Notes under the pieces: model-generated | Database searches by the model: none | Told to the model about the DNA's origin: nothing | Seen by the model: the letters and a program-made list of their open reading frames with translations, nothing else | Assembly: GCA_021234155.1 (NCBI GenBank) | Contig: JAJEKV010000023.1 | Span: forward strand, 4,049,638-4,113,637 | DNA: 64,000 nt | From: Isoetes taiwanensis | Taxonomy: Eukaryota > Streptophyta > Lycopodiopsida > Isoetales > Isoetaceae | Direction of reading: 5' to 3' | Position numbers and translations under genes: made by a program | In this document: in pieces, positions 1 to 64,000 of the stretch | Position numbering within the stretch: the first letter of the stretch is position 1 | How the letters are laid out: each line of letters begins with the position of its first letter

Positions 1-1859
1 GATGGCTGGGTCAATCTTGACCTTTTTTTATGTTTGGTTCAATTATAGGAAGTTTGTTATGATAGCGGGGTAACTTCAAAATTGTTCGACTCTGAAAGTT
101 GGATCGCATTCTTTACTTCTATGCTTGTTTTTGTTATAATTTGATTTTGTAGAGATACCATTTATTTGTCGCTAAAGTGTGAGTGTAATTTTTTGTGGTT
201 TTTGTCATTTGGGCAAAATGGCTTTTTTCCGACGAATAATAATATTATATGCAACAAAATAGATAATAACATTGGCAAATTGCCTAAAAAGTAAAATAAA
301 TGCAAACAAATAATATTAATAGATTGGGTACTCAATCAAGCTTACTATAATAGTGCCATAATATACTAATAGTAGATGAAACACAAATAACATTTATCCA
401 CTACAATAATACCCTAAGCTAGAATAACATCCGACGACGAATCTGGAAACATTGGTTGTATGTCAGTAGATCAGCCAAAAGGATCCCTCCCAAGCACCTT
501 AGTGTATATATGTAGAACAAGTGCTTGCAAGGAACAAATTGCTTTTGTTGCTCCAATGCATGAAATCCGGGACCGGTCTTGGTGGTTCACGTTTTATGCT
601 AACTTAATACACTTTACCTTCTCTTTGGATTGTGTAGTTGACATGCCTCCTTTGAATTAATTGCTTTCCTGCCACATCATGCGACCACCATATCTTTATT
701 TTGCTCAAAACTACCATCCCAAATTTGGTCAACTCGTTCCTTTTATTCACGTCTTCCATCCCTTGTCATGCGGACACTTTCGGAAACTTCATTCGTGATG
801 TTTCCCGAACCGCACTACCAAGCAGGTGAATGAATGGGTTGCATGTGAATCCCATCTAACCGGTATCCTTTGTTCACCAAGAACTCTATTTCATCCTCGT
901 CGGTTGCTTCCTCTTGCAACCGGCCATAGTTGTGGTCTTAGAGGTGGGTGCAAATGAGCCTTATCTGGGTACCATGTGCACTTCACATTATCTCGGACAA
1001 AACCAAACTAATTGTTCCCAGTGATCCCCCCCAATGTATCGATTCCATAGAAGCTAGGTGATGCAGTTGAAGACAATCCGTGTTAATTTTCTTATTACAT
1101 TTCCTTCCATTTTCAGATGTCATTCCACGACATTTTACTTGATCGCCAGCAGTTGTTCTTGATAAGCGCAAAAAGTGTTGTGAACATCTCTCCACCACGA
1201 TCAAGATGTAGCAAAGAAACAGATTCGACCACCGGATCGCCGAAGCAACTCTTGGAACATTATGTGCTTGCTTATCACGGGAGCGTCGTTCGAGAACCCC
1301 GTGTCAAGTTCCCATCATTTGAGACTGCTTTTTTGCTTCTTGGATATAGTTTGCCTCGAAAAAGAAATATATTGATGCATTGCCATTCATACGCAACAAT
1401 GGGCTAAAGGGCGTGGAGGAGACCTCTATGTACTTTCGACCAAAGGAAATCATAACAGGAAAGGAGGTTTATCTCGAATGGGAAATTCAGAATTGTCCTT
1501 GGTGGATTGATTTCCGCCGAGGCAAATTTCCGTGAAGAAGAAGGGGCGTTGTTTAAAGAGATGACCGATGGTAGGTTGTCGTGATTGATGTTGATATTGA
1601 TCTTTGGATGATGGTAATCTTGGCGTCAAAAAGCTTGCATTACCAAGATTCAAAAAAGAAGTTAAGAAGAACATTGTGAGTGAGACTACTTCCATGGATC
1701 ACGGGTTCTAGTGCGTGAGGAGACACAAATCTAGGAAAATAAGGATTGTGGTATCCAACAAGTTGAACGAAGGTATGCTAATGTTTCTCTGTCATTGATT
1801 TGTCTTGATGTTTTTTGGACATTGCTGCCACAATGAACTCTACTCAAGAGTCCATATTT
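1..1859. other. Unassigned AT-rich flank, possibly the 5' part of the methyltransferase element
   Basis: No gene is recognised. A plus-strand open stretch at 1117-1407 (96 codons) ends just before fragments that read YLEWEIQNCPWWIDF around 1470-1515. These lie in the same orientation as the methyltransferase remnant downstream and could be its degraded N-terminal part, but I cannot match them to a family. The first kilobase shows only AT-rich sequence with no coding signal I can support. Confidence 0.3.
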
Positions 1860-2676
1860 AAGTCCATTAGGAGAATTTGAAGGAAAGTGGCAATGGAAAA
1901 CCATACATACGGGGAGAAACAAAGTGGGCCCGAAATTGGGGGCCGATGTCAGATTATTGGACTTCCACAAAAAAAAAACCCACGATGGGTCACTTGGTAG
2001 TTCTGAATGGAACTTATGTAGCAAACAGTCATTGATGATGCTTTCACTATAGCCACACTTTGTGTTGATGATTCTGGATTTGTGGTATGCTTATGCGGTA
2101 TTAAGCAATTGAAGATTTTGGATGCTTTTTTTGCCGAAACACAATCTTGAAAGGCAACGCATGTACTTCATGGTGCAGAAAATCCATGTGAGGTAACTTT
2201 CGATGCCTTTGGAGTTTTGAGAATAGTTGTTACTATTTCATTGTCTACACGAGATTGGAGTTGATGTTGGGAAGATAAACTCAGTGGTGTATTCCATGAG
2301 GGAATTGAACCAAAACAACAATGTTCTTTTCAATGTGCTAGCTGAAAAAGATAGGTTGCCAGTGCATGATGCAAAACAATCAAGATATGGCTTGGAAAAA
2401 TCAACAAAAGTGATCGAATTTATACTTCATTCTTTTTGTGTGACGGGTGGCTTTGCATTGGACTTGTTTGCTGGTACTGGCTCTATGATGGAAGCATGCG
2501 CGTTAAAAGGTGTTCATTACTTTGAAACTGAGAAGGATGAAGTGTTGGTTCAGTCTGTGCTTGCTTTGCGGCGTTGTGGGGCTCCTTCTATTAATCTTGA
2601 CAAATCAGATGAGAGTGGAGATGAAGACGATATTGAGAATGTTCGGTTCGGGATGTGGGCCGAACCCTTGGACTAG
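1860..2676 (+). pseudogene. Beta-class N4/N6 DNA methyltransferase-like remnant (PF01555 type)
   Basis: The clearest part is an open frame at 2227-2676 containing LEKSTKVIEFILHSF, then GGFALDLFAGTGSMMEA, then a GVHYFETEKDE segment. This is the C-terminal half of beta-class amino-methyltransferases, in which the SAM-binding motif I (DLFAGTGS, FxGxG) follows the catalytic motif. Upstream, CVDDSGFVVCLCGIKQL (about 2058-2108) fits the strand after the catalytic motif. The expected DPPY-like motif seems degraded (LLDFHKKKTHDG near 1960-1995). The pieces lie in different frames, so at least two frameshifts separate them and this copy is unlikely to be active. Such enzymes transfer methyl groups to the amino group of adenine or cytosine in DNA. 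They are bacterial in origin, so a mobile-element passenger or old horizontal transfer is plausible. The MT-A70 family is less likely because its motif order differs. Confidence 0.65.
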
Positions 2677-2764
2677 TCCGAGTTTTTCGGGTTTCATACT
2701 TTGCTATTAAGCTTTTGATCTTTTTATGCATCGAAACATATTTACTAATACATCTAATTCTTAT

Positions 2765-2787
2765 GCGGCCGCGTTTAAACTACCGGT
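2765..2787. other. Adjacent NotI, PmeI and AgeI recognition sites
   Basis: GCGGCCGC (2765-2772) is followed without a gap by GTTTAAAC (2773-2780), and ACCGGT starts at 2782. Two 8-base rare-cutter sites in direct abutment resemble a cloning polylinker. The flanking sequence looks like ordinary plant DNA and no vector backbone is visible, so chance remains possible. Confidence 0.6.
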
Positions 2788-3720
2788 ATGCGTAAAGTGA
2801 AGCTCGATATATGTCCACGCATACATGATTCCTATACATTTGAAGGACAAAAAAGAAAAAAATGCAAATTTGTAGATGATGAGGCATAGCATAGAGTGCA
2901 TACTTTTGACTCTATATTTTGTTGTTTATGTTATTTCACTTCACGGTGTCTACCATTCCGCTTTGTCAAATTCGTTTCTTATGATAATAGAAGCTATAGG
3001 CATGCATTTGACACTAAATTCAACGGGTAAATACATTCTTGAAATGTCAAATTTCATGTTAAGATAAGGTAGCTAGTTTGGGGCTGTTTGTATGCTTGGT
3101 TTCAATTACAAGCGTGCAGATAAAATCTTATCTTAATCTAAAAAAGCCGAGTGCCCAAAAAAAAAGCCCATGAAAAATATTTCCCCCTAAAGTGTTGACT
3201 TTCAAATCATGCAAATGGGTCTAGTTATGAATGGTAAGAATGGATTTGGTGATCCTAAAATTGAGAGATTACTTGTGTTTTCCATAACCTGTACAAATGA
3301 AAATCCTACTATCATCTCGCTACATAAGCTACCTCCTCCCTTGCTAATAATAGAAAATTGTTTCATGAATGGTATGATAACGACGTTTAGTATTCAAAGG
3401 GTTATATACAATAGCTTGAAATTAGATCAATTGATTCCAATTTTGCTTCTAGCATTGACCATAATACTCATGCAAATCGATCGGAAAGAAAAAACTTGAA
3501 AATTGACACTCTTCAAATGACGTAATATCCAAGCTAAATGCATGGATATGGGCCACAACATGCAATGCCAAATTCTTTTCCGCAGCGGGTGCCTCAAGCT
3601 GAGTCCCTAAAACATCTAAGGTAGATGATAAGATTTAGTTATTGATTAGTGCTTTTGCATAAATACCATTGGTCTGTGCAAGAATCAATACCATCTAACT
3701 GGTTTCCATGCTTGTCTAAC

Positions 3721-3774
3721 GACTTGCTTTTTATGAATCGGATGTGGGAGAATTCAAAGAAGTTTCCACTGGAT
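3721..3774 (-). repeat. Short dispersed repeat, copy 1 (SHIRFIK segment)
   Basis: This stretch recurs with few differences at 6804-6854 in the same orientation. Read on the minus strand, both copies give SHIRFIK followed by S/A-rich residues, at the same distance from TTTGAATTC-like bases. It is probably a fragment of a repeat family with coding potential on the minus strand; the family is not recognised. Confidence 0.6.
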
Positions 3775-4989
3775 CTAGCTTCCCGCCACCGCCGTTCAGC
3801 TGAAAATGAAGATACGTAGAAAAGAGAATGGCATTTTGACAAATACAATAAAATTAGGGGTTTTTTAACAATTAGACAAAAATACAAGGGTATTTTTAGA
3901 AATTTCCCAATAATAAAACACTGCTAGTGCAATTGACATTGACAAGAAACACCGACCAACTACTTTACAGTAGCTTTTAGTTTGAATTGTAACTAATCAG
4001 AGAAGGAACAAAAAGAGGGACATGATTCCACCATTAATCACCACTCTGCAAATATGTTTCAATTGAACCATGATCAGTAACTCATCCATCTATAATGTCC
4101 CATAAATCTACACTTAATTGCTAAAAAACTTGCCATTACACTTCGAAGCTTAAAAGCAATAAAGACAAGATGGTGATAGTCGGTTTATGCAATGATGAGA
4201 GTTGCAGTTTTTCCTCCGTGAGTTTGTTGTGGAGTGTCGAGGTATCATTGTCTCTCTTTGGGGCAGTTCTTCTTCCTCCTCACTTGCTTTGTAACATTAC
4301 CATTCTTTCTTCAAAAAAAAAAAAAAAAGCAAGATAGCTTGAGAAAAACAAGATATGATTCGGAAAAGTTGTATGCCCATACATGTATGCAATCGAGAGG
4401 CCCCAGGTTTTCTAATTCCTAATGGCTACAAAAGAACATTAGTTTAAAGAACATAACCGAGATAGCAAGATATAGATATGGCATCCATGGCTTATTTTTG
4501 TAAAATGCACATAATTATAACAGACTAGAAGAAAATAATGCAGTTGGTAGCTTGCAGGACACATTTTCCTGAGCTACTACAAACACGTAGCTGAATAGAC
4601 ATAAGATTATTTTAGAAAGATGCTTCTATGAAGGGAGGCTTGAACTAACCTACACTTATGGCATTAATCCATGTGACTCTGAGTCACAGCTCCACTTCAT
4701 AATTGTTGTCAAGCAAATCTGCAAAAAGGAAGGATAAGATCCTACTATAATAGACTGGAAGTCAACCTTACAAAATAATTGTTATAATAAACCGAAGTCT
4801 TGCTCGGTTGCTACAAGATACAATTCAGAAAACAAGATATGCTTCACCCTCTCATAACCACATGATTTTGCTTAAACCTCAACATAAACCTCAAACGGCA
4901 TTTACTTTTGATCAACAAAAACTTTGCAAAAACAATAAAATGAACATTAACATAGATCAATCTTTCTTGTAGATCGGAAGAACACATAC

Positions 4990-6440
4990 ATCACCATAGA
5001 TCGGGTCTGCGATCACATTTACGCAACTCTTTAGATTATATAATGCCCATATTGGCCACACCTAGAACACCGTGTGTGGCCGTATTTCTTTGAAGCGGTC
5101 CTCAAGACGGATCGCGTTTTTCTTTGGCCGACCAGGTGGTTTTACGTGTAGTGGAGGTTTCAGATTGGTCTCCCCGTCCTCTCGCATCCTCAAAGGGGAA
5201 AAGCGCACCTTCATATGAATCACGCCATGCTCGGGTAATACCGGGATGTGCATAACTTTGTGGGCGTTTCTTCAGCCATAAAATTGCTCCCACAAAGATG
5301 AGTGCATGGGATTCCTCTATGTTGCCAAGCATAACAAGTACATGTATGGTGCACTAGATCAACTATTCGTCCTGCTCGTATTTTACCTCAAAACACAATT
5401 CCATCCGATGGTAAAATTTATATCTTGCCTTGCACGATTAGTCGATTACATTATGCACTTCTCTTCTTGGTACCAAAGTAAATGGTGCACTCGACTTTGC
5501 AGATTGCCATGCTTGCTTAACCAAGACCACTATATGTGAAACCTCTCCATCAATGCTGTCTAATATCAATGAGTATAGCAATTATAGGCTTCTCCCTTGC
5601 AATTCAAAAGACTTCAATATGAGAAATGACAAAGACTATATTTGGTGGTGTGGTTTCTAATAATATTCTTTGCATTATTCAAATTCCTCATCTTAATTTG
5701 CTCTTCATATTGAGGGGGTATGTGTTTTCCCCTCGGAAGTGTGCAAAACTCAGCTATGTTGCATTTTTTCTTCAAAACCAATGCAAGCGGTATGCATTTG
5801 GAAAGCAAAAACATCATAAAGGGCCTCTTACTTACCTTTGTCTCTATCTGATGGAAATGTTTACTTGAGTCCACGCAAGCTATTACGTAAATCTTTGCGA
5901 AACCATACCCAATTCTCTGTGTTTTCATTATGAATGACCCACGAAGATGATAGGGAAAAGACACATGTGGCATCAATACACCCTTAGCACAAATGAGATG
6001 ACCTAGGTATTTCCCAGTTAAGAAAGTGCCATATAATCCCACAAAAGGCCTACAACTCAAAAAACCAGTCAAACATGCTCGAGTAGGCAAAAGAATAACC
6101 TATAAAAATGTCCATTGCTCTCCTCAAGAGCAACTCTACTTCTGGATTGCTTTTTATAAACTACATTGAAGGCTTGTAATTTTTCACACCTCTTACGTAG
6201 TCTCCATTAATGATGCCTGCTTCTTCCTTTGCATTGTAAGCAAGCCCATTGTAGGTTGCGATAGCGCCCGACTTCTCTCACGAAGTCATCCTATCAACTC
6301 GGATTTGGCTTATAATGAGGATGTTCTCACGAACTTTTCACGGTATTTCTTGCCGATAACTAGCTTATGCTTCTTTATTTGCTCAAAGCGCACTCCTCTT
6401 GAACGAATCATACATCTTGAGCCTTCACCCAATCAAAGAA
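4990..6440 (-). pseudogene. MULE (Mutator-like) transposase pseudogene
   Basis: The minus-strand reading CRPFVGLYGTFLTGKYLGH (about 5995-6052) matches the hallmark of the MULE DDE core, where the first catalytic aspartate normally lies in G(L/I)DGT. Here the codon at 6031-6033 encodes tyrosine. Downstream fragments include YACVDSSKHFHQI-like sequence (about 5860-5900) and the C-terminal tail: SYEGALFPFEDA (about 5200), then PPGRPKK (about 5115-5140), then a zinc knuckle CSRCGQYGH (about 5040-5070). PPGRPKK plus CxxCGxxGH is the usual MURA/MULE C-terminus. The parts are spread over several frames with stops between them, and the catalytic aspartate is lost, so it is a dead copy. Terminal inverted repeats were not found by eye. 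Confidence 0.75.
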
Positions 6441-6454
6441 ACTGCAAATAAATT

Positions 6455-8400
6455 ACCATATGCAATTCTCATCTTTGCATTTGACCTAAACCGTGATCTA
6501 TCAGATTTAATAACTTTGAATTCGATTGTGCGATGCAATGGCATCTGTCCAGAACTGCATTCTTGACCTCTATCAATGAATCAAATATTGTTCCTTTAAC
6601 TAGCTCCATATTGATAACCTTGTAAAAATCTTTTTTAATATGGAAAAGAAAAGAAAAAAAAAAACAACGATAAAAGACATGTGCAGAAGTTAATTTAAAG
6701 CGATTACTATCTAAATTCCCTTTCTCCAAAGTGTTTATCAACGATGAAAGAATACAGAAATAAAAAAAGCATGCAAAACCAAACTTACACCTTGTGAAGA
6801 ATCGACTTGCTTTTATGAATCGGATGTGGGAATTCAAAAGAAGTTTCCTTTGGATATCCCCTTAAAAACTTTATAGGCGAATGCAGTTGGGATACTAGCC
6901 TATAAAGGAAGGAGGAAAAAACTCAGGTTATGTAAAGAAGGTTTTGGATATAGAAAATTCCAGCAGGATATCATACATTGTTTTTGGGAAGAAAACCTTG
7001 CAAGTCCGTTTTGCTTCTTTCCTTGCTACCGTGAAGCATCAACAACATGGCGGGATGTACAAAAACAGGTGATTTATTCTTTATTGATGCTGGCAATCAC
7101 TTTTCTTCTATATAAGTATCAAGGATGCGAATATAATCCCGACAATGCGGCATTGACTGCTAGGGTACATGATACTGCTTGGGAGGTATAGGGCTCTTTG
7201 GTTGCTCGGTTCTCTGGTTTATGCGAGCTAGGGATTAAAATTGTTTCAAATCTTGCTATGCTTGGAACTTTTATAGCTCAAGTCTTGATATGCTTGTAGC
7301 TCTTTAGACCAATTTCTGATATGCTGAGTCAAACTCAAGTACTAATAAACTTGAGGGCGGTTGGAGGATACTTAAAACGCGTTTTGTTTATCTTTATTAC
7401 AGGGCTTAAAAATGGTTGCATAAGCTTTCAAGAAAAAAAGGTTATTATTACATTACTTGTACTTTCTCATCGATTATTGATGTAGGGAAATTTGTTTGAG
7501 CATATCATTTATCCGTATGAGGGCTTCTTTGTGCTTATTCTTCCTATCGATTTTGGAAGATCAAATCTTTGTAACATCTTCTATATTAATAGAAACCACC
7601 TTTGCCTTCCAAAAAGGGAGGGGAGGCAAAGTTGCCTGTTCACATAAACTATAAAAAGGTTATGCATGAACAATTGCAAGTGCATATGCAATTGCAAGTA
7701 CCGATGCCTGAAGAATGTTTAGAGCATTCCGGCCGACACAAGTTATCTTGACATGGAATTGTATGAGCAAAACTCATTTTATAAGTCGAAATAGGACCGA
7801 GGATGCCTGGGATATATGTTGCTTTGTTGAGTTGAAATTTATTGTGCTTTGCATGTTTGAGTCACTAATAGTGAAATTTTGATTGCATAATGTCAAAAAA
7901 AAGAGAACAAGTGAAGACTACGGCTTTGCATCATGTCATTACCTGCTCTATAAACTTGGTGAACGAATGCATTACTATTTTCCGATTTGCATTCGGACCA
8001 AAATTGTTGCTAATATGAGCTCCTTTCATGCATACAACCTATTTTTTCAAACGATTTTGACTCAAAGGAGACAACCACATCACAACTTGTGGAAGTACAT
8101 GACATTATTCAAGATGCATTGCCTTGAAAATAATGCATTTCAAAGGTGAGAATTCCCAAACAAAAGCACACTTGAAGTTGTGACAACATAAGAACTAGTA
8201 ATTAACCTCTATAAAATCAAAGTAGTTTCAATTACATGTTTTACCCTCCTATTATTATTATTATTCAATCTTCAGCCAAAAATTCATTCGGCATTGCTTG
8301 TTCGAATGTCCCTCGTGCTTCTTATTTTCACTTGTTATATGCTTGTTATATGCCCAACAACAAGCTTTGTATTCTATTGGTTATCAATGTTATAAATGTA
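6455..8400. other. Unassigned intergenic sequence
   Basis: No gene is recognised. An open minus-strand frame at 6469-6837 overlaps the short repeat and carries hydrophobic low-complexity residues; it has no motif. An 88-codon plus-strand frame at 7883-8149 is likewise unrecognised. A short (ATT)n run lies near 8253-8264. Confidence 0.5.
6804..6854 (-). repeat. Short dispersed repeat, copy 2 (SHIRFIK segment)
   Basis: Second copy of the 3721-3774 repeat. Its minus-strand reading begins MNSHIRFIKASRF, compared with EFSHIRFIKSKSL in copy 1. The two copies flank the MULE pseudogene at 4990-6440 in direct orientation, about 3.1 kb apart. Confidence 0.6.
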
Positions 8401-8770
8401 TAAGAATAGAATAGAACAGAATAGATTTTTTATCGTCCACGGAGACTTTAAGTGGAAACATTCAGACAAGGGGGATTCACTCACGTATAAAAGGGATATG
8501 CCGTCTGCATGCATGGGGCCAAAACCCCCCCTGTATATGGATTTTTAAAAGTAGATTTTGACCCTTTCCGAATAAAATCATGCACATGGTTTATATGTAC
8601 AAGAAATTTATCCTGGCGGCCTTGTTTTGTTCGATTTGATATAAAGATACTTGTAAGAAATGTCAAATTATCATGGACGACGTCCAAATTACCTTATTCA
8701 CACGTGTTGACATCCTTAACAATAGCAAGGCATCCAATTCCTTCTGAGGCAGGGCTTCGTCTCTAAATCC
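8400..8770 (-). repeat. 3' end of a LINE (or LINE-tailed SINE) with pentanucleotide tail
   Basis: Read on the minus strand, the element ends in GTGGACGATAAAAAA followed by a degenerate (TTCTA)n run (plus-strand 8400-8430). The same terminus occurs at 50263-50300 (minus) and 22268-22303 (plus). At 50 kb it closes an element with reverse transcriptase motifs, so this 8.4 kb copy is probably a heavily 5'-truncated member. The upstream limit is a guess. Confidence 0.55.
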
Positions 8771-10937
8771 TGGGAATTTGTGTTCATTGTTGCCGGTTAC
8801 AATATATGTTTCCTATTTCTTGGACAAATAATGATACTCCTCCTTTGTTCTCTCATCCCAAATCTAAGCTACTTGTTGTAGTATTATGGAGGATGCTTCT
8901 AGACATATTATATTTTTTTTTGCTATGTTTTGTTGTTACCTATGTGCAGCAGGTGTGTGGTTTGGTGGAAACAATGATATGCAACAAGTTTGGTGTAATT
9001 GTTTCTTGCTTTAGTCAGATTAATTGTATTTCCTTTTAATTGAGGCTAACCATTATATGCATGGAGTAGTTCATATAATGTATACATATGCAGGGGGTGT
9101 TTTTTCAAGAAATATCTTGTGGTTAAGGTCACACTTCTTTTCATATAGCTTTGAACTCTGAAATGTTGCTTATTGATGTGGTGTCCCCAAATGAATCAAA
9201 TTAGAAACCACAAAATGGAATGGAGAAGTAGATGAGGATGAGAACCCACCTCTTAACCAATATGTCGAAACATGCTTATTGTTATATTATTATTCCCAAA
9301 GATGATATTGTTATATTATTATTCTCACAGATGATATGATGAAATTGCTCTGTGATATATGCTCTTCTTAAAATCTAAAGATCCACATATTTCTGTTAGG
9401 CCAGCCCAAACACTGTATTTTATATTTTTGTGTACATCATCACAGAGAACTTTTATGCCTCCATTTAATTTTCATGTTCCATTTGAACTTGGGGCTGCAC
9501 CTGCTTTTGCTGATCCATTTGAGTTGGGAACGGTTTTAGTTAATGAAGGAAAGCCTTTCACAAGTGCTCCAGCTAAAGCAGGAGTTGATGGATACTCAAA
9601 ATGGAAGCAAAAATGTCCAAGTCTACATTTTAAATCTTTTAACTGTGACTATACAGCAGCCTGCATAGAAGTGAAGTGGAGTTCCATTGAGCTGAATGAA
9701 TGAAAATACAATGACCCACAGGAGTACCCACAATGAGGCCCCAACATGAGTAAATATGAGTGAAAAAATCCAACAATGACCTCAGCCATATAACTAGGCT
9801 CAAAACATATAACTAGGCCCACGACCCACAAAGTTTCAACCGAAAACCGCATCAAACCCCGTCCAAGTCCGGGTTGACTAGACCAAACACACACCTTGGC
9901 CTCCAACCCTCAAATATCGACTCCCAACCCCATCCCAACAAGAAGGGGAGAAGTGAAATCAGAATCGCAACCACCTCGGAACGGCTGAAAATAGGCTACC
10001 ACCTCGTGTGTCAAAAAAAGAGGATTGCGCCAACGCAAAACACAAAACATCTGTATGGTTAACGTGAAAGGTTAGGGAGCCCTGGCCAAGCATGTATCAT
10101 GCTCGAAAGGCAAGGCAGAGCACAAGGATCTGACGAGAAAAAATAGCGAATAGAGAAATATAAAGAATCCTCGGGCGACATTTTATGCGAGATAGAGAAT
10201 ATAGGTACACTAGGCCCCACCGGGGGCCTTCCAAGGCCCTCCTCGAAGCCACAAAGCTACACCGGGAAGAGAAGATAGGCACATCCAATAGAAGAACCCT
10301 TTGAGCCTACCCAAAGCGACAAGTGCTTCGATTTAGAGAGAGAGAGTAAAAGCACAAACTAATGGGAAACAACACGAGAAAACCTAACGAGAAAAAGAGA
10401 GCAAGAGAAGACATACACAAGAGAGAATATACATAAGAATATACAAAGCGGATCGAAGTCATCAAGAATTCTTTGAAGCTACATTGCTGTGGGGATAGAG
10501 AGAAACACATATAGAGATATCTAGAGACATATAGAGATACACCAGGTCTAACCGCAAAAATATCCTCAAGAGAGAATATACACAAGAATATACACAAGAA
10601 ATATACACAAGGACTGCATCAACAAGTTTACTATAAGAATTAAAACAGCAATGTCGTCCCTCGCAACTATTAAACATAGAGTTTTTCAAAATAAAGACCT
10701 GCATATCCTCTGGAAGCACCCCAATAACTGAGATGGCATAACAACCTGGAACAAACTTGCCTACAATGGACACAAAGAAGTTACTCATTCGTAGTCCTTT
10801 GCAACAAATAAGGAGCACTATTATTATTAGCATAAAGAAAGCTTTCAGTTTCACCATGAAAAATATGAATATAGATAATAATACATATTTAAATAAATTT
10901 GAGCACTAGTTTCGTTTTACCACATGCTGCTCTTGTC
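8771..10937. other. Unassigned intergenic sequence with short tandem motifs
   Basis: A 114-codon open frame at 9359-9703 (plus) contains FELGAAPAFADPFELGT, an internal repeat of PFELG, but I cannot assign it. Around 10420-10450 and 10570-10612 the unit AGAATATACACA recurs several times, and 10495-10535 repeats ATATAGAGA. No RNA gene or conserved domain is seen. Confidence 0.45.
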
Positions 10938-11339
10938 TCAATTTTTTTTTTTTTTCGAAAGCCAAAAGTTTATTAATCAGAGAAAAAGTACAAAATTTAC
11001 ATGTCTTATCTAACTGTGTAAGCACAAAAAGATGCCACAGGAGCACGAGCCTGGAGCACAATGTACTTACTCCAGAATAGGAGACTAATGATAAGAATCA
11101 ATTCGAATATATTTAATCCAGATGCATTCCATCAGTTCTGATTCAAGGGAGGAACACTCGTAGGCTGTCAATATCTTTTTCTGGGCCACCGTAATAACAC
11201 TGTGTGCAGATGGATAAATGCCCCGAAGATGTGGTGTCTGCGACGCTCCCATATCGACCATAGCGATACCGGAATCAAGATGAAATGCCCTTTGTTTGGA
11301 AATGGAGGCCATGCGTTGGGATAGGACGCCAAAAGGATG

Positions 11340-11470
11340 CATCAGCAGTCCGGTGTATTGTTAAACAAACCTTGTAGCCAGGGACCACGCTGGTTGAACC
11401 TCGGACAATCAAAGAGACAATGCTCAAGAGTCTCAACGTGGCATCTGCCGAGATATCAGGATCATAGCGA
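11340..11470 (-). pseudogene. zf-RVT domain remnant of the L1-type LINE
   Basis: The minus-strand frame reads YLGRCHVETLEHCLFDCP followed by RFNQRGPWLQGLFN. The spacing CH-x6-C-x3-C (CHVETLEHCLFDC) is the zinc-binding motif found after reverse transcriptase in plant LINEs (zf-RVT family). It is in a different frame from neighbouring fragments of the same element, showing frameshift decay. Confidence 0.75.
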
Positions 11471-12529
11471 TTCGAAGGCATTAACCCGAGCACACGTGGA
11501 TAACACACCACCACAAAGACCTGAAGACTTTAGGGTGGGAGCAACCTATCCCAAAGCCATCGCCATATGCTGACGACAAAGTGGAACGTGGAACTTTGTA
11601 GGTGCCACCCGGCTCGCAATCGAGGGTTGAAGATTGCTTTAAAAAAGGCGATATAATCGATCCGATAAAATTGCTTGCCTTGTGAATACTTTCTCAGCAG
11701 TCCATGGCACCCTTTTCAAAGAATACCAACTTGCACTATAAGAGGCAAATTTTCTGCTGACCTTCTCCCATAGAGACGATCCCCAACGAGAGCATGAACT
11801 TGCCTAAAATTAAGGCAAGACGTTGGCGACCCGCCTCATACCATGCTTTCTAGAGACAACACACGGCAGAACCCATCGTCTCATTGTAAGGGGATGAACT
11901 TGAGGGCTGCCAATGGAGGTCTTTGAGGGGTCGGAGGAACACCCACCACCATGGAGTTCTCAATAGTAACCATGGAGTCTCCACCATGGACTCCCATGCA
12001 CTCCATAGTAAACATGGATGCCAATCTGGAGATCTAAACAATTTGATGGCATGTCCATGCTAAGTAATTTCTATCAGGATGTCGTGAACATATCGGAGGG
12101 CATTATCCAATGTCCACACAAAAACTCCCTCGCACCCTACAAAAATTTTGAAGCCCGGTGAAAAAGTATCTAAAAAGCATTTTGGCAAAGAAGAAGATTC
12201 TCATCATTAAGCGACTAGGAAGAGGAACGATTGCAAATGCTGCATATTGATTGCAAACCTCTTGTATAAGGCCTCCATTGCAAGACCATGAAGAAGTCCC
12301 TCGTCAAGGTAATGGTGAATAAACAGTAACAAAGCCTTCCGCAACAATTCGTGAAAAGTAATGGTGCTAAAAGGTGCATCCCAATACCACAGCCCAAAGA
12401 GTGAAAAGGCATGTGATGACTCACCATGGAACCAGGCAGCGATGCGGAGAGATATGCACTTCGCTGCTCTCGATGAATTGGTTCCCTCAATCCGCTCTTA
12501 GCATACATCCGCGCAAAATTCGGTCAAAT

Positions 12530-12860
12530 GACATCTTCGCCTAAGCTTTTGCAAAATCAAGCTTAAGGTATAATAATCAGAAAGGTTTTGCTTACGTGCT
12601 TGATAAATTCCTCGTAGCGGCTGCAACATTGTTCAAAATGCACCGTTTTTGGAAGAAAACCTGAATGGGTTGTTGAGATGGACTCGCCAAGATGTCCTTT
12701 ACTCGCTCTGCAAAAAGCCTTGGCGAAGATCTTATATCACCGGATGACAATAAGGTGATGGGCCGCCAATGCGAGAAATAGTCGAGGATCCTTGACCTTG
12801 GGGATGAGGAGATGCTTTTGTGCTAGAATTCTATCCAAAGCGGTGGACCGCCAAAAGTCA
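12530..12860 (-). pseudogene. Reverse transcriptase remnant of the L1-type LINE
   Basis: Minus-strand fragments read LLIPKVKDPRLF, then in a second frame DWRPITLLSSGDI, and in a third YKIFAKAF. About 200 bases further on comes LKLDFAKA..KMSFDRILRG. These correspond in order to RT motif 0/1 (IPK..P..F..WRPI) and to catalytic motif A (K.DF.KAFD), in which the second aspartate codon is damaged. The YADD motif was not located with confidence. Confidence 0.75.
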
Positions 12861-13529
12861 CGAAAGCATCATACACATCGGCTCCACCATTCCTAAAAAA
12901 TACTCCTGAAGAACTCAATTGACAAACCATTCAAACTCGGGCATTTGCCTCTTTTAGGTTCAAAACTGCCGAACCTAAATCATCGGTATTTCCTCATATG
13001 GCGTCTCTATTGACTTCATTGTGCTCACCAGAAATGATGGAAATCCTAGACAAAATAACGCTTGCATTTTCGATTGAAAGGGAAGATGTTTCTCGACAAA
13101 AAAGTGTATGGAAGTGGTTATCGAATCTTTGTTTTGAGTTGGTCGGCTCTGTGTACCGAACCATTCGGCAAAAGCAATGAGGACATGGTTGATGTCGTAT
13201 TTTGTGCCTCTTAGCTACCATGCGAAAAAAGCCCGTACAATGGTATCCAAATCACGAAACCCTTTGCCAAACACGCCTTCATCTTTGCTTCTTTGGTTTG
13301 CTCCTCCTCAATGCTTGAATCATTGCCAAAATATCCACGATCATGAACACCCAGAAGGCGTTCACGTAGAATGGGCAGTCTGATACAAAGGTGTCAATAA
13401 AACGCGGCACACTCTTGCCGGACTCCTTACTCTTTGGCAAAACCCTTATGGCGCAGAATTGCATCCACTATGCGGTCATACCTCGATGTTAGTTGAAGGC
13501 GGTTGTCCAAGTATTCTTCTTAAGGTCTC

Positions 13530-13732
13530 GGGCGTTTGGTCTAGTGGTAACACACTAGTTCCTTAGCAATGTGGTCTCAAGTTCGAAACCCCGGTCGGTC
13601 CTTTTCGGTACTGTTGGGGTCAAATCCCAACAGACGCAATGTAAGGGTGGTTGGGGGCAGGAGGGCCCAACCGAGCAATTAGTGTGATGTGTGGTCACAT
13701 GTCCAGTTGGATGCTGCCTCAGTGGCGTGCCG

Positions 13733-13780
<48 letters not shown>
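13530..13780 (+). repeat. tRNA-derived SINE with ATCT tail
   Basis: The 5' end resembles a tRNA gene: a box-A-like TGGTCTAGTGG (about 13537-13547) and a box-B-like GTTCGAAACCCC (13581-13592), about 43 bases apart, as in an RNA polymerase III promoter. About 140 bases of unrelated body follow, then the simple tail (ATCT)12. It lies within, and opposite to, the L1-type LINE. It is not a functional tRNA: no cloverleaf with acceptor stem closes around the boxes. Confidence 0.7.
13733..13780. repeat. (ATCT)12 microsatellite
   Basis: Forty-eight bases of perfect ATCT tetranucleotide repeat at the 3' end of the SINE. It probably arose as the SINE tail. Confidence 0.95.
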
Positions 13781-13781
<1 letters not shown>

Positions 13782-14079
13782 GAAAGTCAGCATCCTTTAA
13801 GAACTTCACGTTCAAGCGAAAAGCACGTCCTTCCGGACCACCCATTGGCGCGAGGGGCAGATGAAATGAATTGGGATGGTGATTGCAAAATCGGAGTTAT
13901 CTCTCGAGGCGAACCGAAGGGCACGGAAATGTATGGCCTTATGCCATTCCAATAAGCTCTATCCAACCGAGCTTCGCGACCCACCAACTTGACCGTTGCA
14001 CCAAGGAAGGCACCTTCACCATCAATCTCGAGAGGTTGCGGTTGTGAATAGACGAGACCCGCTGGTGGCTCAAAACCGC

Positions 14080-14560
14080 ACAATTACTATAGAGGTCGCC
14101 CTAACCCATCAGACTCCACTTCCACCATATTAAGATCCCCAAATAAAACCATGAAATTGGCGGTCCCAGTGAGTATCTTCCCCAAGAGGCCCACAAATTG
14201 AAGCTCTGCGATGGGGTCTGGTAAAACGTTAATTAGACCATATTTAACCCCTTGTTTTGCCATATACAATTAGGCCCAACGACCAAAGCGTCACCGGTAA
14301 AGATGATGACGAGGAAGGAAGCCGTACATCGCGTTACCCCTCCGAGACCATCGTAATCAGTCATAATAAGGACATTAAACCTCGCGACCAATCATGTCGG
14401 TAAGCTTTGATCGCCTCCCTTTACGACACTTATGCTCCCATACAAACCGAGCATCCAATCTAGATAAGTAGAAAAAAATCTGACTCCGTTTAGGGGGAGG
14501 CTACCTTGAACATTCCATGAGACTAATTGCATTGATCTTGTGATGGGGCCAGTTCGGATG
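14080..14560 (-). pseudogene. AP-endonuclease domain remnant of the L1-type LINE
   Basis: The minus-strand frame contains LVSWNVQGSLP (about 14490-14525), matching the N-terminal WN-x-x-G of LINE endonucleases, whose asparagine binds metal. MVLFGDLNMVEVESDG (about 14110-14160) corresponds to the internal GD(F/L)N motif. Together these mark the start and middle of the endonuclease domain that nicks target DNA. Confidence 0.75.
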
Positions 14561-14969
14561 AGACCACTTTGGTGTCTCAAGAGAATTTGAGGATGTTTCC
14601 TGGGAACCTGGCATGGTAATAACCTCATCAACAAATCAGCTGCACCTTTGGGAGTGGATCCAAGACCACCGGGATGCAATGGGAGGGCGTGCTACCCTGA
14701 AGAGAACGGAGGGATGGGATGCGAGAAATTAGATCCCTTAAGTGACTTTTCGTGGTTGACTAAGAGCCTATCTCAATTTCTAGTCCTACGAAATGTTTTA
14801 ACATTTTTGCATCCCATGCTTACTTTCTTAAGCACCATTCTCAAGAAAATTGAAGGAAAGCAAATGCCAAGAATAAAAGACATTCATGGGCAGAAACTAA
14901 CATTTGCATGCATGTTTCTTGAACCAGTTGAGTAAACACGTTGACAGGCACAAAGTTAGACACAAAGTT

Positions 14970-15640
14970 AGACAGAGATATTCCTTCTGCCTCTTCTTCC
15001 ATGGTCATTGTAACTTCTTTTGTAGATTTCAGACAACTGAAGCTCTTCTTCAGTTCTAAAAATTTCATGTACAAACTCTTTTAGTATCCCATGCAATCTG
15101 GCTGTGTAATACATGTCTTCATCATCAACAAAGCTAAGAAATTTACCTTTATAGTTAGAAACTACAGCTCCTGTCTAACAAACATGCAAGTTTTCATCAT
15201 GATGCTAGCTGCAGTCGCTTCGGAAACTTGAGCATCCATTTTTTCAGGCTCTGATCTCTTATCAGAGAGTATAGTGCTTAAACCCATCTTTTCAGACCTC
15301 CAGCCTGAACATTAGTCAACCTTCTTGCTAATGCAGGAATAACAACCATGGATTCATGTTAGATGATTTAGCTGAAGATGTCTTTGAAAAGCTTCATTTT
15401 TTCTATTTGAGCTTCTTCATGAGATGTATCATCAGTCTTATTTCTAACACAAACATAACCTAAAACAATGTTGACATCATCTGCGCAAGAAACTTGTCCT
15501 AAGTAAACCTCCAGATCTACGAAGGAACTTTGGCAATACCGAAGTCAACCATGGTAAGATAAAGGGAGCGATCTCTTCTTGATATAAAGCGTGATAGTCT
15601 TCTTTGGATAAATCTTAACTCGTTCCTGCCAATTCAATAG
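14970..15640 (-). pseudogene. Unidentified coding remnant on the minus strand
   Basis: Several minus-strand stretches look protein-coding. GKFLSFVDDEDMYYTARL continuing into HGILKEFVHEIFRTEEEL lies at about 15030-15160. SEPEKMDAQVSEATAASI lies at about 15190-15260. DRSLYLTMVDFGIAK lies at about 15530-15580. The last resembles the DFG segment of a protein kinase, but no other kinase motif supports that. Splice-like AG and GT bases occur between the pieces, so it could be a few exons of an unknown gene. I do not assign a function. Confidence 0.25.
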
Positions 15641-18133
15641 CTACCAGCTTCTAATTCATCTATTGCAAGTGGATTTTTGTTACATGAAAAATGAAATCAA
15701 TGATACATCCGTGGATGTACATCACCTTAAAACACATGAAAAACAGAACCTTGTTTTTTCTTGAGGAAAAAGCTCAGATGCAAATAACTGCATCTAAGAA
15801 CAAAATAGAATAACCTGGCTTTCTTTTGCCAAATAGTAGAAGAAAATGGCTATGGCTGAGACTAGAATCTGTAGCCATGTTCTGGACTTACGATTGTGGA
15901 TGTGCAACTACCTGCAAACACATGAAAAAGTAGAGAGAAGAAAACTCAGATGAAAGTCTACCATGTAAGACTCATCTTGTCTTACATAGGGCAACAAAGC
16001 AAGTCTACCATGTAACGTTCCCAAGAAGGATTAAGATTTCGATTTCTAAGATGATGCAGATTCAGGCATGCAGGTGTCAATACGAGAATACATGGTTTTG
16101 AATTTCATTAAGACAGGTGTATGACATTCATGCATGCTTTCATGCATCCGAAAGATAGCTTCAACAAATAGTTCGGCACGACAGTCAATCCCCAATCCAA
16201 GCCATCTGCAAACTCCTCAGGTGCTTGTATATACCACTAAATATGACCAAAAGACAACAAAAAGAAGGATTTGAAGAACTTGTATTGCCTTTTATGTCTC
16301 TTTTTCTCAAAACCAAATAGTGTTAAAATATATACTGCATAAACGATTTTTACTCAAAAATCAAAATGTGAAGAACTAAGATGCATAAAAAGAACCAAGC
16401 AAAGAGGAAAATTATCAAATGCCGTACGAAAACCTTCTTCTTGCCGGGGTCTTGAATGGATGGGCGATTCCCCATGTTTATTCTTAAAATCTTGGCCAAA
16501 TGATCAAGGAAATAACGAAAAGAGTTTCTAGGTGATTCGGTTCTCAAGGGTAGCAAAAGGTAGAATCGGAAATCCCTGGGAGAATTTGGCCTACACACCT
16601 GCCATTTGCTTCGATTCGGGATCATATCCGCCATGTTTCTAATTAATGTATGTAGTGCCACCGAACTTTGTTCACCATGCAAACCACCATATCTCGGAAC
16701 CTTCATTTCAAAAACACGTAACCTAAAATGAGAAAACAAAAGGAAGGAAAAAAGAAAGGCTGCGATGGCCATACCTTGGGCGATTTGGGGCTTCCTCCTG
16801 CTCGGTTGATAAGCCGAGCTTGCTTGCGAGAGAAAGGCATGAGCATTCTAGTGCAACAATGGCAATATATTGTGGATCCAAGCCGAGGGCAGAGCCAGTT
16901 ACTTCCGTAGAGCAAGAATTCGGAGGAGACTACGTGCATTTATGAATCTTGAAAGCGATTTGTTGAAGCTTGAAGTAGAAGCCATCGCCATGGCGAAAAA
17001 GATTGCTTGGAGGGAAGGAAGGGCGTCGCCTTGTAATTCGATGCAATCCAATTTTAAATTTCTAAATCCAGCCAGTTGCAAAATGACATTACACACATGC
17101 TCTATTAGTTTTTTATTTATTTTTTATATTTTTATAAGACATGTATCGTGCGCACGCTTTTTCCTGGGGCAGGCGAAATATTAGCCTCAAACATAAATTG
17201 AAGTGGCTTATATATGTATTGAAAAAAGGTGAATCCCCATTGCATTGAAGAAAGTCGATTTCTGTAAGTTCGTCCTCCACAACCAGCTTTTATTGCCCAG
17301 ACCACTATTCACATAAGTGGATATACCACAACCAATAATGACTTGTACAATGATATAAGATTTGTAAACTTAAACAAAGTCTAAAAACCTTCCAAAATCT
17401 AACAAAAATGCGAAGCAAGGTAAATAATCTCGGACAAACCTTTATATGGTGCTCCAGCTTCTCCCATTTTTTTCCTTCGGTTTTAATCCCAAGCTCGCCT
17501 TCTTTGCTAGCTTTCTTTTCGAGAAAATTTAGTAACAAATGTGGAATCATAAGGGATGAAGGATTAAAACCCTTAAAGGATGCGTAGATTATATGCTATC
17601 CTCTATTATTATTCCTTCCCAACATAATTTTTTGGTGTGGTCGAGTTCTTCACTGTCATTTTTACGATGTTCGATTTCTGAACTTTGGAAATGCTGGACA
17701 TGTCGTGTTTAAACTAGCTTAAATCCTAGAAATTGCAGTTGTCCGAGAAGGACTCTTTTTTGACCCTTATGAAATTGGCCGAGAATATATCGTGGATATA
17801 CTACAAATATACCTTGGTGTAAACACGATGTCAGTGTGGGGGGTGCTAGATTCCACATAGTCCATCTTTTACATTGAATTAGTCCTTTACCTTCTTTCAT
17901 GCCCGGACATGCAAACTATCATATGCAGCATTGCTTTGTAAATATAGATAAAACCAACAAAATAGATATAAAATGTACCTACGGTTCTTTTCCCTGACTG
18001 ATATTTGTCGTGTATAATGGGATGCCATTCCTGCCAATATTTCTTTGACAAGGTCACCGTATTCTTAAAGCGACGGCCTTGATTTCTTCTACGCCAAACT
18101 AGAAACAAATTCTGGCTATGGCATTCTCACTTC
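15641..18133. other. Unassigned sequence upstream of the fucosidase gene
   Basis: The longest open frame is 140 codons on the minus strand (16350-16772); it begins and ends with hydrophobic residues and has no recognised motif. An overlapping plus-strand frame at 16870-17184 is equally unrecognised. The last few hundred bases presumably hold the promoter of the GH95 gene, but I see no clear TATA or transcription start. Confidence 0.4.
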
Positions 18134-21100
18134 ATGCGCCTCTTCTTCTTCTTCTTCTTCATCTTCATCATTTTCATGGACAATTCAATTGAACACACCG
18201 ACGTGAATGCTGAATCCGATGACGACCTTAGTGTGCAGTTTTTTAAGCCCGCTCAGTATTGGGTCGAGGCTCTTCCCATCGGAAATGGCCATTTGGGAGC
18301 TATGGTTTATGGAGGTGCATCTTCGGAGCTTCTTCAGCTCAATGGTGCATAACTTTGTTGTTTGAATCTACACTTGTATTCTCTTATTTATGTTCTTTTT
18401 GCAGATGACACTTTGTGGACAGGAAAGCCGAGTGATTGGAATAATCCTCACGCTGCTAAACTTCTTCCTGACCTCCGACAGCTTGTTTGGGAGGGAAAAT
18501 ATTATGAAGCGACTGAACTAGCCAAAGAAATGCTAGGGCCTTATGCACAGGTCAGATAGAGGTGTGGTTATTGACATTTTCTTTGCTGAATTATAATTCT
18601 TGTAACAGGCTTATCAACCCCTTGGAGACATCAAGCTAAATTTTGGATCCTCTCATGATGCCTATGATGTTGGTACATATATCAGAAAGCTTGATTTAAA
18701 CACAGCCATGGCTTTTGTCGAATATGATGTTGGTGGCATCAAGTTCAAACGGGAAGCTTTCTAGTTTTCCTCATCAAGTTATTGTAGTCAAAATTTCGGC
18801 CAATAAACCAGGTTCAGTTTCTTTTACTGCAACCCTAGGCAGTCAGCTTCAGAAGGAAGTATCCATCATGGAATCAAATAGGATAGCAGTGAAAGGAAGG
18901 TGTCCTGGGCATACTACTGATGCTGCTGTTAATGCTAGTGGTGGGGATGAGGAAGGAATGCACTTTGCTGCTATCTTAGAAGTGCTTCCTAGCCAAGGCA
19001 CTGCTTCAGTGCACGCACTGATTCACAAACTTTGAAAGTAGAAGCTGCTGATTGGGCAATTCTTCTTTAGCATCTGCATCTTCATATGATGGTCCTTCAA
19101 CGACCCTTCAAACTCTCTGAAAAATCCAATAATGTCATGCAAGGAAGCTCTAGACTCTATTCACCAAGTTTCATATGATGATATGTTAGAAGCCCACCTT
19201 TCAGATTATCAAAGTCTTTTCCGTCGTACTTCTATAAAACTTGCAAAATCCAAGGATGAGTTAGTGTATAGCAACAAGTATAATAAATTTCTAGGAATTG
19301 GAGGAAATAAGGCAACAGAAGAACGGATATCATCATTTGCAACAGATGAAGACCCTTCAATGGTTTCTCTACTCTTTCAATTTGGACGCTACCTAATGAT
19401 TGCGTCTTCACGGCCAGGTTCCTTTGTTTCGAACCTTCAAGGGATATGGAACAAAGATCTCCATCCAGCTTGGAGGTATTGCTATGTCCTTTTATAGTTA
19501 TACTGTGAGGTTAGGACTTCAATTCCGTTTTAGGTTGAAAATGTAGAGGATGCAGATCTTTTGAACACGACATCACTTTTTTACAGATGTGTACCTCATC
19601 TCAATATTAATCTGGAAATGAATTATTGGCCAGCAGAGATTTGCAACCTACCTGAATGCCATAGACCACTTTTTGATCTAATCTCTAATATGTCAATAAA
19701 TGGTGCCACTACAGCAAAAGTAAGCGCATGTTACTGCTTCTGGTTAGTGTACAATATAACTTTTTACTGCTACGCCTATTCATCAAAGCCTAGTGGACAT
19801 AATGGGAAACTAACATTGTGACCATTTCTGAATTTTGATTGTGCTATGTCCATTCTTTTCTAGTGGAGTGGGAGTTCAGGGAACTCTATTTGCTTGTTGG
19901 AAAGAAATCTAGAGAACCTAAATACTCTTAAGAGAGGGAATTAAGGTAGCTTTTAGAATTGAAGGATGGCTGGTCATCATGTAATCACCATAACATCAAA
20001 ATTGAATTGTAGAATCAGCTCCACCAATGATCTTCAGTTCCTTCATATGATGCAGTTTCCCAATGCAGTTGCCATTTATGATCTGCGTACCAGTTATATG
20101 AATGGACTCTGTACAAGGAACATCACTAGAACAACGTGCATTTTAATATTTTACTTTTTTGGGTTCCAAGTATCAGATGTGGAAATGCTGATATATGATG
20201 TTTGTGTTTCTACACAATTCATCTTATGGTATTTAACAAATATGATATCATTGGCAATCTTTTTTCCCTATCACAGGTCAATTATGGACTTGGTGGGTGG
20301 GTTGGGCACCACAATGCTGACATTTGGGTACAAACAGCACCTATGGGGTGATCCAGTATGGGCTCTTTTGGCCCATGGGAGGGCATGGCTTTTTTTGCAT
20401 CTTTGGGAGCATTATACATTCTCATTGAACAAGGTATATCCAGTTCGTTCTCTCTTTTTATTATAGAGAAATGACAGAAAATAAGATGTTACCAACTGCA
20501 TATCTTATATGGCAGGTGTTTTGAGAGAAACAGCATATCCATTATTAAAGGGCTGTGCAGAATTTCTATACCAGTGGCTGGTTCCGTTGCCTGATTCATC
20601 AACCCGATACCCAAAAAATTTTAGTAACCAATCCATCAACATCCCCAGAACATATGTTTCTCACCCAAGATGGGAAACAGGCATCCGTGAGCTATGCCAC
20701 TGCAATGGACATGGCAATTATACAAGATATTTTCACGGCAACAGTATCCTGCATAGAAGTATTTCTTTTTCTACTGTTGTTTTATCATTTGAATGATATT
20801 AGGTATGCCATTTTCTCAATTAGACTTTTCCTCCTATCAGATATTAGGCGATATAAATATGGAGTTCACAAGCAACATAAAAAATGCCCATGATCACCTA
20901 TTGAAACAGCAGATTGGAAGTGATGGTCTTATCATGGGAATGGGTATTTTCTCTTTCATTATAAATAGGCACATAGAATGTATACTCCAGTTTTGGCTTT
21001 TAGACGAAATTAAAATTGATGATAATAATTTAGGCACCTGAATTTGAAGATCCTGATATTCATCATCGGCATATGTCTCATCTATTTGGCCTCTTCCCTG

Positions 21101-21819
21101 GTCATACATTGTCCCTAAAGGGTACTCCAGGACTTTGCCAAGCAGCTGCTAGGAGCATGGCAAAGAGAGGTACAATGTCCTACTAGTATATGCATGTTTA
21201 TAAGATCAAAACATCATGCCTTCTATCTTGCAGGGGACATAGGGCCTGGATGGTCAATGGCATGGAAAATGGCATTATGGGCTCGCCTTTCAGATGATAT
21301 TAGTGCATACCGTGTCCTCAAAAGAATGTTCACACTAATGGATCCTTCAGAGACAGAGGAACGAATTGATGGTGGTGGCCTCTATGGGAATTTGTTTAAT
21401 GCACACCCTCCTTTTCAAATTGATGGAAATTTTGGGTAAAATGCTCTACTTCTTTGCACAACGATTTGAACTCTTTTATTGCTTTCAATGTAAATTTTCT
21501 GTTGCATGATTTACATGGCAGGTTCACAGCTGCTGTTGCTGAGATGCTCCTTCAGTCTAATGGAAGTCACATTTATCTTTTACCTACTTTGCCTGGAAAG
21601 AAATGGCCATTTGGATCTGTCACAGGTCTAAGAGCGCGCGGAGACTTAACAATAGACATAAAGTGGGAAGATGGAAACCTAGTGAATGCAAACATTAGGA
21701 CAGGAATGAATGTGTTACCTACTCAAATAGTTCACTACAAATGGCAAAACATAGAATTGCATGTGTCACCTGGAAATAGTTATGTGATTGACAAAAGCCT
21801 GAACGTGCAATTTGCATGA
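18134..21819 (+). pseudogene. GH95 alpha-L-fucosidase (plant alpha-L-fucosidase 2 type), with multiple indels
   Basis: GH95 enzymes remove terminal alpha-1,2-linked L-fucose, in plants from xyloglucan in the cell wall. The protein starts with a signal-peptide-like MRLFFFFFFIFIIF. Exons I can place: 18134-18344, 18405-18550, 18609 onward to 19475, 19587-19719, 20277-20433, about 20518 onward, a short one ending near 20943, 21034-21169, 21234-21435 and 21522-21819. Motifs in order are DDTLWTGKPSDW, YQPLGDIKL, LNINLEMNYWPA (the paired Asn of the active site), WEHYTF, NPSTSPEHMF, HHRHMSHLFGLFPGH, GPGWSMAWKMALWARL, and AHPPFQIDGNFG with the catalytic Asp. The frame is broken at about 18762 (TAG), 19033 (TGA), 19068, 19098, 20348, 20368-20388, 20522 and 20940, several times at homopolymers. 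The 20940 break removes the IMEW catalytic-acid segment. Either a young pseudogene or assembly errors. Confidence 0.88.
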
Positions 21820-22189
21820 GATTCTCCTCCCTTTTTTTAAGGAAGGAAACCTGAATTTACGTGAATCTATTTGGAATGAGCTCATTTCCTTGTAGATTTG
21901 TAGTATTTGCTGTTACTACGTTGGATTGTATGGAAAGTATTAAAGCTTGTTAACAAGACTAGAAGATTCAGTGCATAATGTATCATGTTTGCCTTGAGAA
22001 ACAAGTTTGCATTATTGTTCTTTGTTTCAGTCTCTTTAAGCCTATTATTTGACTGTACAACAATCTGAGAAATTTAGTGATAATTTGGAAAACCCGAATA
22101 TCGTTGTTAAACATAAAATTGTTCTAACAAACTTGATCATGAATGTTGCCAAAACAAAGTCGTTTTCCTTCAATTTTATACATTATACA

Positions 22190-22303
22190 CCTTCAATGGG
22201 CTGTCTAATGTCCTATGGGTTGCCATCTCAACCCTAATGGTGCCGTCCCATAACCCGTTGGGTTCCCGTGGACGTAAAAATTCTTATCTTATCTTATCTT
22301 ATA
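22190..22303 (+). repeat. LINE/SINE 3' end with (CTTAT)n tail
   Basis: The plus strand reads CCGTGGACGTAAAAATTC (about 22266-22283) followed by TTATC/CTTAT repeats to about 22303. The GTGGACG-AAAAATTC terminus is shared with copies at 8.4 kb and 50.3 kb (both minus). It lies about 450 bases downstream of the GH95 stop codon. The 5' boundary is not visible. Confidence 0.6.
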
Positions 22304-22486
22304 CTTTAGATATCTTATAAATTGATGTGGCATTGCATACTTGGGATGTTACCGGACTTGCAATATAGGTTATCTGTTACAAACTCATTGATTACTGCTG
22401 TCTAGTATGACTATTACCAAAGATTTTTCTCTTAAAAACTTTTGAGGCCTATTGACTTTCGTGGATGTTAAAATATCTATATCTTT

Positions 22487-22740
22487 AGCAGGGTTGCCTA
22501 ACCCCCCCTGCACGATTTCCTGCGTTCCTAGCTATGCCACGTGTCATGCCACATAGGCCAAATTGATTCTATGCCGTTAGATCCGTCTATTTTCGCATCT
22601 ACGGTTAGGAAAATTAGAAAGTAAAGAAAATTCCAGTTAGCAAGGTCTTCCGGAGATGCCCGCGACGGCCATATCCAACCAACCTCGGCCATATCCGTTA
22701 TCCAGCCTCGGCTTCTTCTTCCCTTTTGCATGGTTACCGC
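22487..22740 (+). repeat. Dispersed non-coding repeat, copy 1
   Basis: It begins GCAGGGTTGCCTAACC, continues with TAGCTATGCCACGT, and after a spacer has CTACGGTTAGGAAAATTA. The same blocks occur in the same order at 26296-26620. No coding potential is seen. A SINE or MITE-like element is plausible; terminal inverted repeats are not evident. Confidence 0.6.
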
Positions 22741-23117
22741 AAGGCCTACAGTTTTTTTTGTAGAGTTGGTGGAAATGCAGACTAGTTCAACGTGATACAG
22801 AAGCCCCGATTTTTTCCCTTGTGTGTTTTTTTTTCAAACTCAATGGGCTGCTGAAGTCGTGAAGCTGGAGCTCCAGTACATTTTTGGCTCCACAAAGTAG
22901 ATTGATTAATTGGAAATTTGCCCTCCCTTTTGTTTCAGATGTCAGATCAGAAGATACATGTAAAGCTAAGGAAACCATGGCATTTATGATGATCGGCATG
23001 CAGGCATGCAGTACCCTTCTTCTGGGTTCAAGTAAGCTTTAAGTATTTGCGTTTGATTTAGTGACATGCTTAAACATGACGAATTTGGGATTCTTATTGA
23101 AGTATATTGCTAACCAG

Positions 23118-25641
23118 GAGAGATGAAGGATGTCAGTTAGTGAGGCTCACAAATTTGTGAACAGCTTGCGTTCTGCATTTACAAATATTGAGGTGCTACT
23201 TTCTGAACATACTTAGGCAATATTTTTACTTTTTTTCCTCATTTCAACTGGCTCTTTTATGCTACTTTAAAATTTGGCAACAAAATACACCTATTCTACC
23301 GCATGCATGGTGGCATAGTGGTGAAGAACTTCCTAGCATCAGGGCTTTATGATCGGAAACTACTGTCTAATTGAAACCTTGTATTTGCATTCCTGGTTTA
23401 ACTTCATGCCTTTGGAAGTCATATGATATAAATTAATTGCAAGTGTATGCTTGTTTTTACAAACCTTCTTCAACACACATTAGTACCATATCTTAATTAA
23501 CTGCGAATTTGGCGCTTGGAATTACTCCCTTCCTCAGTACACATTAATTACTTTATCTTCATGTTATGTAAGGCAACCATATGAATATCCATTTGTCCTG
23601 TTTGTGCCATGCTAGTCTATGTGTACTACTCCTAGGAAACGTCTAGTATGGGTGGTGGATTTTTCTCTTTTGAAGTCACTGTATACTCATCCATTGGCAG
23701 ATGAAGAGCAGATGCTTCCAATACCTACGATTTCTGTCATTGAAGGTGTGGCCCTAGGAGGTGGTTTGGAGTTGGCACTCTCATGTGATATCCGCGTTTG
23801 TGGTGAGATACTTTACCATTAAGTATAGTGAATCCAAAACCATGCCATGCTTTACGCTGCCCCATTCTATGGTGATTATTCAGAATAATAGTCACAATTA
23901 GCAAAGACCAGAGCCACTTCAGAAATAGAGAGAACGAAGGATGGAAAAGATGGTCATTGACAAAAAGTTTGAAAGAAAGATACATGTCATTAGGAATTGG
24001 ACTTCAGATTGAATAGAGTAGAGATCTGTTAGTGTGGATGTGGTACTGTGAAATGCTTTTTATGTACAGCTAGAATCTTTACTTATAAATGATATAGGCA
24101 GTCTAGTGGTACCAAATATAGAGATCTTAGATGTGATTCCATACTGAAGTTTATATCAGCTTGCTGTGTCTTTGTTTGGCTTTTGAAATTTCACTTGTGA
24201 TTCTGCATTAGTTGTAGTTATTACAATATGTGGTGTATTAAGGCCATCTTAAGAGGTGCAAGGGTGCACATACAGCATTTGTATAGTACGTATTCAAGGA
24301 AAACCTGCTGGAAATTTGAGTACGAGAAGTATATGCTTGCATATTCGATTTCCTCACGGCCCAAATGAAGATTTCATCTTTGAGTTTTTGGTGTGATAAG
24401 CCATAAATATTTGCTGGATACTACTTCTTTTGTGGGCAATAGGTTTCTTATTGTGTTTGTTGATCTAAAGGTCCTTAGTATCTTTCACAGTGATTGGAGA
24501 TGCTCCGTTTTATTTTTATTTGTCTTATTGGCTTCTTTATCACTGCTTTTGAACAGATACCTCATGCATTGGCTCATTTACTGGATTTCTAATGGTTACA
24601 TGCATTTTCTCTTCAAACCTGATTAGCAAAAAATAGAAACCATACCTTTTCTCTTCAGGCCTGATTACTGAAAAGTAGGGATGTTGGCTCGATGATTATG
24701 TATAATTTAATAAGACATGCCAAAGTATAACTTTTTATATTTCGATAACTTACAGGAGGAGATGCAATTTTTGGGATGCCAGAGACAAGTTTAGCTATTA
24801 TCCCAGGGTTAGTGCTCTTCCATAATCTTTCATATTGGTTCTCGTCAAAGTTGTCAGGCAAGCAAAGACAATTCTCTCAATATGGATTGATTGCGTTCAA
24901 TGTACCTGTATGAGTTCTGCACTGGAAATCAAGAGCTTTTGAACTAGTGCCTAGAGTAACGTCCATGCTCATGTCATGTGCAGCGCTGGTGGAACTCAGA
25001 GACTTCCGAGGCTAATAGGAAAATCACGAGCAAAAGAGCTTATCTTTACTGCTCGTCGCATTGATGCTCAAGAAGCTGGATCATATGGTACCGGCATTTT
25101 GACATTTGTTTCACAGCCTCTCTATTTATTGTAGTCCAAATGACACTAAATTTTGGTCTAACCATGGATTAGAGTCCAGCCCAATTGAAAGTTTAAGGCA
25201 ACATTGATCGCATTTTAATTAGTGTTTCAGTGATGCTCAGAGCACTCGAGCAATCTCCTATCAGCTTCTTTCTTTTGAAGGAGCAGTAATTTATGCACCG
25301 TGTCTACTTTGTGAGGTGATTGCAGAGCTTGTTGAATATGTCGTTCCTGCAGGTGAGGCTTATGAAAAATCCCTTCAGATTGCACGTGCAATTATTCAGC
25401 AGGTATACACAGCCTGTTGGCCATTGCTTTTATTGTAGTAATCTACATTTGTTTAAGATTGCAGGGTCCACTTGCAGTGCGAATGGCAAAGTTTGCAATC
25501 GATTGTGGAACTGAAGTAAATGTTTCTTCTGCTATGGCCATTGAGGAGAATTGTTATGCTAGAGTTTTATAGTCTAAGGACCGTCTAGAAGGACTAGAAG
25601 CATTTGCGAAGAAGCGACCACCTATTTATCGTCGTGAATAA
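23118..25641 (+). pseudogene. Enoyl-CoA hydratase/isomerase family gene, 5'-truncated, with two in-frame stops
   Basis: Crotonase-family enzymes hydrate or isomerise enoyl-CoA thioesters, in plants usually in mitochondria or peroxisomes. Six exons splice in phase: 23118-23192, 23712-23802, 24756-24807, 24984-25087, 25326-25402 and 25465-25641. The translation includes [34 protein letters not shown] (the oxyanion-hole Gly segment), AIFGMPETSLAIIPGAGGTQ (second catalytic segment), [17 protein letters not shown] and LEGLEAFAKKRPP, as in plant ECH proteins resembling Arabidopsis At4g16800. The N-terminal exons with the transit peptide and AGADLK oxyanion segment are not found upstream. Two stops interrupt the frame: TGA at 23124-23126, where CGA is expected, and TAG at 25570-25572, where CAG is expected. 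Both fit C-to-T changes. Probably a decaying or partly duplicated copy. Confidence 0.88.
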
Positions 25642-26295
25642 AGGGAACGGGTAACAATATGAAGAACGAAAAATAGATGAAACTAGCAACTGCTTAAGTT
25701 AAGGGTGGTTTTCCATGAACGAGTTCTTGCTGTCCTTACGTTGGTACGTGGACAGATCGATATGTTTGGAGGTTTGCTTTGTCGCCTCACTCTCGAGGAA
25801 CTTAGGTTTAGAACCTCGTTAAAATTTAATTTAATCCAACACACATCAAATTAGATGGTGTCATTTCTAGATACCCAGGCCTATGCCTGATCTAAGGGTG
25901 GCTTACCATGAGACATGAAACCTGGTAATTTCTTGTCATGCGTCAAGGTATAATCTTAAACTTGCCCTTTTCCAACGAAAACGCAGACTTCAACCTTGTA
26001 TTCTACAATTGTTATCCTTGGCAACAAATCATGATAATTGCATGTAATCAATAGATGGTAACTTGCTTTTGAGTATTTACTAGAAGTGCCCAACATCAAC
26101 CTTGCTGATTGCTTGGCTATGCTAGGAACCTAAAGAAAAACTCAATTCATCTATTCATTTTTGCCTTTTTGCATCTCCTCTTTTCCACGCTTGTCCTTTT
26201 CTAGATATTTTTCCTTTATAATTTCTCTCTTTCATAAGTTCGTCTTTTTATTTTTATTTTTACATGTTCCATTTTGCTATCTATCCTTTTTTTTT
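25642..26295. other. Intergenic, no gene seen
   Basis: AT-rich DNA following the hydratase stop codon. A box-B-like GGTTTAGAACCTC occurs near 25808-25820 without a convincing box A, so I do not call a SINE. Pyrimidine-rich sequence precedes the repeat at 26296. Confidence 0.4.
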
Positions 26296-26620
26296 TAGCA
26301 CGGTTGCCTAACCCGAGCTGCCCACTTTTCTGCAATTCTAGCTATGCCACGTCACTTAAAATCATTTTGAGCCATCTGATTCTCTAATTTCGAATCCTAC
26401 GGCTAGGGAAATTAAAAAACCCAAGAAATTCTCTGACGTGCCTCTCGTAAAGAAGAGGCCCAATTCGGCTATGGCGGTCCGGTGCCTCGCCAAAAAGAGG
26501 CCCAACTTCGGCTGGCGGATCCGCTCTGCATTAGAATCAGTCCTCAGCGATCGATTTTGAGACAAGGAAGTTCAAAGTTTTGGTTTAACAAAACGTGATA
26601 GCAGAACCCTAATTCTCGAG
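26296..26620 (+). repeat. Dispersed non-coding repeat, copy 2
   Basis: It shares ordered blocks with 22487-22740: GCACGGTTGCCTAACCCG, then TAGCTATGCCACGT, then CTACGGCTAGGGAAATTA. It sits directly after a T-run (26289-26297). The two copies flank the hydratase gene in direct orientation. Confidence 0.6.
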
Positions 26621-27529
26621 CGTCGGAGACGTGTCTCTATATATTTGTCTTCTGCGCAACCAAAGAGTCTTCACATTGTTATAACCACCTATATGCAAGT
26701 AACAATTTGTTCATAGTGTTTTGCTGTCTTTCTCTATAACACAAGTTCATAATATTATGATCATTGCCAACAAGTGCATCTAAAAAACGTTAGCATGAGC
26801 ATTAAGAAGTAAACCAATTTGACAGTCCATGGTCCTTCAAGCAACAAATACAAACGCAATAATGATCAATTTACATCTACCACTCAACCCTACATATGAC
26901 GACGTTTTATTTTAAAATTTCCCATTTCGCCTCAAATACCAAAACTTTTTTGAACTTGAAGGATTGCCACGTAAATTGTTATAGCCATTCAAAACAGTGT
27001 TATACTCCTAAATAAATTGCTTTTCTAATATGTTCGCCTCATGTCGATTAGCGGCATGCCCCAATATCTTAAACTGGAACATGTTCAAAATGCATCCATA
27101 CTTCTCAACATCTTTAGCCATTCTCTTATTTGGCTTCTTCATATGTTGTTTCATACGTTTCCAAGGATTCGACGATTGCCCTATATATTTCATCTCCCTC
27201 CCCACACATAATGCAATAGATATAAATAGGTTTCAATATCATGCACTCATTGTCTGCAAAAGCAAAATTGAGCATGTACAAATAATAAAGAAGCTGGTGC
27301 TTACACAAAACGAAAAATTACATCCTATCATTATCTATGAAATGCGTTCACATAGTCACAAACAACATATACCTTTACGAACAACGTGAATGTAGAAAGC
27401 AACCAAACTGCTAAAAACCATCATAAATGGAAAGAAGATCGACACAATTTATTAATGGATACAGACTGCCTAGCCTTCTTCCCAACCTGCCGCTGGTTTT
27501 TTTTTTAATAAAAAGCAATGGGATATATT
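26621..27529. other. Unassigned intergenic sequence with a possible GIY-YIG-like reading
   Basis: On the minus strand, a 65-codon frame at 27008-27205 reads KYIGQSSNPWKRMKQHMKKP and ends HEANILEKQFI. YIGQSSNP.KR...H resembles the core of GIY-YIG nucleases, and an overlapping frame continues upstream (27126-27308). The resemblance is partial and the rest is AT-rich without features, so I give it only as a possibility. Confidence 0.3.
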
Positions 27530-27800
27530 GATGTTAATTAGTGGGTTAAATTATTTAAAACTTCATTATGGAGTTAAATGTTAATATGTTAAAAATACTT
27601 ACAAAGCTGTCTCTGAGTTTTTTTCTGATTTACTATTGTTCTTCATGTTGATTAGCTTTCCTCCTTTATTGCTTTGTTTTATTATTATGTTCTAAGTATA
27701 GATTCCACTCAATAGTATAAGCTCTACACCACTGTGTATGCTTCAATTGTGCAACTCATAGTGGTGTCATATGAACCATTGTTGTTAAATAGAAAGAAAA
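27530..27800 (+). repeat. Interspersed repeat, copy 1 (with copy 2 at 49 kb)
   Basis: It shares TTAGTGGGTTAAATT, TTCTTCATGTTG.TTAGCTT, TTTATTGCTTTGTTTTATT and CTCATAGTGGTGTCATATGA with 49085-49400, in the same order and orientation. No coding capacity is evident. Identity is high at the 3' end and lower at the 5' end. Confidence 0.75.
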
Positions 27801-27921
27801 AAGTAAAGGTCCATATTATGATTTCCTTAGTCCATTGTGCAACTCATAGTGGTGTCATATGAACCATTGTTGTTAAATATAAAGAAAAGTAAAGGTCCAT
27901 ATTATGATTTCCTTAGTCCAT
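27746..27921 (+). repeat. Tandem duplication, unit about 87 bp
   Basis: The segment starting ATTGTGCAACTCATAGTGG at 27746 is repeated from 27834 almost exactly, differing mainly in one base and in the length of an A-rich run. It lies at the 3' edge of the interspersed repeat, suggesting a recent local duplication. The 49 kb copy has one unit only. Confidence 0.85.
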
Positions 27922-28474
27922 TGGTTTGGGGGAACATTGGTAAAATTATATGTGCTCTCTGTTTTAAGTTGCAATGCAAGTGACTTGTAAGACTTAAGAC
28001 TTGATATAAAGATTGATTACATACACCTACGTTTTGCTTATAAAAAGTAACATACACTTTGATTTAAACACCATAGCTGTTTCAATAGCCAAATGGGTTA
28101 GTTATCTTTATGATTAGACGTGGTTTTACGCTGAAATTCTTTCCCCTATAAACATATATTTTACAACCCCAATTTCTTTGCCAAACCTGATCAAAACAAC
28201 TTCGGGAGTTGTTCAAAAAATCCCTCAACAAAGGCCAAAGCTGCGCCATTATCCGGATACCTATATACAGCAGTGGTGGCCTTTAGAGTCTCGCATCACT
28301 ATCAGACCTCCATCTAAAACGAGTCCCTTGTAATTGATAGTCATGAACCTGCAAGAGTAAAGCAAGAAAAATCAACCACCACAAAAACAAATAATAAGAA
28401 AAATAAGCAAAGCACCCTTGATGCACCACTACTTCTGAGGAGGGTCACTTAAAAAAAAGGCAAAGACACATGTG

Positions 28475-29720
28475 TTTTTTTTTTTTTTTTTGGGCTGACG
28501 ACAAAGTCTTATTCAATATTCAGGAAGAAAGATCACGAGACATGAATAAAATCTCAACAAAGATAATCCATCGAGTCGCGACCACCTCATAAGATAAGAT
28601 ACCCAAGTATTCCTCAAAAACAAATGTTTTTCTCGAGGAACAAAGGTGAGCGTGGGTATGCCTTCACCAATCTATCTTGCACCTCATTGAAGAGGTTGGT
28701 CAACACTAATTGATGAGCCTTTGAAGATGCACAACCGGTCTTCTTTTCCAAACGCACCACAACAACCCGAAAGCTAAATGGAAAGCTCATTTGCTGCAAG
28801 GTGTTCCAAGTGGAAGGATAAATGGCGAGAAGCAACTACTAGCTAGTCAAGGCCACATGGATGAGAGATAGTAACCATGACCAAAGCGGCGAACTTGGTC
28901 ACATGGAAAGAAGCAAGCTTTCGAGACTCTCAACTTCTTTGCTTACACGTTATAGGGATTACGAAATCTTGGGGATAAAACTTATGAACTGGAAGACATT
29001 AACCCACAGACATCTGTGAAGGAGTTGCCACCATAAGGTAGAAACTTTGGGATGCAGCAATTTATTCCAGACCTAGGACCACGCTTCCACTGAGGAAGGG
29101 GAATGCAGAGCTGCCAACCAGCCCGAGGGGGGACAATGTCAACATTAACCATTGATATAACGAATGCACAAGATGATGTGCATTAACAATTTGGGGGCCA
29201 GTCCAAATAGGCACATCAACTGATTGTGAAGGAGCATCTGGCAGAATGTCAGCCAACTTTTGCCACAGAGCTCTGTCCCATCGAGATAGCATAAACTTAG
29301 TCTGAAAAGCATCCAAGTCAACAAGTGTCCAGCCTCATACCAAGCACCAACTATGAGAATACCAACAAGCCTCTAACGCCTGCTGAGTCAATGGATGTAT
29401 AGTAGCACACAGAGGCATGTGATTATCCAGAGGAATCCATCAACACAGAGAACCTACCTGTGGACACACACCTGGATTAATCTTAAATAGCACACAAACT
29501 GTCTCCCAAGAATTAAGCAGTCCCTTTAAGAAGGGGGAAGCATTCGGATATGGACGAAGCTGATAAAAGAGACACCAAGGAAGAACTGCCCTAAGTGTCG
29601 GTTTCCCAAAAGGAATACACTGCCCAAGTGCTTGCGCAACCAATGCTATGCATCTCAATCCCGTTCTCTTTAACAGTTGAGGTGCTTCCCTTTGGTTTGC
29701 AGATCCCAGCAACAATTCAA
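28475..29720 (-). mobile_element. 5'-truncated L1-type LINE (3' part)
   Basis: A 17-base T run at 28475-28491 is the poly-A tail of a minus-strand element. Upstream on that strand are VLPWCLFYQLRPYPNASPFL followed by KGLLNSWETV (about 29510-29620) and RWDRALWQKLADILPDA (about 29230-29290). These resemble the region between reverse transcriptase and zf-RVT in plant LINEs, although I could not find the zinc motif itself. Several frames are involved. It is about 1.2 kb long, consistent with 5' truncation. Confidence 0.6.
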
Positions 29721-30149
29721 GCGGTCACTGGCATTATTTGTTCACTGTTTATTTGCCTTATGAACCTTTGTATTTTTTTTATGAAACCTCAGCAATTTCG
29801 TCCCCCGGAGTTTTGAATAATGCTGGTGCGAAAGCATCTACGATGTTTGGTGCTTTGGGGTCTAAGTTAGATATTAGGGGTACAAAAGCACCCGTCCGAC
29901 GCTCTTGCTTTTAGGTGCTTGATCTGGCAGGCTTGGGGGTGCTTTGGAGAGCTGGAACACGATGATCCGCTTTTAGCAAATTGCTTCCGGATGAAGACAT
30001 GGCTGCTCCAAAAATCAAATTCGGTTCGAAATGATCCGGGCGATCCTGTTTTGAGATGGCGGGTCTGCTTTTTGAATTCTTTTTGTGGCCGGAATGATCA
30101 TTCAAATTTTGTACCTCCTCCCGAACTAACTGTTCTTTGTAGATCACGG

Positions 30150-32990
30150 TTTCTCCAGTCTTTGCAAAATTCTCAGACATCACGATCCTCAATGGATCAA
30201 TCGGTTTCTGATTTGGATGAGGAAAAAGAGACTCAAAGTTTTCCGGAAATTCAAGCCGAGAGAAGAAGGCAATCAAGGCAAAAGAAAAAGGGAGAAAGGG
30301 AAAGAAAACTTGCACCCCGAAATTGAACGAGGCCCCGAAAGTGCGAGAGGCTTCAAGAATTGTCCAAAAAATGGACCCATTATTTCAAATCGAAATCACA
30401 AAGCCTTTGAAAGAAGGGGATAAAGCAATGGTGGTGCAATGATTTGTGAAGAGAGTGAAGCGAAATTGCCAATCGGAAGTGGATTTTGTTGATTATGAAC
30501 AAAAGCAAGATCATGAAGAATGTGATTAAAAATGTTCGTGAGACATTCAATGAACAAAAAGAAATTAAGGAAGACGGATGTATTGCAAGCAAGAAAGTCT
30601 ACTTTGCAAATGGTATCTTCATCGGCAAAATCCATCAACCAATCTCACGTCGCGTCTCCTTCATATATCTAGAAAATCTGTTGTTGCTGCAAACCGGAAG
30701 AAGAATAATGGCGCACCAAGAATGTGGTCCGTGGTCAATGTTTTCAAGGAAAAAGAGGTGTGATGCATTGAGTGACGAGGTTAGAAATTGTGTTTTACAA
30801 GTTACGGGATGAGAAAAACACGAGTTTCACCATACAGAAGCATGTGAGAAAGTTTGTTACAGCGGATGGCGATAAAATTGATCATCCAATACAAGCTGCT
30901 TGAAATATCTCGGTGATTTCCTGGCTTAGTATGTTTCTTACATTTGCATATATCTGTTTCTATATAGATCTTCTTTGTTTTGCGGTTACGAATTTTACAT
31001 GAACTTCAAGAAGGAATTCAATGACATTAAGATTACCCAAATAAGACATTTGAATTGTTGAAGCCATCATTTGTGAGGGCTAAATGAAAGAAGAAACTTG
31101 TTGCCGCCAATATCACATGCACTTTGAATATGTGATGCAAGCACTCAACAAAATCGAAACGTGATCCAAATGGCGTATAAAGATTGCAACTGTACTTGTG
31201 CTGTTTGTGGTGATGGTAACTTTTGTGCAGCCAAGAACCATGTTTATAAATCCACTAGTGATTTTTGGAGGCAAATGATCTGCCCTAAGGATGAAGATGA
31301 AGAGTGGCACAAACATAATTGTCTCAGTGTGGCATGCAAGGATTGTGGATTGAAAAGGTACTCTTTTAATGTTAAGATGTTTGAACATTCTATTTTGAGT
31401 TGTTAAGATGATTGATGCAACATCTTACAAACAAATTTCTCAGTGTGGTCTTACAAACAAAGTTGCCAATATGTCCAAAGGAGAAGGAGGAGTCCGGATT
31501 ACAAAGTGGAGTGGAAACGGTTTGAAAAGGTAGTGTATTTGGCATTTGTGCTTTTAAATGATTTTGTGCTTGTGATTGATTGTTGTGCTTGTGCTGCAAA
31601 CTTACAGCTGATCTTTGGTTTTCAAAAACAGCAAGAGGTTGGTTACATGAAGGAGACCACCAAGAAAAAAATGGCAGGAAAGAAACCAGCAAAGGTAACT
31701 AGACTTGCATACAAGAAAGAGAGCCTGCCCCAATTCCAAAGAAGATGCTTCAAGACAACGGTACAATTCATCCCACACAAATTATGTTGCACAATTGCTG
31801 GCGGCAAAGCAATTCGGGAAGTGCTTGGATACTTTTCCCTCAAGGTGCGCTTTGTCTCGGTTATTGATTTTGCTGAAAATTACAGTTTTAAAATTCAGAA
31901 AGAGGCACAATCTTGCCAGCGGCACCTGATCATCGCATCAATTTTGGTTCATATCACATATAGACATGCAACCCGGATGAGATAGAAGATATGGAAGCTA
32001 AGGAAGCAGAGAAAAGGGAACTAGAGAAGGAAAAGCGAAAAAGAAAGAGGAAGACAACTCAGGATCATCGCCAGTGAATGAGAGGAGAATCATAAAGGAA
32101 GTACATTTTTATATTTCAGATGATAGAGATCATAGCAAGTGAGTTTGTACACCATTGCTTGAAAGTTCATGCAGATCGGGTCGAGAGTACAAAAATATTT
32201 TTGTACAACAAACATATTTTGGAGTGATGGTTGCACATCACAGGTTCAAAGGAGCAAGACCTTTTGGTATTTAGGAAGGAACTATGTCAATAGTGAAGGA
32301 ATTGAGTATGAATGGAATTTTTTGCCCGGCTCTCATGGGAAAGGAGAACATGATGGACAAGGTGCAATCCTAAAAAGGATTTTGGCAAGAGAACAATTGA
32401 AGTATGATTCCCCGAAATTGAGCCGTGCCAAAGACGCTGGGATTTCATGAATTGGTATATGATGAACAACCCACCGACCAAATATAAGAAGGTAAATTCA
32501 ATCAGTACCATTGCATTCTTCTTCATTTGAGGTGACATTTTTTACGCTCTATATTGCGTGGTTTTTGGCATATTGAACCCCGAAAATGTAGACAAATCTG
32601 AAAAAAGAGGGAATGGAGGTCACTTTGTGGGAGCTCTAAACTTCATTCCATCGCACCATGTGACAAAACAAATAATGCAAAGTTGCCCACAGGTGCCTCT
32701 CTTGTTTCTCGTCCCTTTTGCTTTCATGGAAAATGGGATGATTGCATGAACAAAGCTCGATTGGGAGCTTGGTCCACAAATGAACTGAAGTTGAAGAAAT
32801 CTACGTAAAACAATCACCAACAAAAAGCAGCTCAAGATGAAGATGAGGATGAGGATGAAGAAGAGGATGATGATGAGGCTAATGAATACCTCGCCTCTGT
32901 TCTAGAAGTTGGAGATAACTTTGTTTGTGAAATGCATCCGTGAGGATGAAGAAGGAGTTGACTTTTATGTTCTTAGGTGTACGTGAGACT
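30150..32990 (+). pseudogene. DDE-like transposase family with SDG/HGKG motifs, copy 1
   Basis: Plus-strand fragments in order: a basic N-terminal stretch; IKNVRETFNEQK (about 30522); a Cys-rich segment CAVCGDGNFC...EEWHKHNC...CKDCGL (31195-31355); PQFQRR...FIPH (about 31730-31780); VIDFAENYSFKIQ (about 31860-31900); ILVHITYRH (31940-31970); IFWSDGCTSQ (about 32215-32240); SHGKGEHDGQGAILKR (about 32333-32380); CPQVPLLFLVPF (about 32684); an acidic run; and ANEYLASVLEVGDNF followed by EEGVDFYVLRC (about 32880-32985). The pattern IDFAENY ... SDG ... HGKG..DG matches uncharacterised transposase-like proteins of animals and non-seed plants. The aspartates in the first two motifs are candidate catalytic residues. 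At least six frame changes make it inactive. Introns may explain some of them, for example 31533-31607. The superfamily name is uncertain; Sola-like is only a suggestion. Confidence 0.65.
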
Positions 32991-33949
32991 AAAAAATACA
33001 TTGTTAGATGCATATGAAGACTCATGGGGTTCTCAGATTTGGTATGGGAGAAGTCATAGTTTCGCCACTACTACAAGCGCATTGCATGCACTCCACTTTG
33101 AGTTATTAGTGGACAAGCTACGGTTAAGTTAGTGTGTACAAATACCTTATTAGACAAGGAAATTTGATATGGAGAGTCTTGGCAACAACAAGTTTAAGAT
33201 GAGTGAAGAGACATGCCAAAAAGTGATGGCATCCCTTCCCCGTAGAGTGCGAACACCGGCCGATCGCTTTTTTTTCGCCTGCCGGCAGCGGCACATCATT
33301 CACATGTAAAGTGGCTCATTCACATGTAAAGTGGCTGCTACATTGTTTCTAACAAACCTATTGTTTCTAACAAACCTATCAATGGAAGCTAACAAATTCT
33401 TTTTGTTGCACGATATTTGTAGTCCCCGACCGACTTGATCAATGTACCGCCGCTGGTGCTTTTGTTTTACGCTTGGTTCACGGACGTATAATTGTTTCGT
33501 AGTTTATGCTTAACCGGGGTTCCTCCTTCGCTTTGGTCTTTTGAAACAAATGGTGGAAACTTTTCAAGTGTTCAATTGGGGACCGCTTCAAGACAATGCA
33601 CAAAGTAAATACTCTTAAACCTTTTTACATGCATATGTTCAAAGATCGGCTTCATATACGTGCTTTGTTTGTTTAACCAATTAGGATTTGGACTTCATGC
33701 TCGATACGAGAGACAAGCATAGGAGAAAACCATTACATTCAAATATAAACTGACAACAATTTTGCAAGTAGAAACTCTGTATGTGTGTAAATATTATATT
33801 CATTAGATACAAAATTGTTACAATATATGTACAAACTCGGTATTAACCCCGGCTTGGTGTAATCGCTACGCTACATACAAAAGTTAAGTTACATAAATAT
33901 TGAAAAGAGTCTATAGACTTTATTCTCCTTCGGTGAGAATTTCGCTGCA
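32991..33949. other. Spacer between DDE-like copy 1 and the HAD remnant
   Basis: Contains two short direct duplications: TTCACATGTAAAGTGGCT near 33298-33335 and ATTGTTTCTAACAAACCTA near 33341-33377. No gene is recognised. This is where termini of the upstream element would be expected, but I cannot identify them. Confidence 0.5.
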
Positions 33950-35105
33950 TCACTTGAAGTGCCTGACGCCACGAATAAGAGTAGTATCTTGTGTTTTATC
34001 TTCTCTTGCGTGCTCTTCATCCTCGCTCATTGACAAAATCAAGATATTACCTCGCAGGATTGTTATTATTATCTTCATGTACTTTATCTCCCTACCGCAT
34101 CGTAAGATGTTTATACTTATATCATCTATCAAGCCTTGTAGCTTAGACATCTCCCGGCTACCAACTTGTACTTTCGCTTCTATTTTCTCCCAAAACATGC
34201 TCCTTCAACAACTGCTGTTTATCCGCTTTCTATGTTGCTATCATTTTTATTATGAGCCGATGCGCAGGTTACCTCAATTGCTTCCTCAGGCCAAGCAACT
34301 TCTAGGTTCCTCACAAACCAAGTAATTCAAATCAAACAACATACAAAAAATGCAACTAAATGAATTGAAAGCAATGACATTACTACAATCACTTCAATAG
34401 CATAACAACACAACCAAATGAAATTAAACAACATACCTTAACAATTTCCTTCATTAATCCTAATGCTTTTTGAGAATAGCCACTTTCCACCCTCGCTAGT
34501 TCACTTAGATGGTCACCGTAGTTTCCAAGTATGTCGATGTCCTCTTCTTGAACTTTATCTTCAACATAACGCCGGCAACCACTTTGAGGATTCTTGGCAT
34601 TGAGCCAAGTTTGCAGAATGCAACAAGAAATTGAAACCTTTGTCATTGATGTCATTATCAAATTTTTTCAATTATGAAGCAAGTGTCTTGTGGGGACAAG
34701 AAAGTCTTGTACAATGAGTCATCAACTAGCACTACCTCCCCTACATCCTCAAAAGCCTCATACACTTTACAATTGGCTTCATAAGCACCGCTTGTTCTCG
34801 ATTCCCCGGAAAACTCAAAAGGCATCACCAAGACTCTTTCTCTCGACCCCCAATGAACTTGAACCTTCCTATAAAGGAAGGTGGCACTAATCACATTTAG
34901 GATTTCTATGATGTTGTGCTTCATCATAGAAGACCATATGGCTACCCCCAACCGCAAAAGCACCCTTCTAAAAACTTTATCACCGTCCAAGCACAACACC
35001 ACTTTCCCCTCGCGATAATGCTTCTTCAAATCTGTTGGAATTTTAATTCGTTCTTTTTGGAAATGTGCTCACCTAACTCCATTTAAGTCTAGGATGACAA
35101 GTTTT
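33950..35105 (-). pseudogene. FCP1/NIF-like HAD phosphatase remnant, copy A
   Basis: On the minus strand, VILDLNGV (about 35075-35100) matches HAD motif I (DxNG) of FCP1/Dullard-type phosphatases. LRLGVAIWSSMMKHNI (about 34905-34955) matches motif II. VLVDDSLYKTFLSP (about 34700-34740) matches the acidic motif, and QTWLNAKNPQ followed by YVEDK (about 34560-34620) fits the C-terminal part. A downstream frame (33950-34198, MFWEKIEAKVQVGS) may continue the protein. FCP1-type domains dephosphorylate serine or threonine using the first motif I aspartate, which is present here. Frames change at least twice. It lies convergent to DDE-like copy 1, and the same pairing recurs at 44.7 kb. Confidence 0.65.
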
Positions 35106-37200
35106 TTCTAAGGGTCTAAAGAACATTCATAAAACAAAAACTCAAACATCAACAATTCGACATCAAATAAACAAATTTTAACAAAAACAAATTAGTTCAC
35201 AACTTCAAATTGTTGCCTTTCAACAAATTAACACAAGTGTCATTTCAAAAGTTTTCAAAGTTTTCGAGTTATCAAAGAACTTTCAAGTGTTATTTCAAAG
35301 TTTTCGTGAACTCGCATAATGAACCCGACACTCCACCGTTAACATTTTGTAAATAACATTCCGAGGATCACCTTTTTGAGGTTGTGTTGGCATCTTCTTA
35401 GGGGCCTACCCTTCTTCTTCTTATCCACCGCAGTGCTTGTACTTGTTCTTCTTCTTCTTCTTCTACATTCTTCCCTTTATCACAGACCTTTTGTTGCAAT
35501 GATCGCCACTACCACCCGTTCTTTGTCCGTGATCTAGAACTTCATCAACCCCCGAGCTTTCTCCCCGCAGCTTCTACTTCTCAACCTCTACTTTTATGGT
35601 GCTCACAACCTGTATGTAGTCCTTTCCAGGCTCTTCTTCTTCTTCATCATTGCCAACCACTAGTGCACGTGTCACTCTCTTTTGGGCTTTTTTCTACCAA
35701 TCAAATCATTAAGGAAACTAGTTAGAATAGACATGAAATAAAGTTTACAAAAACAAACACATAAAAAACACCAAATGGTTACCTTCTTAATGCTTCAACC
35801 GCTGTTGTAACAGACTTAGTGATGCCACGCCTTTGTAACAGTTTTGGTGATGCCACAAACCAAGCTAGAGTATAATCGTGAACTAATGGAGACTCAAAGC
35901 CAACAAATATTGGTGAAGAAGTTGATCGTTTGTAGGGTGAAGCAAAAGCACTACTAGTGCCTCACTTCCAAACCCATCGCCGATGGCTACCTCAAATCCA
36001 TCTTCAGTCTAACTTCTAAAACCAAGTTCCAATAATAAACAAAATCCCTCGAACTTCCTTTAAGCACTGAAGCATGCCTTCTTTTCATACGTATACGCAA
36101 CATGCCAAGTGATAGGCATGTTCACATGGCAACTTCATACTTTCAGTATATTGTGATTGAATAATAATCCACATGCAAAGACATGAGTTCTCCATAAAAC
36201 CTCGCAATCTGCGCCTTCATAGTCATGATAGAGATTCGTGAAGTGTCCCCGTGCATCAATCGCCAGCGCCTTCTAAAATGTACCCCCGCTTGAAGTCCAT
36301 TCTAAAGAGGCTTTTAGCCTTTGCTTTTTCTCCCTTTCGCCTACCGCCTAACATTCTACCTTTTGGAAGGCGTTTTCAGCTTTGGAGCGTAAGTAAAGCT
36401 CTCCACTTTATTTTATGCTTCAAATCAAGCAACCCAACAATTATTCGCTTTATCCGCTGGTCATTCAAAGCGTATAACCTTTCTCAGAGGTCTACTCACC
36501 TCCTTCTTTGCTATATCAATCATTACTTGCCGCCCATAGGGAGTTGTTGTCAACCCAATCTTTACTAATAATCTTAGCCAACTGCTTGATGTGCTTATTC
36601 AACTCGCTTCCAACTTTTTTACTTCCTCATCAATCAAAGAAATATTGAAACTACAATTGCAAAACGTAGTAAATCATTTGGCCGACTTTTCGCTTTTAAT
36701 TCCATCCGGTGGTGTTCTTTCTCTCCTCAAGGCCGTGAGGTGTGCTTTGGCCCGGCGGATGTACGGTTTTCATTTTTAACATCTTCTTTACATCCATATC
36801 ATCCTTTTGTTTTTTCTCACCAAACAAGAACCTGCGCGACTTGTATGCATCCCAATTTATCTTATGACCCTCATGATCTTGCCTCGCGACGCACCACAAT
36901 GCTCCCCGCCAAATGCCAAAGCAACGAAGTTTCCTCAATTGCTGTTTGGTAATCCCCGCTCGTGATACGTGAACTCCCACCAAGTCCTCCAATTGTTGCT
37001 TCCGCATGAGTGCGAATCTAAATAAATTTTTATTTTGCCTTTCTTTAAAGGATTCGAATGGTTCCGGCCCATACACCGCTCCAAATCTTCTTTCAGCCGA
37101 GATCCCCGCAGAAAGCCACTCGCCACAGGAATAATCCCTTTTCCGCCATCGCGAAAAAGCAAAGTGAATTAACCAAAGAGCAAGGTAAGCAAGTGCTCTA
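35106..37200 (-). other. Low-complexity and unassigned sequence upstream of HAD copy A
   Basis: CTT-rich tracts (35417-35465, 35633-35646) read as acidic/Glu runs on the minus strand, and the 36696-37076 minus-strand frame (126 codons, MYGPEPFESFKERQN..., with RKQQLEDLVGVHVSRAGI) looks protein-like but matches nothing I recognise. This could be the N-terminal part of the HAD-containing protein or a separate gene of the same element. Confidence 0.35.
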
Positions 37201-38719
37201 AGGAAAAATCTCTAAGGCGAGGGGTACACCGAATCAGAAAATAGGGTATAATGTGCTGCATAAAGAGATCAATTATCGTATTTCCGGGCGCTGAATGATT
37301 ACCGGGTCCATGTTCTCCCTGCATCATTGTTTCTAAAAGGCGCTACGGAAACGAGAGAAGGTGCTAAGAATAGTCGCCAAGGCAGCTTAATCTCGCTTTT
37401 CTTGCCGCTTTTTTGTACCCCCAATATATCTAACTTCTATCCCCTTGTATCTCCTAGAGAGCTCTATAAAATCCCCCAAATGAAGAATGTAAAAAAAATT
37501 TTGGTGCATCGCTTTTCCCGCTTCAGATGCATAATCTAAGGTAAAGCAAAAGGCAAAGTTAAAGATAAAATGTGTCCTTGTTAATGAAGTTAAAGACAAA
37601 TAAAAAGCACTAGTAGATACACACGCCACCGCAGATAACTACGCTAGCAAGATATGGTTCATACAAAGGGAAGGAAAAAGCCAGAAGGCCTGTGAAGAAG
37701 TAAGACAAATGTCGCTGTCATTGAAATTGGAGAATACTAGTTGAATTTTGTAGTGAATTTTCTCTCGTAAGTACAGCTTGTAATGTGTGATTTTGATTCC
37801 AAAGATCCATCATTAGAATAGTTAGGCAAAACAGTAAAACATTTGATAGTGCAAATGGAACTTTCATGTGTTAGGTGGTAACATCCAAAGATTTGATAAG
37901 TAGGCTACCGTTGCCAGCTAAAAGATGGCACTTCGAGCAGAGTTTCTTTTCATTTCTCCCCTATATACACATACCATCTGATGCTTTGATTGCAAATAAA
38001 GAATGGCTTCCATTTATCACAATAGAAGGAGTCGCAAGAACTTTCCAGCTTGCTTTCATCTTTCTTGCACATCCAATCTCTTTGTTATTCTCCAGGTTCA
38101 AGACCTTTCCATTCCCTTTTGAGTATAAATCTAAATCTAATCCCTTTGATTCCCTTCTGTTATGTTCCTGAACCATAAAGAATGTACCAAGAAACCTTCT
38201 TAGAAAGAGATAATTAATACATCAAGGGATTGCCTTTGCTACTAGCTTTTAAAGAAGCAATTTCCTTCTTCAGTGAAAAAACGTATTCCTTATAAGAGAA
38301 AAGGGAAAACTCTATGCAAGCACTTGCTCCAGTCTAATATTTGATAGAGTTGAGGCGAGTAGCCGGCTTAGAGTCAAAAGAAACAGACAGACCAAGTTCT
38401 AACGATGGAAGAATAAGTGGCTATGGGCACAAACATAAGAACAGATAACCCACTTACAGATTCGGTAGTTCCAGAATGCCGAAATAAACTGATTTGAAAA
38501 TGCCCTACTCTCCCCTGTCAAATCAATTGCAAGGGTAGATCGATACAAACACAAATTGGTCGCAACAAAATAAAATAAAACAAATACCCCTGGAACTTTG
38601 TCCGCATAAGGACGACGGATCTCGAAGGATATTGGGTGCAAAATCGGTACTGGGTAGCAGAAATCACCGTCCGTACGCCGCTTACAAGTGCTTAAAATTG
38701 ACGTGTTTTAAACACGACG
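37201..38719. other. Unassigned intergenic sequence
   Basis: Only short open frames without motifs occur here (for example 37875-38171 plus). No repeat, RNA gene or domain was recognised between HAD copy A and DDE-like copy 2. Confidence 0.45.
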
Positions 38720-40860
38720 TGCATGATTGATCAATTGACATGTGGCCGAAAGCAAATGGTGAAGAATTTGAAGGAAACAATGCAAGAACATAAGTATGAG
38801 AGGAATCATGACATGCTTCGCGGGTAAGGAAGTCCACCCCGATAATGGCAAAGAAAGTAAAAATGGTGTCAAGCCATTGAATCAAAATGTAGGGGCTGAT
38901 TATTGTTCGAAGATCCCCTTAAAAAAACAATTTCAAATGCTTTTCAAAGAAGGGTGCAAGCTAACAAAGGGAAGGACCTTGGTCAATGTTCGTGAGGAGG
39001 AAGCGGATGGATAGCATGTTAGATTACAATACGAGAAGCTGCTATCAAGTTCGACAGAAAATACAAAGCTTCTCCATACAAGAAAAGACGTGAGGGAGGT
39101 ATGTATCGTAGATGAATAAAGATGGAACATCCACCCACCTTCTTGAAGTCAGCCAAGTAAGTATTCATCCTATATTGTAGGGTTCATTATATGTAGCATT
39201 TATTTGGCATTCACACGATTTCCCCGTAGCTTGCAATTCTACCCCTCAGTTTAGAGAGGAGAATCCTCATATCAAAAATTGCATTGCAAACTTTTTGAGA
39301 GGTTGAAACCGAAGTTTTGTAAGGAGGATGCGAGAGGCATACATGCTCGCTGCATGTACCAATTTGAAATTTGAATACATCATGCGTGGATTGAAATGTA
39401 CCTCGAGAAAATCGGGTGAGGTGGAGTTCATGACAATTGCAACCCGCCATCGGTGGAGATTTGTGGCCCCGCCCGTATCGTGCAGCCAAGGAGCATACAA
39501 TCAAGTGCAAATTTGATTTATGGAGACAAGTGGTATGCAAAGAAAGGTGATGATGAGGAGTGGTTTGATCATAACCGCTTGATGTTAGTGTGTAAAAAAT
39601 GTGGGTTGATAGAATTAGAAAATGTCCACGTGAAATGGATGGCACGGGTTCATTACTACTTGGAAGACATTTGAAAAGCAACATGTGGACCAGACGTAGA
39701 ATTCAGTGGATCCAAGAAAGGCTTGAGGTACAAACCTCGCCTTAAGATTAGTACGTATGAGAGAAGTCCCAAAGAGTTTCAAGAGGATGTGAAGAAGGTA
39801 ATATTAGATTTTGTTCCACACAATTACATAGCACATTGGCAGCCAATCTCGGGCTTTAAAACAAAGGTGTGTCATCATTTCCGTAAGATACAATTGTATC
39901 TCGCTATTGATTGACTTTTTGCGTAAAATTACAAAGATCAAGATCCGTAATGAGCCCCAACCAATGACCGCATACGTACTCCAAGTTTCTATACTCTTGT
40001 TCACATAACATATAGACATGACAAAGTGCCGGATATTCCTGCTCCCCGCAAGGCATAAAAGAAGACCGGCCCAAAGAAGAAAAAAAAGAACGTAAAATTG
40101 GAGCAGATTAGGAATAGACTCAACAATGGTAGGAAGATCATAAAAGAGACTCACTTTTACATTTCATGATAAAGTGCATGACTCATTATTTGTGGAACAT
40201 CGCCTATAAAAGCATGTTGCATGGCTTAAGGAACAGGAAATAGAGTATGAGAAGCATTGGGTTTGAAGTGATGGTCGCCATCACAATTCAAGTCGAAAAC
40301 CTTTTTTTTTTCTTAGGCGTACTTCACAATGAATGACAAGGAAATAGTGTGAAACTACTTTGCCACCGCCATGGTAAAGGTGAACATGATGGTGCGGTGT
40401 GCTCTATCAAAAGGTCGCTAAGTAAGGAACAACTCAAACCCAATGGTGTGCAAATCGAGGCATGCTAAAGATATTGTTTGTAAAATTTATGTGTACATAT
40501 TTCAGCACCGTTTGATGAAACAGATGAGATCAAAAGATATATTTTTTAAAATTGAACCTCGCTTGTTGTGGCAAACATGGAAGAATATGAAATTGAAACA
40601 CTTAAAGGCACAAAGAAGATTCATCAGACGCACTTGCCGCCAGGAGTAGACCAAATAGGTTTGCTCATATAGATGCCCCGCCATGTTTCTCGCTTTGTTT
40701 TGCATGGATCAATTGGGACTCTTGCATCAATATAGGTAGATTTGGAAAGTGGAGGTAACTGACTTAAAACCAAGAGTTGAGAAAAAAAGGAGACTCTTGA
40801 ACACGCCAATGAATGGATCAAGAATTTGGTAGAGGTAGGTGACAATTGCTGGTAGAGGTA
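38720..40860 (+). pseudogene. DDE-like transposase family with SDG/HGKG motifs, copy 2
   Basis: Co-linear with copy 1 at 30.2-33.0 kb but well diverged. Matching segments: MVKNLKETMQEHK (about 38758-38796) with IKNVRETFNEQK; GDDEEWFDHNRL..VCKKCGL (about 39550-39610) with DEDEEWHKHNCL..ACKDCGL; SPKEFQEDVKK..DFVPH (about 39767-39822) with the PQFQ..FIPH segment; AIDF-like then NYKI (about 39904-39945); ILVHITYRHDK (about 39993-40023); SDG at about 40268; RHGKGEHDGAV followed by SIKRSLSKEQL (about 40370-40430); and HANEWIKNLVEVGDN (about 40799-40845). Frameshifts and stops are numerous. The divergence implies separate insertions or an ancient duplication, not a recent one. Confidence 0.6.
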
Positions 40861-41730
40861 GGTCGCCTTTGCTTGCTGGGCAACGCCCGAAGTTCTCCCC
40901 GTGAGGCTCCGATCTTGTGCTAAATCCTTACTCCGGCGAGCGCCGCTCGCCCCCGGCTAGCTTCCAAAGCAACTTGGAATCCTTGTCTCACAAGCGCGTG
41001 GCGGCTCTCCGAACCTCCCCGGCTGTGAGGGCTGCCCAGGCTCCCTCGCCGCGGCCTTAGCCTCCCCAACCTCGCCTAGATCCGGTGACAGGTTACGAAA
41101 GTGTCCCCGCCTACCCTGCCTCGCCCGCATCCCAAATTTCCATATAGTCAACACCTGCAGGTCTACACGCCTCATATCCGCAGAAGCTCCTCGGGCGGGT
41201 ATTGATGTCTCACAAATTGTAGCAAGTGGATGCTATCATCTCAGCCTGGGCCGTGACGCGACATCCTCCACCTGCGGATTCGCCTCTTTTTCTCGCACCA
41301 ACCGCCAAGGCAACACATCCGAGATGTTATGTTCTCCACCTGCCGGGAGGCCTACAAGGCGGGGTAATCGCTGGGCCAACCCCCGCCTGATGCGCGGCTC
41401 CAAGGTTCGACCGGGTAGATTGCCTATGTGGCCCGCCTGTCGGGTCGACTAGGGCCTTGCCTCGGCCTCTTCATGGAAGACGCCTCTCCTCTACCCTGGC
41501 CTCCTTCCCTTGGTGGTCCCGCTTCATGGTCTTCCTGCAGGGCTCGGGCCTCCAGGGGGCTCAACCCGTGGTTGGTGTGTTTGGGCCTTCCTAGGATGGG
41601 TTGGTGTGGTCTGAGGTAGCTCACCAACCAAGTGTGGGTCCACACACGGACCTGTGTCCGTGGCCATGACTTGGGGTATGACTTGGGCTTACCTACCCCT
41701 CGATATCCGGGTGTGTACCGGCCGCCAAAA
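40861..41730. other. GC-rich island without recognised gene
   Basis: This is clearly richer in G and C than the rest of the window and contains many CCTCGCC/GGCC motifs. Long open frames on both strands (for example 41424-42077 minus) reflect the base composition and show no domain. It directly precedes the 178-181 bp tandem repeats. Confidence 0.5.
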
Positions 41731-42620
41731 ACCCTAGCACACAGCCCGGAAAAATGCAGATTTGAGCACTGAAACAAAGACAAGCATGCAGGTATCATAC
41801 ACCATTGAAAGCTTCTCGAACCAGCTTCCAACAAGCCCAAGCACATGAAAATCTGACACCGGATGTGAGAGATACAAATCGCCGAAGTGTCTACCGATTG
41901 CCACGTAAACCCTAGCACACAGCCCGAAAAGTGCCAATTTGAGCACAGAAACAAAGCCAAGCATGCAGGTACCATACACCACTGAAAAGATCTCTGAACC
42001 AGCTTTCCAACAAGCCCAAGCACATGAAAATCGACAATCGGATGCGCAGAGATATGATCGATCAAAATTCGCCGCAAGAAGATCTAGACCAATCAATACT
42101 TACTAAAAAACATACGCTAATCCCTATATTGGTGTTCTGACTTTCATCAACAACACCATCGAACTAGGGTATGAATTAGTAAAACATTCTCGTAACCTTC
42201 AATAAGAGTACAACACACACCTTTCAACACCGCTGCGGCCAAGGCCAACAACGGCATCGCGAGGGCTATACTTCTCAAAGAAGGAAGAAGAAGGGCTGCC
42301 ACAAAACCCTAGCACACAGCCCGGAAAACAGCAGATTTGAGCACTGAAACAAAGACAAACATGCAGGTATCATACACCTTGAAAGTTTCTCCAACCAGCT
42401 TTCCAACAAGCTCAAGCACATGAAAATCCGGACACCGGATGTGAGAGATACAAATCCGTCGAAGTGTCTACCGGCTTGCCACGTAAACCCTAGCACACAG
42501 CCCGAAAAAGTGCCAATTTGAGCACGTAAACAAAGCCAAGCATGCGTATCATACACCGTTGAAAGATCTCTGAACCAGCTTTCCAACAAGCCCGTGCACA
42601 TGAAAACTGACACCATATGT
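41731..42620. repeat. Tandem 178-181 bp repeat, two blocks of two copies
   Basis: Units starting ACCCTAGCACACAGCCC begin at 41731 and 41909 (178 bases apart) and again at 42306 and 42487 (181 apart). Each unit contains TTTGAGCAC, AACAAAG.CAAGCATGC, ATACACC and ACCAGCTT(T)CCAACAAGC. The two blocks are separated by about 230 bases of different sequence (42076-42305). The unit length is near that of many plant satellites, but four copies are too few to call a satellite array. Confidence 0.85.
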
Positions 42621-42639
42621 GAGTAATATTAACGGGAAA

Positions 42640-44699
42640 AAAGGGCCAAGATTCTAGGATAAAGGGCCTTTTTCCTTATAAAAAGTGGACGCTCAAATAA
42701 AGGAAGAGAAGGGGCTATTATTATAAGATTTTTCCTTACCTTTATTATGCATGGTGTTTTGGAGAAAAGGCCGACAAAGAAAATATAGCATGGTACCCGT
42801 GAACAAAGGGAGAGAGATGGCTTACATAAAACAAAGAAATCTTGGTCATGAATAGTAACTTGTAGACCATGAACAGGGATTTGTGGGCTTAACCCCGCCG
42901 CCGATCCGAAAAGTCGAGATATTTAGCGCCAGCCGCCAATCTATATGAATTGCAAAGTGGATCAATGGCGCAGCCGAGATCCGTCTTTATGAGATAGTGA
43001 GAAAGTCCGCCAACCGAGATGATGCGTAAGCCGGTTAACCTCCTCCCGCCTTTGTTGTCGAACCGAACAGAAAACCTATTAAGGAAAAACCTTAGATTCC
43101 TTGTGAAGCGCTTTCCCTTCTTGCACATGCATGTCGTTAATCGCTTGAATAGTTCCCTATAAAACAATGAATCGTATCAATACCACTCATATTCATAAGG
43201 CTATCCAATTCATAAGGCTATCCAAGGTGCCCGAGCAAAAGTAAATTTCTGATGAAGTAGAAGCACAAATACAAAGCCTACTTCTACAAGGAAAAAGTTG
43301 CAAAGCAGATATGCCTCAATTTCCATACATCTATGGTAATATTAGTTTACCACATTTACATTTTACATTTACCCCTGCAATTGTTAGAATATGGATTTCG
43401 AATAAAACAACCACAATCTTGAATCAAGATTTCAATAAGTCCTTACCATATAAGATTGCCACAACAATTCAACTTAACCAAAAATCGGAGCAACAAGCTT
43501 AAAATGGCAACAAGCTTAAAATGGCAACCAGATTTGTAAATAGCACGCCTCAAACTTAGACTTACAGATATAATATTATCGCTCTCGACTCAAACTCACA
43601 AACACGCTTTGTGATCACGGGCTCCATCACAAAGACCCTCGTAAATAACCCAACAACAAAAATGGGAGATTTACTAGTCACCGCCACGCCAAAAGCCCTG
43701 GTTGTTCTTACTTTGCATCATAGCCTTGTAATGCATTACCGCCCGTGATTATGACCTCTTTTTGGGCTTCAATATCATTCACGATATTCGAGAGCAGGGG
43801 CAAAAACTTCAAGGCACATGGAGATGATATGATTATGGCCAAAAAAAAATGAAGAAGGAGTTCCATGAACTCCTACATTTACATGACAGTAGTTCGCCAT
43901 GGACGATGCTTCCAAAACAATGACCCACTTATATTTTCAGGGAACTTGACCATAGACCTTCTGGATCACGCTTTTACCGGGTAAGACACCAAATATGGTC
44001 ATTTCATCCTTCTATTCAACAATTCAAAATATAGCAAAGCAACAAAGATGACAAGAGACACAAGTTTTTATCGAAACAAGCAACAAGTCTCAAATCCGCC
44101 CGAACTCCCGACTCGACTCCAAATCCAATCGCAAATCGCTTTGGACTCGGCCCAAATCCATCCGAATGGGGCGGAATGGCCCGCAAATGTAAATGCAAAA
44201 TTGAATACCTTTGTGGAAGCTAGTTCACCGTATAACAAGGACGAAATCTCCAAAGAACCAAACGGCACAAACAAAACCTAGAGACCTTCTCCATTCCGGG
44301 TTTGGATCTATGTTTCAACTCTAAGTGTTTTGCTTTGATTTTCGAGATCGAAAAACCATAACCCATAGATCTAATTTTGGAGTTAACAAGAACCCTAAAT
44401 GAGCTGCCGAGCTTTGCATGTCGAAAGCAAAAAAAAAATGTAATAAAAAAAAATAGAACTTAAACGGAAAAATATATATGATATATGGGTCTACACTATT
44501 GAAAAGATGCATTAAAATTAATTCAAGCGTTATGCAAATACAATGCGACTCTAGATGTACTAATTAGTAGGCCTTGTGCACACGCCCATCAAATCATATA
44601 AAACCATTGGAAAACCGCATAAAAAAATACAAAAACCCCCTATTATTATGCTACATATTCTTCACCAAGAACTTCATTTTTTTCCTCGGCCTTGGCCTC
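42640..44699. other. Unassigned sequence between the tandem repeats and HAD copy B
   Basis: A 92-codon minus-strand frame (42889-43167) is rich in Arg and Lys (CKKGKRFTRNLRFFLNRF) but matches nothing I know. A 77-codon plus-strand frame lies at 44048-44281. Simple A runs occur near 43842-43850 and 44429-44453. No RNA gene is seen. Confidence 0.4.
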
Positions 44700-45240
44700 G
44701 GCAGTATTTTTCTATCTTTGGGGTGAGTACCGTTAGCACTTCATCATAAACATCCATCTTGAATGCGTGTACTAGCAGCGTAAGTTTCCGTGGACCGCTA
44801 AGGTAAGACTTGTATAATGAATCATCAAGAAGCAAAGTCTTACCTTTAAATCTTGGTATGACTCATATATTTTCAAGTGGCTTTATCATGATCGACACCA
44901 GTGTTTGTTAGGGTGGTGAAAAACCGGTCTTCACACATTTTTCCCGGCCCCCATACAAATAGAAATCTGGCCCCTCAAATGACATAGTACTTGCAGCAGA
45001 CATCTTCCACATTAGAGAGTTGCATTGATGACCATATACCAACACAACACTTCGTAACAAAGTCTTCAAGAAGAACACCGCCTTCGGTCCTCAATATCAC
45101 TTTTTTCGCTAGTGTATGTCATTGTCAATCCCGGATTCCAAGCGCATGTGTTCATTTGCACCAAATGTTTTTACCAACACACCATTTAAATCCAAGACAA
45201 TGACTTTATCTTTTGGTCGCCAAATCAATATTTAGTACGC
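44700..45240 (-). pseudogene. FCP1/NIF-like HAD phosphatase remnant, copy B
   Basis: On the minus strand, VIVLDLNGVLVKTFGANEH (about 45155-45212) is a clear HAD motif I with both catalytic-type positions (D and N). Near the other end, KTLLLDDSLYKSYLSGP (about 44800-44850) is the acidic motif. Its DDSLYK is identical to copy A (VVLVDDSLYKTFLSP). The middle is frameshifted. It has the same strand as copy A and is convergent to DDE-like copy 2, so the DDE/HAD arrangement appears twice. Confidence 0.65.
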
Positions 45241-47360
45241 TTGGAACATCCTTAATACCTACACAACAGAATTACTACATGAGTAAATAGATGAAGATAA
45301 AAAATGAAAAATGGGTTGAATGTGGAAACCTTTCTCAGACAACAAAGCAGGATTCTCTCCGACTCCAACAAATCAACTGGTAATCCTACAAAGAATGCAA
45401 CAAAAGAAAATCAATAATATTCAATGTTTTAAGCAACACTAAGTTGTGGCCTTGGCCAAAGAATGTCCACACCCGACTTTCCGTGGTTATTAAGGGCATC
45501 AATCACTTGTTGAAGATCGGCTCACCCGAAACTTGAGGGCCCTCGACTGCATTTTTCTTCAACACACTTGATAGGTGTGGTGTCATGATTGAGACCGCTT
45601 CCCGCATCTTTAGCATACCTACTTTTGTTCTCTTCTTGTAGCCCCGAACAACTTTTTGCTATCCTCCGCCTTTTACCCCTCTTTGTTCTTTTCCCGCTCT
45701 TTCCTTTTGTAAAAATCACCAAGTTGCCCTCATCCAATGGAATTACTCCTCAACTTCCTTGGGTGCTTCAGCGTGTACACTCTGTCTTTTGTTTTTTTCC
45801 ACAACCGGTGCCGCGGTTTACAATCAGGTAAAGCATATAATCGGTTTATAACTTCTTCTATAGCTTTGGACAACTTCTTTGACTGGTGGTGGTGGTTCTC
45901 CTGTTGTATCTAAATCAGTCACAATTGATCAGATTTATAGGACTTTTGCAGTGTGTAGTGCATCTTCAAATGGCACCATTGTCCTTCTTTGAACCCCTCG
46001 GCAGTGAGACTCAATTGCGGATCGATTAACACATCCTTTTTGGTGTACTATTTGAAGCACCTCGAACATGGCCAAAACCTAGCTCGCCAAATACACCCTC
46101 CGCACCTTCTTAGGCAACCATGAATACATTGTCCTCCTCTCAACAATGAACAACAAGCTATAATGATACTCATGTTGGCAATTCAAGCTAAACTTAACCT
46201 CGTAAGCTTTTAGTGAATTCCGCACCACATGTCGGCAACATGTATAAAATGGATCTTGCACTAACAACTTATCTCAGATAATAGTAGAGATGCTAAATGT
46301 TGCAGAGTATCCATTTTAGCTTTCCACAAATTGTTTATGTAGAAATGCGTAAGTCTCTCGCTCTTCTTCGAGAACTTTTAACTCCTCCTCAAGTTTGATT
46401 TTACATTTGACCTCGCTCATTAATGATGTAGGGTTCATTGCTTTTGTACCTTGTTCCCGTACAAGTTTCCATCCGACAGTTCTTGCTCCAAATCTTTAAT
46501 TTCTACCTCCAACTCACGCTTTGATTAAGCTTGAACTCCTCCCCGCTTTGTAGCCAAATCATTTGTGGTCTGCCTTAAACCTGTTCTCTTCTTCCAACAT
46601 CATTTTCTCAGAAATCGTGAGGCCTTCTCATTGCCTTTCAGCTCACTTCCCATCGCCGTGATTCTTTGTGATAAGTAAAACTGATTTTCCAATCTCCTCA
46701 GATCGCATTCTCTAAGGTTTTATGTGTTCATCACATGCACCGATCTCATTTGATCCAAATTGCCACCTTTTGGCTTTTGCCTTCATTTCGCTTTTTCCTA
46801 CATGTGCTAAGGCAACATCCTGGCCTCTTTTTACTTGTCTATTGTTGTGGTATTATCTTTGGCATTGCACAAAGAAATACAGCCCAGCTTACTTTGTGTT
46901 CCTCAAAAGTAACTATTGATCTAGTGCAATTTTCAAACGCAAAAGCAAGGGGCCGCTTGCTTTCTTACTTTGTTGTGACAATTCTTGTAGATTTTTCTAC
47001 AGAGTGTTTCCAACTTCTCTTGAAGATGCTCCTTTGCATAGTGCCATTTTATCTTTCCCTTGTTCAACTTCTTTGTCCAAACAGAATCCCAATCTCGATC
47101 CGCGGACATTATTTTCCAACCAAGTTTTTTTCCTCGCGGGCTTCACCCCAATTGCAAATTTGAAAATCATCCGCTTCCCATGCCTCCATCATCAACAAAG
47201 GAAAACACCGATCCGAAGTTTTCGCTACTTAGGGAAAAAGGAGGGAGAAGGGTGTGACTGCTTCGGACGTCTCATGAAGTTTCAAAGACTTAAAGTGCTT
47301 AAACGCTGGCCAAAAGTTGTACCCCACTAGCGCATTTTACACCCTATTGATGAAGATGGG
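45241..47360 (-). other. Degraded coding-like sequence upstream of HAD copy B
   Basis: Minus-strand segments look coding: DVLIDPQLSLTAEGFKEG leading into HLKMHYTLQKS (about 45930-46035), and heptad-like Glu/Leu/Lys-rich stretches at 46330-46700, such as KRELEVEIKDLEQELSD, suggesting a coiled coil. Stops and frame changes are common. It may be the N-terminal part of the HAD-containing protein or a companion gene; I cannot name it. Confidence 0.35.
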
Positions 47361-49084
47361 CTCTAAATGCCGAGGGTCACCGGACTACCGTTGTTGCCTT
47401 CATGTCCAAAGTCTAATACAATGATTTAAGGCTCTAATCTTATGGATGCCATGGCTATGATCGCAACTCGCTGCTATGGCACTGGATAGGTAAGGTAATG
47501 CTCCAGTGCCAACAGGAAAGAATTTTTCAGCTTTTTTTTTTCCACTATTTTTTCCCCCACTCAAGAATCTAAGGAATCGGAGGAATCGAATATTGGTGAG
47601 AATGAATTATATATGTAGTGATAGTTGATAGAATTGATATTAGTTTTCATAATAAGGTATCCTGTAGTCTTTGCATTCAAATAAGTTAGTGGTGTAAATT
47701 CTATACTGATGTATAGAAAGCACTATATGGACATGTGCTGAAAGTGCTTAGTATTCTCCCGGACTTGTGATGCCCAACAGAATTCTTACAAAATCGGAAG
47801 GTACCAAGAATAATATATGCAGTTGCAGAATTATCCAAAATGTTAAAATAATATTCGCCATGACCTTTAGAGAAAAGTTAGCCTAAAATAGAAAAAGCCT
47901 ATAATATTACTACAAGGGGCTCTAAGCGCGAGAAAAGGATCCTAAAAGGCAAACCCTCGAAGAGGGCAAATGACTAACCAACATCTAGCTACACCAGATT
48001 AATAGCATAGCACATCTTAGACTTTTTTGGCTGACATCCGCGGTAAAAAGATCGACAAGCTAAACATCGACAAGTCGGACTAAGTTAAGCACCAACAATC
48101 TCCATGACCAGATGTTAACTCCAAATTTCCTCCAAAAACAAATGTGATGTTGGTTCAGTGGGTGATTGGCGTAAACATCCATTGTGAAGGGGACTTGTCG
48201 TGAAAGAGGGTTTCGTGTGTGGACAAATTTTATGGCGAGATGCAATGACGCTTTTTAGGCATCGAAAATTCAAGAAGAGCTAGCAATCAAGGATGCTACA
48301 AATGAACTTTATTTCGCAATTGATGAGTTCCCGCCGAGGCTGGCATAATGAGTTCCTAAAGAACTTGGGTTCACCACTTCCAAAAAATACATCCACCCAA
48401 TCTTCTCTCGCAGATCCGATTTATAAGAGCTATGCAAACCACCAAACGTAAGAAGGAGAAGATTTGCAACTTGGTTCAAGCTAAAACTCGTTCTTTGGTG
48501 ATCACATCCGGCCATGAATTGGTCAAATTGCGCCCAATGCTCACGAGGCATAAAGAAGCCCTGAAATTGGGCTAGGTCGAGATGCCCCTAAGCAGCGGCT
48601 AAGCATAGTATAAAGAGATTGCCCCGCCGGAAGATTCATCGAGGAATCTTCAACACCAAGTGCGTAAATTGACGCCACATCTTTTTTCACTCTCCGTGTG
48701 TCATTACGAGAGCTCTTCAAAAAAAAATATTACATCTCAAACAAAAAATAAGACCCATTATATATGTTAGATAGACCGTCCCGCATTAAAGAGGAAATAG
48801 GGTGATTTTCTAACCCATTTATAAAAATAAGATGTCACATCACCATTATATAAACATATAAATTAAATTGTTTTTTTTTATCTCGGAGCTACTTAGTAAA
48901 ACAAGGTGTTGTTGCACAGGGAGTTGCCCTAAGGAGTTGTACTGTAGAAGCAATGAGGTAGAGGCAATGAGAAATGAATATGGGCCACGTTGATGAAAGT
49001 AAAAAAATGAGGCATGCGCATGGCCCCCAAAGATGAATCATTACTAATTTTTTATGTTTTTTGTTTGTATAAAGCGACTAGGAT
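47361..49084. other. Unassigned intergenic sequence
   Basis: No recognised gene. Minus-strand frames at 48060-48245 and 48309-48551 look compositionally coding but match nothing I know. T/A runs occur at 47527-47539 and 48869-48879. Confidence 0.4.
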
Positions 49085-49400
49085 ATACTAATGTTTGTTA
49101 GTGGGTTAAATTCTTGAAAAATCACACACAGTTAAATGGTATGGTATGGTTTGTATTTAAGATTTTCAAGTGCGTTATATCTATGGTAAGTATTTACAAT
49201 CTATTCTTATGGTTTGATGCTGCAGTTTACCACTATTATTCTTCATGTTGGTTAGCTTCCCTACTTTATTGCTTTGTTTTATTGCTATGTTTTAAGCATA
49301 CATTCCAATTAATCATATAAGCTCTAAACTACTGCTGTCTTCAATTGTGCAACTCATAGTGGTGTCATATGAACCATTGTTGTTGAATAGAAAGAAAACT
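49085..49400 (+). repeat. Interspersed repeat, copy 2
   Basis: Shares the ordered blocks of 27530-27800, ending in TTCAATTGTGCAACTCATAG and GAACCATTGTTGTTGAATAG. It carries a single copy of the unit that is tandemly doubled at 27746-27921. Confidence 0.75.
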
Positions 49401-50262
49401 ACAAGCTTCTCATATTAAAATAGTTACCATTCTATCCATCAAAAAGTGTGACGGCTTTGTGTCTTTAAAGTGTCTTATGATGGAAAGAAACTGATATCTC
49501 TTGGATCACACATATGGTGTGAGTGCAATGAAAGGAACTAAAGCATTTTCCATGCATAAACTAATTATGACTTTAGCTTTAAATGAATTATATGGCTAAT
49601 GGTGGTTTTGCAATGAAATAATTCGATATCCTAATAAGAATACTTTAACCAATGCAATCAACAAACTAACGCGGCTTATTTTATCTATTGAATCTATGTT
49701 TTTTTTTTTCTTTTTCTTTTAATAATAAGATATTCAATTATTTTTGGGGTATGGTCTATGGTCTCAAGAATAGTGAGTTATACATCTATATCAAATCCCT
49801 CTCGAACCCCCTTCTATTGTGCTATGTATTTATTTGATATCTCAAACATCTCTAAGAAGAGCACAATGAATTTACTTTTACATCCATTATGTTTCAAAGA
49901 TTTGAAATATTAAGCCAGCCAAATGCCACCAACGGATTTCAATATCTTTTTCTTAAAATACGAACCGTATAGATCTCATATAGGTTGTTATATTCATCAT
50001 CATCTAAATTATATGCCTTCGCAATAGTCTAGAAAGATAAATTGTCAGATTCTTTTGTTAGTTGATCTCCAATGATGATCGAAAGCAACTTAGCACTCTT
50101 TCATTTCAACAAGACATAAACCCAAATGAACAAAAAGGAATTATTCAAAGATGGTAAATGAGAATTTACAAAAAGCTACTCTCAATCTTATTCAAGACCA
50201 CACTCACAAGGACAATTGCATTGTAGTGCTAATCATGACAGTTCATAAGATGTAACAAGAAA
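49401..50262. other. Unassigned AT-rich intergenic sequence
   Basis: AT-rich DNA with a T-rich run near 49697-49720. No open frame of interest, RNA gene or repeat was recognised between the interspersed repeat and the LINE tail. Confidence 0.5.
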
Positions 50263-51910
50263 GAATAGAATAGAATAGAATAGAATTTTTGTCGTCCACG
50301 CAAACCAATCGGCCTATATAAGAGAGTGCAAAGAAAGTTATTACTACCGGATTAAAACCCCTCCCTAAAATGTTTTCTAGAGAAAAAATCGTGATAATAA
50401 TAAGAGTGTCAAAACTTACAATATACATATCATGTAACATATTTACAAGTCAAGCTGCATCTAGGGACACAACGGATCCCGCACATCCATTACCTCCTGA
50501 AGGTATGATTCTAGCATATGTACTGAAGACGTGCTCATTATCACATGTAGTGATTGGCCAAGTCTGACCAACTCAGCATAGCATGCCTAGATTTGATCAT
50601 ACACTTTGGAGGGTATGGTATTCATCCTCAACGGCTCCCATTTGGCAGCATCGACAAAGTTTGTCCTACCGTGGCTCCCAATCCATCTGCTTGTCTCAAT
50701 TCGGAGACGGGTACACCTGTATGGATCGAGGCAATGAGTCTGTGCCTTTTCATAGGCAGATGGATATACAGATAGGGTTGCACACCCCCTTCCAATGTGG
50801 GATTTATGTGGCACTGGTAATGTGTTGTCTTGACCTTTTCAAGAGCACTGGCGCCCCAGAGTTTGTTGAGGAAGCAAGTGTCAAGTTACATCTCAAGTTG
50901 TGGCGATCTGCCTCTATTTGTACACGATGCACCGCGACTGCTGCACATTCCATTCGGTAAGCCATCCGCCGCTTTTCCTTCCAATGGGCTTTGAGACGAT
51001 GTGGCTCCATTGCCACGATATAAGCCAGGTTAGATCCTTCATATTAACCACCTTCTGAAAGTAAACGATATGGCGATCAAGGATTGTCCATTGAAGGGGT
51101 AAGAAGTCTGTCTTTGCAACAGAATTTGATATGAGACCGTGAACTTCACCCCCAGTGCTCGAGCCAAGAAGACTTTCTGTACTTGTACTCTAAGTCAATC
51201 CAGGTAGCAAGGGAAACCACCGGGCTCCAGATCTTGACCCCATATAGAAGGACAGTTCCACTAAGACCCTCAACAAAGAATCGATGGGCCCAATCATATA
51301 GCTCGCTTCCATGACCGTTGTTCTCAGATTGCATATATAGCCTTCCAAATTCTAATAATGTCGCCGCTTCCAAATTCTAATGTCGCTCATAGACAGATGA
51401 AAGCATCCGAGTGTATAGTAGAGGGGAACTCCACTCTCAAATATTTGTATGTGGTTGCTGCTTCCACATTTTACCCGGGTTAGCTAAAGGAAGGGACCCT
51501 TCGCTGGCGTGAGGATGATATGAGGACCACCTTAGTCTTGGCTAAGTTGACGCCAAGACGCCAATCGCCATGCCCAAGGTGGCTCGCATGTCCGCTTAGA
51601 GTGTGTTTTTGGGAAGTCCATGTCGTATCCATATATGAGCCTACCTAGTGATTCGATGCAGGAGGTGATCGGGTGACTCAGTTTTCAGTGAGCTAGCTCT
51701 CCAACTGATCAATGTACAACCCAAACAATGTAGGAGAGAGAGGGTATCCCTTGGCGGATCCCGACATCGCTATCGAATAGATGGCTTTGCGTACTACAAT
51801 CGCGATGAACATTTCCCATATAGTCCGTATATCATTGTATTCTGCAGCTTTTGTTGTGGATCCCTAGCTACATCTTGTCCATGGCTTTTCCCAAAGTGCA
51901 ATGTCAAAAC
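50263..51910 (-). mobile_element. LINE with pentanucleotide tail, 5'-truncated
   Basis: Read on the minus strand: VDFLRGFDIALWEKPW (about 51865-51912), RT motif A; KGYPLSPTLFGLYIDQLE (about 51700-51755), RT motif B; VLLYGVKIWSPVVSLATW (about 51195-51255), the region after the catalytic core of many LINE reverse transcriptases; HRLRIETSRWIG-like and GAVEDEYHTL-like segments (about 50600-50720); and a 3' end at 50263-50300 with GTGGACGACAAAAATT and (CTATT)n. Frameshifts are common. It differs from the poly-A L1-type LINEs of this window in tail and motif details. An (AGAAT)n-type tail is seen in RTE- and CR1-like groups, but the clade is not resolved. Confidence 0.7.
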
Positions 51911-52559
51911 CTCTAAGAAAGTCCACAAAACAACAAAACGAAAAAGCTAAATATGCACTTTTTCAAATGTCAATAATGATAATAAAATTAGAATTGTACT
52001 TCTGGGAGTGAGCAGCTGCACCATCAAGAAATGTTGTATTCTTATGCTTCATTCAAATTCCTTCAATAGATTTCACTCTGCTCAAATGCATTAATTCAAT
52101 ATTTTATCCTTCAATTTGCTCAAATGCTTTGATCTGGTTAATTCAATATCTTACCCTTCACCATCTGCAAAATCAATGCTAAGAAATGTCGTCGTGTACT
52201 GAATAACGAATTTATTCTTAGTCCAAGAAAGCATTGAAACTGCTGAGTTCATAGTAATTTATTGGTATTTCGCTGCCGGTTGTGCACATTCATGAAATTA
52301 TCCCATTTCTTCTTCAGCCTAATTTAAATGCAGTAAAAAACCCCATCTCGCATAAGTTTACATCATTTCTGCTGACAAGACAACCCTTCCCATAAACATG
52401 TTGAAAATGCTTGATCGAGCTCCTCTCAAACTAAAAGATAAATCCTGATTTTGAAGTTTCCTTTTTGGGTAGGTATGTACATAACAGAACTCTTAAATGT
52501 TCATGCCACCTCCGTAATTAACTCCACATAACATAACGGCTGTGCATATATCAGGCATT

Positions 52560-53160
52560 AACTTTGTATCGTCCACAAAATTATCTCAGCGCCTTTGGTT
52601 TCCATCCAGTGCCCACCTTCACCTGTGGTATCTTCCTCCATAAGATCTCGCCAAAAAGATTTTCCTTCTGTCCCAAGCTTTCGTGCAAATATATGTAGTA
52701 ACTTGTCATTTCAAAATGTGCAGTAACTTGTCAATGAATTCATTGCAAACCCATAAGAGAGCTCTTCTATAACCCCATAATCCACCCATACAACACCGAG
52801 AATGCTGTCACTGCCATTAGAGAGCCATGGCATATTTGATATTAGCTGACTTTTTCCAGTTTTGTCCCATGAATCCTTCATTGGATTCTTTTGCATCAAA
52901 ATCTTCATACAATTCTTCATCACATCAGCTTCAGCATTTGGTCCCTCACTGAAATTTCCTCTGCAAAATCTTTGCACCTATCTTCCGCCAGCTTCAACCT
53001 TGGTCACTCTCCAAAATCTCCTCCACCATGAAGGATTCATCAAATCTTTACCAGATCTTCCATCAGCTTCATGAATCCTAGGTTCCTTGCCAAAATCGTC
53101 ACGGATCTTAACAGAATACCGAGAAAGGGTCAAAGGAGCATCATAACATTGTTTTTCCAT
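52560..53160 (-). pseudogene. Unidentified coding candidate, interrupted by one stop
   Basis: A minus-strand frame runs from 53160 to 52711 with a single TAG at 52978-52980. Before it is SGKDLMNPSWWRRFWRVTKV; after it are GPNAEADVMKNCMKIL and ISNMPWLSNGSDSILGVVW. A further frame, FARKLGTEGKSFWRDLMEED, continues to about 52560. The composition looks like a real protein and it lies just downstream of the hydrolase gene on the same strand, but I do not recognise it. A near-repeat AGTAACTTGTCA (52693-52730) marks the frame change. Confidence 0.35.
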
Positions 53161-53564
53161 CCTCTTTCTACAAGTAGTTTTCTATCTTGTATAGGATGCT
53201 GGGTAGATCACCCGAATGGAAGGTAAATCGCCATCTTGTTTGCATAAATGGTACACATAGGAATTCATGATCACGGAACCAAACTATTTAATATATACAT
53301 CCCTAGGTAAATTGAAGAAATGCTTGCCAAGTTAACGTGTCATACATACAAAACATGGAATATTAAGCTTTGGGACCGAAACTCCATTATGGTAGAAATA
53401 AATGGTTTGCAAAGCAGAAAACGTTTCAAATATTAGTCCCCAAATAGCCTGAGCAAGTATACAGCCTGTGGTTTGAATGTCAAAAGAATATAAAAAATTC
53501 ATACTTTAGAGTGAAAAAAAGGTATCATACATAGGAGATCTCTTCATCAGGGTGAGAGTAATTC

Positions 53565-55845
53565 TTATGCTTCAAGGACCAATGTTCTCAAAATTTTATC
53601 TGAAAGTCCTGGAACAGCAAGCAAATAGTGACCGTGATCTGGCAGTTCATGATATTCAATCCATGGAAGTTTCTCATGAATATATCGCTGCAATGTAACA
53701 GAAACTAGATGGTCTCGATCTCCTTGCCAGATGTGGACTCTAGCACTGTTCGGTTCAAAGGGATTGTTCAGAGTAAGTGGGCTAAATTCCCACTTTCCAA
53801 ACATGACCATCATATCTCTATGCATGGACTCAAAAATGCCTTGCTGAAGTGTCTCTTTCTTAATCTGAGAAGTTCAATAAGAGATTCTTTAGAAAGTATG
53901 CCCAATGTTAATAAGTGAAATATGCGAAGATGAAAATTCACCTCAGGATTCACTAATCTGGACATGTTCTTTCGTATCTCTAAGTCAAGCTGGCTCATAA
54001 GATGTAGACGTGGTCGAACCGTGCTTGAAGCTGGAACCCACTTCTGGTTCATGTACCAATATAGCAACCAAGGAGCATAATGTGCAACAGTTGGAGCTAA
54101 ACGATCACCAAGCGGCATACTCTTCCATGCCTTGTCCAAGGTAACTGACGCTAATCCATCCCACCAGTAGTTTATGACAGGAGCTACCATAGCCACACCA
54201 CCTAATCTACAGACTTCCACAAAATGTTAATGGTTCTGCCAGTAAACTACGACACCTTAATACAATTAAGGACAACTTTCTTTTCAAACGTGGCCTGGAC
54301 TGCCTGGTTGCAACTAGATGGGTAAATTAGGACGAGACATCTCGAGCTTTTTTTTTTGTATAATTATGTAGCCTAAAAAGATTACTATTCAGGGTTTTAA
54401 AAATGGTTCACAAGGCCAAGCAAAAACCTGTGGGGGATGTACTTAAGGCATGCCCATGAAGTGTAACCTCCAATGGAATTTGATACAATAAAAATCTGAG
54501 AGCCTAATTGAAGCTGATCTGCAAGATCCTCAATGTCATGGGCTTCTGTTTCAAGACTTCGTTGGGAATATGGATCACTTTGGCCATATCCTGCTCTATC
54601 AAAGCCCACCAAATGAATGCTCAGCTCATTCAATACTTCCTGCACAAAAAATAGTTAAAGTTAAAATCTTCATTCCCATTAACAAAGACTCCAGAGGACC
54701 AACGAGTGCCAATTTCCCTTTAGGAAAACTAAGCAACTGGATCTTCCCCGCTAAGTAATTTATATGATAGAAACGATAGAAATGAATAATAAGAAATGCA
54801 AAATACAAGAAATGCATAATATAGGCTTCATTTCAAGAAGAACCTGAAATATACATTAAATATTTATTACATTGCCATCGTATACCTCATTAAAGTAAAG
54901 CTGCACGTCATGCCTAGACCTGCCAAATGCATGGACAGCAATCACCTTGTACTTTGCCTCTTCTTTTGAAACTCCCCTCTGCTTATAAGCCAAATGGCGC
55001 CCATCACGTAACTTTACACGTTTTTCTGTCACTGGAGGACCATTAGGAGAGCCACAAACGTTGGGAGCTGGGGGCCTAATGGCCATTAAAGAATATGCCA
55101 TTATCGTAGATAACCCAAGTATCATTATCCAGTGCCATTGACCTGCCAAAGAATGTCGATCCATTTTAAGATTCTACAGATGGGATAAGGTAATGCTCAT
55201 ATGATCACAAACAAATTATTAAGAGACTTAAGATTACAAACTGTTCTTACACGATTTCCAGCAAGGCCATAAGAAATAAACTGTTCTTTTCAGAATACTA
55301 TTTTTCTGGCAGTCTAAAGGCGTCCTGGTGGCCATGTCCGGATAAACTATAACGGAAGTTGCATCTTTATATGAATACTGTTTGATCCCAAGCATATTGG
55401 AGGTGGAAATAGTCGTTTCCTTTGAGCAAAGCATTTAACTTAGAAAAAGTATAGATTTTATTAGGGAAAAGAATAAATTCTCCCACACTCTTCAGATAGA
55501 CAATCATGGGTTTCTTTGACCATCTACAAAGCTCCAAATTAGTTTACTACTGTTGCAAACTTTATATATATGGATCCAGAATAATGCCATAATGCAGCTC
55601 ACATATTCAGTACTGGATCTGATACACAACCCATATTAGCCATTAAGGTGCATAAATCTAGATTATTAGAACTGCATCATAATTACAAAGATCGGGCAAA
55701 GAAGGTTATTCTTTTCAACCCGACAGATGGATCAATACAATGAAGGAGGGTGCGGGTGCTCACCTAGAAGAAGAGAAAGAGGCGACATGGATTTGTCATG
55801 TTTGCGAGTATGAGCTCTGGCAGAGGCAGCTGAGACGCGCGCCAT
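53565..55845 (-). CDS. Plant alpha/beta hydrolase superfamily protein, intact, 5 exons
   Basis: Minus-strand exons 55845-55764, 55142-54886, 54639-54428, 54206-53942 and 53864-53565 join with GT-AG introns in phase to 1116 bases (371 residues plus stop). Residues 28-48 (QWHWIMILGLSTIMAYSLMA) form a likely membrane anchor. The fold motifs follow: VIAVHAFGRSRHD, HLVGFDRAGYGQSDPY, IFIVSNSIGGY with nucleophile Ser168, WQGDRDHLV with the acid at Asp321 or Asp323, and LPDHGHYLL with His351. The conserved WALL-like APWLLYWYMNQKW and MVMFGKWEFSPLTLNNPF segments match plant hydrolases of the At1g74300/At3g03230 type, whose substrates are unknown. The nucleophile elbow reads SNSIG, with Ser instead of the first Gly of GxSxG. 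The alternative start at 55164 would give 351 residues; the upstream exon is preferred because it fits in frame and adds a basic N-terminus. Confidence 0.9.
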
Positions 55846-56458
55846 AGCTAATTACCAGGAGAAGACCACTGCCATGCCAAGCTTGTGTTCCGAGGACTTG
55901 GGTAAAGGTCGCTTTAAACAGGCAAATAAGCTTTTCTATTATCTTTGGGGAAACTTTTTGCTCTACATTTGTGGGATTCTTTACACCTAGGGAAGTAGCG
56001 GCTTCTAGCTCCAAAGATAGGAAGACACTCACATCGATGGTTGGATAGATAGGGGGTAATGTGCTAGGTAACCGGCCGGAATGAGGGTTTCCGCCGTAAA
56101 CCGCAGCAGACGGGCGCCGCCGCGGGTCAACAACGTAAGTTTAAGCAGTAATTGAAATTTCGCTTTATCCTACTCAAATTTTTTCCAAATTTAAGATTTT
56201 TTTTCCTCTCCTCCTCTGGCGATGGAGGATGCCGGAGCCTTTGGCGATGGCGCTTCTGTCGTCCATTGAAGCATTGCACGCCATTTTGCTATTTAAAGGT
56301 TCTTACATGCAGCGCCTTGAGTTCTTGTAGTTTTTTTCAGATTTTGTGTTGTTATCTCTATTCTGACATTCTTCTTCATCTTTTGTAGGTTTTGGCGTTC
56401 TTGCAGAGGATTGCAAGTGTTCTTGATGTGTTCTTGATGATTTCTTGAGTCTGAAGTT
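55846..56458. other. Divergent intergenic region between the hydrolase and the Crypton-like gene
   Basis: Upstream of the hydrolase start there is GC-richer sequence around 56070-56130 (CCGCCG, GGGCGCCGCCGCGGG), followed by a CTCC/TCTC-rich tract at 56200-56220. This could hold promoters for both flanking genes, which are divergently oriented. No TATA box is certain. Confidence 0.4.
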
Positions 56459-56672
56459 TGGATCTACCGGCCGGTTACGAGTTTGGAGTTAGGATTTAAC
56501 TTTGGAGTTTGGATCTAAGAGTTTGGAGTTCGGATCTGCTACCTTGGCGAGTCTGGAGTTCAGATTTGGAGTTTGAAGTTTGGAGTCTGGAGTTTGGAGT
56601 TCTGATCTACTACCTTGACGAGTATGGAGTTCGGATCTACTACGTTGACGAGTCTGGAGTCTCCAAGAACCT
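56459..56672 (+). repeat. Degenerate tandem repeats of GAGTTTGGAGTT(C)GGATCT
   Basis: About ten imperfect units built on GAGTTTGGAGT and GGATCTACTAC lie upstream of the Crypton-like coding region, in its probable 5' untranslated part. Larger units CGAGT.TGGAGTTC.GATCTACTAC.TTGA recur near 56560, 56600 and 56635. Confidence 0.75.
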
Positions 56673-56914
56673 TGTATCACAAAAATCTTAAGGTTTACGA
56701 AAGGTAATGGCGAGTTCTTATTGTTCTAACCTTCACTCATCTGTTTAATTTTGTTGCAGGTTTTAGGCTGTAATTTCGTAGCACATCGCAGTTAGGTAAT
56801 TGTGATGCATGCTAGAGTTGCATGCATGCATGATTCGGTTGTATGCAGAGTTTTTGCAGAGTTTTTTACTTTCGTGCAAATAAACAAACATATATTCTTT
56901 GTTGCAGATTTGTA

Positions 56915-59222
56915 ATGGGAGAGCCAAGGTTGATGCTGCTATTTTTGTGTTGTTTAATTGTAATACGGGTTACTGATAGTTGTGTGAGTATCAGTCCTTC
57001 ATTCTCGTTACATCTGGGAGATGATTTACTCGTGGATGATAGTGCACTTGAAGATGAAAGTATTGTTGCTGATCACATGATTGAGACCACAAATCCTACA
57101 GCTGTAGAGAGCTTCATAAAGGATGTTGAACAGTTACCATGGTTTAATCAATGCTTTATTGAACATCCAGATTCAGATAAGGGTAAGTCAAAAGAATTTG
57201 TTAACTTGGATGAGCAAGTGTTAGATGAAGTAGACAAGGGTGGGAAGGACAGATCAAGCAAACAGAATAATTGGGCAAGGAAGAAATTTGACGTTTGGAG
57301 AAAATTTGTCAAGGGTGACATCCATGTTCCACAGATCGACCTGTCAATTCCATTTGAAGATATACCTCACCTCGAGTTGAATGAGATGCTAGTGAGGTTT
57401 CTGCTGCAAGTTAGAAAAAAAGATGGGACGATGTTTCCCGCTGGCAGGTAAACATGTACCTTTTATTTAGTTATTTTTTTGTTTTGATATTTTTTAATTC
57501 TTTGTTCTTGCAGTCTGAATTGCTTGTTAAAGGCGGTAGGGAGGATTGTCCGCAAGAGGCAGGAATCGAAGATGGTTGTGACCGGGGTAAGAGTAAAAGG
57601 ATTTAATCTCCTAAGGGATCCGTTGTTTGTCAGAGCTAGGCTTGCATTTATTGCAAAATGGGCATTATCTCTAGGAAGGTCCGGTATATAGGGGTAAAGC
57701 GCAACAAGGCACAAGCCATTGTCTATAATTGTGAAAAGGATTTACTTGCAGACCTAGATTATAAGATTGAAACTCTTCGAGGTGTTCAAAGACGCTTATG
57801 TTTTTACTTGTGCTCGAGATTTGCCATTAAGGGAGCCGGCGAGTTGTATGAAGTCAAGGATGTTGACTTGACACTTGAATCTAATGGTAAATCAGAGTAT
57901 GTCATGTGTAATGAGAGGACTAGTAAAACATGGGAAACATCTCGCGACAAGGTATGATCCAAGCCACTTTAGAGTCTGCCATTTGAGCTTCGAGGAAGAC
58001 TTTGTGCTTACATATAAGCAAATACATTCGCATCTTCCTCGGAAGGAGAATGTCGCACCAAAGGCCTTTATTTCTCAAAAAATTTATTTCAAACTATAAA
58101 CCCGGGGTAAGTTCATGTTTTATTTATTTTTTAATTTTCTATTTTTGTTTATTTTAGTCTTGGTACAGTAAAGGTCAAGTTGGTGAGAAGGGAATTTCTA
58201 AATGGATAAAAGAAATGGGTGCATTCCTTGACATTGACATCTGTAATAAGAGTGGTCGTGTGTCGATCGCTACGCATATGTCGATGGCTGGGGTTCCTCC
58301 AGAAATTGGAAAGTTAATTACAGGGCATAGGAAGACAGAGTCATATGAAAAGTACGTGGATGTCTTTGATTTTGTTTGTTTGCTTATTTTATTTACTAAT
58401 TATGCGTGTTTATGTTGCGTATATGATCAAGCAAGGACATTCAAATCAATGCTGCTATGAGTGTGAACAGCAAGTCGTATAATGATGACGGCAGCTTGAG
58501 ATTATATTCTGATGTCCTTTCTGAGATGATCAAACTGAAGGAAAACTCATTGCTTGGTTCACATTCCTCTAAATGTTTGGTTTCTCCGGATAATTCTACA
58601 ATAGATATTCCTGTTTCAGGTAAATTTATTGTAGTTTTTCTTTTATTTGAAAGTATTAAAGATGTTTAAGTGTTGCAGGTCTCTACCATGCTAGTTCATC
58701 TAGTGATCATGAATTGCTTGCATGTAAACCGCCAGGTAATTGAAATTCCTAGATTTTTGAGTAATTGTTTATTTTAGGTAATTTTTGAGCAATTGTTTAT
58801 TTTTAGGTAACCTGTCAGATGACGTTGTGCCTAGTGATCATGCAAATGGCACTGCTGTTGAAGCAAAGGGCACTGCTATTGAAGCAAAGGATATGCTTGA
58901 GGTTGCTGAAGTTGAAAAGACTCCTGAATATAAGGGTTTAATCGATTACGAGATGTTTGATAACTTTCTGAAGTCAAATCGACATGTTGAGAAGTATTTC
59001 CCTCCCAGTATCGACGTTAAGAATGTTGGTAAGTTTATATTTTTTATTCTTTATTGTTAGTTTCAAAATGATGTAGTCTGATTTTGGTTTATCATAATTG
59101 CAGGTGGCCATTCGTTTATTGGTGCTACCTTCAATAATTGTACTTTTCTTCAGGTTCCTGATTCTAATACTCTGGTTCCTTACTTGGACAAGGGAAAAAC
59201 AATTTCAAATTTTCCTAACTGA
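56915..59222 (+). pseudogene. Crypton/DUF3504-type tyrosine recombinase gene with introns
   Basis: Exons 56915-57447, 57514-58106, 58158-58355, 58436-58619, 58679-58735, 58807-59028 and 59104-59222 have GT-AG borders; from the third on they join in phase. The N-terminal part is acidic; then NNWARKKFDVWRKF and VRFLLQVRKKDGTMFPAGS (SAM-like core-binding domain), FAIKGAGELYEVKDVDL (first catalytic segment, usual Arg replaced by Lys), CHLSFEEDFVLTY, SWYSKGQVGEKGISKW, and CNKSGRVSIATHMSMAGVPP with TGHRKTESYEKY. The last carries the catalytic Arg, His and Tyr; the His expected in NHS-x-R is Lys. The order is that of Crypton transposases and their domesticated KCTD1/ZMYM relatives. Exon 2 has at least three frame changes (about 57655, 57950 and 58095). 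The C-terminal exons (FIGATFNNCTF) remain open. Either a decayed element or a host gene with errors. Confidence 0.75.
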
Positions 59223-59775
59223 TTAGCTACTGTTTGTCAAACAGTGTTCTTCAAAAACTGAAACTTTTGTTCTTCAAAAACTGAAACTTTGTTCTTGAAA
59301 GTGTGGAAGTGTTTTGAAACTGTGAAGTGATTTTGCAGGCATTGTATGCATTTTATCCATTGAATATATGAAAAGATTACCAGAAGAATGAGTTTTTCAA
59401 TTTAAGATTTGATTAGTTTACCAGTTTAATGTTGTGAAGCTGAAATGGCTAAGAGTTTACAAGTTCAGTTATAAGAATGTTAAATGCTATAAGAATTTGC
59501 CAATGATTAAACGATTAAATGGCGGTGCTCTAAATGGCGCCGCCCAGAAGCTGGAAGCCCAAAACTTACCTAAAATAAACAATTGCTCAAAAATCCAGGA
59601 ATTTCAATTACCTGGCGGTTTACGTTCCTTCGAGACATTTCTTGGGCACGGGAACATTCACCCCATGTCAAGGTAAGTGGTTGTGTGTTCTGGCAGTTTA
59701 TTGGATCATTCTAATCGAGAATAGCAACTGACCCCAAAAAAACCTATAGAATTCGGTAAGTGAGGGAAGATTACC

Positions 59776-60005
59776 TTGATGTAGTGGAAACGTGAAGGGG
59801 GAGGGCATTCTTGCCAACCCCCTGACCTGCAGAATCCGAGAGGGCCGCTTTTGGCCTGCGAGGGAAGCTTACTCGACGTAGTGGAAATGTGAAGGGGAGA
59901 GGCTCTGTGCCGCCCGACCGCGACCGGTCGCGCCTCAACAAAGATTCCTGATTCTACGCATCGTGGGCCGGGCACGCCCTCCTCCTTCACGTTCCACATC
60001 ACGTA
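59776..60005. repeat. Inverted-repeat (MITE-like) element, about 230 bp
   Basis: TGATGTAGTGGAAACGTGAA (59777-59796), extending to GGGGGAGGGC, is matched by the reverse complement of GCCCTCCTCCTTCACGTTCC (59976-59995) extending to ACATCACGTA. The arms are about 30 bases each. A third related block, CGACGTAGTGGAAATGTGAA (59874-59893), lies inside in the left-arm orientation. The structure could fold into a long hairpin. No target-site duplication was identified. Confidence 0.7.
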
Positions 60006-60069
60006 ATGGAGGGGGAGGGGGGATATTTGTTGCATTTGAGTGGTCGTGAGGAGGCGACGTGGCAATTTT

Positions 60070-60600
60070 TTAACTAGGGACTCAGGATCAATATAAGTCT
60101 AGTGCTAATAAGCATAGACGAGAGGTCTCCTATAAAGAGGGTGATTGTGTCTTTCTGAGTGTGGTCTATCATTCGTCACTAAGGGTGAATAGTTTATGAC
60201 CTTTAGTGAAAGGATGGTTGCCTAAGCTTACCCCGCGTTATATCGGACCCTTTAAAATTCTGAAAAGAATAGGTCCAATGGCATATGAGTTGAGCTTACC
60301 ACAGGACCTTAGGATCCATCTTGTGTTCATGTAAGTTAACTGAAGCATGATATACTAGATACGGATAATGTGGTTAGTCCTGAGAGTATACCCTTGTCTT
60401 AAACTCCTATGTAATGCCAAAACGTCTTTTAGCTAAAAGAGTTCGGTAGCTACACAATAGAGATGTTTTAGAACATTGGTCTTGTGGTGAGATCAGACTC
60501 CTGAGGATGTTACATGGGAGTCGGATGAGTTTGTGCAGCACTTTCCTCACCTGAACTAATTAAAATACCTTGAGGACAAGGTCTTAGAGGAGGGAGAAAT
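60070..60600 (+). pseudogene. Ty3/gypsy polyprotein C-terminus and polypurine tract
   Basis: The plus strand reads SSANKHRREVSYKEGDCVFL (about 60096-60155), then [19 protein letters not shown] (about 60217-60275) and [16 protein letters not shown]: the GPF/Y module at the end of gypsy integrase. Further on, TPEDVTWESDEFVQHFPHLN (about 60498-60560) is the chromodomain-like tail, and LEDKVLEEGE overlaps a purine-rich AGAGGAGGGAGAA tract at 60584-60600. A 3' LTR would start after this. Stops are present. The rest of the polyprotein is not upstream, so the element is truncated. Confidence 0.8.
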
Positions 60601-61299
60601 AGTTACAGATGCTTCCAGGGGTATGGCAAGTAACAGACTCCTGACGAAATTCCATGAGCAAGGGAGTACCTCCGATAGCATGTCGGGGGCATAGTTACTA
60701 TTTGGTGTACCATAAACCCGTAATTGGGCTATGGGGATATACCGGAGCTAGCCAAAGTTGGTCCGAAGGGGATTTTTCATGTTTATAAAATAAACATTGG
60801 TTATGGTAGCTTTAAACATTAATAACAATGTAAAAGGGACCAAGTGGCACATTTTGGTTGGTTTAATATAAACCAATAGAGAAAAGCCCAAGAACAGCTC
60901 AAAACTTTTTGAGATCTCCTATATCCGGATGGTTGGGCGGCCTCATGTCAAATTTTGCCAAGATTTGAGCATGTCAGGGCATGGCGATTACCTAGATGTG
61001 GCCGGAATTGCATGTAGAAGCATGCAACAGGGGAAATCAATCTTAGTTAAGGCCTGGGAATTCGACTTAAAAGCTCATCCATGAAAGCATCCAACTGCTT
61101 CACTTTCTCTGTTACAGATCAGCCAGTGATTGCTTTCCCATTCAGCCTGATTTTGGCCTCTGTTAATAGTAGAGTAGAGATTCAGGCTAATAGCTTGCAA
61201 GAATTATTTGAAAGCGCATTCCTTGTATTTGGAATACAAGAGATTTGCTTGTTTGATTGCGATATTGGCAATTGGTGCAAGATTTGAGCTTGCATTATA
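60601..61299 (+). other. Possible 3' LTR remnant and unassigned DNA
   Basis: Sequence after the gypsy polypurine tract begins TAGTTACAGATGC, close to the TGTTACA start of many gypsy LTRs. No matching 5' LTR exists in the window, so the end cannot be set. A 68-codon frame at 61081-61287 is unrecognised. Confidence 0.35.
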
Positions 61300-61660
61300 G
61301 GGATTATCTCAGGGAGGTAATCCATCGGTCTTTGTGTTTAAAGGTCATTCGATATTTTGAAACGATTCAAGAGGAAGCTAGGCTTCCTGATTAGTTCTCT
61401 GGAAGACTAATCATAGAGGTCGTGGGGAACTCTGGGAGTTCATGGCATGGGCGATAGACTGTTGGCCCTTCCTCATTCTTTGAGAAGCTGCATAATTATT
61501 GCGTGACAAGGTGTTGGTTGGTCGGAACATGTCTACGCTGCATTTTGCAAGTCTTCATGGGCTCCCAATTGTATTAATATTTCTCACAACTTTTCTCAAG
61601 GCACAGTGTCAAAAGCCTTTGCAAAGTCGGTGAAACAGAAGTAGAGATCCTAGCAGCAGT
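61300..61660 (-). mobile_element. LINE reverse transcriptase fragment
   Basis: The minus-strand frame reads CFTDFAKAFDTVP (about 61602-61642), a clear RT motif A, followed after two stops by EILIQLGAHEDLQNA (about 61550-61595). It is of the same type as the 50.3-51.9 kb LINE (VDFLRGFDIALWEK) rather than the L1-type elements. The fragment is short and dead. Confidence 0.7.
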
Positions 61661-63269
61661 TTCTGCGGCGGAGAAGGAGCTCTATCTTCTTCAAGCTCTT
61701 CAACTTTTAGATTTGAAAACATTCTGCCAAGGGAACCTGGGAAGAGCATATGCTTGCTTACTTCACTCAATCTCTAATTTTGTCTTTATTTTGTTTTCAG
61801 ATCTTCTATGTGCATTTCCCATTTCCTCATCCAATTCAATCCATTTGCACTCTCTTTTAGAGCTAGTAGTAGAAACGCATTTTCATCCATATATCCTACT
61901 TAAGGAAAATTGTTGTAGTGCAATGCCGAGCATGGTAGTACGCAGCAACATGACAATCATTCCCAAAATAACCAATTCCTTATGAAGTTAAGTCGATCAA
62001 GAAAATTTGAAGCAAAAAGTTGAAATAGATCAAAGAAAGAAGTCCAATTGAAGCGCTCAGATCTGTTTGGCACTAAGGCAGAGAGAAATCTGAGCGCCTG
62101 AAAGATTCTCGTGCTTTACTATTTTTGGCTGTCCCCAATCCCCCTCCCCCAAAAAAAAAGGGGACTATTGGAGTGAAAGCATGTTGTAGTGGAACAAAAA
62201 CGTGCATTTTAGCACCACATTTTTGGGTGCTAAGTGTGGTGCCAGGAACTACCGAATTTGTAGTGGGAGAGGGAGTTATTTTTTCAAAAATACACATGAT
62301 TACTTATTCAAAATTTTGTCCTTTCAGTCTTATTCAAGCTTATTCAAAGAACGCATTACCATCATTTTCCCTCAAAACTCTGATCACGCCCCTTAATCCC
62401 CAAGACCATTTCTCGATTCTCAATTTTCATTTTCCCTCAAAACTCGAACGCCCCTTAATCCTATTTTTCGATTTCTCGCAAGAAGATCGATCAATTAAAT
62501 GGCTCGATCATACCGGACTTGAATGCCAATGCAGATACACCTACAAGGAAATGTGCAAGCAAAAAAATTACGCCACACAAGAAGAAATCGAAATCGCTTG
62601 GGGGACCGAAGTATTAGGAAAATCCACTTTACAGTGGGTTGCATTCTAGATTCTGGGGATGCCCATGATTCTCCGTTGTTTAGAATATTGTTTTGTTTCA
62701 TCATGCAAGTTGAAGAATCCGAAAGCAAGGAGAGGTATAATGAATATATGTGCCTTTACAAAAAATCACAGTGTGAAGTGTGCCCTGGGAGGCATGGCCT
62801 CACACGTATGGTCATGGTATGTGATTACCTTCACACAAAAGGAAAAGAAATAAACCGGTTGAGTTTCCGCAACGCTAAGAGAAAAAAGTCCAAGCCTCTC
62901 CGGCCCCAACGTGAAGAGGAAGAATGCAAGCATTTCAAATAGTGAGGAAGCAGAGCGACATGCCACGATGATGCTTCCTTTCTTGAAATGACTAGGCCAC
63001 AATTCAAGCCTCCTCAAGTTGTAAGAAGAATCTCTGGAAAATCACTCAAAAAATAGGTACTTTTCAACCCTCTTCTTTCTCCGAACCACCATATGATGCA
63101 ATTTAATATTGGAACTGTTATTTTCCAAAAGAAGGTCTAGCAAGCTTGAACAATCGTGCACACCACTTACTTCTTCATTTGGGTGTGTTGTAAGTTATGT
63201 GTAGGAAATTTGTGGCCGCTTAGTTTCGAAGTTGTGGTGGATAATTTCAGTTCACAAGAGTATGTAGCT
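61661..63269. other. Unassigned sequence with coding-like stretches
   Basis: Plus-strand frames at 62125-62649 (174 codons) and 62523-62942 (139 codons) overlap. They contain CRYTYKEMCKQKNYATQEEI, TVGCILDSGDAHDSPL and RYNEYMCLYKKSQCEVCP, which look protein-like but are not recognised. Possibly a further degraded element of the DDE/HAD type; I found no shared motif to support that. Confidence 0.35.
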
Positions 63270-63830
63270 CCAAATGTGTTACAGTGACGTACTCATATGG
63301 TGCCAATTATATGTTAATAATGTAGTTTGTAGTATATGTAGTGTCACATATAGTACCAAACGTGGTACCTTTTCCTCAATAGTGAATTGGCTTCCATATG
63401 TTTCTATACTTAGTATCATATGTGATGTTAGATATGGTGATACTTGTGAATGGTGGATTGTCTCCATATGTGGTGCCAATCGCTGCGCTTAAATATTGCA
63501 CCACGCTATCCGCCACATATGGGGTGGTGGATGCCCGCCGGATGTGGTGCCTTCTATCATTGTGGTGCCACATGTGGTGTCTAATGTGGCACCACTATAG
63601 ATCTGACATTTTGCACCACATGGGTGTCTTTGACGCCATTTGTGGTGCGTAATGGATTGCCATATGTGGTGCCTTGGTTGCATTAGGGTGCCATATATGG
63701 GGCATGTGGCACCCGCTTGGTGCCACATGCCACACCACATGTGGTGAATATGACGCCATTTGTGGTGCAAAGTTTGTCATGATGGAATTTGTGGTGTGTA
63801 AAGTGGTGCCCGTAGTCATGTGGTACTAAC
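63270..63830. repeat. Degenerate near-palindromic repeats with CCACATGTGG core
   Basis: Some 20 copies of short units related to (C)CATATGTGGTGCC and its reverse complement occur in about 560 bases, with imperfect spacing of 15-40 bases, for example TGGTGCCACATGTGGTG (63562-63578) and GGTGCCACATGCCACACCAC (63719-63738). Because the core CACATGTG is palindromic, units appear in both orientations. The region could form many small hairpins. Open frames across it on both strands are by-products. Confidence 0.8.
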
Positions 63831-64000
63831 ATTGATTACTTTCCGTGATGAATTCAACAGACACCGGGAGAATGGATCAACTCTACAAGATCGGTGATTC
63901 AGCAAAGGCAAGGTTGCAAACTTGTGATCAAAGCCCGCAGTGCTACAAATGAAGGTTCACAAGAACTTGAGTTCCGCAATCAAAAGATGAATAAAGATTT

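Follow-up and report, generated by a model that had tools for sequence, protein, structure and literature searches.

Why should a DDE-like transposase gene and an FCP1-like HAD gene lie tail to tail twice within 16 kb of quillwort DNA? The stretch analysed here (the window) comprises 64,000 nucleotides of the Isoetes taiwanensis genome. An earlier note on it had reported two plus-strand DDE-like genes, each followed by a minus-strand HAD remnant, and had suggested that each pair belongs to one large mobile element. We find that the window holds two neighbouring copies, both dead, of a cut-and-paste DNA transposon with two genes, whose family is abundant in the genome, and we place the probability that the transposase and HAD genes are held by one element at about 0.93.

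Two neighbouring decayed copies

The first copy is decayed. As a whole it spans 29858–37443, aligns over 7.8 kb at 89% identity to the complete element at locus L001, and has ends that fit the inverted repeats of the family. Its left terminal inverted repeat (29858–29887, plus strand; GGGTCTAAGTTAGATATTaGGGGTACAAAA) has one extra base compared with the 29-bp repeat; the right one (37411–37443, minus strand) is decayed and was read from the sequence. The flanks, TTTG and CTTG, are alike in 3 of 4 bases. The remnant of the DDE-type transposase gene (30192–33262, plus strand, outer limits approximate) was located by tblastn (31629–32435, E = 7e-78) and by nucleotide homology to L001 and L003, and contains the blocks WSDG at 32220 and HGKGEHDG at 32334; homology to relatives in this region spans 29858–33278. 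On the minus strand, an NIF/FCP1-like HAD remnant at 34616–35107 (tblastn, 61% identity, E = 9e-70) forms the end of a second gene, gene B, and carries KLVILDLNGV and, at 34726, VDDSLYK. Other parts of gene B lie on the same strand: the pattern match KKKGRPLRR at 35393–35419, a putative AT-hook-like motif; a decayed coiled-coil/RING part at 35797–36465 (tblastn to gene B of L002, E = 4e-16); and an N-terminal part at 36696–37211, an open frame within a block aligned to L004. The L004 counterpart is an open frame at 7977–8885 of that locus, minus strand, the homology being judged by eye.

The second copy, which as a whole spans 38634–47344, is also decayed and belongs to another subfamily. It is bounded by the imperfect inverted repeats GGGTGCAAAATCGGTACTGGG and GGGTGTAAAATGCGCTAGTGGG and by a target-site duplication, TATT, at 38630–38633 and 47345–47348, and locus L023 is homologous to it in the same order. 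Its transposase remnant (38751–40847, plus strand) has 88% nucleotide identity to L023, with tblastn pieces at 39774–40459 on the plus strand (E = 1e-7 to 1e-19) and HGKGEHDG at 40370. The HAD remnant (44680–45213, minus strand; tblastn E = 2e-10) falls in a region, 44658–47344, with 82.5% nucleotide identity to L023, and carries KVIVLDLNGVLV (KVIVLDLNGVLVKTFG) and LDDSLYK at 44829. A coiled-coil-like part of gene B occupies approximately 46238–46700 on the minus strand; nucleotide identity to L021 is 84% over 46238–47352, and L021 has a matching open frame, 'coiled coil' being judged by eye. Frameshifts and stops break both window copies.

All four remnants claimed earlier are therefore real, and the HAD copies do have the DLNG and DDSLYK motifs in common. 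The elements are larger than the pairs given earlier, and the portion of the gene upstream of each HAD had gone unlisted. The second copy further contains a GC-rich stretch with four copies of a ~180-bp repeat (41728–42634), perhaps a later insertion; GC content is 0.50 at 40001–42000 versus 0.40–0.42 on either side. Tandem Repeats Finder did not list the ~180-bp repeat at 41728–42634. An insertion of undefined limits that widens the spacing of the second pair is plausible, as two homologous blocks of the copy lie 3.8 kb apart in the window versus 2.4 kb in L023.

Termini and insertion sites

The complete element is a DNA transposon, mostly 7.1–7.6 kb in size, that contains a DDE-type transposase gene (gene A) and the larger gene B, tail to tail. 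Its limits are set by the points at which homology stops, by terminal inverted repeats of 29 bp (5'-GGGTCTAAGTTAGATATTGGGGTACAAAA), by 4-bp target-site duplications and by empty sites. Pairwise homology between copies stops at the inverted repeats, with both genes inside. The repeats match at 29/29 bp in L001–L004 and over 28 bp at 89% in L007. The search for common termini that the note had proposed came out in favour of a single element: in seven copies both genes lie within inverted repeats flanked by exact 4-bp duplications, although the termini of several subfamilies were not found. Among 13 end pairs examined, the duplication is exact in ten; the remaining three each show one mismatch in four bases. 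When the flanks of L001 were joined, 40 of 41 matches spanned the join at 92–98%, and for the second window copy two further sites matched the joined flanks through the junction (7–240 of 240, 82–83%, gapped). Inverted repeats at both ends, a duplication of fixed 4-bp length and empty sites are what the ends and insertion sites of a cut-and-paste (TIR) transposon should show.

Across the genome, the repeat ends gave 252 + 259 = 511 matches with up to two mismatches, and the reversed control gave none. Among the first 100 of these 511 ends, all 13 inverted-repeat pairs of at least 7 kb enclose a HAD; for this comparison 31 of 150 HAD matches were used, chosen on contigs with listed ends together with a few others. 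Termini at the second end were looked for and not found in L005, L006 and L024–L026. The assignment of L009, L010, L012–L015, L019 and L022 to the family rests on the common arrangement only, their ends being not found or not fetched. Shorter derivatives that have lost one or both genes also exist.

Pairing of the two genes across the genome

Among the matches listed, 46 of 140 transposase matches have a HAD match within 10 kb, and the two genes are convergent in 46/46. This count used all 140 transposase matches, a few of which are fragments of one copy, and 150 matches from each of two HAD lists, out of totals of 151 and 152. From the 94 transposase matches without a listed HAD we took every sixth, omitting the sixteenth, a fragment; of these 15, 11 have a HAD, convergent in every case (11/11), whereas in the remaining four the 5 kb fetched contained no HAD match. 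Gene B left no trace in L017 and L018 of this sample, and its presence in L011 and L021 is doubtful or partial. The seven initial loci had been chosen for open HAD frames. Overall, 57/57 near pairs are convergent, so the proposed tabulation of orientation upheld the tail-to-tail arrangement, and the place and direction of the HAD are constant across subfamilies that are only ~35–48% identical in it. As a separate observation, in subfamilies with known ends we found no counter-evidence to one element with both genes.

Domains of gene B and selection

Gene B starts with an N-terminal domain, continues with a coiled coil and a RING-H2 finger, and ends in an FCP1/UBLCP1-like HAD domain; some subfamilies also have an AT-hook-like basic stretch. 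Coiled coil, RING and HAD are probably parts of one spliced product, an inference made without a transcript. The HAD scores 75.9 and 60.8 bits against the NIF profile (PF03031; gathering cut-off 21.8), and its best PDB relatives are UBLCP1 (3shq, E = 6.8e-13) and 2hhl (E = 0.0018), of the UBLCP1/CTD small phosphatase group; no Pfam ubiquitin-like match was found in the scanned HAD frames. Whereas UBLCP1 and the CTD phosphatases have a D-x-D-x-T motif I, the HAD of the element, which is transposon-encoded with a RING finger, reads D-x-N-G and so departs from the D-x-D-x-T/V motif of NIF/FCP1-type HADs. D-x-N-G is present in 21/21 distinct HADs of the window's element type in which motif I was found, one of them (L038) assigned to this type by sequence only. 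Of 12 other NIF frames fetched, eight have D-x-D and the remaining four are element-type by sequence. With this motif I, phosphatase activity is uncertain and hydrolysis may be lost. The serine, lysine and DD positions, which we take to be motifs II–IV, are kept in HAD rows aligned with UBLCP1. The earlier label 'Ser/Thr-type phosphatase' needs qualifying: the gene is larger than a phosphatase, the second aspartate of motif I is missing and activity has not been shown.

RING-H2 ligands, C-x2-C...C-x-H-x2-H-x2-C...C-x2-C (C3H2C3), are present in nine distinct copies from several subfamilies (L001–L003, L006, L007, L010, L015, L019 and L041). A search with this pattern did not find it in others, for example L004, L005, L008, L009, L013, L014 and L023, and RING Pfam scores are below their cut-offs (best E = 0.00056).

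The HAD has a dN/dS of ~0.15 (0.13–0.17) in six informative pairs out of 21, not independent of each other, at dS 0.14–1.2; for the transposase, three of 21 pairs give 0.15–0.22. The similarity of the two values makes the HAD look like a gene of the element. Pairs of low divergence give a dN/dS of 1.07 for the HAD and 0.83 for the transposase (one pair each), and 0.59–1.04 for the coiled coil–RING part (three pairs). Judged by the dN/dS of its HAD, gene B belongs to the element and is under purifying selection.

Relationships of the transposase

Gene A has the conserved blocks WSDG and HGKGEHDG. Its conserved acidic residues follow the order D-119-D-39-E (or D-41-D) when numbered on L003, with the first D located by hand. 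Because the third acidic block reads GEHDG, either E or D could be catalytic. Pfam returned no family for two transposase frames and only chance-level matches for two others, and the PDB profile search gave no credible match (best E = 0.065). An NCBIfam IS3-transposase match (E = 0.0014), to a transposase N-terminal region, is far below the cut-off and was not used. Gene A is thus only a putative RNase H-like DDE/D transposase, identified from its acidic residues without evidence of the fold. Searches of GTDB genomes and IMG/VR for distant relatives yielded 11 and 3 pattern matches, respectively, none of them confirmed; these scans are weak evidence of absence, as only one eight-residue pattern was used.

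The nearest named candidate is Sola, although no Sola sequence was compared. In the parts of the reports available to us, Sola elements occur in Physcomitrella, make 4-bp target-site duplications and measure mostly 2–9 kb, with some above 15 kb (PMC10741241, PMC9033089). The quillwort element shares the 4-bp duplication and is of a similar size. By contrast, the same portions of these reports give the Sola triad as DDD, as opposed to the conserved GEHDG block, and mention no HAD gene.

Possible roles of gene B

In the mechanism that we propose, the gene A product would bind the GGG-ended inverted repeats and, on insertion, cut the target with a 4-bp stagger; of this, the duplications and the empty sites have been observed and the rest is inferred. 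Gene B, which runs towards gene A and whose predicted C-terminal HAD is nearest to UBLCP1/FCP1-type phosphatases, would supply an accessory nuclear factor. Through its HAD fold this factor may bind a phosphoprotein of the host or slowly remove its phosphate; candidates are the RNA polymerase II tail, the proteasome and a silencing factor. Its RING may ubiquitinate the same protein, and expression or integration of the element would thereby be favoured. Such an accessory role is the most likely one for gene B, at roughly even odds; it is inferred, and catalysis has not been shown.

The pairing could instead reflect two separate repeat families brought together by chance, or a HAD element nested beside a transposase element. 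The sampled transposase copies without a nearby HAD would fit, as would L005 and L043, which have a HAD and no transposase core, but common termini and target-site duplications surround both genes, and neither the 57 convergent near pairs nor the 13 long inverted-repeat pairs include an exception. We consider this reading barely credible, and in subfamilies with known ends the common termini and empty sites rule it out. DNA transposons commonly capture host genes, and within one element the HAD gene might be a captured host fragment (Pack-type capture) that hitch-hikes without benefit; L043, a short derivative with gene B, is compatible with such a passenger. The selection signal has already weakened this reading, the low dN/dS extending to pairs at dS 1.2, and the HAD keeps its place and direction between distantly related subfamilies; we regard it as improbable.

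A less easily dismissed alternative, still unlikely in our judgement, is that gene B is a structural partner needed for transposition itself rather than a tool of counter-silencing. It might, for example, be another DNA-binding subunit in which the HAD fold acts as a binding module. The AT-hook-like stretch of some subfamilies would fit DNA binding, and D-x-N-G suggests that hydrolysis has been lost; yet there are no binding data, and the kept serine, lysine and DD positions point to a retained phospho-site.

We could not find a transposase and a selected phosphatase-like HAD protein described in one element: among the titles and opening lines of abstracts searched, which covered only the top of longer rankings and few subscription papers, none reported a DNA transposon with a HAD/FCP1 gene. 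Other accessory enzymes are reported, as far as the accessible parts of the sources go. IS3EU and other fungal transposons carry TET/JBP or alpha-kinase genes and resemble the quillwort element in placing an accessory enzyme gene beside an opposed transposase gene, and in that unrelated transposon lineages within one host group have the same class of enzyme; they differ in encoding a dioxygenase or kinase, in place of a HAD phosphatase-like domain with a RING in a plant (PMC12730594). KolobokP likewise combines a DDD/E transposase with a second captured enzyme, but this is a His-Me nuclease instead of a HAD, and the element has long terminal direct repeats and animal hosts (PMC9587614). Accessory enzymes of transposons show how elements and hosts fight, and if two transposon groups in one lycophyte both have a HAD protein under selection, the target would seem to be phosphorylation, perhaps that of the transcription or proteasome machinery. 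In addition, the element provides a transposase group without a credible Pfam match and, as a large repeat family, contributes HAD frames that could pass for host phosphatase genes in annotation.

A second transposon type with a HAD

The other group is a 14-kb type with a DUF7869 transposase-like protein, which also has a D-x-N-G HAD. No similarity was detectable between its transposase and that of the window's type, and none of the papers listed in a literature search for DUF7869 contains that name. Among the matches listed, 23 of 50 transposase matches have no HAD within 40 kb. This count took 71 of 126 HAD matches and 50 of 123 transposase matches, pieces of the same copy being dropped by eye; it omits ~60 transposase matches at 37–41% identity, whose HAD status is undetermined. 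Tentatively, and with somewhat less confidence than we attach to the accessory role itself, D-x-N-G HADs may be accessory modules that plant DNA transposons can exchange, and that let an element read or erase a phospho-signal of its host; RNA polymerase II, the proteasome and a silencing factor are examples of where such a signal might lie. In the DUF7869 type the HAD gene is divergent from the transposase gene, and in the window's type it seems that the HAD exon has moved between subfamilies.

Element structure and termini

Six-frame translation of the window shows two broken plus-strand genes that share the same blocks, each faced by a minus-strand gene, likewise broken, that encodes a DLNG...DDSLYK domain; the tail-to-tail transposase/HAD pair that the earlier note had seen twice is confirmed. 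Judged on open relatives, not on the window copies themselves, this domain is Pfam NIF (FCP1-like HAD phosphatases). We denote the putative DDE-type transposase gene as gene A and the facing, HAD-containing gene as gene B. Window copy 1 (29858-37443) is 89% identical along its length to L001, one of the stretches fetched elsewhere in the genome (designated by L numbers), and window copy 2 (38634-47344) belongs to another subfamily together with L023, with gene order and direction alike. Positions 40900-42640, inside copy 2, are GC-rich and hold four copies of a ~180 bp repeat; this stretch may be another repeat that was inserted later.

Seven 10-kb stretches (L001-L007) were fetched for their open HAD frames. 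The transposase lies tail to tail with the HAD in six of them; in the seventh, L005, the transposase gene has lost its core but still has its start. Similarity between pairs of copies ends at a 29-bp inverted repeat, GGGTCTAAGTTAGATATTGGGGTACAAAA, which is perfect at both ends in L001-L004 (elements of 7587, 7315, 7097 and 5804 bp, respectively); the ends of L007 are related, GGG(C/T)AAAAGTATG(C/T)TGGTGGGTA. Target-site duplications of 4 bp are ATAG (L001), TAAG (L002), GAAT (L003), TAGA (L004), ATCA (L007), TATT (window copy 2), AGCA (L023, provided that the left end is placed at one changed base) and, in three short derivatives, TGGA, ACAA and CATA. Duplications are exact in 10 of 13 pairs of ends, and the flanking 4-mers of window copy 1, L039 and L043 differ by one base. 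As both inverted repeats and duplications enclose the two genes, the proposal that they belong to one mobile element is borne out, and we regard it as firm. When the L001 flanks were joined, 40 of 41 listed rows spanned the join at 92-98% identity; the joined flanks of window copy 2 were spanned at two places (7-240 of 240 bases, 82-83%), in a gapped alignment of 217 bases versus 234 whose gap positions were not shown. We read the spanning rows as empty sites.

Genome-wide occurrence

The assembly searched comprises 1,658,258,908 bases in 1110 contigs. The 29-bp end had 252 forward and 259 reverse matches with at most two mismatches, and its reversed control none. Among the first 100 ends listed, 24 pairs face each other no more than 15 kb apart, and they span 258-273 bp (four pairs), ~2.16 kb (two), 3.5-3.8 kb (four), 4.27 kb (one), 7.15-7.56 kb (eleven) and 12.8-13.8 kb (two). 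A listed HAD match lies inside ten of the eleven 7.15-7.56 kb pairs and both of the longest, and the remaining 7.15-7.56 kb pair, L039, proved on fetching to contain a HAD too; transposase presence was checked in only part of these HAD-holding pairs. In the 4.27-kb form the transposase core is missing and gene B is retained. Three of the ten shorter forms were read: the 2.1-kb form keeps the RING part of gene B, and neither gene is left in the 3.5-kb and 271-bp forms. The four pairs of 258-273 bp, L042 60-330 among them, are miniature derivatives (MITEs) that share these 29-bp ends; the single MITE read shows the 4-bp duplication CATA.

Match lists were scored for 150 of 3263, 150 of 1341 and 135 of 8867 candidates. 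Among the matches listed, 46 of 140 transposase matches have a HAD match within 10 kb. Because the lists cover only these numbers of candidates, 15 of the 94 transposase matches without a listed HAD were sampled, and 11 of the 15 proved to have a HAD (E of 1e-5 or lower). All 46 listed and all 11 sampled pairs are convergent, so that the arrangement inferred from two cases in the window also withstood a genome-wide check of proximity and orientation. As for the other sampled loci, gene B is reduced to its coiled-coil part in L021, L011 has a possible HAD tail, and nothing was recognised as gene B in L017 and L018. Element ends were not found for several other subfamilies.

Gene B and its HAD domain

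The strand that encodes the HAD also carries, upstream of it, an N-terminal domain, a coiled coil (judged by eye) and a C3H2C3 (RING-H2) pattern; we infer that these and the HAD are exons of one gene. The RING-H2 pattern occurs in nine distinct copies; a pattern search did not find it in several others, some of them broken or cut, and no Pfam RING score reaches the cut-off (best E 0.00056). L001-L004, L008, L009, L043 and window copy 1 also have a basic stretch around GRP, which we take to resemble an AT-hook.

Among solved structures, the HAD is closest to UBLCP1 (E 6.8e-13), followed by small CTD phosphatases (E 0.0018 and 0.0045). In the aligned open rows the nucleophile aspartate is conserved, as are the positions that we assigned to motifs II-IV. 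The second aspartate of motif I, the general acid in HAD enzymes, is replaced by asparagine: D-x-N is found in 21/21 distinct HADs of this element type in which a motif I was detected, by a search pattern that accepted N or D at this position and that other forms could escape. Eight of 12 other NIF frames fetched have D-x-D and are treated as host genes; the remaining four are element-type by sequence. With the general acid lost, gene B may hydrolyse slowly or merely bind phosphoproteins; what it does is an inference.

Selection and exchange of the HAD

For the HAD, dN/dS is 0.13-0.17 in the six of 21 pairs whose divergence is measurable (dS 0.14-1.2) and which are not independent, and 1.07 at dS 0.01 (L001-L004); 14 pairs are saturated. 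Three transposase pairs give 0.15-0.22 and one, at dS 0.03, gives 0.83; 17 are saturated. On these ratios, selection has preserved the HAD about as stringently as the transposase. The coiled coil-RING part gives 0.18-0.23 in three pairs with dS near 0.9 and 0.59-1.04 in three low-dS pairs, with four saturated. Between L006 and L007, dS is 0.92 for the HAD, far above the 0.20 of the transposase (156 codons), and identity is 79% over the HAD stretch versus 88-92% over the remainder, which suggests that the HAD exon (L006 6394-7437, L007 3003-3935) was exchanged between subfamilies. L005 looks mosaic too.

Relation to known elements

Among named superfamilies, Sola fits best, judged on the 4-bp duplications and the occurrence in early land plants and not on sequence. 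The nearest published logic comes from fungi, where TET/JBP genes are reported to be common to transposons of unrelated lineages and IS3EU elements to have an alpha-kinase gene that is opposed to the transposase gene (PMC12730594). Among the papers listed, no title or abstract opening describes a DNA transposon that carries a HAD gene.

A second HAD-carrying repeat, probably a transposon

Some NIF matches belong to a different, 14-kb repeat (L046 3566 to L047 7566 (C1043); also L044, L045 and L049) with the HAD motif DMNGVLLKC, likewise D-x-N-G. Its HAD and several further open frames, which have no Pfam match, share one strand, and a transposase-like gene is divergent. The latter matches Pfam DUF7869 (162 bits versus 26, copy in L047), and no similarity between it and the window's transposase was detected; we infer from conserved acidic blocks and termini that DUF7869 proteins act as transposases. 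Among the 50 transposase rows of this type that were used, 27 lie no more than 40 kb from such a HAD; 25 of these pairs are divergent and in 2 both genes point the same way. Within 15 kb, 17 of 18 pairs are divergent. One copy has both genes enclosed by 34-bp inverted repeats (94% alike, beginning ATGACATATTTAG) that stand 14.0 kb apart, and AAAA flanks the element at either end, albeit within A-rich sequence. The second end was not found in the other copy fetched.

The HADs of the two element types are clearly related (profile comparison, E 5e-20) and a tree places them together, apart from the eight D-x-D genes (100/99); in this tree, however, long branches meet, and no host D-x-N-G gene was included. 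Whether one capture followed by exchange or two captures gave rise to them remains open.

Elsewhere in the window, tandem repeats with 71-bp and 30-bp units (GAGTATGGAGTTCGGATC...) occupy 56477-56660.
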